Origin: Brevundimonas abyssalis TAR-001
Lineage (GTDB): Bacteria > Pseudomonadota > Alphaproteobacteria > Caulobacterales > Caulobacteraceae
DNA: 64,000 bases
Direction of reading: 5' to 3'
NCBI RefSeq assembly: GCF_000466985.1
Contig: NZ_BATC01000011.1
Location: 1 to 64,000 of the forward strand
The notes beneath the pieces are model-generated. The model searched no databases and had not been told where the DNA came from. It worked only from the letters and a program-made list of their open reading frames with translations. The stretch's first letter is position 1. Every line of letters begins with the position of its first letter. The position numbers were made by a program, and so were the translations under genes. Of this stretch, positions 1-64,000 are shown piece by piece.

Positions 1-36
1 CCCGATGGGGGAGGATTGGGCGCCGGCTCCGGAAAA

Positions 37-405
37 TCAGGCCGCCTGGGCGCCGGACGCCGGGGCGAGCCCCTGCATGATCATCTTGTTGATGTCGATC
101 AGGGGCTCGAAATCCTCTTCACGGCGCATGACGGCCGAGGAGTGGCGGCTGACGAACAGGCTGATGGAGATGAGCTGCGCGCGCAGCGGGGCCGGCAGGT
201 TGTTGTCGGGATTTGCGCAGTCCGTGGCCAGGGTCGACCACAGGCGCCGGTTCCAGTCCAGGGCGTCGATGCGCGTCTTCAGATCGCTCGGATCCGCGCG
301 CGACGCCTCCATGAGGGCCCGCGTGACCTGGCCGAACAGGCGGTACTCCGCCTCGCGGGGGTTCTCCGCCCTAGCGGTCGCTGTCTTGTAGGCCTGAAGC
401 GACAT
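37..405 (-). CDS. flaF: Flagellar biosynthesis regulator FlaF
   Basis: This protein of about 122 residues matches the alphaproteobacterial FlaF family, which is needed for flagellin synthesis and secretion and works with FlbT. The family pattern is seen in the opening MSLQAYKTA, an [21 protein letters not shown] stretch, a central DWNRRLW and a C-terminal segment ending near [15 protein letters not shown]. An upstream in-frame ATG at 432 exists, but the conserved family start is the ATG at 403-405, so that was chosen. The gene overlaps the end of flbT by 35 bases on the same strand, which suggests co-translation. Identification is confident. Confidence 0.9.
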
Positions 406-790
406 CGCCGATCCTCGATTCTTCGTATTCAACCAATTTGCGGGCGGCCATCAGGGCCTTGTAGTACTCGCGGGCCATCACGTGCCGTGAGGCGGCCACA
501 CAGTCAGCCATGGTGTCCGGATTTCGGGTGGCGCCCATGAACTCGGACAGGCGCATGGCGAATTCGTCGTAGAATTTGTCCGCCGAGGACTCATCCAGGT
601 ACATCATCATGACCGGGAAATAGATCCGGCGCGCCGGACTGGTCACCTCGTCGGCCTGCATGATGTCCTTCTCGCGCAGGACCGAGGCCTTGTTCTGGAG
701 CAGAAGCACGCCACGACGGTCGCCGTTCTGGACGACGGCTCCGTTGAGGACGAATTTTTCGCCCGGCTTGAGCGACAGTTTCAGCGGCAT
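371..790 (-). CDS. flbT: Flagellin mRNA regulator FlbT
   Basis: FlbT binds the 5' region of flagellin mRNA in Caulobacter and represses its translation until the hook-basal body is complete. The 139-residue product starts [20 protein letters not shown] and continues with [22 protein letters not shown] and a [13 protein letters not shown] segment, all typical of the family. The open frame extends upstream to 928, but the conserved start is the ATG at 788-790. It lies upstream of flaF and is divergent from flbA. The gap between flbT and flbA holds a CtrA-like half-site. Confidence 0.92.
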
Positions 791-851
791 GACGACCCTC
801 CCGCGCCTCACACCTACCGAGGCTCGCCTGATGCTGATTAAACAAACGTGG

Positions 852-859
852 TTAACCAT
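852..859 (+). promoter_or_regulatory. Candidate CtrA half-site (TTAACCAT)
   Basis: The 125-base gap between flbT and flbA contains TTAACCAT, identical to the half-site motif bound by the cell-cycle regulator CtrA in Caulobacter. Another TTAA lies at 838-841, ten bases upstream; this is longer than the canonical seven-base spacing. Cell-cycle control of these flagellar genes is plausible but inferred only from the motif and the gene content. Confidence 0.4.
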
Positions 860-915
860 CCCTTGTGTTTCGGTCGGCAGCATGAGGAGAAATCCGAGTC
901 CGGGAGTGATCTGAG

Positions 916-2703
916 TTGAGCATCGCATTCGAGGCGCCCACCGCCCTGCCGGGGCTGGCGCGCGCCGCCGACGCAGCCGCTGGTGACGCCGCCTCGCCCG
1001 AAGCCGTCGGGCGGCTGTCGCGGGTCCTGGCGAAGGACGGCGGGAAGGCCAGGAAGCAGGCGCGCGCCGCCGTGGCCCAATTGAAGGCCGCCGTCGCCGA
1101 CCTGCGCGTCCATGACTATGAGGGCGCCAGCAGGAAGGCTCTCAAGGCGCTGGAGCTCGACAGCAAGCACGGCGTGGCCTGGCACGTGCTGGCCATCGCG
1201 CGCGAAAAGGCCGGCGATCTGGTCCAGGCCCTGAACGCCTATGAGGCGGCGCTGAAGCTGCTGCCGAAGGATACGGCGGTGGCGCAGGACCTGGCGCGCC
1301 TGGCCCAGCGTCTGGGCTATCTGGAAATCGCCGAGAAACTGCTGCTGCACTATCTGGCGGCGGACCCGGACCATGTGGAGGCCATCAACAACCTGGCCTG
1401 CGTGCTGCGCGACCAGAATCGCTATGATCAGGCCATCGAGGTGCTGCGCGCGCGGCTGCAGACCGCGCCGGACAGCGCCATGATGTGGAACACCCTGGGC
1501 ACCGTGATGGGCGACCAGGGAGACATGGCCACCGCCCTCACCTTCTATGACGAGGCCCTGCGGCTGGAGCCCGGCTTCGCCAAGGCGCGCTACAATCGCG
1601 GCAACGCGCGCCAGCCCCTGGGCGATTTCGAGGGCGCGCTGGAGGACATCGAGGCCGCCCTGCCCCACGCCGCGCCTGGATACGAGACCGGCATGATGAC
1701 CATGGCCCGGGCCCTGACCCTGATGGCGTCCGGCCGCCTGAAGGAGGGCTATGAGGCCTATGAGGTGCGTCTGGATCCGGTCATGCCCGACGCCATCGCC
1801 GTCGTGGCCGACGGGCCGCGCTGGACGCCGGACCAGCCGCTGGAGGGCAAGCGCATCCTGGCCGTGGGTGAACAAGGCGTCGCCGACGAATTCATCTTCG
1901 CCAACATGATCCCCGACCTTATCCGGGCGGTGGGACCCGAGGGGCAGGTGTTCCTGGCGGTGGAGCCGCGGCTGGTCTCGATCTTCCAGCGCAGCTTCCC
2001 CGAGGCCGTGGTCGGCGCGCACCAGGCGGTGCGCAAGGCCGGACGGCTGATCCGCTTCGCGCCGTTCATGCAGGCGCACGGCGCGGTGGACGGCTGGCTG
2101 CCCCTGGCCAGCCTGATGGCGCCGTTCCGTCCGACCCTGGAGGCCTTTCCGGACCACGCCGGCTACATGACGCCCGACCCGGAGCGCGTGGCGCGCTGGC
2201 GAGACGAGCTGGCGGCCCTGGGCGACGGCTTCAAGGTGGGCCTCCACTGGAAGAGCCTGGTGCTGAAGGGCGTCCGGTCACGCTATTTCTCGCCCTTCGA
2301 CCAGTGGCGGCCGATCCTGACCACCCCCGGCTGCATCATGGTCAATCTGCAGTGCGGCGACACCGCCGCCGAACTGGCCCAGGCCGAGGCGGAGGGGCTG
2401 AAGATCTGGACCCCGCCCATCAACCTCAAGGACGACCTTGAGGACGTGGCCGCCCTGTCGTCGGCGCTGGACCTGGTGATCGGCCCGGCCATCGCCGGGA
2501 CCAATATCGCCGCGGCCGTGGGGGCGGACGCCTGGATGATCCAGGCGCCGGACGACTGGCACGTGCTGGGCTGGAAATCCTACCCCTTCTATCCGCGCAT
2601 GCGGGGATGGGCGGCGGGCTCGTTCGGGCGCTGGGACGGGGTGATGGCCGATATGGCCGCCGAACTGGCGCGAATATCTTCGTCGCGCCGGAACGCCGCC
2701 TGA
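916..2703 (+). CDS. flbA: FlbA-like TPR protein of the flagellin cluster
   Basis: The product is 595 residues. The N-terminal 60-260 region contains several tetratricopeptide repeats (for example around AWHVLAIAREKAGDLVQALN and the ALTFYDEALRLEPGFAKARY segment). The remaining part resembles the C-terminal domain of TPR glycosyltransferase-like proteins, with an ADEFIFANMIPDL stretch and a CGDTAAELAQA motif. Size, architecture and position next to flbT/flaF fit Caulobacter FlbA of the flaEY region, which is linked to flagellin modification and assembly. The start is TTG at 916 with GGGAG nine bases upstream; no ATG is suitably placed. The exact biochemical activity is unknown. Confidence 0.75.
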   Translation: MSIAFEAPTALPGLARAADAAAGDAASPEAVGRLSRVLAKDGGKARKQARAAVAQLKAAVADLRVHDYEGASRKALKALELDSKHGVAWHVLAIAREKAGDLVQALNAYEAALKLLPKDTAVAQDLARLAQRLGYLEIAEKLLLHYLAADPDHVEAINNLACVLRDQNRYDQAIEVLRARLQTAPDSAMMWNTLGTVMGDQGDMATALTFYDEALRLEPGFAKARYNRGNARQPLGDFEGALEDIEAALPHAAPGYETGMMTMARALTLMASGRLKEGYEAYEVRLDPVMPDAIAVVADGPRWTPDQPLEGKRILAVGEQGVADEFIFANMIPDLIRAVGPEGQVFLAVEPRLVSIFQRSFPEAVVGAHQAVRKAGRLIRFAPFMQAHGAVDGWLPLASLMAPFRPTLEAFPDHAGYMTPDPERVARWRDELAALGDGFKVGLHWKSLVLKGVRSRYFSPFDQWRPILTTPGCIMVNLQCGDTAAELAQAEAEGLKIWTPPINLKDDLEDVAALSSALDLVIGPAIAGTNIAAAVGADAWMIQAPDDWHVLGWKSYPFYPRMRGWAAGSFGRWDGVMADMAAELARISSSRRNAA

Positions 2704-2742
2704 TCGCCGCACGTTTCCCTCCCAGACAAGGGAGCCGAGACC

Positions 2743-3165
2743 ATGGCCGAGCGACCGGAAGAACCCGACGAACAGGATCAGTCCGAGACCTTCGACGAGA
2801 CCCATCTGGACGACGAGGGCGACGGCGACGTCACCCTCGAGGAGATGGACGTTCTGGATGTCACCCAGGAAGCGGGGGACGCGGACGACGAGGATCTGGA
2901 GCTGGAGGACGTCCAGGCCCTGGACGGCGTCGACCCGCGCGCTGACGCCCGGACCGACGGCGGCGAGCAGCCCGTCAACGAACTGGACGCCGAAAGCGAC
3001 GGCGAATACGGCGCCGACGAGATCGAACAGGTGCCTTCGGGCCTGATGCGCAACGTCAAGGGCGCACAGGGTTCGGCCGCGCACTGGGAGTCCCGCCGCC
3101 TGGACGATGACGACATTGACTCCCTGGGCTACGGCCCGGACGAAACCCAAGAGGAAGCCCGATGA
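2743..3165 (+). CDS. Acidic low-complexity protein of unknown function
   Basis: A 140-residue protein extremely rich in Asp and Glu, with runs such as DDEGDGDVTLEEMD and DADDEDLELEDVQ, and no hydrophobic core or signal peptide. It ends with a more ordered segment, GLMRNVKGAQGSAAHWESRR, followed by another acidic tail. The ATG has a GGGAG-type ribosome site 10-15 bases upstream. Its stop overlaps the next ATG (ATGA), so the two short genes are probably translated together. Function is not recognised; it is likely disordered. Codon use matches the neighbours. Confidence 0.6.
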   Translation: MAERPEEPDEQDQSETFDETHLDDEGDGDVTLEEMDVLDVTQEAGDADDEDLELEDVQALDGVDPRADARTDGGEQPVNELDAESDGEYGADEIEQVPSGLMRNVKGAQGSAAHWESRRLDDDDIDSLGYGPDETQEEAR

Positions 3166-3350
3166 ACGACAACACCCGCGACGACGACGTCAACGCCCCC
3201 TATTCCCGCAAGATCACGCCGGAAAAGGGCAAGCCCGATCAGATGCCGGGCGATGGCGAGGCCAGAAACCACCAGGAGGAGCTGATCGACGAGGCGGTCG
3301 AGGAGACCTTCCCGGCCAGCGACCCCGCGACGCCCAAGCGCATCACCTGA
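3162..3350 (+). CDS. Small conserved protein with an EETFPASDP tail
   Basis: A 62-residue hydrophilic protein. The C-terminal DEAVEETFPASDPATPKRI resembles short proteins seen repeatedly in Caulobacterales and Sphingomonadales genomes, all ending in a variant of EETFPASDPP; this comes from memory of such proteins, not from a search. The start codon overlaps the stop of the acidic protein upstream. No membrane segment or catalytic motif is visible. Function unknown; a stress-related role is sometimes inferred for such proteins but nothing here proves it. Confidence 0.6.
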   Translation: MNDNTRDDDVNAPYSRKITPEKGKPDQMPGDGEARNHQEELIDEAVEETFPASDPATPKRIT

Positions 3351-3412
3351 ACCCTGTTCAGGTGCGTCCTGATCCGCTACCCACTCGGGTCTCTCATGGA
3401 CGGAGTGGATGA

Positions 3413-4273
3413 ATGGATCGGTTCCAGGGCACCGAGAACTATATTGCGACCGACGACCTGAAGGTGGCGGTCAACGCGGCCGTGACCCTGGAGCGGCCGC
3501 TGCTGATCAAGGGCGAACCGGGCACCGGCAAGACGGTTCTGGCCTATGAACTGGCCGAGGCGCTGGGCGCGCCGCTGATCACCTGGCACATCAAGTCCAC
3601 CACCAAGGCCCACCAGGGCCTGTACGAATACGACGCCGTATCCCGCCTGCGCGACAGCCAGCTGGGCGAGGAGCGGGTCCATGACGTGCGCAACTATCTG
3701 AAGCGCGGCAAGCTGTGGGAGGCCTTCACGGCGCCGCAGCGCCCCGTGCTGCTGATCGACGAGATCGACAAGGCCGACATCGAGTTCCCCAACGACCTGT
3801 TGCAGGAGCTGGACCGGATGGAGTTCTACGTCCACGAGACGGACGAGACGATCCGCGCCGAGGTGCGCCCGGTGGTGGTCATCACCTCGAACAACGAAAA
3901 GGAGCTGCCGGACGCCTTCCTGCGCCGCTGCTTCTTCCACTACATCCGCTTCCCCGACGAGGAGACCATGAAGGCCATCGTCGAGGTGCACTATCCGGGC
4001 CTGAAGCCCCGGCTGGTGGCGGCGGCGCTGAAGACCTTCTACCAGATCCGCGAGACGCCAGGCCTGAAGAAGAAGCCGTCCACGTCCGAACTGCTGGACT
4101 GGCTGAAGCTGCTGATGGTGGACGATGTGACGCCCGAGACCCTGGCCGAGCGCGACCCCAAACGCCTGATCCCGCCCCTGCACGGCGCCCTTCTGAAAAA
4201 CGAGCAGGACGTGCACCTGTTCGAGCGCCTGGCGTTCCTGCAACGCCGCGAGGCCGGGCGGCCCGGCGGCTGA
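3413..4273 (+). CDS. MoxR-family AAA+ ATPase
   Basis: A 286-residue single-domain AAA+ ATPase. Walker A is GEPGTGKT at residues 34-41, Walker B is LLIDEIDK at 113-120, sensor 1 is TSN near 158-160, and arginines follow at 171-172. MoxR proteins act as chaperone-like ATPases, usually paired with a von Willebrand factor A protein that presents the substrate. Such a partner would normally sit just downstream, but here the next gene is a lipoprotein, so the partner is elsewhere or lost. The ATG is preceded by CGGAG with seven bases of spacing. Confidence 0.85.
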   Translation: MDRFQGTENYIATDDLKVAVNAAVTLERPLLIKGEPGTGKTVLAYELAEALGAPLITWHIKSTTKAHQGLYEYDAVSRLRDSQLGEERVHDVRNYLKRGKLWEAFTAPQRPVLLIDEIDKADIEFPNDLLQELDRMEFYVHETDETIRAEVRPVVVITSNNEKELPDAFLRRCFFHYIRFPDEETMKAIVEVHYPGLKPRLVAAALKTFYQIRETPGLKKKPSTSELLDWLKLLMVDDVTPETLAERDPKRLIPPLHGALLKNEQDVHLFERLAFLQRREAGRPGG

Positions 4274-4359
4274 CGGGTTCCGTCAGGGCCGATTACCGCG
4301 ATTTCACTGGCGTCTGAAAAACCCCAGCGCACAATAGGGCAGTAACAGGAGCCGACACC

Positions 4360-5184
4360 ATGCGCGCCCTCATCCTTCCGATCTGCCTCGCCGCCCTGGT
4401 CGCGGCCTGCGACAGCGAGCCCTCGATCCGCATCTCGCGTGACAGCGACCAAAGCACGGAGTCCAGCGGCGCCCTTCGCGTTGTGGACTCCCTGCAGTGT
4501 CCCCAGACCCATGGGGTGCTGACCCGGCGTGGCGCGCCGGCCGCCGACGGCCTGTCCTGCGAATACACCGGTCCGCGCGGCTCCCAGGTGACCCTGCGGC
4601 TGGTGACGCTGGACAGCGAGGGGCTGGCCGCCCTGGACGCGCTGGAGACCGAGGTCCAGGCGCTGCTGCCCTCGGCGGTCGAGCGGGTGGGCGGCGCGGT
4701 CGCCGTGTCCGCCGTCGACGCCGGATCCCAGGCCTCCGCCTCCGCCGGCGGCGGCGACAGCGTGGCCGTTCAGGTTCCCGGCGTGACCATCGAGGCCGAG
4801 GGCGACAACGCCACGGTCCGCATCCCCGGCATCAGCATCGACACCGACGGCGGCCAGTCCCGTGTGCGCGTCGGCGGCTTCAGCATCCGCAGTGATGAAG
4901 CCGGGGATCAGGTCAACATCAGCAGCGACAACGAGGCCGTGCGCATCCGCGCCCGGGAGGAGGCGGTGGAAATCCGCACCCGCGACAGCTCGCACGGCGT
5001 CCGCGCCACATACATCCTGGTGGATGAGCGCGGCTCGGACCTGGGCTGGCGTCTCGTGGGCTACGAGGCGCGCGGCCCCGAGGGCGGCCCCCTGATCGTG
5101 GCCGTGGTGCGCAGCAAGGATCGCCACGAGGACGAAGTGTTCGACGGCGCCAAGTCCCTGGTCCGTCTGAACGTCGGAGAATAA
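4360..5184 (+). CDS. Putative lipoprotein with beta-repeat region
   Basis: The 274-residue product begins with a short lipoprotein signal, LAALVAAC, with the lipidated Cys at 17. Asp follows at +2, which in enterobacteria keeps lipoproteins in the inner membrane; whether this holds here is inference. Residues 125-205 form short strand-like repeats of the type VTIEAEGDNATVRIPG and QVNISSDNEAVRIRA, suggesting a beta-solenoid or adhesin-like fold. The C-terminus (YILVDERGSDLGWRLVGY) looks like a separate small domain. No family was recognised. A CAGGAG ribosome site precedes the ATG. Confidence 0.6.
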   Translation: MRALILPICLAALVAACDSEPSIRISRDSDQSTESSGALRVVDSLQCPQTHGVLTRRGAPAADGLSCEYTGPRGSQVTLRLVTLDSEGLAALDALETEVQALLPSAVERVGGAVAVSAVDAGSQASASAGGGDSVAVQVPGVTIEAEGDNATVRIPGISIDTDGGQSRVRVGGFSIRSDEAGDQVNISSDNEAVRIRAREEAVEIRTRDSSHGVRATYILVDERGSDLGWRLVGYEARGPEGGPLIVAVVRSKDRHEDEVFDGAKSLVRLNVGE

Positions 5185-5247
5185 GCGGACCGGCGGGCTT
5201 GATCGCTGTGCCCGAATGCGTCAGGTCCGGGGCCTCGAACCGACGGA

Positions 5248-5901
5248 GTGATCTTGGCCCAGGCGCGAAAGAGACCCAGCGAAAAGGCGCCCCGCGCCTG
5301 GCAGCGCATGCTGTCCGGACGACGGCTGGACCTGCTGGATCCCTCGCCCTTCGACATCGAGATCGAGGACATCGCGCACGGCCTGGCCCGCGTCGCCCGC
5401 TGGAACGGCCAGACCATCGGCGACCATGCCTTCTCCGTCGCCCAGCACAGCGTGGTGGTGGAGGAGATCGTCGCCCACATCCAGCCGGACATCGCCCCGA
5501 AGTGGCGGCTGGCGGCCCTGCTGCATGACGCGTCCGAGTATGTGATCGGCGACATGATCTCGCCGTTCAAATCGGCCCTGGGCTTCAACTACAAGGAATT
5601 CGAGGCGCGGCTGGAAAGCGCCATCCACCTGCGTTTCGGCCTGCCGCCCAAGTCCCCCGCCACCATCAAGACCCTGATCAAGAAGGCCGACCGGGCCTGC
5701 GCCTTCTTCGAGGCGACCCAGCTGGCCGGGTTCGACCGCAAGGAGTCCCTGCGCCTGTTCGGCTCCCCGCCCGCCGACTACGATCTGGTGATCCACCCCC
5801 TGCCCGCGGGCCAGGCCCAGGCGCGTTATCTGGAGCGTTACCAATTGCTGGCCGGGGCCATGGGTGTGCTGCCCGCCGCCGACGCCTGGCACACGGAGTG
5901 A
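5248..5901 (+). CDS. HD-domain phosphohydrolase (YfbR-like)
   Basis: About 217 residues with the metal-binding pattern of HD hydrolases: a His-rich HAFSVAQHS segment, the signature LLHDASEYVIGD, and a later KKADRACAFFEA that supplies the last Asp. This pattern and size match YfbR-type 5'-deoxynucleotidases and related predicted hydrolases. The open frame starts with GTG at 5248, but the only ribosome site (GACGGAG) overlaps it, so the TTG at 5254 is an equally good start. It ends against the next gene, suggesting co-transcription. Substrate is not provable from sequence. Confidence 0.75.
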   Translation: MILAQARKRPSEKAPRAWQRMLSGRRLDLLDPSPFDIEIEDIAHGLARVARWNGQTIGDHAFSVAQHSVVVEEIVAHIQPDIAPKWRLAALLHDASEYVIGDMISPFKSALGFNYKEFEARLESAIHLRFGLPPKSPATIKTLIKKADRACAFFEATQLAGFDRKESLRLFGSPPADYDLVIHPLPAGQAQARYLERYQLLAGAMGVLPAADAWHTE

Positions 5902-5903
5902 CC

Positions 5904-6893
5904 ATGGACCGCGCCGTTCAGGACCAGGGTGTGCTGATCGGGCTGTCAGTGGTGGTGTTCGCCCTGCGCGACGGCGAGGCGGTGGTGCTGACCACCGGGG
6001 GCGGCCCCGACGGCGCCGGCCTGCCCTTCGGCCCGTTCCAGCCGGCGCGCCACCGCACCTTCGAACTGGCCCTGCGCGATTTCGTGGCCGAGCAGACGAC
6101 GTTTCCGCTCGGCTATGTGGAGCAGCTCTACACCTTCGGCGACGCGGGCCGGGAGTCACCTCGGGCGGAGATGGGCGTGGGCGCGCGGCGTGTGGTTTCC
6201 GTCGGCTATCTGGCCCTGACCCACGACCCCAGCGCCGTGGCCGGCCCCGGCTCCGCCTGGACGCCGGTGCTGGAGTTCTTCCCGTGGGAGGACTGGCGCC
6301 GGGGACGGCCGGACATGATCGATCAGCGGATCGCGCCGGCCCTGGCGGCCTGGGTCGCCGAGGCGGAAACGGCCGCCCGCGCCGCCCGTGTCGACCGTCT
6401 GTTCGCCCTGAAAGGCGCGCGCTGGAACGAACAGCAGGTGCTGGAGCGGTACGAACTGCTCTATGAGGCCGGCCTGACACCCGAAGCGGCGCGCGACCAC
6501 GGCCAGCCCGCGCGGGGCGCCATCCCGGGCCGCGCCATGGTGTCGGACCACCGCCGCATCCTGGCCACCGCGATCGGCCGTCTGCGCAGCAAGACGAAAT
6601 ATCGCCCGGTGCTGTTCGACCTGACCCCCGACACCTTCACCTTGTCCCAGCTCCAGGCCGCCGCCGAGGCGGTCTCGGGCCTGTCCCTGCACAAGCAGAA
6701 TTTCCGCCGCGGGGTGGAGCGCACCGGCCTGGTCGAACCCACCGGAAGGCTGAGCGCCGCCACCGGCGGGCGGCCCGCCGAACTCTACCGCTACCGGGGG
6801 GCCGAGCCTCCGGCGGCGGCGTCACCGGCCTGTCCCTGCCCGGCCAGCGATAATCGCAACGGAACGCTTGCGGGAAACGCCCGAGCCGATTAG
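5904..6893 (+). CDS. NrtR-like regulator with degenerate Nudix domain
   Basis: The 329-residue protein has an N-terminal Nudix-like domain (roughly 1-160) followed by a winged-helix part (about 190-285) containing TLSQLQAAAEAVSGLSLHKQ and a FRRGVERTGLVEPTGR segment. This order is that of NrtR-type regulators of NAD or sugar metabolism. The catalytic Nudix box is not intact: the region LALRDFVAEQTTF lacks the REXXEEXG core, so a ligand-sensing rather than hydrolytic role is likely. GTG at 5898 overlaps the preceding stop, but ATG 5904 sits at a better distance from CGGAG and was chosen. The last 35 residues look unstructured. Confidence 0.7.
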   Translation: MDRAVQDQGVLIGLSVVVFALRDGEAVVLTTGGGPDGAGLPFGPFQPARHRTFELALRDFVAEQTTFPLGYVEQLYTFGDAGRESPRAEMGVGARRVVSVGYLALTHDPSAVAGPGSAWTPVLEFFPWEDWRRGRPDMIDQRIAPALAAWVAEAETAARAARVDRLFALKGARWNEQQVLERYELLYEAGLTPEAARDHGQPARGAIPGRAMVSDHRRILATAIGRLRSKTKYRPVLFDLTPDTFTLSQLQAAAEAVSGLSLHKQNFRRGVERTGLVEPTGRLSAATGGRPAELYRYRGAEPPAAASPACPCPASDNRNGTLAGNARAD

Positions 6894-6937
6894 GTATCCC
6901 GCCTCGCTCGACCACCCCTAGGGGAAACAGCGACCGC

Positions 6938-7027
<90 letters not shown>

Positions 7028-7149
7028 TTCGCCTTCGCAGCCCAGGCTAGAAAAATCGCCTGTTCGACGGGTCCGGCATGGGTCGCTGCACCTGTCCGTC
7101 GAAACGCCCTGCGCCGCGGCACGGCCGCCGCAGGCAGGACGATCGCGGG

Positions 7150-8505
7150 TCAGACCGTATCAAGCACCTTGCCGTGGGTGCTGATGACCTCGGCGTAGAG
7201 CAGGCCGGAGTCCTTTATGGTCCGCTCCTGGGTCTGGAAGTTCACGTGGGTGATGCCGAACCGCTTGGAGAAGCCCAGAGACCATTCCAGATTGTCCAGC
7301 AGCGACCAGGCCATGTAGCCGGTCAGGTTGACCCCCTTGTTGATCGCATCATGGGCGGCCTTGAGGTGGTTCTTCAGATACTCGACCCGCATGGGATCAT
7401 GGATGCGGCCGTCGATGGCGTGGGGCGGATCGTACCAGGCCGAGCCGTTCTCGGTGATCATCAGGGGCAAACCGCCCGTCTGTTCGTGCAGCCAGACGAG
7501 TGTGTCGGTCAGGGCCGGGGGATAGACCTCCCAGCCGGTCTCCGTGTGGGCGTGCTGGACCTGCTTCACCGGCTTGGCCCGCACGGGCCAGGCGGACGGG
7601 TCGTTCTCGGGCACGGCGCGCGTGTACCAGTTCAGCCCCATCCAGTCGGTGGGCGTGGCGATGAGGTCGAAGTCCTCCCTGGGGAACTCGCGCCAGGCGC
7701 GCCCATAGACGTCCTTGAGCTCCTCGGGATAGCCGCGTCCCATCAGGGGATCGAGGAACCAGCGGTTCATCTGGGCCTCGGCGCGTTTGCGCGCGGCCTC
7801 GTCCTCGGGCTTGTCGCTGGCCGGGTATTTCGGCTCGATGTTCAGGACGATGCCGATTCGGCCCTCGCCCACCTCGCGGAAGCGGCGCACGGCGGCGCCG
7901 TGGGCGCGCAGGACGTTGTGACCCGCGATCACCGCCTCGAAGGCCGAGCGATGGCCCGGGGCCAGCGCCCCGTGCAGATAGCCGCCGTCGACGATCACCC
8001 AGGGCTCGTTGATGGTGCCCCAGGTCTTGATGCGGCCCTTGAACTTTTCGAACAGCACCTGGCCGTAGTCCGCGAACCAGTCGGCGATGTCGGGGTTCAG
8101 CCAGCCGCCACGATCGTCCAGCGCGGCGGGCAGATCCCAGTGGTACAGGGTGCAGAGCGGCTCGATGCCCGCCTCCAGCAGGCCGTCCACCAGCCGGTCA
8201 TAGAAGTCCAGGCCCGCTTCGTTGATGCGTCCGCGACCCTCGGGCATCACCCGGCTCCATGACACGCTGAAGCGGTAGGCCTGAAGGTTCAGGCGCGTCA
8301 TGAGGGCGACGTCCTCGCGCCAGCGGTTGTAGTGGTCGCAGGCCACATCGCCCGTGTCGCCGTCCTTCATGTTCCCCGGCGTATGGGCGAAGCGATCCCA
8401 TATGGACGCTCCGGCGCCGTCGGCCATGGACGAGCCTTCGATCTGATAGGCGGCCGTGGCGGCTCCCCACAGGAATCCCTCGGGAAATTCGTAGCTTCGA
8501 GTCAT
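7150..8505 (-). CDS. GH1 beta-glucosidase
   Basis: A complete 451-residue glycoside hydrolase family 1 enzyme. The N-terminal signature FLWGAATAAYQIEG (11-24) is present, the acid/base Glu is in TINEP (E167), and the nucleophile Glu is in ITENG (E352). No signal peptide is seen, so it should hydrolyse imported oligosaccharides in the cytoplasm, releasing glucose from beta-linked disaccharides. It is divergent from a LacI regulator, with LacI-type operators in the shared promoter. In this locus the natural substrate may be sophorose or other short beta-1,2-glucans, which is inference from the GH144 neighbour. Confidence 0.93.
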   Translation of the reverse strand: MTRSYEFPEGFLWGAATAAYQIEGSSMADGAGASIWDRFAHTPGNMKDGDTGDVACDHYNRWREDVALMTRLNLQAYRFSVSWSRVMPEGRGRINEAGLDFYDRLVDGLLEAGIEPLCTLYHWDLPAALDDRGGWLNPDIADWFADYGQVLFEKFKGRIKTWGTINEPWVIVDGGYLHGALAPGHRSAFEAVIAGHNVLRAHGAAVRRFREVGEGRIGIVLNIEPKYPASDKPEDEAARKRAEAQMNRWFLDPLMGRGYPEELKDVYGRAWREFPREDFDLIATPTDWMGLNWYTRAVPENDPSAWPVRAKPVKQVQHAHTETGWEVYPPALTDTLVWLHEQTGGLPLMITENGSAWYDPPHAIDGRIHDPMRVEYLKNHLKAAHDAINKGVNLTGYMAWSLLDNLEWSLGFSKRFGITHVNFQTQERTIKDSGLLYAEVISTHGKVLDTV

Positions 8506-8562
8506 CGGGGACGTTCCTGCACTGGTGTAGCGGCCAATACGTCATGTTCGAGCGTTCGACAA

Positions 8563-8572
8563 ACGCTTGCGT
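8563..8572. promoter_or_regulatory. ACGCTTGCGT element, copy 1
   Basis: Five-base inverted arms (ACGC/GCGT extended by flanking A/T) around a TT centre lie between the GH1 and LacI genes. The identical ten bases recur in the divergent promoters at 24348 and 27763. Here the element touches the first LacI-type operator, so it could be a separate regulator site or a coincidental part of it. Confidence 0.4.
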
Positions 8573-8606
8573 AAACGATTACAGCCGTGTCATGTAAACG
8601 ATTACA
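8570..8606. promoter_or_regulatory. Tandem LacI-type operators
   Basis: Two near-palindromic 14-base sites, CGTAAACGATTACA at 8570-8583 and TGTAAACGATTACA at 8593-8606, carry the central CG typical of LacI-family operators. Their centres are 23 bases apart, about two helical turns. They lie between the divergent GH1 and LacI genes and are the likely autoregulatory and target sites of the LacI protein encoded next to them. A related site lies at 21498. Confidence 0.75.
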
Positions 8607-8708
8607 CACTGAACGCCGGACCGCCGTCAAGGCCGCCGGGACGGTTCAGAGGGGTTTAGGGAGACGGCAACAGATGATGGCGAAAGCCTCTGCATCAGCC
8701 CGGGTGAC

Positions 8709-9755
8709 GTGGTCTTGAGGCCCGCGACCATCAAGGACGTCGCCGCCCGCGCCGGCGTATCCGTGGCCTCGGTTTCCCGCGTCCTGAACGCCCAGGGCGT
8801 CGTCGGCGAGGACGTCCGCGCCCGCGTCATGGAGGCGGTCGAGACCCTGTCCTATGTGCCCCATTCCGGCGCCCGCAGCCTGATCACCCGAAAAACCGAC
8901 ACGGTGGGCGTGATTCTGCCGGATCTGTTCGGCGAGTTCTTCTCGGAGTTGATCCGGGGCATGGATCTGGCGGCGCGCGAGAAGCGGCTGCACCTGATCG
9001 TGTCCAGCTCCCACGACGACGCCGAGGAGGCGTCCTTCGCCATCAAGTCCATGCGTGGCCGGGTGGACGGGCTGATCATCCTGTCGCCCCATCTGGACGC
9101 CGCGGCGCTCGCCGCCAGCATGCCGCGGTCCCTGCCCGTCCTGCTGATGAACGGCGGGGCCCGCGATGTGGACCGGCCCTCCATCACCGTAGACAACCAC
9201 GGCGGCGCAGAGGTCATGACCCGCCACCTGCTGGCTCAGGGCCGCCGCCGCGTGGCCCATGTGGCCGGGCCTGTCGGCAACCTGGAGGCCGAGGCGCGCC
9301 GGGCCGGCTACCTGGCCGCCATGGCCGAGGCGGGGATCGAGCCGGTGGTTCTGGACGGCGACTTCGATCAGGCGTCCGGCTTTCGCGCCGGCGCCGCGAT
9401 CGCGGCCATGGACATCCGTCCCGACGCCGTGTTCGCGGGCAACGACATGATGGCGCTCGGCGTGCTGCTGGCCCTGCAGGAAGCGGGTCTGCGCTGTCCC
9501 GAGGACGTGGCCGTCGGCGGGTTCGATGACGTGCCCATCGCGTCCCTGGTCCGGCCCGCCCTGACCACCATGAGAATCGACATCGCCGAGACCGGCCGCC
9601 GCGCCCTGGAACGCTTGGTGAGCCTGATCGACGCGGCAGGGGAAGCCCCCATCAACCACGAAATCGTGCGGCCAACGCTCGTCGCGCGCCAATCCAGCAA
9701 CAGCAGCAACAGCGGGAACAGCGGATCCAAATCCGCGCTCGCTCAGGGAGGATGA
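8709..9755 (+). CDS. LacI-family transcriptional regulator
   Basis: A 348-residue regulator with the N-terminal LacI helix-turn-helix (ATIKDVAARAGVSVASVSRVLN, about 6-27), followed by a hinge and a periplasmic-binding-protein-like sensor domain with DGLIILSP, VFAGNDMMALG and GGFDDVPIASLV motifs. GTG 8709 begins the frame; TTG 8715 is an alternative start. The C-terminus has a Ser/Asn/Gly-rich low-complexity tail. The stop overlaps an ATG of the downstream TonB receptor frame, so regulator and receptor are probably co-transcribed. It is predicted to control the glucan genes via the GTAAACG-type operators. Confidence 0.9.
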   Translation: MVLRPATIKDVAARAGVSVASVSRVLNAQGVVGEDVRARVMEAVETLSYVPHSGARSLITRKTDTVGVILPDLFGEFFSELIRGMDLAAREKRLHLIVSSSHDDAEEASFAIKSMRGRVDGLIILSPHLDAAALAASMPRSLPVLLMNGGARDVDRPSITVDNHGGAEVMTRHLLAQGRRRVAHVAGPVGNLEAEARRAGYLAAMAEAGIEPVVLDGDFDQASGFRAGAAIAAMDIRPDAVFAGNDMMALGVLLALQEAGLRCPEDVAVGGFDDVPIASLVRPALTTMRIDIAETGRRALERLVSLIDAAGEAPINHEIVRPTLVARQSSNSSNSGNSGSKSALAQGG

Positions 9756-9760
9756 AGACC

Positions 9761-12742
9761 ATGATCCGGAACACCAGACGTCACCGCAGCCTGATGGGCG
9801 CATCGGCCGCCGCCATCGCCACCTCCTTGCTCCTCGCGGGCGGCGCAATGGCGCAGACGGCCACTTCGACCATTCGCGGCAACGTCAGCGACCAGGGGCA
9901 GGCCGAGGCCGGCGCCCAGATCGTCGCGCGTGACAGCGCCTCGGGCTACGTCTCGCGCGCCACGGCCAACGCCTCGGGCAATTATGTGCTGTCCGGCCTG
10001 CGCCCCGGTTCCTATGAGGTGACCGTCACCACCGCCGATGGACAGAGCACGACGGAGACGGTGAGCATCGGTGTCGGCCAGACCGGCACCCTGGACGTGG
10101 ACGTTGCCAGCGCCGCCCCCGGCGTCACCGATGTGGCCGAAGTCGTCATCGTGGCCCGCCAGTTGGCTGACACTCGCACTTCCGAAGTCGCGACCAACGT
10201 CAGCCGCACCCAGATCGACACCCTGCCGCAGATCAGCCGCAACTTCCTGAATTTTGCGGCCCTGGCGCCGGGCGTGCGCGTGACCGAGGGCGAGACCGAA
10301 CGGACCATCACCGCCGGGGGGCAGCCCGCTTCGGCCATCAACGTCTTCATCGACGGCCAGAACCAGAAATCCACCATCGTCGACGGCGGCGTGGCCGGTC
10401 AGGACGACAGCCGCGGCAACCCCTTCCCGCAAGGCGCCGTGCAGGAGTTCCGGGTCGTCTCCCAGAACTTCAAGGCCGAATACGAACAGGCCGGTTCGGC
10501 CATCATCACGGCCGTGACCCGCTCGGGCTCCAACGCGTTCGAGGGCGAGGTCTTCGCCACCTATCAGAACGAGGAGTGGATCCAGCAGGACTACTTCTCG
10601 GAGCTGCGGGGCGCGGACCAGCCCGAGCTGACCCGTGAACAGTACGGCTTCGTCCTGTCAGGCCCCATCATCGAGGACACGCTGCACTTCCTGGCGTCCT
10701 ACGAGCGCAAGGACGAAACCCGTTCGGCCCAGACGTTCCTGACCCGGCCTGAATACGAGCCGCTGTTCACCGATCAGCTGGGCAATTTCGCCACGCCGTT
10801 CGAGCAGGACCTGTTCTTCGGAAAGCTGAGCTGGCAGGTCAACGACCGCAACCGCATCGAGCTCACCGGCACCTGGCGCGAGGAATCCGACATCCGGGAT
10901 GTCGGCGGTCAGAACGGTCCTGAACGCGCCACGCAGATCAACGGCGAGACACGCTCGATCGTGCTGCGACACCAGTATCAGGGAGACAATTTCCTGAACG
11001 AGATGGCGCTCGACTATTTCAACTACACGTACAATCCCACTGCGCTGAACTTCGACACCTACGGGGCTGAATACGCGGTCTTCCGGGACAACGACGTGAA
11101 CACGCCGGGCTTCCAGTTCAACGTGTTCAACCGGGAAGCGACCGTCTTCACCCTCGGGGGACGCAGCGACAATCAGAACATCGAGCAGGAAAGCATCACG
11201 TTCCGCAACGACCTGACCTTCACCAATATCGAATGGAACGGCGAGCACACCATCAAGCTGGGCTTCAAGTACTCTGACCAGAGCTACTTCGTGAACAAGG
11301 AGTTCGGGCGCAATCCGCAGTTCTGGTTTGATGTCGACGGCCGGCCTGAAATCAACGGATCGACCGAAATCCCGGTTCGCGTCTCGCTGGGCACAGCGGT
11401 GGCGCCGGCCGACATCTCGAACGCGGTCATCGGCCTGTATATCCAGGACGACTGGCGCATCACAGATCGGCTGGAGCTGAATCTGGGCCTGCGCTGGGAC
11501 TACGAGGACAACGCGGTCAACAACGACTACACCACGCCCCAGAATATCCGCGGCATGCTGGCGGCCATGGAGGCCCTGCCGGGCTACAGCTTCCCGGAGT
11601 ATTTCAATCCCGACGACTATGTCACCGACGGCGACCGCGACGCTTTCACCGACGCCTTCCAGCCGCGGATCGGCTTCTCCTACGACGTGTTCGGGGACCA
11701 GAGCACGGTGATCTTCGGCGGCGCCGGCCGCTACTACGACCGCATCGGCTTCAACTTCCCGTTCGACGAGCGGTTCAAGCCGACCCAGTTCATTCGCGAG
11801 GTGTTCTTCTCGGCGGATGGGTCCCGGCCCGGCACCGTCGCCTGGGATCCGGCCTATCTGACGCCGGAGGGCCTGGACCCGCTGCTTGCGGCCACGCCGG
11901 GCGCCGGCGAGGTGTTCCTGATCCGCAACGACGCTCCGCCGCCGCGCACCGACCAGTTCAACCTGGGTGTGCGTCAGCAGTGGAACGACTGGCAGCTGTC
12001 GGCCACCCTGGCCTATGCCTTCACCGACAACGAGTTCAGCTGGTACATCGGCAACCCGGCCACGGACGGCAACCGCTTCGGCGGACCGACGCCCGCCTCG
12101 GTCGGCTTCACAGAATTCCGCAACCTGATCTTCATCTCCAACCACGACCGCGAACGGGAATACGCCGCCCTGCACCTGCAGGCCGACAAGCCCTACAACC
12201 GCGCCGACGGCTGGGGCTTCCAGATCAACTACACCCTGTCCGAAGCCACCCAGAACGGCAGCCGCGATCAGGGCCTGGGCAATTTCGATTTCGACTACAA
12301 CTGGATCGATACGACCCCGACCTTCTACTCGCCCACCGACGAACGGCACCGCATCACCGCCAGCGGTCTGGTGGACCTGCCCTGGAACTTCCAGCTGTCG
12401 GGCTTCCTGACCCTGGGATCGGGCCGGCCCTACACCATCTTCAACTGCCCCGACGCCCCGGCTGGCGGGCCCAACATCTGCTGGAACGAGGGCCGTCCGG
12501 AGAAGTTCAGCTTCATCATTCCGGACGCCTGGGCCTACCGTCAGCTGGACCTGCGCCTGACCAAGAACTTCGACCTGTTCGACGGTCATCAGGCCCAGAT
12601 CTACGTGGACGCCATCAATGTGTTCGGCTTCCGCAACTACTCGGGCTTCAACCAGGACTTCAACTCAGCGGAGTACGGCCGCCCGAACAATGTGTCGCTG
12701 CCGACGCGCAGCTTCCAGGTGGGCATGCGCTACCGCTGGTGA
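9761..12742 (+). CDS. TonB-dependent receptor (OAR-like, carboxypeptidase-regulatory plug)
   Basis: An outer-membrane receptor of about 993 residues. After a signal peptide ending near GGAMAQ, an Ig-like carboxypeptidase-regulatory domain follows (TSTIRGNVSDQGQAEAGA to VTTADGQSTTETVSI), then the plug and a C-terminal beta-barrel ending in RSFQVGMRYRW with the terminal aromatic residue. Such OAR-like receptors import oligosaccharides. GGGAGG touches the first ATG at 9752, whereas ATG 9761 has nine bases of spacing and is preferred. The gene follows LacI without a promoter gap and ends at a strong terminator, so LacI and receptor form a transcription unit. Confidence 0.9.
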   Translation: MIRNTRRHRSLMGASAAAIATSLLLAGGAMAQTATSTIRGNVSDQGQAEAGAQIVARDSASGYVSRATANASGNYVLSGLRPGSYEVTVTTADGQSTTETVSIGVGQTGTLDVDVASAAPGVTDVAEVVIVARQLADTRTSEVATNVSRTQIDTLPQISRNFLNFAALAPGVRVTEGETERTITAGGQPASAINVFIDGQNQKSTIVDGGVAGQDDSRGNPFPQGAVQEFRVVSQNFKAEYEQAGSAIITAVTRSGSNAFEGEVFATYQNEEWIQQDYFSELRGADQPELTREQYGFVLSGPIIEDTLHFLASYERKDETRSAQTFLTRPEYEPLFTDQLGNFATPFEQDLFFGKLSWQVNDRNRIELTGTWREESDIRDVGGQNGPERATQINGETRSIVLRHQYQGDNFLNEMALDYFNYTYNPTALNFDTYGAEYAVFRDNDVNTPGFQFNVFNREATVFTLGGRSDNQNIEQESITFRNDLTFTNIEWNGEHTIKLGFKYSDQSYFVNKEFGRNPQFWFDVDGRPEINGSTEIPVRVSLGTAVAPADISNAVIGLYIQDDWRITDRLELNLGLRWDYEDNAVNNDYTTPQNIRGMLAAMEALPGYSFPEYFNPDDYVTDGDRDAFTDAFQPRIGFSYDVFGDQSTVIFGGAGRYYDRIGFNFPFDERFKPTQFIREVFFSADGSRPGTVAWDPAYLTPEGLDPLLAATPGAGEVFLIRNDAPPPRTDQFNLGVRQQWNDWQLSATLAYAFTDNEFSWYIGNPATDGNRFGGPTPASVGFTEFRNLIFISNHDREREYAALHLQADKPYNRADGWGFQINYTLSEATQNGSRDQGLGNFDFDYNWIDTTPTFYSPTDERHRITASGLVDLPWNFQLSGFLTLGSGRPYTIFNCPDAPAGGPNICWNEGRPEKFSFIIPDAWAYRQLDLRLTKNFDLFDGHQAQIYVDAINVFGFRNYSGFNQDFNSAEYGRPNNVSLPTRSFQVGMRYRW

Positions 12743-12761
12743 CGGTTTTCTCCTGAGCCTT

Positions 12762-12799
12762 GGCCGCTCCCACCTCTCCCCGGGAGCGGCCGCTTTTTT
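12762..12799 (+). terminator. Rho-independent terminator
   Basis: A perfect ten-base stem, GGCCGCTCCC at 12762-12771 and GGGAGCGGCC at 12782-12791, with a ten-base loop, is followed by GC and six T residues at 12794-12799. It lies just after the TonB receptor and separates the LacI-receptor unit from the GH144/ABC operon. Confidence 0.93.
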
Positions 12800-12828
12800 G
12801 CTATAGTATCGCGTAAGGAGGCTCCGCC

Positions 12829-14239
<1,411 letters not shown>

Positions 14240-14243
<4 letters not shown>

Positions 14244-15520
14244 CCGGGTCCGGCCTTCATCGACGCGCGGCGCTCGGCCTGATGGCCGGGGGTCTGGCCG
14301 CGTCGGCGGGGGCCTGCGCGGGGCCGAACGACGGAGTCACGCGCCTGACCCTGTGGGCCATGGGCAACGAGGGGGCGGCGACCCCCGCCCTGCTGGAGGA
14401 GTTCCACCGCCTGAACCCGGACGTGCGCGTCTCGGTTCAGGCCCTGCCCTGGACCGCCGCCCACGAGAAGCTGCTGACCGCCTATGCCGGCGACTCGCTG
14501 CCGGACGTCAGCCAGGTGGGCAACACCTGGATCGCCGAGATGACCGCCATCGGCGCGGCCACGCCGGTGCCCGCTGACGCCGACGACATCGTGGCGGGCG
14601 GGTTCGAAAGCGTCATGGAGACCAACCGCGTCGGCGGCCGGATGATGGGCGCGCCCTGGTACGTGGACACCCGGCTGGTGTTCTATCGCACAGACCTTCT
14701 GGCGCGCGCGGGCTATGACGCCGTGCCCCAGGACTGGGCGGGCTGGAAGCGCGCCATGCACGCGGTGAAGCGAACGGCCGGTGACGGAAATTACGCCATC
14801 CTCATGCCGGTCAACGAGTTCGAGCAACTGCTGACCTTCGGCCTTCAGACCGGTGAACCGTTGCTGCGTGACAACGACAGCCGGGGCAATTTCTCGAGCC
14901 CGGCCTTCGTCTCCGCCCTGGCCTTCTACAAGAGCCTGTTCGACGAGGGCCTGGCGCCCACCATGTCGGCCACGCAGATCTCCAACGTCTGGGACGAGTT
15001 CAGCCGGGGCTTCTTCAGCTTCTATTTCTCCGGCCCATGGAGCGTGGGTGACTTCCGCCGCCGTTTGTCCGACGCCATGCAGGCGAACTGGGCCACCGTC
15101 GGCGTGCCGGGCCCCGACGGACCGGGCGCCTCGGCGCCGGGCGGCTCCAGCCTGATCGTGTTCGACAGCTCGCCGCGCAAGGACGCCGCCTGGCGGCTGG
15201 TGCGGTATCTGTCGCAGGTGGACACCCAGGCGCGTTTCAACGCCCTGACCGGCAACCTGCCCGCCAAGGTCGAGGCCTGGGCGGCCGCCGGCATCCGCAG
15301 CGACGACAAGCTGGCGCCCTTCGAGGGCCAGCTTGAGCGCGCCGTGCCGGTGCCCAAGGCGCCCGAGTGGGAACGGGTGGTCACCGAGATGCAGGTGGTG
15401 GCCGAACGCATGGTGCGCGGCGAATACACGCCTGAAACGGCCGGCGCTGAGATCGACCGCCGCGCCGACCGGCTGCTGGAGAAGCGTCGCTGGATGCTGG
15501 ATCAGGGGCGCGCGGCATGA
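14240..15520 (+). CDS. ABC transporter sugar-binding lipoprotein (family 1)
   Basis: A 426-residue extracellular solute-binding protein of the UgpB/MalE type. A Tat-like HRRAALGL and a lipobox ending in SAGAC begin the protein, and typical LTLWAMGNEG, LPDVSQVGNTWI and GAPWYVDTRLVFYR segments follow. It should deliver an oligosaccharide to the two permeases encoded directly downstream. ATG 14240 overlaps the GH144 stop and its own stop overlaps the next ATG, so enzyme and importer are translationally coupled. Context suggests glucan oligosaccharides as ligand. Confidence 0.9.
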
Positions 15521-16407
15521 GCGCGGCGCGGACCGAACGGGCGGCCTGGGGCTTCGTGTCGCCGGCGCTGGCGGCGGTGGGCCTGTTTCTTGTGATTCCG
15601 GTGTTCGGCGCCCTGCTGCTGAGCCTGACCGATTTCGACATCTACGCCCTGGCCGACATCCGCAACATGCGCTTCGTGGGGCTGGACAACTACGTCAACT
15701 TGCTGGGCAATCCGCTCTTCTGGACGGCCATGCGCAATACCGCCTGGTTCGCCGTTCTGGGCGTGCCGGCGACCATCGTGGCCTCGCTGCTGGCGGCGGT
15801 GCTGCTGAATTCGAAGATGGTGAAGTGGCGGCCCATCTGGCGGGTGGCGTTCTTCGCCCCCTATGTGACCACCCTCGTGGCCACGGCGGTGGTGTGGCGC
15901 TACCTGCTGCACACCCGCTACGGCGTCATCAACTGGGTGCTGGACGGGTTCGGCATCCCGCCGGTGGACTGGCTGGGCCAGCCGGAGACGGCCATTCCCG
16001 CCATCCTGATCTTCGCGGTGTGGAAGCTGTTCGGCTATTCCATGCTGATCTTCCTGGCCGTGCTGCAGACCGTGCCCGAGGAGCTCTACGAGGCCGCCCG
16101 CATCGACGGCGCCGGTCCGGTCAAACAGTTCCGCCATGTGACCCTGCCGGCCATCGCGCCGACCGTCCTGCTGGTCAGCATCATCTCGGTGGCCACCTTC
16201 TTCCAGCTGTTCGCCGAGCCCTATGTGATGACCCAGGGCGGCCCGGCCCAGAGCACGGTGACGGTGCTCTACTTCATGTACGAAGAGGGCTTCAAATGGT
16301 GGAACCTGGGTTCCGCCAGCGCCGTGGCCTTCATCCTGTTCCTGTGCATCTTCGCCATCACCCTGGTGCAGCTGTGGGTCTCGCGCCGTCTGGGGAGCGA
16401 GACATGA
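15517..16407 (+). CDS. ABC sugar permease, MalF/UgpA type
   Basis: A 296-residue inner-membrane permease with about six hydrophobic segments. The EAA loop required for contact with the ATPase is seen as EELYEAARIDGAGPVKQFRHVTLP. The start ATG overlaps the stop of the binding protein and its stop overlaps the start of the second permease. It is one half of the membrane channel for the sugar recognised by the upstream lipoprotein. Confidence 0.92.
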   Translation: MSAARTERAAWGFVSPALAAVGLFLVIPVFGALLLSLTDFDIYALADIRNMRFVGLDNYVNLLGNPLFWTAMRNTAWFAVLGVPATIVASLLAAVLLNSKMVKWRPIWRVAFFAPYVTTLVATAVVWRYLLHTRYGVINWVLDGFGIPPVDWLGQPETAIPAILIFAVWKLFGYSMLIFLAVLQTVPEELYEAARIDGAGPVKQFRHVTLPAIAPTVLLVSIISVATFFQLFAEPYVMTQGGPAQSTVTVLYFMYEEGFKWWNLGSASAVAFILFLCIFAITLVQLWVSRRLGSET

Positions 16408-17224
16408 AGCACGCCCTGCCCAAGGTTCTGCTCAACATCGCGGTGGCCCTGATCGGCCTGATCGTGCTGTTCCCGCTGGCGTGGATGGTCTCGGTGTCGT
16501 TCATGAGCGCGGGCGAGGCGGCCACCTTCCCGCCGCCGCTGCTGCCGGCCCAGCCGACGCTGGAGCACTACCGCGACCTGTTCGCCAATCAGGGCATGGG
16601 GCGCTATCTGTGGAACAGCGTCGCCCTGGCCGGGCTGGCGACGGGGCTGTGCCTGCTGGTCACGGTGCCGGCGGGCTACGCCTTCGCCAAGCTGAGCTTC
16701 ACCGGGCGCGACCGGCTGTTCCAGATGCTGGTGGGCGCCTGGTGATCCCGGCCCAGATCGGCACCCTGCCCCTGTTCCTGATGCTCAAGCAGGTGGGGCT
16801 GGTGAACACCTACGCCGGGGCGCTGGTCCCGTGGCTGACGTCGATCTTCGGCCTGTTCCTGGTGCGCCAGTACGCCCTGTCGATTCCGGACGAGATGCTG
16901 GAGGCCGCGCGGGTGGACGGCGCCTCGGAGCGCCAGATTTTCACCCGCGTGGTGCTGCCGACGCTGCAGCCGATTCTGGTGACCCTGGCCCTGTTCGTGT
17001 TCGTGGGGTCGTGGAACGACTTCCTGTGGCCCCTGATCATCCTGACGGACCAGTCGAACTACACCCTGCCCGTGGCGCTGGCGACGCTGTCGCGGGAGCA
17101 CGTGCAGGACATCGAGATGATGATGGCCGGATCGGTCATCACCGTCCTGCCCGTCCTGATCCTCTTCCTCGCCCTGCAACGCTACTACATCCGCGGCATG
17201 CTCGCGGGGAGCGTGAAGGGCTGA
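16404..17224 (+). CDS. ABC sugar permease, MalG/UgpE type (frame break near 16738)
   Basis: The reconstructed 273-residue protein has membrane segments and an EAA loop (EMLEAARVDGASERQIFTRVVLP), as in MalG-type permeases. The first frame stops inside the conserved segment at GGCGCCTGGTGA. Adding one C to the CC run at 16738-16739 gives GALVIPAQIGTLPLFLML, the expected family sequence, and continues in frame to 17224. The break is therefore judged a sequencing error. It forms the channel with the MalF-type permease. Confidence 0.85.
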
Positions 17225-17243
17225 CCCTGTGAGTGCGTAAGCC

Positions 17244-20200
17244 ATGCTGACCCGTCTTCTGATCGCCCTGTTCGTCCTGATCCTGCCCGGCGCCGCCATG
17301 GCGCAGGAGACCGTGCTGGACGATTTCGAGGACATCTCGGCCTGGAGCGCGGACGCCTCAACCGACATCAGCGCCCGGGTCAGCCAGGTGGACGGCTACG
17401 ACGGGCACGCCCTGCGGCTGGACTATGATTTCAACGATGTGTCCGGCTACGCCTTCGCGGCGCGCCCGCTCGTCATCGCCCCCCCCGCCAACTACGAGAT
17501 CAGCTTCCGGGTGCGCGGCGCGGGGCCCGCCAACACCTTCGAGGTCAAGTTCACGGACGCCTCGGTGGACAATGTCCACTGGCGTCAGGTCACCCGTTGG
17601 GAAGCGCCCGACGACTGGACCCTGGTCACCATCCGCCGCCGGCACATCGTCAAGGCGTGGGGCCCGAACCCCGACCCCGTCTATCGCGGATCGGAGCGCA
17701 TCGAGTTCGTCATCGCCGCGGGCGAAGGCGGCGTGGGCTTCATCGAGGTGGATCAGCTGACCCTGCTTGAACTGCCGCCCGAGCCGTCGTCGCCGCCCCG
17801 GCCCATCGCCGCCGCCACCTCCGAAGCCGGCGTGTTCGCCGCCGGACAGGCGGTGGACGGCGACCCCGAGACCCCGTGGCGCAGCGCGGCGGTCGGGGCC
17901 CAGGGCCTGACGCTTGATCTGGGCTATGAGCGCGAGTTCGGGGGCGTGACCCTGCGGTGGGCCGAAGACGAACAGGCGACCCGTTACACCGTCTCGACCT
18001 CGTCGGACGGGCGGCGCTGGACCCGGCTGCGCGAGGTGACCGGGGGCAACGGCGGGGCCGACCCGATCCTGCTGACCGAGACCGCCGCACGCTGGCTGCG
18101 GCTGGACCTGATGGACGGGCCGGGCGAGGCCTACGCCCTGAACGAGATCGAGATCGAACCCCTGAGCTTCGGCGAGGACGCCACCAGCTTCGTCACGGCG
18201 GTGGCCGAGGAGGCGCGGCGGGGCCTGTATCCGCGCGGTTTCCACGGCGAGCAGCCCTACTGGACGCTGGTGGGTGTGGACGGCGGCGGCGACAGCGGTC
18301 TGATGGGCGAGGACGGCGCTATCGAGTTGGGCCGCGGCGGGCCCTCGGTGGAGCCCTTCGTGGTGGAGAACGGTCGGCTGATCACCTGGGCGGACGTGGG
18401 CGTGGCCCAGAGCCTGATGGACGATTATCTGCCCATCCCGTCCGTGCGCTGGACCGCCGAGGACTGGACGCTGGACGTCACCGCCATGGCCGAGGGCGCG
18501 CCGGAGCAGGCCGCACTGTACGGCCGCTATGTGCTGACCAACATCTCCAACCGGACGCTGGACCTGACCCTGGCGCTGGCGGCTCGACCTCTGCAGGTGA
18601 ACGGCCCGGTGCAGTTCCTGTCCACGCCGGGCGGGGTCAGCCCCGTGACGCGCATCGACTGGGACGGCCGGCGCCTGCGCCTCGGCGAGGCCTTCGCCGT
18701 GACGCCCCTGTCGGCGCCGGACGCGGTGACGGCCGCCACCTTCGACGCGGGCGCCGATCCGCAGAGCCTGATCGCCTCGGGTCGCGAGGCGTCCCATTCG
18801 GTTCAGGACGATACCGGCCTCGCGGCCGCCGCCATGACCTGGCGCGTGACGCTGGCGCCGGGCGAAAGCCGCGTGGTCGGCTGGGCCGCGCCGCTGGAGG
18901 GCGCCCTGCCCGCCCTGACCGGCGCGCCGGAGGCGGTGCTGGACGGCGTGGAGCAGCGTACCGCCGCCGTCTGGCGCGAGAAGCTGGACCGCTTCGACAT
19001 CACCGTGCCCGACGAGGGACAGCGCATCGTCGACACCATGCGCTCCTCGCTGGCCCATATCCTGATGTCGCGCGACGGGCCCAACCTGAAGCCGGGCACC
19101 CGCTCCTACAATCGCTCGTGGATCCGGGACGGCGCCATGATCGCCGAAGGGCTGAACCGGCTGGGCTGGGTCGATGTGTCGGCGGACTATCTGCGCTGGT
19201 TCACGCCCTACATCTTCAGCGACGGCAAGGTGCCGTGCTGCGTCGACGCGCGCGGCGCCGACCCGGTGCCGGAGAACGACAGCCACGGCGAGTTCATCTT
19301 CCTGGCCGCCGAGACCTATCGCTACAACGGCGACCTCGACCTGCTGCGGTCGGTGTGGCCGCAGGTGCGCGGCGCCATCGGCTATATGGACCAGTTGCGC
19401 GCCTCGGAGCGGACGGCGGAGAACCGGACGCCGGAGCGGCGCCATCTGTACGGCCTGCTGCCGCCGACCATCAGCCACGAGGGCTATTCGGACCAGCCGG
19501 CCTATTCCTACTGGGACGATTTCTGGGGTCTGCTGGGCTACAAGGACGCGGTGTTCATCGCCGAGGCGCTCGGCGAGACCGAAGCGGCGGCCCGCATCGC
19601 CGCGGCGCGCGATGAGTTCGCGGGGGACCTGCACGCCTCCATCCGCGCCACGGCCGATCACCATGGCATCGACTTCATCGCCGGGGCGGCGGACCGGGGG
19701 GACTTCGATCCCACCTCCACCACCATTGGGCTGTCGCCGGGCGGGGAGCAGGCGCGGCTGGACCCTGCCCTGCTGGCCAACACCTTCGAGCGCTACTGGA
19801 CGGAATTCGAGCAGCGGATCGAGAACCGCCGCGACTGGGACGACTACACCCCCTACGAGTTGCGCAACGTCGGGGCCTTCGTGCGGCTGGGGCAGCGGGA
19901 GCGGGCGCTGGCGGCGCTGGACTTCTTCTTCGGCGACGTGCGGCCCCGGGCCTGGAACGGCTGGGCCGAGGTGGTGGTGCGCGACAAGCGCGAGCCGCGC
20001 TTCATCGGCGACATGCCCCACGCCTGGATCAGCTCGGACTACATCCGCTCGGCGCTGGACCTGTTCGTGCACGACCGGGGCGAGGCCCTGGTGCTGGCGG
20101 CAGGCGTGCCCGGCCGCTGGCTGGACGACCCGGCGGGCGTGGGGGTCAGAGATGTGCGCACGCCCTGGGGCGCCATGACCTGGGCCCTGACGCCGTCGCA

Positions 20201-20378
20201 GGGCGGCTGGACCCTGACGCTGGACGGCGACGCGGCGCCGCCTGCGGGCTTCGTTCTGTCCTGGCCATCGGATGCGCCCGCGCCGGGCCGCACGGTCATC
20301 GATAGCGAACCGGTCACATGGGACGGGCTGAACCTGACCATCCCCGCCAACGCCCGGCGGGTTGAGATCTTACGCTAG
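17244..20378 (+). CDS. Large secreted hydrolase candidate: CBM + F5/8 + six-hairpin domain
   Basis: A 1044-residue secreted protein. After a signal peptide ending at AMAQ, residues about 25-175 resemble a carbohydrate-binding domain (DDFEDISAWS, YEISFRVRG, IEFVIAAGEGGVGFIEVDQ). Residues 185-290 form an F5/8 type C (discoidin) domain. From about 600 onward an alpha/alpha-barrel-like region contains RSYNRSWIRDGAM (about 620-632), SHGEFIFLAAETYRYNGD and WNGWAEVVVRDK. It may be a glycoside hydrolase or phosphorylase-like enzyme on the same glucan, but no family could be assigned. It ends by overlapping the convergent ABC ATPase by nine bases. Confidence 0.7.
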   Translation: MLTRLLIALFVLILPGAAMAQETVLDDFEDISAWSADASTDISARVSQVDGYDGHALRLDYDFNDVSGYAFAARPLVIAPPANYEISFRVRGAGPANTFEVKFTDASVDNVHWRQVTRWEAPDDWTLVTIRRRHIVKAWGPNPDPVYRGSERIEFVIAAGEGGVGFIEVDQLTLLELPPEPSSPPRPIAAATSEAGVFAAGQAVDGDPETPWRSAAVGAQGLTLDLGYEREFGGVTLRWAEDEQATRYTVSTSSDGRRWTRLREVTGGNGGADPILLTETAARWLRLDLMDGPGEAYALNEIEIEPLSFGEDATSFVTAVAEEARRGLYPRGFHGEQPYWTLVGVDGGGDSGLMGEDGAIELGRGGPSVEPFVVENGRLITWADVGVAQSLMDDYLPIPSVRWTAEDWTLDVTAMAEGAPEQAALYGRYVLTNISNRTLDLTLALAARPLQVNGPVQFLSTPGGVSPVTRIDWDGRRLRLGEAFAVTPLSAPDAVTAATFDAGADPQSLIASGREASHSVQDDTGLAAAAMTWRVTLAPGESRVVGWAAPLEGALPALTGAPEAVLDGVEQRTAAVWREKLDRFDITVPDEGQRIVDTMRSSLAHILMSRDGPNLKPGTRSYNRSWIRDGAMIAEGLNRLGWVDVSADYLRWFTPYIFSDGKVPCCVDARGADPVPENDSHGEFIFLAAETYRYNGDLDLLRSVWPQVRGAIGYMDQLRASERTAENRTPERRHLYGLLPPTISHEGYSDQPAYSYWDDFWGLLGYKDAVFIAEALGETEAAARIAAARDEFAGDLHASIRATADHHGIDFIAGAADRGDFDPTSTTIGLSPGGEQARLDPALLANTFERYWTEFEQRIENRRDWDDYTPYELRNVGAFVRLGQRERALAALDFFFGDVRPRAWNGWAEVVVRDKREPRFIGDMPHAWISSDYIRSALDLFVHDRGEALVLAAGVPGRWLDDPAGVGVRDVRTPWGAMTWALTPSQGGWTLTLDGDAAPPAGFVLSWPSDAPAPGRTVIDSEPVTWDGLNLTIPANARRVEILR

Positions 20379-21461
20379 CCGCTGGAACGCCTGCCCGTCC
20401 GCGTCGAACAGATGGGCCTGGGCGCGGGGCACATGGACCGTCAGGGCCTCGCCCGCCTTCGGCCGCACATCGCCGGGCAGCTGGCAGGTGATGCCGTCTG
20501 CGGCCGCGTCATGGGCCAGATAGGCATAGGTGGCGTGGCCCAGGGTCTCGACGAAATCGGCGCGGGCGGTCAGGGCGTTGTCGCCCCCGGTCAGGGTCAG
20601 GTGTTCAGGCCGCACGCCCAGGGTGACGGGGTCGCCGGGCTTCGCGCGCGCGGCGTCCACCGCCACGGTCAAGGCCTCGCCCGCCGCCGTGCGCACCATG
20701 GCGCCGCCGGCTGAGGCCTCCACCACTTCGGCCGTGAGGAAGTTCATGCGCGGGCTGCCGATGAATCCGGCCACGAACAGATTGTCCGGATGCTCGTACA
20801 GGTCCATGGGCGCGCCCACCTGCTCGATGCGTCCCGCCGACAGCACCACGATGCGGTCGGCCAGGGTCATGGCCTCCACCTGGTCGTGGGTGACGTAGAT
20901 CATGGTGGTCTTCAGTTCGCCGTGCAGTCGGGCGAACTCGTAGCGCATGCGCACGCGCAGGGCGGCGTCCAGGTTGGACAGGGGTTCGTCGAACAGGAAG
21001 ACCTGGGGCTCGCGCACGATGGCCCGGCCGATGGCGACGCGCTGGCGCTGCCCGCCGGACAGCTGCTTGGGCTTGCGGTCCAGCAGGTCGGTGATGGTCA
21101 GCACCTCGGCCGCCGCGTTGACCCGGCGGTCGACCTCGGCCTTGTCGGTCTTCGCCAGCTTGAGGCCGAAGCCCATGTTCTGGCGCACGGTCATGTGGGG
21201 GTAGAGGGCGTAGGACTGGAACACCATGGCGATGCCGCGGTCCGCCGGGGCCTCGCCGCTGACGTTGCGGTCGCCGATCAGGACGTCGCCGCCGGTCAGG
21301 TCCTCCAGCCCCGCGATCAGGCGAAGCAGCGTGGACTTGCCACAGCCCGACGGGCCGACAAAGACCACGAACTCGCCGTCCTCGATGGTGAGGTCCACGC
21401 CCCGGATCACCTCCGTGGCGCCGAAGTTCTTCCTGACCCCTTCGAGGGTGACATTCGCCAT
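20370..21461 (-). CDS. ABC sugar importer ATPase (UgpC/MsmK type)
   Basis: A 363-residue ATPase with Walker A GPSGCGKST (36-44), signature LSGGQ (134-138), Walker B VFLFDEP (154-160) and a C-terminal TOBE/OB region that often binds regulators. It matches UgpC/MalK/MsmK, which energise family 1 sugar importers, and is the only such ATPase near the permeases at 15.5-17.2 kb. It lies on the opposite strand from those permeases with its own LacI-type operator just upstream. Confidence 0.93.
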   Translation of the reverse strand: MANVTLEGVRKNFGATEVIRGVDLTIEDGEFVVFVGPSGCGKSTLLRLIAGLEDLTGGDVLIGDRNVSGEAPADRGIAMVFQSYALYPHMTVRQNMGFGLKLAKTDKAEVDRRVNAAAEVLTITDLLDRKPKQLSGGQRQRVAIGRAIVREPQVFLFDEPLSNLDAALRVRMRYEFARLHGELKTTMIYVTHDQVEAMTLADRIVVLSAGRIEQVGAPMDLYEHPDNLFVAGFIGSPRMNFLTAEVVEASAGGAMVRTAAGEALTVAVDAARAKPGDPVTLGVRPEHLTLTGGDNALTARADFVETLGHATYAYLAHDAAADGITCQLPGDVRPKAGEALTVHVPRAQAHLFDADGQAFQRLA

Positions 21462-21496
21462 TGTTTCTCTTGTCCGTGAGCGTTTCCGGGCCTCAA

Positions 21497-21510
21497 GGTA
21501 AACGTTTACA
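21497..21510. promoter_or_regulatory. LacI-type operator upstream of the ABC ATPase
   Basis: GGTAAACGTTTACA contains the perfect palindrome GTAAACGTTTAC (21498-21509) with central CG, closely related to the two sites at 8570-8606. It lies 36 bases upstream of the ATPase start on the minus strand, suggesting the same LacI regulator controls the ATPase. Confidence 0.75.
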
Positions 21511-21518
21511 TCGAGGGG

Positions 21519-22238
21519 TCAACGCAAGGCGCCGGCCAGGCTTTCGGCGGTCAGTTCGGCCCAGCAGGCATAGCCCGCGTCATTCAGATGCAGCCCGTCC
21601 GGCCCGACGCCGCCGTTGTCCACGTCGGCCCAGCCGGTCATGGTCTCGAACCGGTTGAACACCCCGTAGCCGACGCGGCCCGCCTCCAGCGCGGTCAGGG
21701 CGGCGAAGGCGCCGAGCGCCGGGTTGCGGCCCCGGATGAAGTCCAGGTCGCGGTCCTCGGGCACCCGCTGGGAATCGATCACGATCACGTCCGCCTCGCT
21801 CTCGGACAACAGATCCTGACCCGCACGGAAGTCCGTCAGGAAGGCGTCCTCGGTCCGGTCCTGAAGCACGTCATTGGCGCCCAGCTGCCACAGGATCAGG
21901 TCGGGGTCGGCCGCCTCGATTTCGGCGGGAAACCGCGCGGCGGTCTGGCCCGCGTTCTCGCCGCCGATGCCCCGGTTTACGACCGTGACCTCGACGCCCG
22001 GCAAGCGCGCTTCCAGTCCGCGCTCAAGCAGCGGCACGAAGCTCAGGTCCGGCGCCGAAGCCCCTATGCCCTCAATGCTGGACGACCCCATGGCCAGGAT
22101 GGTCAGGCGCCCGTCCGCAACCGCGGCGCGGGCGGCATCCAGCGGGCGGTTCAGCGTCAGAAAATCGGCGTCGGGCGGGCACTGGGCCATCGCCGGCGTC
22201 GCGGCGGCGGACATCACGAGCGCGAGAAGGATACGCAT
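21519..22238 (-). CDS. Secreted SGNH/GDSL hydrolase
   Basis: A 239-residue secreted hydrolase with a signal peptide ending in TPAMAQ. The family blocks are seen as AMGSSSIEGIG (nucleophile Ser), GIGGENAGQ, QLGANDVL and the C-terminal DGLHLNDAGY with Asp and His. SGNH enzymes remove acyl groups from carbohydrates or lipids. Its place next to the glucan importer suggests de-esterification of substituted glucans, which is inference. The start ATG is at 22236-22238. Confidence 0.82.
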   Translation of the reverse strand: MRILLALVMSAAATPAMAQCPPDADFLTLNRPLDAARAAVADGRLTILAMGSSSIEGIGASAPDLSFVPLLERGLEARLPGVEVTVVNRGIGGENAGQTAARFPAEIEAADPDLILWQLGANDVLQDRTEDAFLTDFRAGQDLLSESEADVIVIDSQRVPEDRDLDFIRGRNPALGAFAALTALEAGRVGYGVFNRFETMTGWADVDNGGVGPDGLHLNDAGYACWAELTAESLAGALR

Positions 22239-22257
22239 GGGGAAAGCCTCTTACTGT

Positions 22258-22281
22258 GGTCACCCTGCTCGAAGGGTCACC
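22258..22281. promoter_or_regulatory. Imperfect hairpin upstream of the SGNH gene
   Basis: GGTCACCCT and AGGGTCACC can pair across a six-base loop with one C-C mismatch. It sits about 20 bases upstream of the SGNH start in a 224-base gap that otherwise shows no recognisable feature. It may be a leader hairpin or the distal end of the SDR transcript; no U-tract is present, and the role is unknown. Confidence 0.25.
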
Positions 22282-22462
22282 GTTCGTGAATGACGACGTC
22301 GATGCCAGTCTGCAACCGGCAGGCACAAGTCGGTACTGGACTGACAGCACCCCTTTTCCATTGCTCACGCCCGGCCTGCGAAACGTCGCCGGGTCCGGTA
22401 TCCAGGTCAACGGGATGTCGTGCGAACCGCCTATGATGAAGGCGGCGGGCGGCCGGGACCGT

Positions 22463-23340
22463 CTAGCCGCCCGCCATCAGATGCGCGAAGGCGGCCATGC
22501 CCTCCGGGTAGTCGCGCCAGCCTCGCGGGCCTTGAGAGCATCCACCCGCGCGGTCAGGTCGTCGGGCCCGAAGCCGTCGGGCAGCCACTGGGCCTCGCCC
22601 TCCACGCGGGCGGCGAGGCGCACGCCGCCGGCGCCCGTGGTGACGGTCTCGCCGGTCAGCGGACAGTCGGGCGACATGAGCCAGCTGGCCACGGGGGCGA
22701 CCCGCTCGGGGGACAGGCGGGCGGCCTGCTCGGGCGACAGGTATTCGCCGGTCATGCCGGTGTCGGCGAAAGGGGCGATGGCGTTGGCGGCGACGTTGCG
22801 GCTGGCCCCTTCCAGGGCGATGACGCGCATCAGGCCGATCAGGCCGGCCTTTGACGCCGAATACGCCGCCATGCCGTGAACCCCGTGCAGCCCGGCGGTG
22901 GACGTGGACACCAGAATCCGGCCGCCGCCCCTCTCGCGCATGTGCCTGTAGATGGGCAGGGTCGGAGTCAGGGTGCCGAAGAAATTGACCTCGAAATTGG
23001 CGCGGAATTCCTCGGCGGTCTGTTTGTGCAGGGTCGAGGCCTCGGGCGCGCCGGCGTTGTTCAGCAGGCCGTCGATGCGGCCGAAGGCGTCGAGCGCCGC
23101 CGCCAGCAGGCGCTCGCCGGAGTCCGCCTCCTCCACCGCTACGGGCGCGGCGACGGCGCGGCCGCCCCGGGCCTCGATCTCGGCCACCACAGCCTCGGCC
23201 GAGCCGGGCGCATCGGCGGGGCGGGGCCGGGTGTTGACCACCACCCGGGCGCCGCGCGCCGCCAGATCGAGGGCATAGGCGCGGCCAAGGCCCCTGCCCG
23301 CCCCGGTGACGACGATGACGCGATCCTTCAGGGCGCTCAT
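22463..23340 (-). CDS. Short-chain dehydrogenase, hydroxyacyl-CoA dehydrogenase-like (frame break near 22521)
   Basis: A reconstructed 292-residue SDR. It has the cofactor motif TGAGRGLG, the NNAG motif, and the catalytic Ser and YSASK. The start (RVIVVTGAGRGLGRAYALDLA) and the VVVNTRPRP region resemble the dehydrogenase part of MFE-2-type beta-oxidation enzymes. Near the end the frame breaks; adding one G in the GAGGCTGG segment yields EGWRDYPEGMAAFAHLMAGG and a stop at 22463. The ATG overlaps the stop of the DUF1295 gene. A role in oxidising a CoA-ester hydroxy group in the catabolic region is inferred. Confidence 0.8.
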
Positions 23341-24332
23341 GACGGTTTCCTCAGAGTGTCGGCGGCGCGGGCGCGCGGCCAGGGCAGGAAGCGGGGCGTG
23401 CGGGCGCAGTAGGCGGTCCAGGCTTCGCCGCGGGTGCGGGCCATGTGCGCCTCCTTGAACGGCGCGGCGGAAGCGTAGCCCATGAACCAGCCGGTGAAGA
23501 GCGGCGCGAACAGGGTGATCCAGCCCCACGGATGGGCCAGGGCGAACACGAACCACGCGGCCCACATCACCGTCTCGCCCAGATAGTTGGGATGCCGCAC
23601 CAAGGCCCACACCCCGGTGTCCAGCAGGCGGCCGCGGTTGGCGGTGTCCGCCTTGAAGGCCGCCAGTTGCCGGTCAGCGAGGGTCTGTAGCGTGAAGCCG
23701 CCCAGCCAGACGGCGACGCCCGCGATGGCGAAGCCCCAGCGGGTGGTCCCGGAAACACTCTCCGGGACGGTCAGGGCGAAGACGATGGGCGCCGACCACA
23801 GCCAGAGGGTCACGCCCTGAAGCAGGTGCACCTGAAAGGCGCTCCACCACAGCCATCGTGACCCGTGGCGGGCCCGCCAGTGGGCGTAGGGCTGGCGCTC
23901 GGCGCCCATGTTGTGGCCCCAGGTCTGGATGATCAGCCGCCCGGCCCCGATCACCAGAAACACTATGAGCAGCAGGTCGGGTCCTGTGAGCGCGCGCCCT
24001 GAAGCCGCCAGGGTCAGGACCGCCACGGCCGCCGCCGCAGCGGGATAGCAGATGTCCATGACGCCGTGATTCCGGGCCAGAGTTCCCCACAGCCAGGCCA
24101 CGGCCATCACGCCCAGCACCCCTGCCCCGCCAGGCAGAATCCAGATGTGGAGACTGTCGCGCAGGGCGGATTCCGGAGCGACCGCCGCCAGGCCGATGAA
24201 CGCCAGTGGTGCGGCGGCGAGGCCGTAGTGCCAGGCCCGCCCGCGCGTCCCCGCCGGGATCAGGGCCAGCCACAGGACAGCCATGGCCGCCCATAAAACG
24301 CCGACCACGCCCATGGATGAAATGTCCGTCAT
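23337..24332 (-). CDS. DUF1295-family membrane protein (steroid-reductase-like fold)
   Basis: A 331-residue polytopic membrane protein with at least eight hydrophobic segments. The C-terminal half contains LLDTGVWALVRHPNYLGE and WFMGYASA-type sequences characteristic of DUF1295, related to 3-oxo-5-alpha-steroid 4-dehydrogenases and isoprenylcysteine methyltransferase-like proteins. Such proteins are predicted NADPH-dependent reductases of lipids or steroids, but the activity is unproved. It is co-transcribed with the SDR (ATGA overlap) and divergent from a TonB receptor. Confidence 0.8.
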   Translation of the reverse strand: MTDISSMGVVGVLWAAMAVLWLALIPAGTRGRAWHYGLAAAPLAFIGLAAVAPESALRDSLHIWILPGGAGVLGVMAVAWLWGTLARNHGVMDICYPAAAAAVAVLTLAASGRALTGPDLLLIVFLVIGAGRLIIQTWGHNMGAERQPYAHWRARHGSRWLWWSAFQVHLLQGVTLWLWSAPIVFALTVPESVSGTTRWGFAIAGVAVWLGGFTLQTLADRQLAAFKADTANRGRLLDTGVWALVRHPNYLGETVMWAAWFVFALAHPWGWITLFAPLFTGWFMGYASAAPFKEAHMARTRGEAWTAYCARTPRFLPWPRARAADTLRKPS

Positions 24333-24347
24333 TCGTCGCCCTCAATC

Positions 24348-24357
24348 ACGCTTGCGT
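24348..24357. promoter_or_regulatory. ACGCTTGCGT element, copy 2, with a nearby half-similar site
   Basis: The exact element lies in the 109-base gap between the DUF1295 gene and the TonB receptor. A second palindrome, TAGCGCAAGCTA at 24383-24394, contains the reverse-complement core GCAAGC, so the promoter may hold two sites. It is the second of three identical copies, all in divergent promoters. Confidence 0.5.
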
Positions 24358-24441
24358 AAAAAGACTTGCAAAACTGGTTCATTAGCGCAAGCTACTCCTG
24401 CAACGAGCCCGTAAAGGGCCGAACACACCGGAGGGAATGTC

Positions 24442-26676
24442 TTGACCAGCATCAATATGCGCGGTTCGTCCTGGCGTCGGCGTCTGGCCGGCGTGTCGAC
24501 GGCGGCCCTGGCCGTGACGGCCGGATTCGCCGCCCCGGCCGTCGCGCAACAGACCGAGCAGGCCCAGCCGGGCTCTGTCACGCTCGACGAAATCATCATC
24601 ACCGCCCAGCGTCGGGAACAGGGCCTTCAGGAAGTGCCCATCGCCGTCACAGCCTTCAGTCAGGAGATGCTGGAGCGCACGGCCGCGACCGGTCTTCAGG
24701 ACGTCGCGGGCAAGGCCCCGGGCGTCACCATGACCCAGTTCAACGTTGGCGAGCCGCAGATCTTCGTGCGCGGCGTCGGCACCACCAGCGACTCCGCCGC
24801 CAGCGACCCGTCCATCGGCGTGTCCATCGACGAGGTCTCCATCGGCCGCGCGGGCGCCAGCGCCCTGGCCTTCATGGATGTGCAACGAGTGGAAATCCTG
24901 CGCGGGCCCCAGGGCACGCTGTATGGACGCAACGCCTCGGGCGGGGCGCTGAACGTCTATACGAACCGGCCTGACTTCGCGCCCTTCGGCCAGTTGACGG
25001 CCCGGTATGGCAGCTTCAACGAGATGGGCCTGGAAGGCGTGTTCAATGGCGAGATCGCCGAGGACACCGCGGGCCGTATCGCCTTCCGCTTCAGCACCAA
25101 CGACGGCTACGCCGAGAACGTGCTCACGGGCGCGGACCTGCATGGCGGGACGTCCTTCGGCCTGCGCGGCCAGGTTCTGCGCGAGGCCGGGAACTGGAGC
25201 TTCCTGGCAGGCTTCGACGGCAGCATGGAGGAGATGGACGGCCAGGCGCGCATTCCGGTCACCGTCGCCACGACCCCCGCGCCTTTCGTCGCCGTCATCA
25301 ACAACCTGCGCGCCGGCCTCGACATCCGCGAGACCCTGAACCCGGACGCCACCTATCAGAACCGCACCAACTGGGGCATCACCGGCCGGGCGGAATGGCA
25401 GGGCGACAATTTCGGCTTCGTATCCCTGACCTCCTATCGCGACAACGACTACGACTGGCGCGACAATCTGGGCGGCCTGACCTATCCGGCCTTCCCCCTG
25501 CGGGTGGACAATCGAGCCGAAGAACAGGCCGACCAGTTCAGCCAGGAGTTCCGCTTCGTTTCGGCGGCGGATTCCAACATCAACTGGGTGGCGGGCGTCT
25601 ATCTCTTCCGTGAGAACGTGGTCCGCACCGAGCGCTTCATTGTGGAGACCGCCCTGCCCATCGCCCCGCCCATTTTCGGCGGCGACACCACCTTCTTCCA
25701 GGATGCCACCAACACCAGCTATGCGGTGTTCGGTCAGGCGGCGATCCCCTTCGCGAGCATCTGGGAGCTGACCCTGGGCGCCCGCTGGACCCACGACGAG
25801 CGCGAAGTCCATCAGGTGGCTATCGACAACGACCTTGGTCTGAACGGGCCGCCGGGCATCCCCCTGGGACCGACGGGATCACCCTATGACGTCAGCGCCA
25901 GCACCACCTTCGAGGAGCCCACCTGGCGGGTCGCCCTGTCGGTGGAGCCCCTGCCGGACGTGCGCTTCTATGCGAGCTACGACCGGGGCTACAAGGCCGG
26001 CGCCTATATCAGCGCGGCCCAGACCGGCGCCCAGGCTGTGCAGCCGCTGAGCTCGGAACTGCTGGACAACTACGAGATCGGCGCCAAGACCACGGTGTTT
26101 GACGGACGGCTGCGCTTCAATGCGGCGGCGTTCCGGCTGGACTACACCGACCTGCAGGTCAATGAGCTGGCCGGACTGAACCTGGTCGCCTCCAACGCCC
26201 AGGCCGAGGTTGAGGGCTTCGAGATCGAGACGGCCCTGGCCGTCACCTCCGCCATCACCATCGGAGGATCGTACACCAGCCTGGACGCCCAGTTCACCTC
26301 GGACGCGATCTCGGCGGGCGGCACGCTGCCCTATGAGGGCAACATCCTGCCGCGTTCTCCGGAGAGCCAGTACACCCTCTACGCCGACGGTGAATGGCGT
26401 GTGGGGCAAGGCACCCTGGCCACGCGCATCGATTACCAATGGACGGACGACTACTTCTTTGACCCGTCCAACAACCCCGAGGTGCTGATCCCCTCCTACG
26501 GCCTGCTGAGCGCCTTCGCGTCCTGGGAGACGGACAACGGCTTCAAGGTGTCGGTCTACGGCAAAAACCTGACCGACGAGGAGTACCGCAACCACGTCAT
26601 CAAGAACGTGGGCGTCGGCTTCAGCGTGTTCGGGCCGCCGCGCTCGTTCGGCATCGCCTTGAGCCGTACGTTCTGA
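24442..26676 (+). CDS. TonB-dependent receptor
   Basis: A 744-residue outer-membrane receptor with signal sequence, TonB box region (DEIIITAQRREQGLQEVPIAV), plug domain and a beta-barrel ending in SFGIALSRTF with terminal Phe. It is of the smaller TonB receptor type common in Sphingomonadales and Caulobacterales for hydrophobic or aromatic substrates. TTG 24442 has GGAGGGA six bases upstream, and the nearby ATG at 24437 is out of frame. It is divergent from the DUF1295-SDR pair and probably imports the substrate of the catabolic region downstream. Confidence 0.88.
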   Translation: MTSINMRGSSWRRRLAGVSTAALAVTAGFAAPAVAQQTEQAQPGSVTLDEIIITAQRREQGLQEVPIAVTAFSQEMLERTAATGLQDVAGKAPGVTMTQFNVGEPQIFVRGVGTTSDSAASDPSIGVSIDEVSIGRAGASALAFMDVQRVEILRGPQGTLYGRNASGGALNVYTNRPDFAPFGQLTARYGSFNEMGLEGVFNGEIAEDTAGRIAFRFSTNDGYAENVLTGADLHGGTSFGLRGQVLREAGNWSFLAGFDGSMEEMDGQARIPVTVATTPAPFVAVINNLRAGLDIRETLNPDATYQNRTNWGITGRAEWQGDNFGFVSLTSYRDNDYDWRDNLGGLTYPAFPLRVDNRAEEQADQFSQEFRFVSAADSNINWVAGVYLFRENVVRTERFIVETALPIAPPIFGGDTTFFQDATNTSYAVFGQAAIPFASIWELTLGARWTHDEREVHQVAIDNDLGLNGPPGIPLGPTGSPYDVSASTTFEEPTWRVALSVEPLPDVRFYASYDRGYKAGAYISAAQTGAQAVQPLSSELLDNYEIGAKTTVFDGRLRFNAAAFRLDYTDLQVNELAGLNLVASNAQAEVEGFEIETALAVTSAITIGGSYTSLDAQFTSDAISAGGTLPYEGNILPRSPESQYTLYADGEWRVGQGTLATRIDYQWTDDYFFDPSNNPEVLIPSYGLLSAFASWETDNGFKVSVYGKNLTDEEYRNHVIKNVGVGFSVFGPPRSFGIALSRTF

Positions 26677-26698
26677 GGTCACATCGAGACTGAAACCA

Positions 26699-26732
26699 GG
26701 CCGTCGCCGCATCCCCGCGGCGGCGGCCTTTT
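26699..26732 (+). terminator. Rho-independent terminator
   Basis: GGCCGTCGCCGC (26699-26710) pairs with GCGGCGGCGGCC (26717-26728), with one G-T pair and a six-base loop, followed by TTTT. It terminates the TonB receptor transcript and separates it from the convergent HxlR gene. Confidence 0.85.
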
Positions 26733-26736
26733 CGCG

Positions 26737-27717
26737 TCAGGGGGCGCCGCCCTTAGGCGCGGCTTCACGCTCGACTTCCCAGCGCACCCGACGCGGGTCG
26801 ATGGCCCGGCCCGTCGACCGGTCGCAGACCACCGGCGAAAGAATCTCCCCCGTCGTCCTGCTCTTGAGCCGCAGGGGCGGGCTTTCATCCGGATACAGCC
26901 AGCGCTCGCTCCAGCCGTGCATGGCCAGAACGATGGGGTACATGTCGCGCCCGGCCTCGGTCAGGCGGTATTCGTAACGCACGGGCGCGTCCTGATAGGG
27001 TTTGCGCTCCAGCACCCCGTGCAGCACCAGACGCGACAGCCGGTCCGCCAGAATATTGGTGGCGACGCCCAGGGCGGCGTGAATCTCGTCAAAGCGACGC
27101 AGACGGAAATAGGCCGCCGACAGCACGGCCCAGCTCCAATAGTCGCCCATGATGTCGGTGGAGCGGTCGATGATGGGCCGGTCCGTCTCGATGGGCTGCG
27201 AGCGGCGTCTGCGCGAGGTCGGCGGGGCGATCGGCGTCATGGGCGCCGTGACCGCCCAGACCACATTGTCGATCCCCGCCGGGGTCCCATGCTCATAGCC
27301 CAGCACCACCGGCTCGAGCCGGTCTCCGGTCTGGCGGTCATAGAAGCGCAAGGCATAGCGCTCCTGCAGCGGCGAGCGGGCCCATTTCCGTTCCCACTGT
27401 CCCTGCATGACCGCCACGCCGAACATGTCCAGCCCCATGGCGGTGAGGCGGTACTCCAGCCTCGCCCCGCCTTCGGCCACAGGCCGGGTTTCGAGCATTC
27501 CGGCGGCCGTCAGGCGTTGCAGGCGGTCAGCCAGAACGCTGCGCGGCGCGCCGAGCTGATCGCGCCAGGCGCTGAAGCGGCGCACGCCGTAGAACGCCTC
27601 GCGCAGGATCAATTGGGTCCAGGCGTCGCCGGTGATGGCGAAGGCCCGCGCCACCGGATTGCCCATGATCAGGGCCCGCATGTCCGGCTCGTCCGCACGC
27701 TCTTCACTGGTCTGCAT
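26737..27717 (-). CDS. Tandem-domain HxlR-family regulator
   Basis: A 326-residue protein containing two HxlR-type winged-helix domains. The first (about 15-110) has GDAWTQLILREAFYGVRRFS, then VLADRLQRLTAAGMLE. The second (about 180-275) repeats the pattern with GDYWSWAVLSAAYFRLRRFD, then ILADRLSRLVLHGVLE. HxlR proteins are normally single domains of about 110-130 residues acting as dimers, so this is a fused pseudo-dimer. A linker (about 120-180) with an Arg-rich stretch separates them. It is divergent from the catabolic operon, across a promoter with ACGCTTGCGT, and is the likely local regulator. Confidence 0.85.
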   Translation of the reverse strand: MQTSEERADEPDMRALIMGNPVARAFAITGDAWTQLILREAFYGVRRFSAWRDQLGAPRSVLADRLQRLTAAGMLETRPVAEGGARLEYRLTAMGLDMFGVAVMQGQWERKWARSPLQERYALRFYDRQTGDRLEPVVLGYEHGTPAGIDNVVWAVTAPMTPIAPPTSRRRRSQPIETDRPIIDRSTDIMGDYWSWAVLSAAYFRLRRFDEIHAALGVATNILADRLSRLVLHGVLERKPYQDAPVRYEYRLTEAGRDMYPIVLAMHGWSERWLYPDESPPLRLKSRTTGEILSPVVCDRSTGRAIDPRRVRWEVEREAAPKGGAP

Positions 27718-27762
27718 ATCTCCCTCTACTCCAATTCGCGGCGGGGTCGAGGCGTGACGCCA

Positions 27763-27774
27763 ACGCTTGCGTTA
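27763..27774. promoter_or_regulatory. ACGCTTGCGT element, copy 3
   Basis: AACGCTTGCGTT has five-base inverted arms (AACGC/GCGTT) around TT, the most symmetric of the copies. It lies in the 109-base gap between the HxlR regulator and the carotenoid-oxygenase operon, a natural position for an operator of the HxlR protein; binding is inferred. Confidence 0.55.
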
Positions 27775-27826
27775 AGCGACCAAATGTCCGAAGGTCTGTT
27801 CTGAAAAGTTTCTGGAGGCAATTGCC

Positions 27827-29284
27827 ATGGCCGACGACGCCGCCGCCGCACGCCGTATCGAAACCGGGCCGCTGAGCCCGCTGAATACGCTCAACCCCTA
27901 TATCCAGGGCGCCTATGAGCCGGTCTCACGTGAGACCACGGCCATCGACCTGCCTGTGATCGGGGAAATCCCGCAGGATCTGCACGGCGCCTTCTATCGA
28001 AACGGGCCGAATCCCGCCCAGGCGCCCCAGGGCATGCACCACTGGTTCGACGGCGACGGCATGGTCCACGCCGTCTGGTTCGAGAACGGCAAGGCCGAGT
28101 ACCGCAACCGCTACGTCCGCTCGGCGGACCATGTGGCGGACCTCAACGGCGGCTGCGGCGCGGGCGGGGTGATGGAGCCCTCCACCCGCGCCGATCCGTC
28201 GTCCACGCGCGGCGACAAGGTCTACAAGGACACGGCCAACACCGATCTGGTGCTGCACAACGGGTCGCTGATGGCGCTGTGGTACATCTCGGGCCATCCG
28301 GTGCGCATCGACGCGCGGACCCTGGAGACCATCGGGACCGAGACCTTCGGCGGAGCCCTGTCGCGCCACGTCTCCGCCCACTCCAAGGTGGATCCGAAGA
28401 CCGGCGAGTTCGTGTTCTTCGACTATTCGCTCTACGAACCCTGGATGACCTTCGGCGTGGTCAGCCCGACCAATGAGCTGACCCATTTCGCCCGCGTCGA
28501 GCTGCCGGGACCGCGCCTGCCCCACGACATGGGTCTGACCGAGAACTACGTCATCCTGCACGACCTGCCGGTGGTGTTCACCGACGGCGGGCTGAAGCGC
28601 AGCACCTGGAACATCCATTTCGCCGACCAGCCGGCCCGCTTCGGCGTGGTCCCGCGCAACGGCTCGGGGGATCAGGTCCGCTGGTTCGAGACCGACAGCT
28701 GCTACATCTATCACGTGGTGAACGCCTGGGAGGACGGCGACGAGGTGGTCATGACCGCCTGCATGATGACGCCCAACGGCTTCCCGCCGAACCCGGAGTA
28801 CGGCCCCTACGCCGCCATGGTGAACGTGCTGGCCCTGCACGCCGTGCCGGTGGAATGGCGCATGAACATGAAGACCGGCGAGGTGAAGAAGCGCCAGCTG
28901 GACGACCGCATCGGCGAGTTCCCGGTGGTCAATCTGGACTATGCCTCGCGGCCCACGAAGTGGTCCTATCACGTGGCCATGGCGCCCAGGGAGCTGCAGA
29001 GCTTCAAGGGCCTCATCAAGTACGACCTCGAGACCGGCGCCGCGCGGACCTGGGACTACCAGCCGTCGCAGTTCGGCTCCGAGCCCGCCTTCGCCCCGCG
29101 CGTCGGCGCGACGGCCGAGGACGACGGCTATGTCATCGCCTTCGTGACCGACGCCGAGACCGGCAAGTCCGAGGTGCAGGTGATCGATGCGCAGAACATG
29201 GAGGCCGGGCCGGTGGCGCGGGTCATCCTGCCGGTGCGTGTGCCCGCGGGCTTCCATGGCACCTGGCGCGCGGCGACCAGCTGA
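27827..29284 (+). CDS. Carotenoid-oxygenase-family (lignostilbene dioxygenase-like) enzyme
   Basis: A 485-residue non-heme iron enzyme of the carotenoid cleavage oxygenase family. The four iron-binding His fit H185 (SAHSKVDP), H233 (LPHDMGLTENY), H296 (YIYHVVNAWEDGD) and H477 (PAGFHGTW). The YRNGPNP and HHWFDGDGMVH motifs are present. Bacterial members include lignostilbene/resveratrol cleavage oxygenases and isoeugenol monooxygenase, which cleave a C=C bond next to a phenol, giving aldehydes. A Lys at 134 could serve as a phenol-binding residue as in some stilbene oxygenases; this is inference. GGAGG lies eight bases before the ATG. First gene of the operon. Confidence 0.88.
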   Translation: MADDAAAARRIETGPLSPLNTLNPYIQGAYEPVSRETTAIDLPVIGEIPQDLHGAFYRNGPNPAQAPQGMHHWFDGDGMVHAVWFENGKAEYRNRYVRSADHVADLNGGCGAGGVMEPSTRADPSSTRGDKVYKDTANTDLVLHNGSLMALWYISGHPVRIDARTLETIGTETFGGALSRHVSAHSKVDPKTGEFVFFDYSLYEPWMTFGVVSPTNELTHFARVELPGPRLPHDMGLTENYVILHDLPVVFTDGGLKRSTWNIHFADQPARFGVVPRNGSGDQVRWFETDSCYIYHVVNAWEDGDEVVMTACMMTPNGFPPNPEYGPYAAMVNVLALHAVPVEWRMNMKTGEVKKRQLDDRIGEFPVVNLDYASRPTKWSYHVAMAPRELQSFKGLIKYDLETGAARTWDYQPSQFGSEPAFAPRVGATAEDDGYVIAFVTDAETGKSEVQVIDAQNMEAGPVARVILPVRVPAGFHGTWRAATS

Positions 29285-29298
29285 AGGCCGCCTGATTG

Positions 29299-30446
29299 AT
29301 GAACGCCTACATCCACGACGCCGTCCGCACGCCCCGCGCCAGGGCCCGCCCCGACGGCGGGCTGGCGGCGCTGAAGCCCCACGAACTGATCGGCGGACTG
29401 ATCGACGCCATCGAGACCCGCGGCCATGACGCCCGCGGAGCCGAGGCGCTGATCGTCGGCTGTGTCGGACAGGTTGGCGCCCAGGGCGCCAATGTGGCGC
29501 TGGTGTCCAAGCTGCACGCCGGCCTGCCGGACGAAACGGCGGCGTGGAGCATCAACAACTATTGCGTGTCGGGTCTGACCGCCATCGGACAGGCCGCCGA
29601 CATGGTCCAGACCGGCCGCGCCCGCTCGGTGCTGGCGGGCGGGGTCGAGATGATGTCGCGCGTGCCGTTCATGGGCGACCGCGCCGACTATTACGCCGAC
29701 GCGTCCTTCCCGGCCCGCACCCGCTATCTGCCGGTGGCCGTCGCCGCCGACCGGCTGGCCGAGGATGCGGGCGTGTCCCGAGCCGAGATGGATCAGGCGG
29801 CGCTGGTCTCCCAGTCCCGCACGGTCGACGCCGAAGGCGGCCCGCTGGTCGCCTCGCGCATCGCGCTGAACGGGCTGAACAGCGACGAATGCGCCCGGCC
29901 GACGACGCTGGAGAAACTGGGCAAGCTGCCCGCCGCCTTCGCCGAGATGGCCGCGCCCTATGCGGACGCCCTGGAAGGCCGGGCCATCGATCATCGACAC
30001 ACCGTGGCCCACGCCCCGCCCATGGCCGACGGCGCCGGGCTGACGCTGGTCTCGTCCGAGACCGAGGCGCCCGGGCGCGCATCGTGGCCCATGTGGAGGT
30101 CGGCGGCGATCCGGCCGCCTCCCTGACCGCAGGCTTCACCGCCATGGACCGGGTGCTGGAGCGGGCGGGCCTGACCCTGTCCGACATGGACCGCATCGAG
30201 TTCATGGAGGCCTTCGCCGTCACCATCGTCACCTTCCTGCGTGAGCGGGACGTGGATCCGGACAAGGTCAATGTAGGCGGCGGCCACCTGGCCAAGGGGC
30301 ACCCCATGGGGGCCACGGGCGCCATCCTGCTGTCGTCGCTGCTGGACGCGCTGGACGCGTGCGAGGGCCGCTATGGCCTGGTGGTCGCGGCGGGCGCGCA
30401 AGGAGTCGGCTCGGCCATGATCGTCGAGCGCATGGGAGGCCGCTGA
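29299..30446 (+). CDS. Thiolase-like protein with altered C-terminal active site (frame break near 30071)
   Basis: The reconstructed product is about 382 residues. It has the nucleophile Cys in NNYCVSG, an EFMEAFA block corresponding to NEAFA, and GGHLAKGHPMGATGA with the catalytic His. The second catalytic Cys, normally in a CxGxGxG motif, is replaced: the end reads VVAAGAQGVGSAMI. The enzyme may therefore act as a synthase or be non-thiolytic. The frame breaks at 30070-30072 in a CCC run; a fourth C restores EAPRARIVAHVEV. The gene starts 14 bases after the oxygenase, with ATG 29299 preferred over TTG 29296. Confidence 0.78.
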
Positions 30447-32124
30447 TGGACGCCCGCTCGCCCGCGCCCCGCGACGCCGTCGTGGCCCGTCACGCGGACC
30501 TGATCGAAAGCGCGCTGGACGCCATCCGCACCCGCCGCGCCTGGTCGCCGTTCAAGGACTCGCCCTCGACGAAGATCCACGGCCCGGACAAGCCGGTGGC
30601 CGGAAAGGCCGCCTTCGAGGCGCAGCTGGGCCAGCGGTTCGCGCTGGATCTGCCGGGCGTCACCGAGTGGGTCGGGGCCGAGGTCTCACCCTATACGCAG
30701 CAGCCGTTGGGCGTCACCTATCCGGTCAGCACGCCAGAGGCCCTGATCGCGGCGGCGCAGGCCGCCATGCCGGACTGGGCCGCCGTCTCGCCCGACCTGC
30801 GCGCGGCGCTATGCGTCGAGATGGCGGTGCGGCTCTACGACGTCAATTTCGAGATGGCCCACGGCGTCATGCACGTAGCGGGGCAAAGCTACACCCAGGC
30901 CTTCAGCGGCTCGGGGCCCAATGCGCTGGACCGGGGCATCGAGGCCCTGGCCTATGCGGTCAAGGCCATGCGCGACGTGGCGCCGAACGGCCGCTACGAG
31001 CGCGACTTCGCGGGCGAGCGGGTGGTTCTGGACAAGACCTATTCCATCGTCCCGCGCGGCGTCGGTCTGGTCATCTGTTGCGCCAGTTTCCCCACCTGGA
31101 ACGCCTATCCGGCCATGTTCGCCAGCCTCGCAACGGGCAACCCGGTGATCGTCAAGCCGCACCCCATCGCCGTGCTGCCCATGGCCATCGTGGTGCGCGA
31201 ATGCCGCCGGGTGCTGGCGGACCACGGCTTTGATCCCAACCTCGTCACCCTGGCCGTGGACACGCTTGAGGCGCCCGTGGCCCAGCATCTGGTGGACCAC
31301 CCGGCGGTGCAGATCGTCGATTTCACCGGCAGCCCCCGCTACGGCGGCCATCTGGAGCGCACGGTGACCGGCAAGCTGCTGTTCACCGAGACAGCGGGGG
31401 TCAACACCGTGGTGGTGGAGTCCGCCGGGGACATGGACGCCGCCGCCCGCGCCATCGCCCGCGCCTCGTGCCTGTTCTCGGCCCAGATGTGCACCAGCCC
31501 GCAGGTGATCTATGTGCGCCCGGATCTCGCCGACGCCTTCGGGCAGGCGCTGGTGGAGCAGATCGACGCCATCGCCGGCGATCCGGCGCTGGCCGCAGGG
31601 ATCATGGGTGCCATCCAGGGCGCGGTCAGCCTGAAGGCCGTGGCTGATGTGCGCGCCGCCCTCGACCAGCATCCGAAGGCCCGCGTGCTGCGCGAGGCCG
31701 CGCCCTACGTCCACCCGCAGTTCCCCGAGGCGCGCACCCTGACGCCGCTGGTGGTCGCGGTCGACGGGTCAGACCCCGCCCTCTACGCCGAGGAACATTT
31801 CGGCCGGTGCTGTTCGTCGTGCGCATGGACGGCGATGCGGCGGTGGCCGAGGCGACCCGGCTGGCCCGCGAACATGGCTCGATCTCGTCCTATCTGTACT
31901 CCACCGACGAGGCCTTCATCGACCGCGCGACGCCGCTGTACGAGCAGGCGGGCGCCAATCTGACCGTCAATCTGACCGGCGCCATGTGGATCAATTTCGC
32001 AGCCGCCTACAGCGACTATCATGTCTCGGGGCTGAACCCGGCGGGCAACGCCTGTCTGGCCGACCTCGCCTTCGTCGCCTCCCGCTTCCGCATCGTCCAG
32101 CGGCGTCGCCCGGCGGCGGCATGA
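30446..32124 (+). CDS. PaaN-like aldehyde dehydrogenase (frame break near 31804)
   Basis: A reconstructed 559-residue aldehyde dehydrogenase resembling the PaaN group (phenylacetate degradation, related to the PaaZ dehydrogenase half). The catalytic Cys is C349 in FSAQMCTSPQ and the general-base Glu is E315 in FTETAG. The cofactor region is IVKPHPIAVLPMA. It probably oxidises the aldehyde product of the upstream oxygenase or a CoA-linked semialdehyde. The frame breaks in GGCCGGTG at 31804; one more C gives EEHFGPVLFVVRMDG. The ATG overlaps the thiolase stop by one base. Confidence 0.82.
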
Positions 32125-33347
32125 CAGCGGATGTCTTCATCGCCGGGGTCGGCATGACGGCGCTGGGCAAGCGGCTGGATCAGAGCGTCAAATCACTGAC
32201 CGCCAAGGCGGTGCAGGCCGCCCTGACCGACGCGGGCGCGGAAACCGCCCACATCCAGGCCGCCTGGTTCGCCAATACGCGCCAGCCCATGCTGGAGGGC
32301 CAGAACACCGTGCGCGGCCAGATCGCCCTGCGTCCGCTGGGCCTGACCGGCATCCCGGTGATCAACGTTGAAAACGCCTGCGCCTCGGGCTCCACCGCCC
32401 TGTGGCTGGCCATGCAGTGGCTGCGGTCGGGCGCCGGCGACATCGCCCTGGTCGCAGGGGCCGAGAAGATGGTCTGGCCCGACCGCCCGGAGCGGGTGGC
32501 TGCGGCCTTTGCGGGCGGGACAGACATCCACGACCGCGACGGCGTGCTGGCCTACATCCGCGAGATGGGCGGCGAGGAGCCGGGCGAGGGCCGCAGCCTG
32601 TTCATGGATCTGTACGCCGCCCAGGCTCGCGCCCACATGGCCCGGCACGGCACGACCCAGGCCGACTTCGCCCATGCGGCGGCCAAGAACCACGCGGCGG
32701 GCGCCCTGAACCCGCTGGCCCAATACCGCACCCCCATGACCGCGGAGCAGGTGCTGGCCGACAAGCCTATTGTCTTCCCCTTCACCCGCGCCATGTGCGC
32801 GCCCGTCAGCGACGGGGCGGCGGCCATGGTGGTGTGCAACAGGGCCGGGCTGAAGCGGCTCGGCGCCGCCGCGCGGGCCGTGCGGGTGCGAGGCTGCGCC
32901 CTCGTCAGCGCCTCGGCGCGCGAGGCGGCGGACATGGACAACCACATCGGCCGTCGCGCGGCGCTGGCGGCCTGGGAGCAGGCCGGCGTCGGACCGGACG
33001 ACATCGACGCGGTGGAGGTCCACGACGCCACCAGCTACGCCGAAATCCAGCAGATCGAGAACCTGGGTCTGGCCCGGCCGGGGACCGCGGGCGAGCGGCT
33101 GCGGCGGGGGGACTTCGCCCTGGGCGGCCGCACCCCGGTCAACGCCTCGGGCGGTCTGGTGGCCAAGGGCCATCCGGTGGGCGCCACGGGCATCATCCAG
33201 CTGCACGACCTGACCCGCCAGCTGCGGGGCGAGGCCGGGGCGGCCCAGATCGAGGGCGCGCGCATGGCCGCGGCCGAGAACGGCGGCGGCTTTCTGGGCG
33301 TCGAGGAGGCGGCCACCGTGGTCACTGTTCTGGAGCGCGCCGCATGA
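32121..33347 (+). CDS. SCP2-type thiolase / acetyl-CoA acetyltransferase
   Basis: A 408-residue thiolase-superfamily protein of the SCP-x group. The nucleophile Cys is in ENACASGSTA, an HDATSY block stands where HDAF is usual, and GGLVAKGHPVGATG carries the catalytic His. SCP2-type thiolases shorten branched, steroid-like or aromatic acyl-CoA chains. ATG 32121 overlaps the PaaN-like stop, and its own stop overlaps the next ATG, so translation is coupled along the operon. The ATG at 32121 is preferred over the longer upstream frame that overlaps PaaN. Confidence 0.87.
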   Translation: MTADVFIAGVGMTALGKRLDQSVKSLTAKAVQAALTDAGAETAHIQAAWFANTRQPMLEGQNTVRGQIALRPLGLTGIPVINVENACASGSTALWLAMQWLRSGAGDIALVAGAEKMVWPDRPERVAAAFAGGTDIHDRDGVLAYIREMGGEEPGEGRSLFMDLYAAQARAHMARHGTTQADFAHAAAKNHAAGALNPLAQYRTPMTAEQVLADKPIVFPFTRAMCAPVSDGAAAMVVCNRAGLKRLGAAARAVRVRGCALVSASAREAADMDNHIGRRAALAAWEQAGVGPDDIDAVEVHDATSYAEIQQIENLGLARPGTAGERLRRGDFALGGRTPVNASGGLVAKGHPVGATGIIQLHDLTRQLRGEAGAAQIEGARMAAAENGGGFLGVEEAATVVTVLERAA

Positions 33348-34810
33348 ACCCGGTCGGCGTGATCTATGACGGCTGGCGCGCGCGGGCCGACCGCCCTGCC
33401 CTGATCGACGGCGACCGGATCGTCACCCATGGCGAGCTCATCGCGCGAGTGGACGCCCTGGCTGCCGACCTCCACCGCCGGGGGCTGGACCGGGGCCGCC
33501 GCATCGGTCTGTGCGCGGCCAACAGCTGGCGTCATGTGGTCGCCTATCTGGCCATCCTGCGCGCGGGCGCCGTCTGGGTTCCGCTGAACCCCCGCAACGG
33601 CCCCGGCCTGAACGCGGACCTCCAGCGCCGCGCCGAGCTGGACATGCTGTTCGTCGATCAGCCCTCGCGGGAGCAGATCGCGCCCTGCGCCCGCCGTCTG
33701 GAGCTGGAAAACTGGGTCGACGCGGTCGAGCCCGGCTCGCCACCCGCCATCGACCACGACCCGGACGGCGTCTTCGCTATCAAGTTCACGGGCGGCTCGA
33801 CCGGCAAGCCCAAGGGCGTGGTGCAGAGCCGGCGCAGCGCCATGGCGGCCCTGCGGTCCATGCAGGCCTATTACGGCTTCACCGCCGACGATGTGAATCT
33901 GGCGGTCGCGCCCCTGACCCACGGCTCGTCCCACTATGTGCTGCCGGTGCTGGCGGTGGGCGGGGCCCATGTGCTGATGGCCCAGCCGGACCGGGCGGCC
34001 ATGCTGGACGAACTGAAGCACCGGGTCACCGTGGCCTTCATGCCGCCGACCCTGATCTATCTGCTGATGGAGGAGGCCGCTTTCGGGCCGGGGGACTTCA
34101 CGGCCCTGCGCCACCTGACCTGGTCCGCCGCCCCCATGCCGCCTGCCCGCATCGAACAGGCGGTCGCGCGCTTCGGCCCGGTGCTGGGCGCCCTGTTCGG
34201 TCAGACCGAGGCGCCCATGACCATCGCCGCCCTGACGCCTGAACAGGTGGCGCGGCCGGAGCTGCGCGGCGCCGCAGGCTATCCCTTCCCCGACACGCCC
34301 GTCCGCGTGCTGACCGCCGGGGGCGATGTGGCGGACCAGGGCGAGGGCGAGATCCTGGTGGGCGGCGATCTGGCCGACACCGCCTATCTGGACGATCCAG
34401 ACGCCACGGACGAGGCCCGCCAGGACGGCTGGCTCAGGACCGGCGATCTGGGACGGCTGGAAGCCGACGGCCTGCTGACCATTCTCGGCCGGTCGCGCGA
34501 GATGATCATCTCGGGCGGGTACAACATCTATCCCGCCGAGGTGGAGGCGGCCCTGGGCGCCCATCCGGCGGTGCGCGAGGCCTGCGCCTTCGGCGTGGAG
34601 GACCCGGTGTGGGGCGAACGGCTGGAGGCCGCCGTGGCCTACGATCCCGCCCTTGCCGACGAGGCCGCCCTCATCGACCATGTGCGCCGGACCATCGGCC
34701 CGGTGCGCACCCCCAAGACGCTGCATCCGCTGGCCGCCCTGCCCCGCAATCCGGTGGGCAAGGTGGTGCGCGGGGATGTGAGAACCCTGATCTACCCGGC
34801 GCCTCAATGA
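33344..34810 (+). CDS. AMP-forming acyl-CoA ligase 1
   Basis: A 488-residue adenylate-forming enzyme. The phosphate-binding loop is FTGGSTGKPKG, the hinge motif is LRTGDLGRLEADG, and the C-terminal lid has GGYNIYPAEVEAA with the catalytic Lys in LPRNPVGKV. It would activate a carboxylic acid as CoA thioester. It shows no long extension and no membrane segment. It overlaps the SCP2 thiolase by ATGA and precedes a second ligase by 34 bases. Substrate is unknown; an aromatic or terpenoid acid is suggested by context. Confidence 0.9.
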   Translation: MNPVGVIYDGWRARADRPALIDGDRIVTHGELIARVDALAADLHRRGLDRGRRIGLCAANSWRHVVAYLAILRAGAVWVPLNPRNGPGLNADLQRRAELDMLFVDQPSREQIAPCARRLELENWVDAVEPGSPPAIDHDPDGVFAIKFTGGSTGKPKGVVQSRRSAMAALRSMQAYYGFTADDVNLAVAPLTHGSSHYVLPVLAVGGAHVLMAQPDRAAMLDELKHRVTVAFMPPTLIYLLMEEAAFGPGDFTALRHLTWSAAPMPPARIEQAVARFGPVLGALFGQTEAPMTIAALTPEQVARPELRGAAGYPFPDTPVRVLTAGGDVADQGEGEILVGGDLADTAYLDDPDATDEARQDGWLRTGDLGRLEADGLLTILGRSREMIISGGYNIYPAEVEAALGAHPAVREACAFGVEDPVWGERLEAAVAYDPALADEAALIDHVRRTIGPVRTPKTLHPLAALPRNPVGKVVRGDVRTLIYPAPQ

Positions 34811-34844
34811 CCGGGAGACAAAACGAGAGACGGAGGAAAACGCC

Positions 34845-36559
34845 ATGATCGTCGTGCCGCAGGATCGCATACGCGACTACCGCGCAAAGGCTGGTGGGGT
34901 GACGACACCCTGGACGACCTGTTCCGCCGCCATCTGAAGGCTCATCCCGATGCCGAGGCCCTGATCGATCCGTTCAACGCCGCCGACATCATGGGCGGCC
35001 AGCCGGAGCGCCTGACCTGGGCCGAGGCGGACGCGTCGGTCGACCGGCTGGCGGCGGTGTTCCATGCCCACGGCCTGAAGAAGGACGACGTGCTGGTCGT
35101 CCAGCTGCCCAACATCAATGACCTGAGCCTGACCTATCTGGCGGCGGCGCGGCTGGGGATCATCGTCTCGCCCGCCCCGGTGCAATACCGCGAGAGCGAG
35201 TTGGGCTACATCGTCGGCAAGACCGACGCCGTGGCCGCCCTGACCACCGACCGCATCGGCAAGCACGCTCACGGCGACATGCTGATGACCGTGGCCGGCC
35301 GCTCGCCCGCCCTGAAGCATGTGTTCGTCATGGGCGAGACCTGCCCCGCCGGCGCCATCGATCTGGAGCCGCTGCTGGACGCGGTGACGCCGAAACAGAT
35401 GAAGGCCGCCCGCGACGCCATGAAGACGGCGAAGATCAGCGCCGACGACGTCTTCACCATCTGCTGGACCTCCGGCACCGAGGCCCAGCCCAAGGGGGTG
35501 CCGCGCAGCCACAACGAGTGGATCATCATGGGCGCGGGGGTGGTGGACGCCGCCGACCTGGGCCATGGCGCGCGCATCCTGAATCCGTTTCCCATGGTCA
35601 ACATGGCGGGAATCTCCACCGGCTTCGTCAGCTGGCTGCTGACCGGAGGGGTGCTGATCCAGCACCACCCGTTCGACCTGCAGGTGCTGCTGAAGCAGAT
35701 GCGCGACGAGACCATCGACTACACCGTCGCCCCGCCCGCCGTGCTGAACCTGCTGCTGCAGAACGAGGCCCTGCTGGCGGGCATCGACTTCAAGCGGCTG
35801 AAGGCCATCGGCTCCGGCTCGGCGCCCCTGTCGCCGTGGATGGTCAAGACCTTCCACGAGAAATACGGCGTCCAGATCGTCAACTATTTCGGCTCCAACG
35901 AGGGCTGTTCGTTCCCCAGCGCCTGGCAGGACGTGCCCGACCCGGCGGAGCGGGCCGTGCTGTTCCCGCGCTTCGGCGAGGGCCTGCGCTGGAAAGCCAT
36001 GCTGCACGACCGCATCTCCACCCGTCTGGTGGACCCCGAGACCGAGGAGGAGATCCGCGAACCCGGCCGTCCCGGCGAGCTGCGCATGAAGGGGGCGACG
36101 GTGTTCTCGGGCTACTGGCGCGCGCCGGAGGTCAATGAGCGGGCGTTCGACGCCGACGGCTGGTTCCGCTCCGGCGACCTGTTCGAGCTGGCGGGCGAGG
36201 ACAACCGCTTCATCCGCTTCGTGGGCCGGCTGAAGGACATCATCATCCGCGGCGGCATGAACATCTCGTCCGAGGAGATCGAGGGCCACCTGATGGGCCA
36301 CCCCGCCATCGCCGAGGCCGCCGTTGTGGGCGCGCCCGACGAGCGGCTGGGCGAGCGCCTGTGCGCCTTCGTGGTGTTCCGCCCCGACCAGAGCGCCGAC
36401 ATGGCCGGGATCAACCGCTATCTGACTGAAGAGAAACAGGTGGCCGTCTACAAACAGATCGAGCGGCTGGAGATCATCGACGCCCTGCCGCGCAACCCGG
36501 TCGGCAAGGTCCTCAAACGGGATCTGCGCGACCGTCTTGGAGAAACAGCTCAAGCATGA
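34845..36559 (+). CDS. AMP-forming acyl-CoA ligase 2 (frame break near 34889)
   Basis: A reconstructed 571-residue CoA ligase with phosphate loop TSGTEAQPKGVPRSH, a GSNEGC motif, hinge FRSGDLFELAGEDN, and lid GGMNISSEEIEGHL plus LPRNPVGKVLK. GGAGG is close before ATG 34845. Only 15 codons in, the frame breaks at GCAAAGGCTGG; one more G (AAAGGGC) gives YRAKGWWGDDTLDDLFRRHL, a normal ligase N-terminus. It differs clearly from ligase 1, so two different acids or pathway steps are likely. Its stop overlaps the next ATG. Confidence 0.85.
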
Positions 36560-37498
36560 GTTCCGCCTTCCCCCAGTCCATGCGGCTGCCCGTCATCGCC
36601 GCGCCCATGTTCCTGGTCTCCGGGCCGGAGCTGGTCATCGCCGCCTGCAAGGCGGGGATCGGCGGCGCGTTCCCGACGCCCAACTGTCGGACGCCGAGGA
36701 TCTGGACCGCTGGATGGACCAGATCACAAGCGCGCTTAAGCCCGGCGACGGGCCGTGGATCGCCAATCTGATCACCCACTCCACCAACCCCAGGCTGGCC
36801 GACGACCTGGCCATGGTGGCGCGCTACAAGCCGCCCATCGTCATCACCGCCCTGGGGTCGCCCAAGCCGGTGATGGAGACGGTCAAGGGCTACGGCGGCA
36901 TGGTCTTCGCCGACGTGGTCAACATGAAGCTGGCCCGAAAGGCCGCCGAGGCGGGCGTGGATGGTCTGGCCTGCATCAGCGCGGGGGCGGGCGGGCACAC
37001 CGGCCACCTGTCGCCCTTCGCCTTCGTCTCGGCGGTGCGCGAGTTCTTCGACGGCTATCTGACCATCGGCGGCGGCATCGCCGACGGCGCGGGGGTGGCG
37101 GGCGCCATCGCGGCGGGGGCGGACATGGTCTACATGGGCACCCGGTTCCTGGCCACGCGCGAGAGCCTGGCCCAGGACGCCTACAAGCAGATGGTGGTGG
37201 ACTGCGACGCCGACGACCTGATCGTCTCGCCCGCCGTCACCGGCACCGACGCCTCCTGGCTCAAGCCCAGCCTCAAGGCCGCGGGCCTCGACCCCGACGC
37301 CATGGGCGGCGCCATCCAGCGCGACTATTCCGGCGGCCAGAGCACCAAACGCTGGAAGGACATCTGGGCCGCCGGCCAGGGCGTGGGCCGCATCGAGCTG
37401 TGGAGTCCACCGCCGAGGTGGTGGCGCGGCTGGAGCGCGAATACCGCGCGGCGGCCGACCGCTTCATCCGACTGAACAGCCGGGCGGCGGCGGCGTGA
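36556..37498 (+). CDS. Nitronate monooxygenase-like flavoenzyme (two frame breaks)
   Basis: A reconstructed 314-residue TIM-barrel FMN enzyme of the nitronate monooxygenase / 2-nitropropane dioxygenase family. Key segments are VIAAPMFLVSGPELVIAACK, SAGAGGHTGHLSPFAF, GGGIADGAGVAGAIAAGADMVYMGTRF. Frames break near 36692 (GGACGCC needs a C) and near 37397 (GAGCTG needs a G), each restoring the expected frame. In related catabolic operons such proteins act as NADH:flavin oxidoreductases or CoA-ester hydroxylases (for example IpdC of steroid degradation), so nitronate may not be the substrate. Both ends overlap neighbouring genes. Confidence 0.8.
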
Positions 37499-37971
37499 GC
37501 GAGCCGTCCCCGTCCCTCGCCTCGCGCTTCCAGCTGGACCCGGCCGCCGACGGGCTCGAGCTGGCGCGGCGCTGGGCCGAGGCGCGTTTCGCGGGGGGCT
37601 TCGCCGAGCGGCTGCGCGCCTGGCCGGTCCAGGTGGAGCGGGGCCGCATGGTGATCCGCTGCGATCTGGATCCCGGTCACGCCAATTTCGTCGGACTGGT
37701 CCACGGCGGGGTGACGGCGGCGCTGGTGGACATCGCCGGGGGCGGGGTGGCCATGACCCTGCTGAAGCCGGGGGAGCACCTGCTGTCGACTGATCTAAGT
37801 CTGCGCTTCCTGAACGCGGCTCCCATCGAGGCGGATCATCTGATCGCCGAGGCGCGCGCCGCCTATGCCGACCCGCGCAAGGTGGTGACCGAGGTGACGG
37901 TGTCCTTGCCCGACGGCCGCGCGGTGGCCCACGGCACCGCCGCCGTCTCGATCCGAAGGCGCGAGAACTAG
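37495..37971 (+). CDS. PaaI-like hotdog thioesterase
   Basis: A 158-residue hotdog-fold protein with the core FVGLVHGGVTAALVDIAGGG, the HGG motif and following acidic residue of PaaI-type thioesterases. These release CoA from aromatic or dead-end acyl-CoA intermediates. The GTG start overlaps the upstream stop. It is the last gene of the operon; its TAG overlaps the stop of the convergent thiolase by two bases. A scavenging role, freeing CoA trapped by non-metabolised ring-CoA esters, fits the context. Confidence 0.85.
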   Translation: MSEPSPSLASRFQLDPAADGLELARRWAEARFAGGFAERLRAWPVQVERGRMVIRCDLDPGHANFVGLVHGGVTAALVDIAGGGVAMTLLKPGEHLLSTDLSLRFLNAAPIEADHLIAEARAAYADPRKVVTEVTVSLPDGRAVAHGTAAVSIRRREN

Positions 37972-39185
37972 ACGCCGATCACAAGGCTGACGGTGGTGGT
38001 GGTCGACCCGCCGATGTTCAGGGTCTGGACGGTGCTGGCGCCCTCAACCTGATAGGCCCCCGCCGTCCCCGTCGTCTGCTTGAACGCGTCCAGGGCCATG
38101 CGCACGCCCGTCGCGCCCACCGGGTGGCCGCAGCCTATCAGGCCGCCGGAGGGGTTGATGGGCAGCCGCCCGCCGATCTCGATATCCCCCGCCTCAATGG
38201 CCTTCCACGCCTCGCCCGGCGCGGTCAGGCCCAGATGGTCGATGGCCATGTATTCGGTCATGGAGAAACAGTCGTGGGTCTCCACCGCATCGATGGAGTC
38301 CAATGACATTCCGGCCCGTGCGCGGGCCTCGTCGATGGCGCGCTTCACCTGCGGGAAGACGTAAGCCTCATCGGCGCTGGCGGCGATCTTGCGGGCGTAG
38401 CTGATGGGCGCGTTGCGATGGCCCCAGCCCTTGATGCGCGGCAGGGACTCCAGCGCGATCCCGCGGCGGCGTGCGTAGTCCGCCGCCCGCTCGGCCGAGG
38501 CCAGAACCACCATGGCGCCGCCGTCGGTCACCTGACCGCAGTCAGTCTTGCGCACCCGCCCCTCGATCACCGGATTGGCCTCGTCGTCATTGGCGAAGGC
38601 CGCGTCGGGGAAGACATACTCCCGGGTCTGGGCGTTGGGATTCAGCCGGGCGTTGGCGAAATTGATCTGGGCGATGCGTCGCAGGTGCGCCTCGTTGATG
38701 CCGTAGCGGCGGTCGTATTCCTCGGTCAGGTCAGAAAAGGCGCGCGGCCAGACATAGCGCGCATCCTGATACTCGTGGCCCGCCCAGGCCGCGGCACCCA
38801 GATGCTCGGCCGCCGTCTGGCCCGGAACATTGCGCATCAGCTCCAGCCCCAGCACGGCGGCGGTTCCGTAGCGGCCGGACTCGATGTCCGCCATGGCCGC
38901 CAGGATGGCCAGCGAGCCCGAGGCGCAGGCCCCCTCGTGGCGCGAGGCCGGCATGCCGTCGAACCGCTGGTCTGACAGGGCGAAGAAGCCGCCCAGCATG
39001 CCTTGGCCCGCGAACAGGTCGCCGACGAAATTGCCCACATGGCCCACGTCGATGTCGCCGGGCTCCAGTTCCGTCGCCTCCAGCCCGCCGGTCAGGGTTT
39101 CGGCGAACCCGTCGGCGATCTCCATGCCCTCGCGGACCCAGTTGCGCTTGAAGTCCGACTGCCAGCCGCCGAGAATATAGACCAT
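37968..39185 (-). CDS. Thiolase-family acetyltransferase (SCP2-like) 2
   Basis: A 405-residue thiolase-superfamily enzyme with nucleophile Cys in EGACASGSLAI, HDCFSMTEYMA corresponding to the HDAF block, and GGLIGCGHPVGATG with the catalytic His. It lacks the second C-terminal Cys of type II thiolases, as is usual in SCP2-like proteins. ATG 39183-39185 has GGAG nine bases upstream; the longer frame from 39224 was not used. It sits four bases downstream of the feruloyl-CoA-synthase-like gene, so acid activation and thiolysis are co-expressed. Confidence 0.86.
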   Translation of the reverse strand: MVYILGGWQSDFKRNWVREGMEIADGFAETLTGGLEATELEPGDIDVGHVGNFVGDLFAGQGMLGGFFALSDQRFDGMPASRHEGACASGSLAILAAMADIESGRYGTAAVLGLELMRNVPGQTAAEHLGAAAWAGHEYQDARYVWPRAFSDLTEEYDRRYGINEAHLRRIAQINFANARLNPNAQTREYVFPDAAFANDDEANPVIEGRVRKTDCGQVTDGGAMVVLASAERAADYARRRGIALESLPRIKGWGHRNAPISYARKIAASADEAYVFPQVKRAIDEARARAGMSLDSIDAVETHDCFSMTEYMAIDHLGLTAPGEAWKAIEAGDIEIGGRLPINPSGGLIGCGHPVGATGVRMALDAFKQTTGTAGAYQVEGASTVQTLNIGGSTTTTVSLVIGV

Positions 39186-39189
39186 CGGA

Positions 39190-41064
39190 TCAATCTCCTT
39201 TCGCAACGACGATGACGCCCGCATCGGGCTGGTCGGCGTAGAGGCGCGCCACGTCCTGGCTGCGGTTGTCGATCACCCCGCGCCGGTTGATGCTGCCCTT
39301 GTCCGACACCTCGTGGGCGTTGGGGTTCGGCGGCGCGGTCAGGATCACGGCCCGCTCGATGCGCATGGAGGCCATGGGGTGTGCCGCATTGTGCGCCGCC
39401 AGCCGCTCGCGCACAGCCTCGCCCAGCCGCCCGGAGGTGATCGCCTCGCCGATCTCCAGCCCCAGCTCGCGTTTGACGCCCTCCACCGAGGGCCAGGCGA
39501 GAATGCCCAGATACGGCCGGTTCTCATCGCACAGCACCAGTTCGGTGATCAGCGGCGACAGGGCGGTCAGCACCGCTTCGCGCGCGGGGCCGCCATAGAC
39601 CCAGGTCCCGGTGGACAGCTTGAACTCTTCCGCCAGCCGCCCGGCGAAGGCCAGGCCGCCGCTCACCTCGCCCGGGGTGATGAAGGTGGCCAGATCGCCC
39701 ATGCAGTAGAAGCCCTCGTCGTCGAAAGCCTGGGCGCTGCGCTCCGGGTCGTCCAGATAGCCGCGGGTGACGTTGGGGCCCTTGACCCGAACCTCCCAGC
39801 GGCTGTCGTCGTGCGGCACCAGCTTGAGGGTCACCCCCGGCAGGGGCAGGCCCAGCCCGACCTTGTCGGTATAGGCATAGCCCGCCAGGAACCCGGCCGT
39901 GGTCTCGGTGGAGCCATAGGCCGAGGTCATCATGATGCGCTTGCCGGTCTCCGCGACCGCCATCTTCTGGATGCGGTCGTAGACGGGCTGGGCCAGGGCC
40001 GCCCCGCCGAACAGCATCAGACGCAGCTCCGAGAAGAAGGTGCGGCGCAGATCAGCATCCGCCTCCAGCGCGTCGGCCAGCAGGGCGAACCCCAGCGGCA
40101 CATTGGCGTAATACTCGACCGGGATTTCCTTGAGATTCCGCAGGGAGATGTCCAGCAGGCCCGGCAACGGCTTGCCGTCGTCCACATAGAACACGCCGCC
40201 CGCCAGCAGGGTCGCGCGCAGGACGCTGGCCCCGGCGGTATGGTGCCACGGCAGCCAGTTCAGGATGCGGCCGTCCCAGCGCAGGCTCTCGCCCGTCGCC
40301 TGCACGCCCTGGGCCGTATTGGCGGCCAGATTGGCGTAGGATACCGCCACCACCTTGGGCAGGCCGGTGGAGCCGGAGGTCAGCAGATAGTTGGCGTGGT
40401 CGTCGGGCTTGAGCGCCGCGAGACTGGCTTCGACCGCCGGGGTCGCGGGCGTGGCGAAGACCTCGGCCAGATCCGCCACATGGGGCGCGTCCACCACCTC
40501 GGGGGTCGCGGTGACCACCGTCACGCCGTCGAGATCCAGCGACGCCAGGGCAGCGGCGACGGGCCGGGCGTCCTCGATGACCAGAACGGCGGGCCGGATG
40601 CGGTCCATCACATGGCGCAGCCGTCCCAGATCGCCGCCCAGCATGGCGTACAGCAAGCTCACCGGAGCGGCCGGGGCCCCTGCCGCCATGGCCCCCAGCG
40701 CCGCCGCCGCGAAACCGGGCGAGTTGGCGCCCATGATCATCACCGCGGCGCCGGACGGCAGCTTGCGATCCAGCAGCCACTGGGCGAAGCCATCGATCTG
40801 GTCGGCCAGTTCGCCATAGGTGGTGAAACGCCAATCCCCCGTCCCGCCTTCGCGCCGCGCCATGGCGGGCGCCTCCGGACGCGACCGCGCCGTTGCGAGG
40901 ATGGCGCGCGGCACGTTCCAGTCGTGCTCGGCCAAAGGAATGCGGGAGCGCACCAGCAGCGCGCCGTCCGGACGCCCGGTCACCTCAAGGTCCACCGCCA
41001 TGAGCCCCGCATCGCGGAAGGGCGGGGCGTCCGTCGTCGGGGACTGGGCAGCCTGCGCGGTCAT
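39190..41064 (-). CDS. Feruloyl-CoA synthase-like ligase
   Basis: A 624-residue adenylate-forming enzyme with the longer N-terminus and motifs typical of feruloyl-CoA synthases (HcaC/Fcs type): LLTSGSTGLPKVVAVSY, NWLPWHHTAGAS and GSTETTAG, with the late FKLSTGTWVYGGPAR segment replacing the usual lid motif and KGSINRRG at the end. These activate ferulate, p-coumarate or caffeate with ATP and CoA. No hydratase-lyase gene is present in the window, so chain shortening may be by thiolases instead. It is divergent from a second carotenoid-oxygenase-family gene. Confidence 0.85.
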   Translation of the reverse strand: MTAQAAQSPTTDAPPFRDAGLMAVDLEVTGRPDGALLVRSRIPLAEHDWNVPRAILATARSRPEAPAMARREGGTGDWRFTTYGELADQIDGFAQWLLDRKLPSGAAVMIMGANSPGFAAAALGAMAAGAPAAPVSLLYAMLGGDLGRLRHVMDRIRPAVLVIEDARPVAAALASLDLDGVTVVTATPEVVDAPHVADLAEVFATPATPAVEASLAALKPDDHANYLLTSGSTGLPKVVAVSYANLAANTAQGVQATGESLRWDGRILNWLPWHHTAGASVLRATLLAGGVFYVDDGKPLPGLLDISLRNLKEIPVEYYANVPLGFALLADALEADADLRRTFFSELRLMLFGGAALAQPVYDRIQKMAVAETGKRIMMTSAYGSTETTAGFLAGYAYTDKVGLGLPLPGVTLKLVPHDDSRWEVRVKGPNVTRGYLDDPERSAQAFDDEGFYCMGDLATFITPGEVSGGLAFAGRLAEEFKLSTGTWVYGGPAREAVLTALSPLITELVLCDENRPYLGILAWPSVEGVKRELGLEIGEAITSGRLGEAVRERLAAHNAAHPMASMRIERAVILTAPPNPNAHEVSDKGSINRRGVIDNRSQDVARLYADQPDAGVIVVAKGD

Positions 41065-41170
41065 GGACGTTTCCCTGCTTCTCTTTGGTCTGCTTATGCA
41101 ACCAAGCTAACACAGGGGCGCGGGGGCGCAACAATCTGTCGCGCCGGAGCGGGCGGCTATCCTCACCCCA

Positions 41171-41182
41171 TTACTTGCGTAA
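41171..41182. promoter_or_regulatory. Variant of the ACGCTTGCGT element
   Basis: TTACTTGCGTAA, with TTAC/GTAA arms and the CTTGCGTAA half shared with the exact copies, lies in the 176-base gap between the feruloyl-CoA synthase-like gene and the second oxygenase gene. It is imperfect on the left arm, so a weak or related site is proposed. Confidence 0.35.
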
Positions 41183-41240
41183 GCAGACCATCGAGTCCTA
41201 TGGTCCTCGCACGTCGCGTTCGCGCCCGAGGAGCCGCACC

Positions 41241-42721
41241 ATGTCAGTCCATCAACTGCCGCCGATCAAATCGTCGCTAAAGCCGTCCAACCACCCCTAT
41301 CTGACCGGGGCCTGGACGCCGATCCTCACCGAGGTGGACGCCACGGATCTGACGGTGCTGGAAGGCCGCATCCCGGACGACATCGACGGCGTCTATGTGC
41401 GCAACACCGAGAACCAGATTCACCAGCCGCTGGGCCGCTATCACCCTTCGACGGGGACGGCATGGTCCACACCATCAGCTTTCGCGGCGGCAAGGCGGAC
41501 TATCGCAACCGCTTCGTGCGCACTCGCTGCTTCCAGGCCGAACAGGAGGCGGAAGGGTCGCTGTGGGGCGGGCTGATGGACCCGCCGGGCACATCCGTGC
41601 GTCCGGGGTTCGGGGCCCACGGCGGCATCAAGGATTCCTCCAGCACCGACGTGGTGGTTCACGCCGGACAGATCCTGTCCACCTTCTACCAGTGCGGCGA
41701 GGCCTATCGCCTCGATCCGGAGACCCTGGAGCAGTCCGGCGTGGCGCCATGGGGTCCGCTGGACGGGGTCTCGGCCCATCCCAAGGTGGACGAGGCCACC
41801 GGCGAGATGCTGTTCTTCAACTACGGCGTCCATGCGCCCTACATGCACTACGGGGTTGTGGACCGGACCGGGACGCTGGTCCACTACGTGCCCATCGATC
41901 TGCCCGGGCCGCGCCTGCCCCACGACATGGCGTTCACCACCAACTATTCGATCCTCAACGACTTCCCGCTGTTCTGGGATCAGGATCTCCTGAAGAAGGG
42001 CGTCCACGCCTCGCGCATGCACGACGGGCTGAAGTCGCGCTTCGGCATCATTCCCCGGTATGGCCGGCCGGAGGACATCCGCTGGTTCGAGGCCGACCCC
42101 ACCTATGTGCTGCACTTCCTGAACGCCTGGGAGGACGGCGACGAGATCGTTCTGGACGGCTACTTTCAGGAGAACCCTTGCCCCGAGCCGCTGGAGGGCT
42201 ACCCCCCGGGCATGAGCCACATGATGGCGTTCCTGGATGAGCACAGCTTCCGTCCCCGGCTGCACCGCTGGCGCTTCAACCTGAAGACCGGCGAAACCCG
42301 CGAGCATCACATGGATGACCGGCTGCTGGAGTTCGGCACGTTCAACCAGCGCCATGCCGGCGTGCCCTACCGCTACGCCTACAGCACCACCACAAAGCCC
42401 GGCTGGTTCTTGTTCACCGGCTTCGTCAAGCATGACCTCGAGACCGGCCAGTCATGGGCGGTCAACCTGCCCGAAGGCGTCTACGCCAGCGAGTCGCCCT
42501 TCGTCCCGCGCATCGACGCGAAGGACGAGGACGACGGCTATCTGGTCAGCTTCCTGATCGACGAAAACACCCAGACGTCGGAGTGCGTGCTGATCGACTG
42601 CAAGGACTTCGAGGCCGGGCCGGTGGTCCGCATCGCCCTGCCACACAAGATCTCCAGCGGCACCCACTCGGTCTGGGCCGATCGCCGCTTCATCGAAAAC
42701 GGCGTTCTGCCGCGATCCTGA
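41241..42721 (+). CDS. Second carotenoid-oxygenase-family enzyme (frame break near 41445)
   Basis: A reconstructed 493-residue carotenoid cleavage oxygenase family member, clearly paralogous to the one at 27.8 kb. Iron-binding His fit H180 (SAHPKVDE), H228 (LPHDMAFTTNY), H292 (YVLHFLNAWEDGDE) and H476 (SSGTHSVW). ATG 41241 has GAGGAG upstream. The frame breaks in CACCCTTCGAC; one more C gives RYHPFDGDGMVHTISF, the family motif. Probable activity is C=C cleavage of a phenolic alkene or stilbene; a different substrate from the first paralogue is likely, since the N-termini and the 100-140 region differ. Confidence 0.86.
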
Positions 42722-42821
42722 GGCGGGAGCTTCAGCATCCCGGAATATTTCTCGCCAGGAGCGGGTCCTTTCCGCCGGCATATTTTGTATGAGTTATGTC
42801 TGGCCGGACAATGGAGCCCCC

Positions 42822-43816
42822 ATGCCTCTCAGACTCGTGCAGCTGGACGACGCCGCAGGCGATCGTCTGCTGGCCGCCATGACCGACGACGGCCGGGCCC
42901 GCCGGGTCAACGGCCATGACACCACCTATGATCTGGCCCGGGCGGCCATCGCGGCCGGTTCCAGCCTGGGCGAGGCGGTCGAGGCCGCCGGCTTGGGCGA
43001 GGCCGTGGACGTGCGCGACGCCCTGGCCGAGGGCCGGGTCCGCGCCCCCATCGACCACCCCGACCCGGCCCACCTGCTGGTCACCGGAACCGGCCTGACC
43101 CACCTGGGCTCCGCCGAAGGCGCGACAAGATGCACCGCGACCTGAAGGATGCGGCGACCCTGACCGACTCCATGAAGATGTTCAGGCTGGGCCTGGAGGG
43201 CGGCAAGCCGGAGCCCGGCCAGATCGGCGTCCAGCCGGAATGGTTTTACAAGGGGGACGGCGGCGTCATCGCCGCGCCCGGCGCGCCCCTGACCTCCCCA
43301 TCCTTCGCCCTGGACGGCGGCGAGGAGCCGGAGCTGGCCGGCATCTATGTCATCGGCCCGGACGGAACGCCCTTCCGGCTCGGCTTCGCCCTGGGCAATG
43401 AGTTCTCGGACCATGTCACCGAGCGCCGGAACTACCTCTACCTGGCCCATTCCAAGCTGCGCGCCTGCTCGCTGGGGGCCGAGATTCTGCTGGGCGAGCC
43501 GCCTGCCGATGTGCGCGGGACGGTGCGCATCCATCGCGGGAACGCGGTGCTGTGGGAGAAGCCGTTCCTCAGCGGCGAGGCCAACATGTGCCACAGCCTG
43601 GCGAACCTGGAGCATCACCACTTCAAATACGCCCAGTTCCGGCGGCCGGGCGATGTGCACGTCCACTTCATGGGCACGGCCACCCTGTCGTTCAGCGACG
43701 GAATCGAGACCCGGCCGGGCGATGTGTTCGAGGTCGAGGCCGCCCCGTTCCTGACGCCCGTGCGCAATCCGCTGGCCATCGAGGCGCCCGCGTCCGTGAC
43801 GGTGCGTTCGCTGTGA
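42822..43816 (+). CDS. GguC / AraD1-family FAH-fold protein (frame break near 43120)
   Basis: A reconstructed 331-residue protein of the fumarylacetoacetate-hydrolase fold, matching GguC/AraD1 proteins: LRLVQLDDA start, DPAHLLVTGTGLTHLGSAEGRDKMH, GLEGGKPEPGQIGVQPEWFYKG and NMCHSLANLEHHHFKYAQFR. Characterised relatives dehydrate 2-keto-3-deoxy-L-arabonate or fuconate. ATG 42822 has GGAG at a good distance and was preferred over ATG 42789. The frame breaks at GAAGGCGCG, where another G restores EGRDKMHRDL. It overlaps the sugar dehydrogenase (GTGA), consistent with nonphosphorylative L-arabinose/galactose catabolism. Confidence 0.85.
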
Positions 43817-44760
43817 GCGCCGATCCCATCCGGCTGGGTCTCGTGGGCGTCGGCGTCATCGCCCGCAGCCAGCATCTGCCCGCCATCGCCGCCAGCCCGC
43901 GTTTCGACCTGATCGGCGCCGCCGACCGCAAAGGCGATCTCGACGGCGTCCCGACCCGGACCAGCCTGGCGGACCTGCTGGACGTCGTGCCCGACATCCA
44001 GGCCGTGTCCCTGTGCACGCCCCCCGCGCCCCGCTTCACCGACGCCCGGCTGGCCCTGTCGGCCGGGCGGCACCTGATGCTCGAGAAGCCGCCCGGCGCC
44101 ACCCTGGCCGAGGTGCGCGCCCTGGCGGAGCAGGCGGAAAAGGCGGGCCTGACCCTGTTCGCCACCTGGCATTCGCGCCACGCCGCCGGGGTCGAGCCGG
44201 CCCGCGCGTGGCTGGCCGACAAGACCATCCGGCGCGTCCACATCGAATGGCGCGAGGACGTCCGGGTCTGGCATCCGGGACAGGACTGGATCTTCGCGCC
44301 CGGCGGCCTGGGCGTGTTCGATCCCGGCATCAACGCTCTGTCCATCGTCACCTGCATCCTGCCCGTCGCCTTCCTGCTCAGAGCCGCGCGGCTGCATTTC
44401 CCCGAGAACCGCCAGACCCCCATCCTTGCGGACCTGGCCTTCGAGACCGTGGACGGAGCGCCGGTGACGGCCGTGTTCGACTTCCTGCAGACCGGCGACC
44501 AGACCTGGTCCATCCGGGTCGAGACCGACGGCGGGGTCCTGACCCTGACCAACGGCGGCGCGGACCTGTTCATCGACGGCGAACAGCAGTCCGGCCCCGC
44601 CCACCACGTCGTGCTGGGGGGCGAATATGCGGCCCTCTATGACCGCTTCGCCGACCTGATCGCGGCCGGGCGCAGTGATGTGGACTTGACGCCGCTCAGC
44701 CACGTGGCGGACGCCTTCATGCTGGGCGAGCGGGTCGCCGCGCCGGCCTTTCATTTCTGA
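43813..44760 (+). CDS. Gfo/Idh/MocA-family sugar 1-dehydrogenase
   Basis: A 315-residue oxidoreductase with the Rossmann motif LGLVGVGVIARSQHLPAI, EKPPGATLAE with the conserved Lys, and a substrate domain including WREDVRVWHPGQDWIF and FDPGINALSI. This resembles D-galactose/L-arabinose 1-dehydrogenases (Azospirillum AraA type), which oxidise the sugar to a lactone. The GTG start overlaps the GguC stop, so the first and a later pathway step are coupled. The lactonase and aldonate dehydratase are not in this window. Confidence 0.85.
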   Translation: MSADPIRLGLVGVGVIARSQHLPAIAASPRFDLIGAADRKGDLDGVPTRTSLADLLDVVPDIQAVSLCTPPAPRFTDARLALSAGRHLMLEKPPGATLAEVRALAEQAEKAGLTLFATWHSRHAAGVEPARAWLADKTIRRVHIEWREDVRVWHPGQDWIFAPGGLGVFDPGINALSIVTCILPVAFLLRAARLHFPENRQTPILADLAFETVDGAPVTAVFDFLQTGDQTWSIRVETDGGVLTLTNGGADLFIDGEQQSGPAHHVVLGGEYAALYDRFADLIAAGRSDVDLTPLSHVADAFMLGERVAAPAFHF

Positions 44761-44877
44761 GGCGCCCACACGGCGTATCCATTTACCGCGAGTGGGAGGC
44801 TTGCGGGAAATGTCTGAGTATTCGATGGTGCGCTCCTGACGAACGACCGGCTCAGTCGGCGCTAAGGAGAGAACGCC

Positions 44878-45843
44878 ATGAAGTCCCTGCTCAAACTGGG
44901 CGTCGCCGCCCTCGCCTGCGCCGTCATCGCCGGATGCGGTCAGGGCCAGGACAGCGACCAGCTGGTGGTCGGCTTCTCCCAGATCGGATCGGAGTCCGGC
45001 TGGCGCGCGGCTGAGACCCGCGTGGCCCGCGAGCAGGCCGAGGCGCGCGGCATCGACCTGCGCGTGTCCGACGCCCAGCAGCGTCAGGAGAACCAGATCC
45101 GCGCCATCCGCACCTTCATCGCCCAGGGCGTGGACGCCATCCTGCTGGCCCCGGTGGTGGAGACCGGCTGGGACGCCGTCCTGGCCGAGGCGCGTGAGGC
45201 CAACATCCCCGTGGTCCTGCTGGACCGCCGCATCGAGACAGCGGACGAGGATCTCTATCTGGCCGCCGTCGCCTCTGACGCCGTCGAGGAGGGCCGTGTC
45301 GCGGCCCGCTGGCTGGCGGAAGAAGTGGGCGACCGTCAGTGCGGCGTCATCGAGCTTCAGGGCACCGTGGGCGCCAGCGTGGCCAATGACCGACGCGAAG
45401 GTTTCGCCGAGATCGTCGCCGGGAACCCCAACCTGACCATCGTGCGCAGCCAGTCCGGCGATTTCACCCGCTCCCGCGCCAAGGAGGTGATGGAGAGCCT
45501 GATCCGTTCGGTGGGCGGCCCGAACATCTGCGCGGTCTACGCTCACAACGACGACATGATGATCGGCGCCATCCAGGCCATGACCGAGGCGGGCCTGAAC
45601 CCCGGCGAGGACATCCTGACCGTCTCCATCGACGGCGTGCCCGACATCTTCCGCGCCATGGCCGAGGGTCAGGCCAACGCCACGGTCGAGCTGACCCCGA
45701 ACATGGCGGGCCCCGCCTTTGACCTGCTGGAGGCTTATCTGGACGACGGAACCGCCCCCGAGAAGTGGGTGCGCACGGACTCGCCGCTCTATCTGGCGGA
45801 CACGGCCGAGGCTGAGTACGCACAGCGCCGCGACCGGTACTGA
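44878..45843 (+). CDS. ytfQ: Galactofuranose-type ABC sugar-binding lipoprotein
   Basis: A 321-residue periplasmic binding protein of the ribose/galactose type. The lipobox ends in IAGC (Cys 20), and LVVGFSQIGSESGWRAAETRV, DAILLAPVVETGWD, IPVVLLDRRI, AHNDDMMIGAIQA and ILTVSIDGVPDIF match YtfQ, which binds galactofuranose and related pentoses in E. coli. AAGGAG precedes the ATG. It heads the four-gene ytfQRT-yjfF set after a 117-base gap that probably holds the promoter. Confidence 0.88.
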   Translation: MKSLLKLGVAALACAVIAGCGQGQDSDQLVVGFSQIGSESGWRAAETRVAREQAEARGIDLRVSDAQQRQENQIRAIRTFIAQGVDAILLAPVVETGWDAVLAEAREANIPVVLLDRRIETADEDLYLAAVASDAVEEGRVAARWLAEEVGDRQCGVIELQGTVGASVANDRREGFAEIVAGNPNLTIVRSQSGDFTRSRAKEVMESLIRSVGGPNICAVYAHNDDMMIGAIQAMTEAGLNPGEDILTVSIDGVPDIFRAMAEGQANATVELTPNMAGPAFDLLEAYLDDGTAPEKWVRTDSPLYLADTAEAEYAQRRDRY

Positions 45844-45846
45844 TCC

Positions 45847-47360
45847 ATGGCGCACGCCACCGACGCCCCGGCCCTGCTGCAGGCGCGGGGCGTGGACAAG
45901 ATCTTCCCCGGCGTCCGCGCCTTGGACGGCGTGGACTTCGCCCTTCGGCCCGGCGAGATCCACGCCCTGCTGGGCGAGAACGGCGCGGGCAAATCGACCC
46001 TGATCAAGGTCATCACCGGGGTCCTGCGCCGTGACGGGGGCGACCTGTTCCTGAACGGCCGCGAGATCGATCCCCACGCCCCGGCCGAAAGCGAGCGGCT
46101 GGGGATCGCGGCCGTGCATCAGGAAGCGCCCGCGCGGTCAACCTCAGCGTGGCTGAGAACATCTTCTTCGGGCGCCAGCCGACCCGCTTCGGTCTTGTGC
46201 GGCGCGGAGAGATGAACCGGCAGGCCGCCGAGTTGCTGAAGCCCTTCGGCCTGGACATCGACGTGTCGCGACCCCTGTCGGCCTTCTCCCTGGCCGTGCG
46301 CCAGCTGACCGCCATTGCCCGCGCTGTAGATCTTGGGGCGAAGGTGCTTATCCTCGACGAGCCCACGGCCAGTCTGGACAAGGCCGAGGTGCAGGCTCTG
46401 TTCCGCGTCATGCGCGGTCTGGCGGAACAGGGCGTCGGCATCATCTTCATCACCCACTTTCTGGATCAGGTGTTCGAGGTCGCCGACCGGCTCACCGTCC
46501 TGCGGAACGGCGCCATGGTGGGCGAGCGGGACATCGCCGGGCTGGAGCGCCGCGAACTGGTGGAGCTGCTGTTGGGCCGGGCCTTCGATGACGCGCGCCG
46601 AACCGCGCCGCCGCCAGACCCGGAGGCCCCGGTGGTCGCCCGCGCGAACGGGCTGGGCCTGAAAGGCGTGGTCGAGCCGTTCGATCTGGAGTTCCGCGCC
46701 GGTCAGGTGGTGGGCGCCGCCGGCCTTCTGGGATCGGGCCGCACCGAGACCGCGCTGCTGATGTTCGGCGCCCTGACGGCGGACGCGGGCGCGCTGGAGA
46801 TCGACGGCGAGGCGGTGCGGATGAGCACCCCGCGTCAGGCCCTCGCGCGGCGATTCGCCATGCTGCCCGAGAACCGCAAGTCCGACGGCATCGTCGGCGC
46901 CCTCAGCGTGCGCGAGAACATGATCCTGGCGCTTCAGGCCCGTCAGGGTTGGCTGAAACCCATCCCGCGCGCGCGCCAGAACGAGATCGCCGACCGCTTC
47001 ATCCGCCTGCTCGACATCCGCACGCCGGATGCGGAGAAGCCCATCGAGCAGCTGTCGGGGGGCAACCAGCAGAAGGCCCTGATCGCCCGCTGGCTGGCCA
47101 CCGAGCCCGTCCTGTTCCTGCTGGATGAGCCCACCCAAGGCGTCGACATCGGCGCCCACGCCGAAATCCTCAAGCTGGTGGACGAGATGCGGGCCAACGG
47201 CATGGCCGTCTATCTGATCTCCTCCGAGATCGAGGAGCTCACCGCCCTGTCCCAGACCGTCTCGGTCATGCGCGACCGGCGTCAGGTCCGGGTCCTGTCC
47301 CACGACCAGATCGATCCTGACCGCATCCTCGGCGCCATCGCGGACACGGACGCCGCATGA
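45847..47360 (+). CDS. ytfR: Galactofuranose-type ABC ATPase (frame break near 46130)
   Basis: A reconstructed 504-residue double ATPase. The first domain has GENGAGKST and LILDEPTASLD; the second has GLLGSGRTE, LSGGNQQKALIARWLA and FLLDEPTQGVD, as in RbsA/AraG/YtfR. The frame breaks at GAAGCGCCCGCG; a fourth C gives EAPRAVNLSVAENIFFG, matching the family. It overlaps ytfT by ATGA. It powers uptake of the sugar captured by YtfQ. Confidence 0.86.
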
Positions 47361-48370
47361 GCGCCTTCAAGGACACCACCCGCTGGCTGATGACCGCCCG
47401 GCCGCAACTGGCGGCCCTGGCGCTGGTGCTGGGCCTGAACATGGTCATCGCGCCCGGTTTTCTGGAGCTGACCTGGTCCGATGGGCGGCTGTACGGCAGC
47501 CCGATCAATCTGCTGAACCGCGCCGCGCCGGTGGCCCTGCTGGCGCTGGGCATGAGCATGGTCATCGCCACCCGGGGCATCGACCTGTCGGTGGGCGCGG
47601 TCATGGCCATTGCGGGCGCGGTGGCGGCCGTGCTGGTCAACAGCGGGGCGCCGTGGCCAGTCGCCGTCGCCGCGGCCCTGGGCGCGGGGCTGGCCTGCGG
47701 CCTGTGGAACGGCGTGCTGGTGGCGGTCATCGGCATCCAGCCCATCGTGGCCACCCTGATCCTGATGGTGGCGGGGCGCGGCGTCGCCCAGCTGATCACC
47801 GACGGTCGCATCCTGACCTTCAACGATCCGGGACTGGCGGCCATCGGCGGGGGCGCCTGGCTGGGCCTGCCCATTCCCGTCTGGATCACCTTGGCCGCCG
47901 CCATGGCTCTCATCGTCCTGACCCGCCGCACGGCGCTGGGCCTGTTCATCGAGGCCATCGGCGTCAATCCCGCCGCCAGCCGCCTGTCGGGCGTCAACAG
48001 CCGCATGGTGCTGATCTGCGTCTATATGGTGTCGGGCCTGATGGCCGCCCTGGCCGGGCTGATCGTGGCCGGCGACATTCGCGGGGCCGACGCCAACAAC
48101 GCCGGCCTCTGGCTGGAGCTGGACGCCATTCTGGCGGCGGTGATCGGCGGCGCGTCCCTGTACGGCGGGCGTCTGGGGCTGTCGCTGGCCCTGCTGGGCG
48201 TATGGACCCTGCAGGGCCTGAAGCTGGCGATCCTGCGCTCGGGCCTGCCGGCGGAATACAATCTGATCGTCATGGCGCTGCTGATCGCCGTCATCCTGGC
48301 GCTGCAGTCGCCGGCGGGCGGGCGCGCGTGGCGCCGCCTGACCCCTTCTCGCCGGGAGATCGCCCCATGA
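47357..48370 (+). CDS. ytfT: Galactofuranose-type ABC permease
   Basis: A 337-residue permease with about nine hydrophobic segments and the BPD_transp_2 motifs LGMSMVIATRGIDLSVGAVMAIAG, NGVLVAVIGIQPIVATLILM and AILAAVIGGASLYGG. It matches YtfT/RbsC. ATG overlaps the ytfR stop and the gene overlaps yjfF by ATGA. It forms a heteromeric channel with YjfF, the arrangement known from E. coli. Confidence 0.9.
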   Translation: MSAFKDTTRWLMTARPQLAALALVLGLNMVIAPGFLELTWSDGRLYGSPINLLNRAAPVALLALGMSMVIATRGIDLSVGAVMAIAGAVAAVLVNSGAPWPVAVAAALGAGLACGLWNGVLVAVIGIQPIVATLILMVAGRGVAQLITDGRILTFNDPGLAAIGGGAWLGLPIPVWITLAAAMALIVLTRRTALGLFIEAIGVNPAASRLSGVNSRMVLICVYMVSGLMAALAGLIVAGDIRGADANNAGLWLELDAILAAVIGGASLYGGRLGLSLALLGVWTLQGLKLAILRSGLPAEYNLIVMALLIAVILALQSPAGGRAWRRLTPSRREIAP

Positions 48371-49353
48371 TCGGTCTTCGCGCCCCGACGATGGTGACCA
48401 TCGGCCTGTTCGTGCTGATGTACGCCGTCTTCGCCCTGCAGTTTCCCTACATGGCCACCCCGCGCGTGGCCGGCAACCTGCTGACCGACAGCGCGTATCT
48501 GGGCATCCTGGCCGTGGGTATGACCATGGTGATCGTGGCCGGCGGGATCGACCTGTCGGTGGGCGCGGTGATGGCGTTCTCCTCCCTGCTGATCGCCATC
48601 GCCATCGGCAACTGGGGCCTGCACCCGCTGGCCGCCTTCGCCGTTGCCCTGACCCTCGGCGCAGGCTTCGGCGCCCTGGTCGGCGCGGCCATCCACTATC
48701 TGGAGGCGCCGCCCTTCATCGTCACCCTGACCGCCATGTTCCTGGCGCGGGGCGCGGCGCTGGTGCTGTCGCAGGACTCCGTGCCGGTGCAGCATCCGCT
48801 CTATGCGCAGATGGCCTCATGGAGCGTGCCGCTGCCGGGCGGCGGCGGCCTGACCCTGATCGCCGTGATCATGATCGCCGCCTTCGTGCTAGGGGGCCTG
48901 ATCCTGCACCGCACCCGCTTCGGATCCCAGGTCTACGCCGTCGGCGGCGACGCGCGCGCCGCCCTGCTGATGGGTGCCCCGGTGGGCCGGGTCACCATAT
49001 TGATCTACGCCTTCTCCGGCTTCATGGCCGCCTTGGCGGGCGTGGTGTTCTCCATCTACACGGGGGCCGGCTACGCCCTGTCCGGGGTCGGCGTGGAGCT
49101 TGAGGCCATCGCCGCGGTGGTCATCGGCGGGGCCCTTCTGACCGGCGGCTCGGGCGGCATGATCGGCTCGTTCTTCGGGGTGATGATCCAGGGGCTGATC
49201 CTGACCTACATCACCTTCGAGGGCTCGCTGACCAGCTGGTGGGCGAAGATCGTCATCGGCCTGATGATCCTGCTGTTCCTGGTGCTGCGCGCCGCCGGCG
49301 ACAGCCGCTGGCTGAACCGGCTGCGCGCGCTATCGTCCGGCGCAAGGAGATGA
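48367..49353 (+). CDS. yjfF: Galactofuranose-type ABC permease
   Basis: A 328-residue membrane protein of the same family, with GMTMVIVAGGIDLSVGAVMAFSS, YLEAPPFIVTLTAMFLARG and EAIAAVVIGGALLTGGSG. It matches YjfF and completes the two-permease importer. The start overlaps the ytfT stop; the last codons overlap the AAGGAG ribosome site of the epimerase gene. Confidence 0.9.
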   Translation: MIGLRAPTMVTIGLFVLMYAVFALQFPYMATPRVAGNLLTDSAYLGILAVGMTMVIVAGGIDLSVGAVMAFSSLLIAIAIGNWGLHPLAAFAVALTLGAGFGALVGAAIHYLEAPPFIVTLTAMFLARGAALVLSQDSVPVQHPLYAQMASWSVPLPGGGGLTLIAVIMIAAFVLGGLILHRTRFGSQVYAVGGDARAALLMGAPVGRVTILIYAFSGFMAALAGVVFSIYTGAGYALSGVGVELEAIAAVVIGGALLTGGSGGMIGSFFGVMIQGLILTYITFEGSLTSWWAKIVIGLMILLFLVLRAAGDSRWLNRLRALSSGARR

Positions 49354-49355
49354 CC

Positions 49356-50423
49356 ATGCCCACTGCGGACAGGACCCGGTTCGGCGTCACCCCGGACGGC
49401 GAGGTCGTCGAGCGCGTCACCCTGCGCAACGCCGGCGGCATGCAGGTGGACGTCATCACCCTGGGCGCGTCCCTGCAGGGGGTTCAGGTTCCGGACCGCG
49501 AGGGCCGCCTCGGCCATGTGCTGTTGGGCCACGACACGCTGGAGCCCTATCTGCGCCAGCCCCACTTCATGGGCGCCTGCGTCGGGCGTTACGCCAATCG
49601 CATCGGCGGCGCCGCCTTCACCCTCGACGGCCGCCGCTTCCGCATCACCGCCAATGAAGGCTCCAACGCCCTGCACGGCGGGGTCCGGGGGCTGGACAAG
49701 GTGGTCTGGCGCATCGAGTCGGCTGACCCGCATCAGGTGGTGCTGCGCCACGTCAGCCCCGACGGCGATCAGGGCTTTCCCGGCGAGCTCACCATCACCG
49801 CCACCTACCGGCTGGCCCCCGAGGCCGACCAGCTGGACCTGATCCTTGAAGCGGTCACCGATGCACCCACCGTGGTGTCGCTGGCGCCCCACGGCTATTT
49901 CAACCTGGCCGGGGCGGACGGCGGGCGCGACGTGATGGATCACCATCTGACTCTCGCCGCCTCGGCTTATACGCCCGTGGATGAGGGCCTGATTCCCACG
50001 GGCGAAATCCGCCCCGTGGACGACACACCCTTCGACTTCCGAACCGCGCGACGCATCGGCGACCGGGTCCGGGACGCGCACGACGCCCAGATCCGCATCG
50101 GCCGCGGCTATGACCACAATTTCGTCCGCGACGAGGGGCGGACCGACACGCCGACCTTCGCCGCGCGGGTGACCGATCCAGCCTCCGGCCGCGCGATGGA
50201 GCTGCTGACCACCGAGCCGGGGCTGCAGTTTTACTCCGGCAATTTCCTGACCGGCGAGTTGATCGGCCGCAACGGCGTCGCCTATGGCCAGGGCCAGGGC
50301 CTGTGTCTCGAACCCCAGAATTTCCCGGACGCGCCGAACCAGCCGGGTTTCCCCTCGGCGCGGCTCGATCCGGGCCAGCGCTATCGCCACCACACGATCT
50401 GGCGGTTCTCCGTGATCCCGTGA
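49356..50423 (+). CDS. galM: Aldose 1-epimerase (mutarotase)
   Basis: A 355-residue mutarotase with the family motifs GRYANRIGGAAF, NEGSNALHGG, VSLAPHGYFNLAG (catalytic His) and GLCLEPQNFPDAPN with the catalytic Glu. It interconverts alpha and beta anomers so that the sugar dehydrogenase receives the right form. AAGGAG touches the ATG at 49350, so the ATG at 49356 is the better start. It closes the sugar operon; the next gene is convergent with a 22-base gap. Confidence 0.92.
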   Translation: MPTADRTRFGVTPDGEVVERVTLRNAGGMQVDVITLGASLQGVQVPDREGRLGHVLLGHDTLEPYLRQPHFMGACVGRYANRIGGAAFTLDGRRFRITANEGSNALHGGVRGLDKVVWRIESADPHQVVLRHVSPDGDQGFPGELTITATYRLAPEADQLDLILEAVTDAPTVVSLAPHGYFNLAGADGGRDVMDHHLTLAASAYTPVDEGLIPTGEIRPVDDTPFDFRTARRIGDRVRDAHDAQIRIGRGYDHNFVRDEGRTDTPTFAARVTDPASGRAMELLTTEPGLQFYSGNFLTGELIGRNGVAYGQGQGLCLEPQNFPDAPNQPGFPSARLDPGQRYRHHTIWRFSVIP

Positions 50424-50445
50424 CGCCGGCGCGCGATGGCCCCGG

Positions 50446-52137
50446 TCAGGACGCGGCGGCGAGGTCTCTGGCCACGGCCTCGGCGCGCGGCCCCAGGATC
50501 AGGTGCGCCCCGACCGTCGTCACCGCCACCCCCCGCGCGCCCAAGGCCTTGAGCGCGGCGACGTCGAGTCCGGACACGGCCTTCAGGCGCAGCAGCACCC
50601 GGCCGTCACGTCGCTCGACCGACAGGACATTGCTCCGTCCGCCCAAGGCCGCCAGCCAGTCGTCGGCGTTCCCGGCGCCCGCAACGGGCGCAGCGGTCAG
50701 AGCCGCGCGGATCTCATCCGCCACCTGATCAGCGATGGGGCCCAGCACCACCTGCAGCGCCCGGTCCGAGGGCCTCACCAGCCCGCGCGCGCCAAGCGCC
50801 TTCAGCCCGGCCTCATCCACCGCGCTTTGGTCGTTCAGAATCAGCCGCAAGCGGGTGGTGCAGGCGTCCACGCTCTCCACATTGGCCGCCCCGCCCAGCG
50901 CCGCCAGATAGGCCGCGCCGCGTCCGCCGGACGTGGTGGTCTGCACGGCGCCGGACGCCGCCATCGGTTCGTCCTCGCGCCCCGGCGTCTTCAGGTCCAT
51001 CCAGCGGATCACCAGCCGGAACAGGCCGTAGTAGAGCGCGAAATAGACCAGCCCCACCGGGATCAGCATCAGCGGCCGCGTGGACTGGTTGAAGTTCAGC
51101 ACATAGTCGAACAGCCCCGCCGAAAAGCCGAAGCCCAGCTTCACGTCCAGCAGGCTCATGATCACCATGGCCGCGCCGGTCAGCACCGTGTGCACGGCGT
51201 ACAGCACCGGGGCCAGGAACATGAAAGTGAACTCGATGGGCTCGGTCACCCCGGTCAGGAACGCCGTCAGGGCCAGCGACATGAGCATGCCGCCCACGGC
51301 CTTTTTCCGCTCCGGTTTCGCGGCGTGATACATGGCCAGGCACGCGGCAGGCAGGCCGAACATCATCACCGGGAAGAAGCCGGACATGAACGCGCCCGCC
51401 TCGGGGTCTCCGGCGAAGAACCGGCGCAGGTCGCCGGTGACGCCCTGATAGTCCCCGATCACGAACCAGGCGATGTTGTTGAGGATGTGGTGCAGGCCGG
51501 TGACGATCAGCAGCCGGTTCAGCACCCCGTACAGGAACAGCCCCACCTCGCCCGAGCCGACGATGGCGCGGCTGAAGCCGTCCATGGCCCCGCTGATGCC
51601 GGAAAAGCCGAAGCCGATGATGGCCGCCAGCGCCAGTCCCGCCACGCCGCTGACGATGGGCACGAAGCGCCGCCCGGCGAAGAAGGCCAGATACTCTGGC
51701 AGCTTCAAGGTCGAGAACCGGTTGTAGAAATCGCCCGCGATCAGGCCGGAGATGATGCCGATGGGCACGCTGAGCCGCGCCAGCGCCCCGTCCCGCCACG
51801 CCGCCTCGGCCAGGGCGACGGCGGTTTCGGGCAGGCCCGCCACAACTTCCGGCGGCACGACCAGCAGGGCCTTGGCCCCCTCGGTGGCGATCAGGAAACA
51901 GACCACGCCCGCCAGTCCCGCCGCACCGTTGCCGTCGCGGGCGAAGCCCACCGCCACGCCGATGGCGAACAGCAGGCCCAGGTTCGAGAACACCGCGTCC
52001 CCCGCCGCAGACATGAAGGCGATGTCCAGCAGGTCCGGCTGGCCCAGCCTGAGCAGCAGGGCGGCGGCGGGCAGCACCGCGATGGGCAGCATCAGGGCGC
52101 GGCCCAGAGGCTGCAGGCGTTCGAGCAGGGCCTTCAT
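50446..52137 (-). CDS. nagE: GlcNAc-specific PTS EIICB with duplicated EIIB
   Basis: A 563-residue PTS permease. Residues 1-385 are the EIIC membrane domain with ITGVTEPIEFTFMFLAP-like and LHHILNNIAWF segments. Then come two EIIB domains: the first (about 405-480) has the phosphoryl Cys C426 in VDACTTRLRL; in the second (about 490-563) the aligned sequence is VERRDGRVLLRL, with Arg in place of Cys. The second is therefore not a phosphate carrier and may be structural. It overlaps the EIIA-HPr-EI fusion gene by ATGA. Predicted to import and phosphorylate N-acetylglucosamine. Confidence 0.9.
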   Translation of the reverse strand: MKALLERLQPLGRALMLPIAVLPAAALLLRLGQPDLLDIAFMSAAGDAVFSNLGLLFAIGVAVGFARDGNGAAGLAGVVCFLIATEGAKALLVVPPEVVAGLPETAVALAEAAWRDGALARLSVPIGIISGLIAGDFYNRFSTLKLPEYLAFFAGRRFVPIVSGVAGLALAAIIGFGFSGISGAMDGFSRAIVGSGEVGLFLYGVLNRLLIVTGLHHILNNIAWFVIGDYQGVTGDLRRFFAGDPEAGAFMSGFFPVMMFGLPAACLAMYHAAKPERKKAVGGMLMSLALTAFLTGVTEPIEFTFMFLAPVLYAVHTVLTGAAMVIMSLLDVKLGFGFSAGLFDYVLNFNQSTRPLMLIPVGLVYFALYYGLFRLVIRWMDLKTPGREDEPMAASGAVQTTTSGGRGAAYLAALGGAANVESVDACTTRLRLILNDQSAVDEAGLKALGARGLVRPSDRALQVVLGPIADQVADEIRAALTAAPVAGAGNADDWLAALGGRSNVLSVERRDGRVLLRLKAVSGLDVAALKALGARGVAVTTVGAHLILGPRAEAVARDLAAAS

Positions 52138-54640
52138 CGGTCGGCTCCCCTTCGGAAATCATCGGCAAGGGCGCGCACCTCGTCCACCGACGCGCACGCC
52201 AGCGCCCGCGTCGCCAGATCGCGGCAGACATCCATGGTCAGGCCGCGCAGCAGCGCCTTCAGGTCCGGCAGCACGGCGGGCGCCGCCGACAGTTCGGTGA
52301 CGCCCAGCCCCACGAGGATCGGCGCGGCGGCCATGTCGCCCGCCAGTCCGCCGCACACCCCGACCCAGCGCCCCTTCGCCTGACCCGCCTCGCAGGTCTG
52401 GCGGATCAGGCGCAGGACGGCGGGGTGCAGCCCGTCGATGTCGGCGGCCACCGCCGGATTGCCCCGGTCGCGGGCCAGCACATATTGCGTCAGGTCATTG
52501 GTGCCGATGGACAGGAAGTCGGCCTGTTCGGCGATCAGGTCGGCCGTGACGGCGGCGGCGGGCGTCTCGATCATCACGCCCAGCTGCACCGGCGTGGCCA
52601 CGCCCATGTCGCGCCGCGCCTCCTCCAGCATGCGGCGCACGGCGGCCAGTTCGTCGGGGCTGGCGACCATGGGGACCATGATCTTGCACTGGCCGGCGGG
52701 CGCGACGCGCAGGATGGCGCGCAGCTGGGTCATCAACATCTGCGGCCGCCACAGGCCCACCCGCACCCCGCGCAGGCCCAGCGCCGGGTTCTCCTCATGG
52801 GGAATGGGCAGATAGGGCATGGGCTTGTCGCCGCCCGCGTCCAGGGTCCGCACAATCAGCGGCCGTCCGCCCAGCCCGTCGGCGATGGCCTGATACTGGG
52901 CCGCCTGTTCGTCCTCGTCCGGCGCCGTGTCCCGTTCGAGGAACAGGAACTCGGTGCGCAGCAGCCCGCAGCCTTCCGCGCCGTTGGCCACCGCCCGTTC
53001 GGCCTCGCCCACAGCGCCCAGATTGGCGAACACCTCGATGCGGGTTCCGTCCAGCAGGCGGCAGTCCTCGCCCGCGTTCTCAAGAGCGGCGGCGTGGCGC
53101 TGGTGGCGCCGGGCCAGCTCGGTCTGCGCGGCCCCCAGCGCCGCCGCGTCGGGCGACACCCGCAGGTCCCGGCGTCGGCGTCCAGGATCAGGGCGGCCCC
53201 GTCCATCACATCCATCAGCGCGTCGCCCACCGCCACCAGACACGGCAGGCCCATGGACGCGGCCAGGATGGCCACGTGGGACGTGGGCCCGCCCCGCGCG
53301 ATGCACAGCCCGCCGATCCGCGACGGGTCCAGCGCCATGACCTGCGACGGGGCCAGCTCTTCGGCGATGACCACGGCGCCCTGCGGCACATCGGGGCCGC
53401 CCTCGCCTTCGCCGGTCAGCACCGCCAGCACCTGACGCTCCAGATCCTTCAGGTCGTCCACCCGCTCGGCCATGCGCCGGTCGCCCAGGGCGTTCAGGGC
53501 CTGCACGAAACCGTCGATGGCGGTTCGCCAGGCATGTCCCGCGCTGCGCCCTTCGTTGATGCCGCGCTGTGCCGAGGCCAGCAGTTCCGGATCGTCCAGA
53601 AAGGCCAGATGGGCGCCGGCGATGGCGCCGCGCGTGGCGTCGCCGCCGGTCAGGGCCTGCAGCCGCTCGCGCACCGTCTCCAGCGCCCCGTTTAAAGCAT
53701 CGTGCTCGGCGCTCGCGCCGCGCCCGTCGACGGAAACCTCGATCTCGGTGCGGATCAGCCGCGCGGCCTGGCCGATGGCCACGCCCGGCGCCGCCGTCAC
53801 CCCGCGCAGCACTCCGGTGTGCAGCGCCCGCCGGGGCCTTGGGACCGGCTCCGGCGTGACCTTCGCGGCGGGCGCCGCCCCCGCCTCGCCCATGCCGCCC
53901 TCGATCAGTTCGGCGAGGGCCTCGACCGCCCGCGCCGCGTCCGGCCCGCTGGCCGACAGGGTGATGGCGTCCCCGTGCCGGATGGCCAGGGCCATGACGC
54001 CCACCGGGCTCCTCGCGCTGGAACGGCGGTTGAAGGCCGCCACCGTCACCTCGGCGTCGAACCCCTTGGCCAGGGCCGCGATGCGCGCGGCCGGGCGGGC
54101 GTGGATGCCGTGGGCCAGCGGCGTCACCACCTTGCGTTCAGCCTCGACACCCGCAGCCTCAACAACCGGCCCCGTCCTGCCCGACGCCCGCAGTGTCATC
54201 AGCGGATCGCCCGCCTGGACCTCGCGGTCGGTGACCCGGTTCGCCACCTCGAAGGCCTCGCCGTTGGTGATGATGATGGGTGTGATCAGGCTCTTCGCCT
54301 GCCCCCCGATCAGGTCCAGATCGAACTCGATCAGCGGGTCGCCCGCCTTCACCGCCTGCCCCTCGATGACGCGGGCGGTGAAGCCCTCGCCCTTCAGGGC
54401 CACGGTCTCCAGCCCGATGTGCATCAGTACCTCGACTCCGCTCTCGCCACGGAGCGTCACCGCGTGGAGCGCAGGCGCCAGGATCGTCACCACTCCGTCG
54501 CAGGGCGCGCGCAACACGCCCTCGATGGGGTCCACCGCCACCCCGTCCCCCATCATCCGCTCGGCGAAGACCGGGTCCGGCGCCTCGGAGAGCGGCGCGG
54601 CCCAGCCGGCCATGGGCGCGACGAGGACGATGTCGGTCAT
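52134..54640 (-). CDS. PTS EIIA-HPr-EI triple fusion (frame break near 53169)
   Basis: A reconstructed protein of about 835 residues joining three phosphocarriers. EIIA-Glc-like (1-150) has H59 and phosphoryl H74 in VLMHIGLET. HPr (170-250) has H180 in GIHARPAARIA. EI (from about 275) has H455 in GGPTSHVAILA and later LLRTEFLF, DFLSIGTNDLTQYVLARDR and VCGGLAGD. It would pass phosphate from PEP to NagE. The frame breaks in a GGG run (53168-53170 on the plus strand); one G restores DADAGDLRVSPDAAALGAAQ. It overlaps both nagE and the GH20 gene by four bases, so all are coupled. Confidence 0.88.
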
Positions 54641-56939
54641 GGGCGCTCCCGGCTGCCGAGGGTGATGCGCTCGACCGCCCAGATCGGGTCGACCGAGTCC
54701 CGCGTGAACCGCAGGCACAGGTCATGGCGGCCGTCCTGCGGCGCGATCTCGCCGGTCAGGACAGTGATGCCGTCATTGTCCACGGCGGGCGTCAGCGACA
54801 GGGCGCCGATGAGCGGCCCCTCGCAGTTGTCCAGCCGGATCTCCAACTCGCCGTGCGGCGTGGACATGGGATGCAGCGGCACAGAGTCTCGCGCCGCGCC
54901 CACCTGATAGTTGAAGGGGTGAGACCCCACATGCGCGGTCACCATGGTCACCCCGTCCAGCGGCGCCGCCTCATAGACCCAGCAGGGATTGAGGATGTCG
55001 GTCACCAGCACGGCGCGTTCGTCCGTGTCCGGGCCACGCGGCGCGTCATCCTCCAGCGCCAGCACCAGCCCGCCCGTGCACTGGGCCAGCTGATGGCTGG
55101 TGCGGATCACCGCGTCCCGGGCGGACACGGTCCATTCGCGCTCGCGGCCGATGGGCTCGCCGTTCAGCCAGGTGGACGCCCGGACCACGGCGCCCGACTG
55201 GACGATCACTGCGTCCTCATAGACCGCCGCGTCGGACGTCACATCCCCGCCGTCGGTCGTGTAGCGGATCTCGCCCGCGCCCAGTTCATTGGACAGCGCC
55301 ACCGCGATCCCGGCGTCGTCCTCGGCCAGGTCCAGCGACAGCATCGGCTCCAGCCAGATGGTCGCGTGGGTCACGCCCAGGGCCTCATAACGATCCAGCT
55401 GGTCGGGCAGGCGCGCCGCGAAGCCCGCCCAGTCGTTCACGTGGGGCGGCGACCAGGCCAGCTCCGCCACCGCCGCCATGCGCGGGAACAGCTTGTCCCA
55501 CAGCCGCTCCTCGGTGCGGATGTGCTCGGTCCAGACATTGCCCTGCACGCCCAGGATATGATCCAGCTGGTCCTCGGTCAGGGCGTCCGGCGCCGGGTCG
55601 AAGGCGTAGACATCCCGGGTGCTGATCACCGCGCCGCGTCCGGGCGACTCGTCCGGACTGTGGCTCTGGCGATGGTCGAAATACAGGACCGGCGCGGGCG
55701 TCAGCACCGTGTCGTGCCCCATCCGCGCCGCCTCGATGGCGCCGTCGATGCCGCGCCAGGACATGACCGTCGCGTTGGGCGCCAGGCCGCCTTCCAGGAT
55801 CTCGTCCCAGCCGATCAGGCGTCGGCCATTGGCGTTCAGGTGGCGCTCGATGCGCCGCACGAACCAGCTCTGCAGTTCATTCTCGTCCGCGACGCCCAGC
55901 TCGGCCATGCGCGCCTGGATGTGGGCGTTGGCCTCCCACTGGTCCTTGACCGCCTCGTCGCCGCCGATGTGGATGTATTCGCTGGGGAACAGGGCCATGA
56001 CCTCGTCCAGCACCGTCTCCAGGAATTCGAACGTCCCGTCCTCGATGTTGAACAGCCAGGGGAACACGCCCCAGTCGGTGAACACCGCGTCCGGCAGGTC
56101 CTCGACCGATCCCAGCTCCGGATAGGCGACGACGGCCGCCAGGGCGTGGCCCGGCATCTCGATCTCGGGCACCACCGTGATGTTCAGCGCGGCCGCATAG
56201 GCCACGATCTCGCGCACCTGATCCTGGGTGTAGAACCCGCCGTAAAGCAGCGGCTCGCCGGTCTCGTCGAAGCCCGCCGCCCCGGCCTGCTGCCGCCACG
56301 CGCCCACCTCGGTCAGGCGCGGATACGCGTTGATCTCCAGCCGCCAGGCCTGGTCGTCGGTCAAGTGCCAGTGCAGTACGTTCAGCTTGTGCGTGGCCAT
56401 GACGTCGATCAGGTCGCGGACCATCTCGATGCTCTGGAAATGGCGCGCCGAATCCAGCATCAGCCCGCGCCAGCCGAAGCGCGGCGCATCCTCGATGGTC
56501 GTCGCGGCGATCTCGACCGCGCCCTGCCCCGCCTCGGCGGTGGCCAGCTGCCACAGGCTCACCCCGCCATACAGCAGGCCGCCGAAGTCCGAGGCGCCGA
56601 TGGTCGCCCCGCCCGGTCCGACCGCCAGCCATAGGCGTCCTCGGCGCCGCCCTCATTGCGTTCGAAGACGATGCCCGCCCCGGGCGCGTCCGACACGGCC
56701 AGCTCAAGCCCTCGGGTGCGCCGGATCAGGTCGATGAAGTATGCGGCGGCCCGCGCCGCCTCCGCATCGCCGGGCGGGATCCGCACCACGGTGGCGGCGT
56801 CCAGGCGGAACACGCCCTCAGCGGGCGTGGCGGCGACGGGCGCCGGAATCAGGGAAGGGGCCTGCGCCCACGACGGGGCCGCGACCGTCATCAGTCCGGC
56901 TACGGACAGGACGACGGCGGATGAAATGGTCTTGATCAT
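54637..56939 (-). CDS. GH20 beta-N-acetylhexosaminidase (frame break near 56628)
   Basis: A reconstructed, secreted 767-residue hexosaminidase. The signal peptide ends near APSWAQ, a GH20b-like N-terminal domain follows, and the catalytic barrel contains GWRGLMLDSARHFQ, NVLHWHLTDDQAWR, PEIEMPGHA and YIHIGGDEAVKD with the catalytic Asp-Glu pair (about D328/E329). The C-terminus carries a beta-sandwich region with ALSNELGAGEIRYTTDG. It releases GlcNAc from chitooligosaccharides in the periplasm or outside. The frame breaks at TATGGCTGG; one C gives AYGLAVGPGGATIGASDFGG. Confidence 0.88.
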
Positions 56940-56974
56940 GAAATGCCCCTCGCACTCGGGAAGACTTTCCGGCG

Positions 56975-57004
56975 AAAGACGGGGCGGCGCAATGCGGCCG
57001 CCCC
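56975..57004 (-). terminator. Terminator-like hairpin between the TonB receptor and GH20 genes
   Basis: GGGGCGGC (56981-56988) and GCCGCCCC (56997-57004) pair perfectly over an eight-base loop. On the minus strand it is followed by GTCTTT, a weak U-tract. It lies downstream of the TonB receptor and could terminate it or cause partial read-through into GH20. Confidence 0.5.
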
Positions 57005-57073
57005 AGTTCGCTCAGGGGATAGGCTGACGAAGGCGGCGCGGGACGGCGGGATCGTCCGCCCCGCGCCCCTGCG

Positions 57074-59805
57074 TCAGAAGTTGACGGCGAGCGTCGCCAT
57101 CAGCTTTCGGCCGGTCCGGTACACGCCGCGCGGCAGCGCCACCGTGTCCGCATAGTTGTAGTACTCGCTGTCCAGCAGGTTCTGGCCCGCGAAGGTCATG
57201 CTGACCTGGTCGCTGAAGGCCCAGCTGACCGTGGCGTCCAGGTTCTCATGGTCGTCCACGTACATGTTGTTGGCCCGGTCCACGCCGGTGAAATACTCCG
57301 AGCGCCAGCTGTAGCCCAGGCGGGCCGAGAACGGTCCGTTCTCGTAGAACGGGCTGATGTTCAGCTGGTGGTTGGAGTTGTACGGCAGCGGATCGCCGTT
57401 ATCCGCCTCGGCGTCCACATAGGTGTAGTTGGCCAGCAGGCCGAAGCCGTAGGCGAAGGTCTGCTGATAGGCCAGGGCCACGCCGCGCACCTGGGCCGAG
57501 CCGGCGTTGGCCGGGCGGCTGATCTGATAGGTGGTGACCGCCTGCTGGGCCTGGTTGAAGTGATCCTCGGGCGAGGTCTGCTGCAGGATGTAGTTGTCGA
57601 TATCCTTGTAGAAGAACTCGGCGCCCAGGATGGCCTCGGGCTGGAAGTACCACTCCAGCGAGGCGTGCAGGTTCAGCGATTCATACGGGTTCAGGTCCGG
57701 ATTGCCGCCGCCGCCGGTCAGAATCTGGTCCGACAGCCAGAAGTAGTTGGACATGTCCGCGAAGTTCGGTCGCGCGATCACCTGGGCCGCCGACAGGCGC
57801 AGGATCAGGTCGTCGGCCAGATCGATGGCCACGTTCACGCTGGGCAGCCAGTTGTCGTACTCCTTGGTGGCCACCACCCACTCCCAGTCGGCCTCGGTCG
57901 TGCCGCAACCGGACGCCGTCTGGTTGATGCAGGTGTAGCCGCCGCTCTCGGATTCGGTGCGCACATAGCGCAGGCCGAAGTTGCCGCGCATCCGGCCGGT
58001 GTCGAAGTCGGCCTGCACATAGGCGGCGTGGGCCGCTTCCTGGATGTTCCAGTTCTGCGAGGTGAACTCGGCGTTGCCGAACACGGTCACTTCCGGGGCG
58101 GTCTGCCACGGTTGCAGATAGCCGCCCGACGCCAGGTAGTCCGCCAGGGCCGCCCCGTCGATGACGAAGCGCGTGCGCATCTGGTCGTTGACGTCGAAGC
58201 CTTCCAGATAGTTCGACGGCACCTGGCGCGGGTTGAACATGGAGGTGTCGCCCACATAGCCGTAGATCGGGATCGACACGCCGGACATGCGCTGGTCGGT
58301 CTCATGGTCGCGGTACTTGTAGCCGAACTGGATGCGGTTGATCGCGCCCATGAGCTCATAGCCCAGGTCGATCTGGGCGTACTGCTCCTCGTCGGTGGTC
58401 GGCTTGGCGACGATGTTGCCGCCCCAGCCCGAGTTCCAGCCCGTCGGGCCCTGGGTCGGATCGCCCGCGCCCCACCCGCCGTCGAAGGCGAAGGCCGTCG
58501 GATCGTCCATGATGTTGTCTTCATAGGTCACCACGCCGGGCCGCCCGGGCGCGCCCGAGATGTCCACCGTATAGTTCGACCAGTTCAGGAACTCGCCGAA
58601 CAGCTGGCGCTGGGTGCCGCCGTCGGCCGTGGTGTAGCCCGCCACCGCCGACACATCCCAGCGGTCGCCGGTCCATTCCAGGTTCAGCCGGTAGCTGTCC
58701 GAGGTCATGGCGGCCTCGCGGTACTGCACGTCCAGCACCGACAGGGCGTTGTCGAACGTCGCCCGGGTGATGATCCCGTCCTCGACCGTGATGTCGGTCA
58801 GACGGTCGAGCGCGTTCCATGTGTTGCCCTGGAAGGCGAACATGGACTGGTTGGTGTTGTCATAGCTGGCGTCGATGCGCAGCCAGTCGAAATTGATCTC
58901 CAGGTTCGGCGTCGGCCGCCACTGGAGGGCCGCCATGTAGCTGTCGCGGTCGCGCTGCTGCTCGAAATAGGAGGCCGCCAGGGCGTTCAGGCCGATGGCG
59001 TCCGGATTGGCCGCCAGGGTGTCCGCGCAGGCGCCGACACAGGTGGGAGAGCCCGGCTTCCACGACGCTGGGTCGACGGCAGATAGTCCGACGCCGTCAC
59101 CGTGCCGTAGGACTGCACCCCGTCGCGGCGCAGGAAGTCGCTGGCCCGCTGGGCGGCCACCAGCACGCCGAAGGTGCGCTCCGGGTTGGTCCAGTTGCCC
59201 ATGACCGAATACTGGAAGTCGCCTTCCTCGGAGCGGTCGTTCCACAGATAGGTCACCGCGCCCGAAATGGGGTCGATGCCCGCGTCCAGCGGACGCCGCG
59301 TGTTGACGATCACCGTGCCGCCGATGGAGCCCTCGTCGATGCGCGGCTCGGGCGTCTTGTAGACCTCGACGCTGCCCACGATCTGCGGCGCCAGCAGCGC
59401 ATAGTTGAAGGTCCGGCCCGGCTGATCCAGGATGAACCAGTCCGCCGAGGCCACCGTCTGGCCGTTCAGCAGGGTCCGGTTCAGCGCGGGGTCGGTGCCC
59501 AGGATCGAGACCTTCTCGCCCTGGCCGAACTCCCGGTCGATGGTCACGCCCGGGATGATGGTGATGGCCTCGGCCACGTTGGAGGACGGGAAGCGGCCCA
59601 CATCCTCGGCCGTCACCACGTCGATGATGGAGTTGGAGCTGCGCTTGGTCTCCAGCGATTGCTGAAGCGAGGCGCGGATGCCGGTGACGACGACCTCGTC
59701 GACCTCTGTCACATCCGGTCCCGTTTGGGCCATGGCGGCGCCGGCGGCCATGATGGCCAGACCGCTGACGGATGCTGCAATGAGCGATTTACGAACTCTG
59801 GTCAC
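57074..59805 (-). CDS. TonB-dependent receptor, GlcNAc locus (frame break near 59078)
   Basis: A reconstructed receptor of about 910 residues. It has signal peptide GAAMAQ, the TonB box region DEVVVTGIRASLQQSLETKR and plug motifs IDVVTAEDVGRFPSSNVAEA, typical of the large Caulobacterales/Xanthomonadales sugar receptors, with a barrel ending KLMATLAVNF. It probably imports chitooligosaccharides. GTG 59803-59805 has GGGGAGAG six bases upstream and starts TRVRKSLIAA; the ATG at 59823 is less suitable. The frame breaks at CTGCCGTCGACC; a C restores YLPVDPASWKPG. Confidence 0.85.
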
Positions 59806-59865
59806 CCGGCACTCTCCCCTCAAAGATGGGGACCCCCGTCCCCAAGCCGATTGAAGCCCAATATA

Positions 59866-60003
59866 ATACCAATGAGCCCGCTTTCTCGTTGCAGGAACAC
59901 GGGTGTATCAGGCCAATGAACCGAACACTGCCCCATTACGAAAAAATGACAAGCCCAAAATGAGGCCAATTCCGAACAAATTTGATATTGGTATCTCATT
60001 GGT
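59866..60003. promoter_or_regulatory. Candidate GntR operators, ATACCAAT/ATTGGTAT
   Basis: The 257-base gap between the TonB receptor and the GntR gene has ATACCAAT at 59866-59873 and its inverse ATTGGTAT at 59987-59994, the latter closely followed by CATTGGTC at 59997-60003. The flanking CTCATTGGTAT sequence is shared in inverted form. One site faces each gene, as expected for a GntR regulator controlling both. Confidence 0.5.
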
Positions 60004-60062
60004 CCGGTGTTACCGTCACCGACGACGCGGGATGATCGGCCCGCACGGGGGAGGTTTCGTCC

Positions 60063-60800
60063 ATGTTTTCTGAACGGATCGGCGCGCTGGACCAGGGCGA
60101 TCACGCGCCCCTCTACAAGCAGCTTCAGAAGGCCCTGCGCGACGCCATCAACGCCAAGGTGCTGGCGCCCGACGACGCCCTGCCCGCCGAGCGGGACCTG
60201 GCGGCCGAGTACAAGATCTCGCGCATCACCGTGCGCAAGGCGCTGGACGGCCTGGTCGGCGAAGGCCTGCTGACCCGCCGCCAGGGCGCGGGCACCTTCG
60301 TCGCCGCCCGCGTCGAGAAGAACTTCTCCAAGCTGTCGTCCTTCACCGAGGACATGATCTCGCGCGGCCGCACCCCGCACAGCGCCTGGCTGACCAAGTC
60401 GCGCGGGGCCGTGACGCCCGAGGAGTCCATGACCCTGGGCCTGTCACCCGGCACCCCGGTCTATCGCTTCAGCCGCATCCGTTACGCCGACGGCGCGGTC
60501 ATGGCGCTGGAGTTCTCGACCATTCCCGGCTTCTGCCTGGCCTCGCCCGATGACGTCGGCGACTCCCTCTATGCGGCGCTGGAGAAGACCGGCCACCGCC
60601 CCGCCCGCGCGCTGCAGCGCCTGCGCGCCGTGCTTCTGGGCGCCGAACACGCCGAACTGATGGGCCTGCGTCCCACCGATCCCGCCCTGTTGATCGAGCG
60701 GCGCGGCATCCTGGCGGACGGTCGGGCCGTTGAGGTGACGCAATCCTATTACCGTGGCGACGCCTATGACTTCGTCGCCGAACTGAACGCCCTGTCGTGA
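60063..60800 (+). CDS. nagQ: GntR/HutC-family regulator of GlcNAc catabolism
   Basis: A 245-residue regulator with the GntR winged helix (APLYKQLQKALRDAI, LPAERDLAAEYKISRITVRKALDGL, RRQGAGTFVA) and a C-terminal UTRA ligand domain (YRFSRIRYADGAVMALEFS). Such NagQ/DasR/NagR-type proteins sense GlcN6P or GlcNAc6P. GGGAGG is close before the ATG. It heads the nagB-nagA operon and is divergent from the receptor, and is assigned NagQ by context and domain order. Confidence 0.83.
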   Translation: MFSERIGALDQGDHAPLYKQLQKALRDAINAKVLAPDDALPAERDLAAEYKISRITVRKALDGLVGEGLLTRRQGAGTFVAARVEKNFSKLSSFTEDMISRGRTPHSAWLTKSRGAVTPEESMTLGLSPGTPVYRFSRIRYADGAVMALEFSTIPGFCLASPDDVGDSLYAALEKTGHRPARALQRLRAVLLGAEHAELMGLRPTDPALLIERRGILADGRAVEVTQSYYRGDAYDFVAELNALS

Positions 60801-61843
60801 GAGCCGCCGCCGTGACCGTCCCGCCCGCCGAGTCCACCCGCATGTTCGCCGAAGCCGCCGAGGCCTCGTCCGTCGTGGCGCGCCAGCTGGCGGCCAACAC
60901 CGAGGTCGTGCGCGACCTGGCCGAAACCCTGCGCCGCGAACCGCCCCGCGCCGTCGTCACCTTCGGCCGCGGCAGCTCCGACCACGCGGGCACCTACGGC
61001 CGCTATCTGATGGGCACCCGGCTGGGCGTGCTGACCTCGGCCGCCGGCCTGTCGGTCAGCTCGGTCTATCAAACGCTCCAGACCCTCGACGGCGTGTTAG
61101 GCTTGGCCATCTCGCAGTCGGGCAAGAGCCCGGACCTTCTGTCCGCCGTGCGCGCAGCCAAGGACGCCGGGGCCCGCATGGTCGCCCTGGTCAATGACGC
61201 CTCCTCGCCCCTCGCCGAGCTCGCCGACATCGTCATTCCCCTGCACGCCGGCGCCGAGCGTAGTGTCGCGGCCACCAAATCCTACATCGCATCGCTGAGC
61301 GCCCTCGCCCATCTGACGGCGGAATGGAGCGATGACGCGGGTCTGCGGAACGGTCTGTCCGCCCTGCCCGCCCAGTTGATCCAGGCCTGGGCGCTGGACT
61401 GGTCGCAAGGGGTCGAGGCCCTCAGGAACGCCCGCAATCTCTATGTGCTGGGCCGCGGCGTCGGTTACGGCATCGCCCTGGAGGCGGCGCTCAAATTCAA
61501 GGAGACCTGCGGCCTGCACGCCGAGGCCTTCTCGACCGCCGAGGTTCTGCACGGCCCCATGGCCCTGGTGGAGCCCGGCTTTCCCGCCCTCGTCTTCGCC
61601 CAGAATGACGAGACCCGCGACGGCGTCCGCGCCATGGCCGCCGACATGGCCGCGCGCGGCGCCCACGTCCTGATGGCCGCATCGGGCGAGCCCGGCGGCC
61701 TGCCCGCCCTGGCCGCCGATCCGGGACTGGAGCCGATCCTGATGATCCAGAGTTTCTACCGCATGGCCAACGCCCTGTCGGTGTCCCGGGGCTATGATCC
61801 CGATCGCCCGCCCCATCTGAACAAGGTCACTGAAACGGTCTGA
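60797..61843 (+). CDS. SIS-domain glucosamine-6-phosphate deaminase (NagB-II type)
   Basis: A 348-residue protein with two SIS domains, the first containing FGRGSSDHAGTYGRYL and ISQSGKSPDLL, the second YVLGRGVGYGIALEAALKFKETC and AEAFSTAEVLHGP. It matches the isomerising, GlmS-like deaminase NagB-II, which turns GlcN6P into fructose-6-phosphate and ammonia and lacks the glutaminase domain. The GTG start overlaps the regulator stop. It is followed directly by nagA. Confidence 0.9.
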   Translation: MRAAAVTVPPAESTRMFAEAAEASSVVARQLAANTEVVRDLAETLRREPPRAVVTFGRGSSDHAGTYGRYLMGTRLGVLTSAAGLSVSSVYQTLQTLDGVLGLAISQSGKSPDLLSAVRAAKDAGARMVALVNDASSPLAELADIVIPLHAGAERSVAATKSYIASLSALAHLTAEWSDDAGLRNGLSALPAQLIQAWALDWSQGVEALRNARNLYVLGRGVGYGIALEAALKFKETCGLHAEAFSTAEVLHGPMALVEPGFPALVFAQNDETRDGVRAMAADMAARGAHVLMAASGEPGGLPALAADPGLEPILMIQSFYRMANALSVSRGYDPDRPPHLNKVTETV

Positions 61844-62985
61844 TGCGCACGGTTCTGATCAATGGCCGGGTGCTGACCGGCGAAGTCCTGCGCGAGGACG
61901 TGGCGGTGGTTCTGGAGGGCGACCGCATCGCCGACCTGGTCGCCGCCGACGCCGCGCCCGACGGCGCGCGCGTGGATCTGGACGGCGGCGTGCTGCTGCC
62001 CGGCTTCATCGACACCCAGGTCAACGGCGGCGGCGGGGTGCTGTTCAACGACGAACCGACCGTGGAGGGCATCGCCGCCATCGCCGCCGCCCACCGCCAC
62101 TTCGGAACCACCGGCTTCCTGCCCACCCTGATCAGCGACGATCTGGACGTCATCGACCGGGCCATGCGCGCGGTGGAGGCGGCCATCGAACAGGGCGTGC
62201 CCGGCGTGTTGGGCATCCATATCGAAGGCCCCTACCTCAGCGCCCGGCGCCGCGGCATCCATAGTCTGGATCACCTGCGCGACCTGGACGAGGAAGGCCT
62301 GGTCCGACTCACCTCGCTGAAGCGCGGCCGCACCCTGGTCACCGTGGCGCCCGAGGCGGCGACGCCCGCCATGATCGGCCGTCTCGCCGCCGCCCGGGTG
62401 GTGGTCGCCATCGGCCACACCAACGCCGGCTATGACGAGGCCCGCCGCGCCCTGGACGCGGGCGCCACCGGCGTCACCCACCTTTTCAACGCCATGAGCC
62501 AGCTGGGCAATCGCGAGCCCGGCGTGGTGGGCGCCGCCCTGAATGATTCCGACTGCTGGTGCGGCCTGATCGTTGACGGCCGCCACGTGCATGACGCGAC
62601 CCTGAAGATCGCCTTGCGCGCCCGGCCGCTGGACCGCTTCATGCTGGTGACCGACGCCATGCCCTCGGTGGGCATGACCGAAAAGGTCTTCGACCTGCAC
62701 GGCCGCCGCATCACGGTGCAGGACGGCGTCTGCATGGACGAGCACGGCACCCTCGCCGGCGCCGATCTGGACATGGCCTCGGCCGTCCGCAACGCCGTCG
62801 ACCGCCTCGGCCTCACCCTGCCCCAGGCCGCCTTCATGGCCGCAACCGCCCCCGCCGCCTTCATGGGCCTGTCCGACGAGCGCGGCCGCATCGAAGCCGG
62901 CCTCATGGCCGACCTGGTCCTGCTGGACCGCGACGGCCAGACCGTCCGCACTTGGATCGGCGGCCAGAGTCAGAGCGGCGTCTGA
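61843..62985 (+). CDS. nagA: N-acetylglucosamine-6-phosphate deacetylase
   Basis: A 380-residue amidohydrolase. E128 (HIEGPYLS), H192 (GHTNAGYDEA), H213 (THLFNAMS) and catalytic D271 (TDAMPSVG) fit the E. coli enzyme pattern. The early HxH found in many amidohydrolases is replaced by DTQVNGGGG, normal for this family. It removes acetate from GlcNAc6P, the step before NagB. The ATG touches the last base of the nagB-II stop. Confidence 0.94.
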   Translation: MRTVLINGRVLTGEVLREDVAVVLEGDRIADLVAADAAPDGARVDLDGGVLLPGFIDTQVNGGGGVLFNDEPTVEGIAAIAAAHRHFGTTGFLPTLISDDLDVIDRAMRAVEAAIEQGVPGVLGIHIEGPYLSARRRGIHSLDHLRDLDEEGLVRLTSLKRGRTLVTVAPEAATPAMIGRLAAARVVVAIGHTNAGYDEARRALDAGATGVTHLFNAMSQLGNREPGVVGAALNDSDCWCGLIVDGRHVHDATLKIALRARPLDRFMLVTDAMPSVGMTEKVFDLHGRRITVQDGVCMDEHGTLAGADLDMASAVRNAVDRLGLTLPQAAFMAATAPAAFMGLSDERGRIEAGLMADLVLLDRDGQTVRTWIGGQSQSGV

Positions 62986-63038
62986 CCGGAACCCTGACCG
63001 CCTTTTCATCTGGCCGCCCCATTGCCGCCCCAATTCGC

Positions 63039-63063
63039 TACAAGTGTAACGCTACATTTGTAG
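63039..63063. promoter_or_regulatory. Paired BlaI operators
   Basis: TACAAGTGTA (63039-63048) and CTACATTTGTAG (63052-63063) both match the TACA-NN-TGTA operator bound by BlaI/MecI dimers. They lie directly upstream of blaI and overlap the probable promoter and ribosome-site region, consistent with autorepression. Confidence 0.88.
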
Positions 63064-63075
63064 AGGAGACGGCCC

Positions 63076-63465
63076 GTGATCGAGTCCCTGCCCCGGCGCG
63101 AGCGGGAGGTGTTCGAAACCCTCTGTCGGCTTGAGGCCGCCACGGCGGCTGATGTCCGCGCCACCCTGTCCGATCCGCTCAGCGATTCCGCCGTGCGCAC
63201 TCTGCTGTCCCGGCTTGAGGCCAAGGATCTGGTGCGCCGCGAACCGGGTCAGGGCGGTTTCGTCTATCGCCCGGCGCCGCGCCCCGACGCCCTGGCCGCC
63301 GGCGCCCTCAAGCGCATGGTGGACACCTTCTTCGCCGGGTCCGCCGTCAGCGCCGCCACCGCCCTTCTGGGCATGGGCGACCGCCTGACCTCCGACGAGG
63401 CCGAAGCCCTGCGCCGCCTGATCGACAAGGCCAAGACTGACGGGGCCAAGGGAGACCCGTCATGA
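63076..63465 (+). CDS. blaI: BlaI/MecI-family repressor
   Basis: A 129-residue winged-helix repressor: LPRREREVFETLCRLEAATAADV, SDSAVRTLLSRLEAKDLV and a C-terminal dimerisation helix. It includes the RREPG-GGFVYRPA wing. BlaI-type repressors are inactivated by a BlaR1/MecR1 membrane protease. GTG 63076 has GAGGAG eight bases upstream. Its stop overlaps the ATG of the M56 gene. No beta-lactamase gene is inside the window. Confidence 0.9.
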   Translation: MIESLPRREREVFETLCRLEAATAADVRATLSDPLSDSAVRTLLSRLEAKDLVRREPGQGGFVYRPAPRPDALAAGALKRMVDTFFAGSAVSAATALLGMGDRLTSDEAEALRRLIDKAKTDGAKGDPS

Positions 63466-64000
63466 CGCTCGCCCTCCTCATCGCCCTTCTCGCCAAGACC
63501 AGCCTGATCGCGGGCGTGGGCCTGCTGCTGGCCCGCTTCGCCACCCGCCGCCCGGTGGAGCGGGTCGACATCCTGCGCGGAACCGTCCTGATGCTGCTGG
63601 CCCTGCCCGCCCTGATGGCCGTGGGTCCGGCGCTGCGCTTCGCGGTCCTGCCTTCCGCGCCCGCTCCCGCTCCGATCGCGCCCCCGGTCTGGAGCGGCCA
63701 GGTCGAGCCGCTTGAGGGCGTGGCTGTATCCGGCGCCCTGGCCATGCCGGACGCCGCCGTCATCCTCGCCTGCCTGTGGACTCTCGGCGCCGTGCTGATC
63801 GCCGCCCGCTTCGCCGCCGGGGTCTGGACCCTGCACCGCTGGACCAGCGACGCCGCGCCCGTGCGCTGTCCCCGCTGGCTGGCGGCCCTGGCCGCGCATC
63901 AGCCCCGACCCCGCCTGTTGTCCAGCCGCCAGACGCCCGGTCCGCTCAGCTGGGGCGTGCGCCCCGGCGTGGTCCTGATCGACGACGCCAGCCTCAGGGC
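63462..64000 (+). CDS. BlaR1-type M56 peptidase, truncated by the window end
   Basis: The frame opens at ATG 63462 (overlapping the blaI stop) and runs to the window edge without a stop. The visible 179 residues show membrane segments (LALLIALLAKTSLIAGVGLLL and others), RGTVLMLLALPALMAVGP, and the motif PGPLSWGVRPGVVLID, which matches the M56 peptidase consensus just before the zinc site. The HEXXH motif lies beyond the edge. BlaR1-like proteins cleave BlaI in response to a cell-wall signal. Confidence 0.85.
   Translation, partial: MTLALLIALLAKTSLIAGVGLLLARFATRRPVERVDILRGTVLMLLALPALMAVGPALRFAVLPSAPAPAPIAPPVWSGQVEPLEGVAVSGALAMPDAAVILACLWTLGAVLIAARFAAGVWTLHRWTSDAAPVRCPRWLAALAAHQPRPRLLSSRQTPGPLSWGVRPGVVLIDDASLR

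Follow-up and report, generated by a model that had tools for sequence, protein, structure and literature searches.

A tandem HxlR regulator with two unlike winged-helix halves and a candidate asymmetric operator in a carotenoid-oxygenase gene cluster of Brevundimonas

The window analyzed here is a stretch of 64,000 nucleotides from Brevundimonas abyssalis TAR-001 (contig NZ_BATC01000011.1, positions 1 to 64,000, forward strand). The draft genome, 86% complete, totals 2.98 Mb over 128 contigs. An open reading frame on the minus strand (26737..27717, ATG start) encodes a regulator of 326 residues, on which the Pfam HxlR model PF01638 matched two stretches (122.2 bits; cut-off 20.8). The TetR family was absent from its Pfam matches up to E = 1. 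The regulator is surrounded by a gene cluster that spans about 22–43 kb of the window. According to the domain scan, SDR and DUF1295 proteins are encoded on the minus strand (22477..24332) and a TonB-dependent receptor on the plus strand (24442..26676). On the other side of the regulator, the plus strand carries carotenoid oxygenase 1 of the RPE65 family (27827..29284; PF03055, 439 bits). It is followed by genes for a thiolase, a PaaN-like dehydrogenase, an SCPx thiolase, ligases including CoA ligase B, and a nitronate monooxygenase (29296..37475, plus strand), which probably lie downstream of the oxygenase 1 promoter (P2) and may be co-transcribed. SCPx thiolase 2 and ligase C were assigned to the minus strand (37968..41064), and carotenoid oxygenase 2, with a start picked by eye, to the plus strand (41241..42721). 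The SDR–DUF1295 pair, the TonB receptor, both oxygenases, and SCPx thiolase 2 with ligase C belong to the predicted regulon. The NCBIfam apocarotenoid and lignostilbene dioxygenase models matched the oxygenases below their cut-offs. A ligase-like ORF was observed at about 33342–34810. The thiolase (29296–30446) and the PaaN-like dehydrogenase (30359–32124) are each split over two frames in the window, and in a near relative (L005) each is encoded by one uninterrupted frame, of 383 and 625 residues, respectively; the breaks are due to either an assembly error or decay.

The sequence-only reading had proposed that the regulator consists of two fused winged-helix halves, and our results bear this out. 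BLASTP aligned the N-half with the C-half at 35% identity across 141 residues (E = 2e-25). The local alignment of the halves scored 211 against a best value of 54 in 1000 shuffles, which rules out a chance origin of the repeat. The repeat described earlier is present, but its extent had been drawn too short: the repeat unit in each half is a winged helix together with its β-tail. The N-half (residues 20–157; 27247..27660, minus strand), delimited by Pfam, alignment, AlphaFold2, and fold match, has the recognition helix PRSVLADRL. The C-half (residues 183–316; 26770..27171, minus strand), delimited by Pfam, sequence match, and AlphaFold2, has the recognition helix ATNILADRL. They are joined by an Arg-rich linker, PPTSRRRR (residues 165–182; 27172..27225, minus strand), identified from the orthologue alignment and from the low model confidence at residues 168–187. 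The AlphaFold2 model, calculated with 16 aligned sequences, reached a mean pLDDT of 78.0 and a pTM of 0.78, with values under 50 for residues 168–187. The order of helices and strands was identical in the two halves, so that neither half lacked the winged helix. The best PDB fold matches were the HxlR structures PA1607 (2f2e) and PA1374 (4gcv). Structural matches with a compact range fell mostly on the N-half, and the fold of the C-half rests on the element order and on sequence (residues 181–293 against 2f2e, E = 4.7e-20).

The only Cys residue of the protein is C298 in the C-terminal tail, which rules out an N-terminal redox-Cys switch; the N-terminal sensing Cys found in the Cys-based HypR, YodB, and HxlR sensors is absent. 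A Cys-rich tail is common among tandem and single-domain relatives. The clade of the window protein has lost those Cys residues and retains only C298.

A contig search found the regulator encoded on 15 related contigs with 65–94% identity. Twelve are titled Brevundimonas, and the rest Caulobacteraceae, Alphaproteobacteria, and Bordetella. The contig titled Bordetella sp. (L008) matches the Brevundimonas loci in gene order and at 70–84% identity, and is possibly a mis-binned metagenome contig. The two domains per chain were kept in all 16 aligned orthologues, and the linker PPTSRRRR was invariant among them (16/16). The protein is therefore an HxlR by domain, not a canonical HxlR homodimer with a single domain per chain. 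In a sample of 101 genomes of the genus, 17 matched the regulator at E ≤ 1e-30 and 14 contained an orthologue (≥64% identity). Seven genomes carried a different relative of tandem length (34–37% identity), four of them together with an orthologue, and two HxlR domains were seen in six of these seven.

For the class and the phylum, the query was a profile built from 13 diverse tandem proteins, and the own genome is counted in both samples. With five candidates scored per genome, matches covering both halves were present in at least 10 of 385 genomes of the class and at least 12 of 398 genomes of the phylum, where one split match (G742) was also found; two of the 12 phylum genomes lie outside the class. 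Any profile match was given by 79 class and 112 phylum genomes, so most of these carry half-length matches only. On plasmids, 17 of 18 matching records covered at least 80% of the tandem query. The hosts of the plasmid tandem proteins were Rhizobium, Sinorhizobium, Agrobacterium, Aminobacter, and Cupriavidus, and the annotation, where given, was helix-turn-helix protein. The relatives in the genus, the class, the phylum, and on plasmids rule out that the fusion is unique to this genome. The search for further tandem HxlR proteins suggested in the sequence-only reading thus showed that the architecture recurs in other Pseudomonadota. By sequence, no solved tandem structure was found, all 16 PDB sequences matching the tandem profile having at most 168 residues. 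Among the matches listed from the open-licence PubMed Central literature, we recognized no paper on natural tandem HxlR proteins.

The halves of the window protein, with their 35% identity and differing recognition helices, are as unlike as a single-chain pseudo-dimer with distinct heads would have them. R59 in the N-half recognition helix was found in 12 of 13 diverse tandem proteins, and N221 in the C-half recognition helix in all 13. In a wider set of 37 tandem proteins, the N of the C-half motif was present in 33, missing in L142, L204, and L206, and unread in L137. A basic linker with RR or RKR was present in 34 of the 37, judged on the last 30 residues printed (exceptions L038, L137, and L142). 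In a tree of the halves, the N halves of the window clade formed one clade and the C halves another, and L041, from another family, fell inside both groups; the tree gave no resolution between one and several fusion origins of the tandem proteins.

Around the regulator, gene order varies among the orthologous loci, and much of the gene set remains together. We compared 31 tandem loci, some sharing a genome or region (L032/L033, L046/L047, L128/L129), three coming from the window clade and two being 4.3-kb contigs, with 22 controls made up of 20 single-HxlR matches hand-picked from longer lists and two earlier loci: a carotenoid oxygenase lay within the fetched stretch in 19 tandem loci and in no control (Fisher p = 1.3e-6). 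The corresponding counts were 16 versus 0 for SCPx thiolase, 14 versus 0 for the TonB receptor, and 15 versus 1 for ligase. Nitronate monooxygenase, with 13 versus 7, is not specific; homologues were seen near single-domain HxlR genes in seven of the 22 control loci (L144–L163, L044, L045). One locus fetched as possibly tandem (L143) was excluded from the neighbor and matrix comparisons. On the Cupriavidus plasmids, the tandem HxlR gene is surrounded by carotenoid oxygenase, ligase, nitronate monooxygenase, and thiolase genes. On two rhizobial plasmids, xanthine-dehydrogenase-type and lactonase genes adjoin it; on an Aminobacter plasmid, ABC-transporter genes adjoin it and a xanthine-dehydrogenase/lactonase-type set follows further on. 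The genes observed on these last three plasmids (L202, L203, L205) were of the xanthine-dehydrogenase type, the N-acyl homoserine lactonase family, CO-dehydrogenase subunit G, and the branched-chain amino acid ABC type, a pathway unlike the carotenoid-oxygenase one.

Side-by-side reading of the intergenic regions yielded the pattern CTTGCGYTARNRNACC. It describes a 16-bp element without palindromic symmetry, CTTGCG-YNAR-NNNACC, which occurs at three divergent promoters within the cluster, namely those of the TonB receptor (P1), carotenoid oxygenase 1 (P2), and ligase C/carotenoid oxygenase 2 (P3). At P1, candidate operator unit a, CTTGCGTAAAAAGACT, lies 18 bp before the DUF1295 start (24351..24366, plus strand; matrix score 22.6), and candidate unit b, CTTGCGCTAATGAACC, lies 50 bp before the TonB start (24376..24391, minus strand; pattern and matrix). 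Units a and b are convergent and 9 bp apart, in the window as well as in the orthologues. A description of P1 as three half-sites was replaced by these two convergent 16-bp units on the basis of the matrix and the spacing. The candidate unit of P2, CTTGCGTTAAGCGACC, is located between the HxlR and carotenoid oxygenase 1 genes (27766..27781, plus strand; pattern and matrix). A possible weak inverted second arm of P2 was seen by eye under the matrix cut-off (27793..27808, minus strand), at a position that fits the inverted arm scored at 11 bp in P2 of three other loci (L006, L008, L014). P3 contains a candidate unit before carotenoid oxygenase 2, CTTGCGTAAGCAGACC (41174..41189, plus strand; pattern and matrix), and a weak unit before ligase C, GTTGCATAAGCAGACC (41087..41102, minus strand), whose matrix score of 12.2 is near background. 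The units lie 45–51 bp ahead of the starts of both oxygenases and the TonB receptor. A second conserved element, CTTGCAAANCAGGATTTATC, was noted upstream of HxlR in five loci (L009, L010, L013, L016, L017); it resembles the TTTGCAAGTC core of P1.

Canonical HxlR homodimers usually have a palindromic operator. Read backwards, the units scored −10 to −24, compared with 20 to 27 forwards. The candidate unit is therefore not a palindrome, and we rejected its reading as a symmetric operator. That the two halves could read an asymmetric operator had been suggested in the sequence-only reading; the element at 27763 that it named holds the 27766–27781 unit of a motif that tracks the tandem HxlR genes, and the comparison supports the suggestion as far as sequence can.

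At up to one mismatch, CTTGCGYTARNRNACC had three matches in the window (chance mean 0.06) and three in the whole own genome, all at the three cluster promoters. The backwards control gave 10 matches in the own genome, so it is not the count that is enriched but the placement at three divergent promoters. A wider exact pattern gave three matches in the own genome against none in the control. In the genus, it matched 37 times in 13 of the 14 genomes with an orthologue and 24 times in 21 of the 87 others. A long P1 element was present in 11 of the 101 genus genomes, all among the 14 with an orthologue and none among the 87 others (p = 2e-12), a test confounded by co-inheritance of the cluster. 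In other Brevundimonas loci, the promoters of both carotenoid oxygenases and of the TonB receptor carry sites too, even when the regulator gene is elsewhere.

We then scored loci with a matrix built from 19 distinct sites of the window clade. In the window, it found the P1 pair, P2, P3, and the weak unit at 41102 on the minus strand; the reversed sequence gave seven matches in 531 kb at that cut-off. At scores of at least 16, a cut-off set after the scores were seen, 22 places were found in 15 of 28 other tandem loci and none in the remaining 13, at least four of the 22 (L032, L037, L047) being in genomes that also carry a window-clade protein. The 22 single-HxlR loci gave one match, the reversed tandem loci two, and column-shuffled matrices a mean of 1.5 and a maximum of 6. 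The counts were 28 tandem versus 3 single (reversed 8) at 14 or above, and 14 versus 1 (reversed 2) at 18 or above. Below 16, the separation was poor; in L125–L143, scores of at least 11.5 gave 26 matches versus 16 in the reversed sequence.

Carotenoid-oxygenase loci were compared in the same way, using 29 fetched loci besides the window, drawn from 43 matching genomes. A site scoring at least 15, again a cut-off set after inspection of the scores, was present in three of six loci from tandem-carrying genomes versus none of 23 others (p = 0.0055), the absence of a tandem gene in these 23 being based on full scoring in 13 and on up to five scored candidates in the other 10. Two of the three sites (G434, G101) precede a nitronate-monooxygenase gene beside HxlR, not the oxygenase directly. 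Without the training genome G256, the comparison was two of five versus none of 23 (p = 0.026). Two genomes (G284, G377) have 64%-identical carotenoid oxygenases with neither the motif nor a tandem HxlR, all candidates having been scored.

The variant CTTCAAYATRTGAACY, in which one half-site is changed, matched four times (up to two mismatches) in each of two Cupriavidus plasmids and not at all in the control; ahead of the search, it had been read by eye from one gap, in which each plasmid has two of its four sites, and the plasmids are alike there. All of its matches lie in gaps by the tandem HxlR, nitronate monooxygenase, and thiolase genes. The rhizobial and Aminobacter loci had only weak sites (11.1–13.6, near background). 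A relaxed framework upstream of the HxlR genes was weakly associated with the tandem form (13/37 tandem versus 2/23 single, with L143 counted as single; p = 0.03). As a comparative signal, the nonpalindromic motif is strong in the own-genome, matrix, and Cupriavidus comparisons, and its assignment as a candidate operator appears well supported.

These data also bear on whether the 16-bp element could be recognized by another regulator or by the transcription machinery, with the tandem HxlR as a mere passenger of the cluster. The motif and the regulator are inherited together, TTGCGT could act as a −35 box, and the domain scan covered part of the cluster ORFs. On the other hand, the motif or its half-changed variant adjoins tandem HxlR genes across different gene clusters and bacterial classes, and it is nearly absent around single HxlR genes. 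Conservation extends over the bases that would separate the promoter boxes, but not over the would-be −10 box. The cluster proteins covered by the domain scan include no second regulator. We regard the passenger model as very unlikely.

With the above results in hand, we propose that the regulator is a single-chain HxlR pseudo-dimer whose unlike halves would occupy one 16-bp asymmetric unit and control the cluster, most likely repressing it until a pathway compound binds. We consider this reading probable, though well short of secure. Centered on YNAR, the motif CTTGCG-YNAR-NNNACC forms a quasi-dyad whose two arms differ and have their centers about 10 bp apart. In DNA-bound HxlR, the recognition helices are 34.8 Å apart (PMC7835342), or about 10 bp. 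This spacing approximates the distance of the arm centers, from which we infer that a single chain may serve as its own dimer and cover one unit. The two winged-helix halves would then sit side by side, each recognition helix reading a different half-site about 10 bp from the other. The covalent pseudo-dimer of the sequence-only reading fits the size of the motif; as to the packing of the halves, which is inferred, a pTM of 0.78 is compatible with it. The Arg-rich linker may, speculatively, cross the AT-rich center.

The convergent P1 pair and the inverted P2 arm at three loci suggest that two chains may cooperate. The same arrangements would suit a model in which the N halves of two tandem chains pair with each other, as do their C halves, in the manner of ordinary HxlR dimers, placing four heads on paired units with the 16-bp unit as half of the operator. 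Mce3R, the double-TetR precedent, is also a homodimer (PMC11667970). P3 and many other sites, however, consist of one strong unit without a scoring partner, and contacts between like halves would leave the unlike arms within each unit unexplained. Such a four-headed assembly seems to us distinctly unlikely.

Under the preferred single-chain reading, the predicted regulon would comprise uptake, cleavage, and CoA-degradation functions. The units before both oxygenases and the TonB receptor, and the one between HxlR and oxygenase 1, point to control of this regulon and probably of the regulator's own gene. Their position 45–51 bp before three start codons makes repression, with release upon binding of a pathway compound, the first choice; activation is a live rival. 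In the activator model, the ligand-bound protein would recruit RNA polymerase, by analogy with B. subtilis HxlR, which is an activator that formaldehyde switches on (PMC7835342). A sigma-70 consensus scan of 24300–28000, not modelled on Caulobacterales promoters, found no promoter, which could mean that the promoters are weak. The positions of the units, including the one 18 bp before DUF1295, better fit an overlap with the core promoter, and we judge activation unlikely.

The nearest precedent, and the system that the tandem HxlR would work most like, is Mce3R. It likewise has two related DNA-binding units in one chain. Its two unlike HTHs lie on a nonpalindromic operator, as the halves of the tandem HxlR would, and the cluster that it controls includes its own gene, as is probable here. 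It differs in its TetR fold, its 25-bp sites, and its unrelated sequence family (PMC11667970). B. subtilis HxlR (7bzd/7bze/7bzg) shares the winged-helix domain, and the distance between its DNA-bound helices suits the 16-bp unit, but it is a single-domain, homodimeric activator (PMC7835342), and its Cys11–Lys13 formaldehyde switch is absent from the tandem protein. The same paper describes an engineered HxlR-cpYFP-HxlR chain that functions as a sensor, so HxlR tolerates being joined. PA1607 and PA1374 of Pseudomonas aeruginosa, the closest solved structures by sequence and fold, match the winged helix and much of the tail but have one domain per chain. The immunity repressor of mycobacteriophage TipsytheTRex is a monomer with two linked domains on an asymmetric DNA sequence, as the proposed pseudo-dimer would be; its domains are unrelated and its role is in phage immunity (PMC9283540).

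The Cupriavidus plasmids allow a guess at which half reads which arm. There, the left arm has CTTCAA in place of CTTGCG and the C-half helix PYIL in place of TNIL; the N-half retains its R/K, and the right arm is kept as well. From this joint difference, a single comparison, the left arm would be the one read by the C-half, an assignment that stays speculative. Taken together, the data permit a broader reading, which we offer tentatively and as open to considerable doubt. Tandem HxlR proteins would be natural single-chain heterologous pseudo-dimers found throughout the Pseudomonadota, with a half-site code of its own for each helix. CTTGC[G/A] would be the target of the C-half (TNIL), and the ACC/ACT side that of the N-half (R/K at 59), each separately changeable, as in Cupriavidus, where PYIL goes with CTTCAA and ACC is kept. 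At the AT-rich center, the conserved Arg linker would hold on to the DNA by its minor groove. Of the members examined, most (19 of 31 loci) stand beside carotenoid-oxygenase genes, and a rhizobial branch would have been recruited to a cluster of the molybdenum-hydroxylase type.

Among winged-helix repressors, homodimers bound to palindromes are the usual form. A natural fused pair with diverged halves offers a way to study how a dimeric repressor escapes symmetry, and candidate operators from several classes are lined up for half-site swaps. The analysis also supplies a regulator and a map of the predicted regulon for a recurrent gene set of carotenoid oxygenase, SCPx thiolase, and nitronate monooxygenase, a set for which no description was found among the matches listed from open-licence PubMed Central.

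Some genomes carry more than one tandem gene. Two different tandem HxlR genes lie about 8–9 kb apart in one cluster in L126 (G715) and L132 (G817), and G021, G052, and G064 each have two tandem HxlR genes on one contig.
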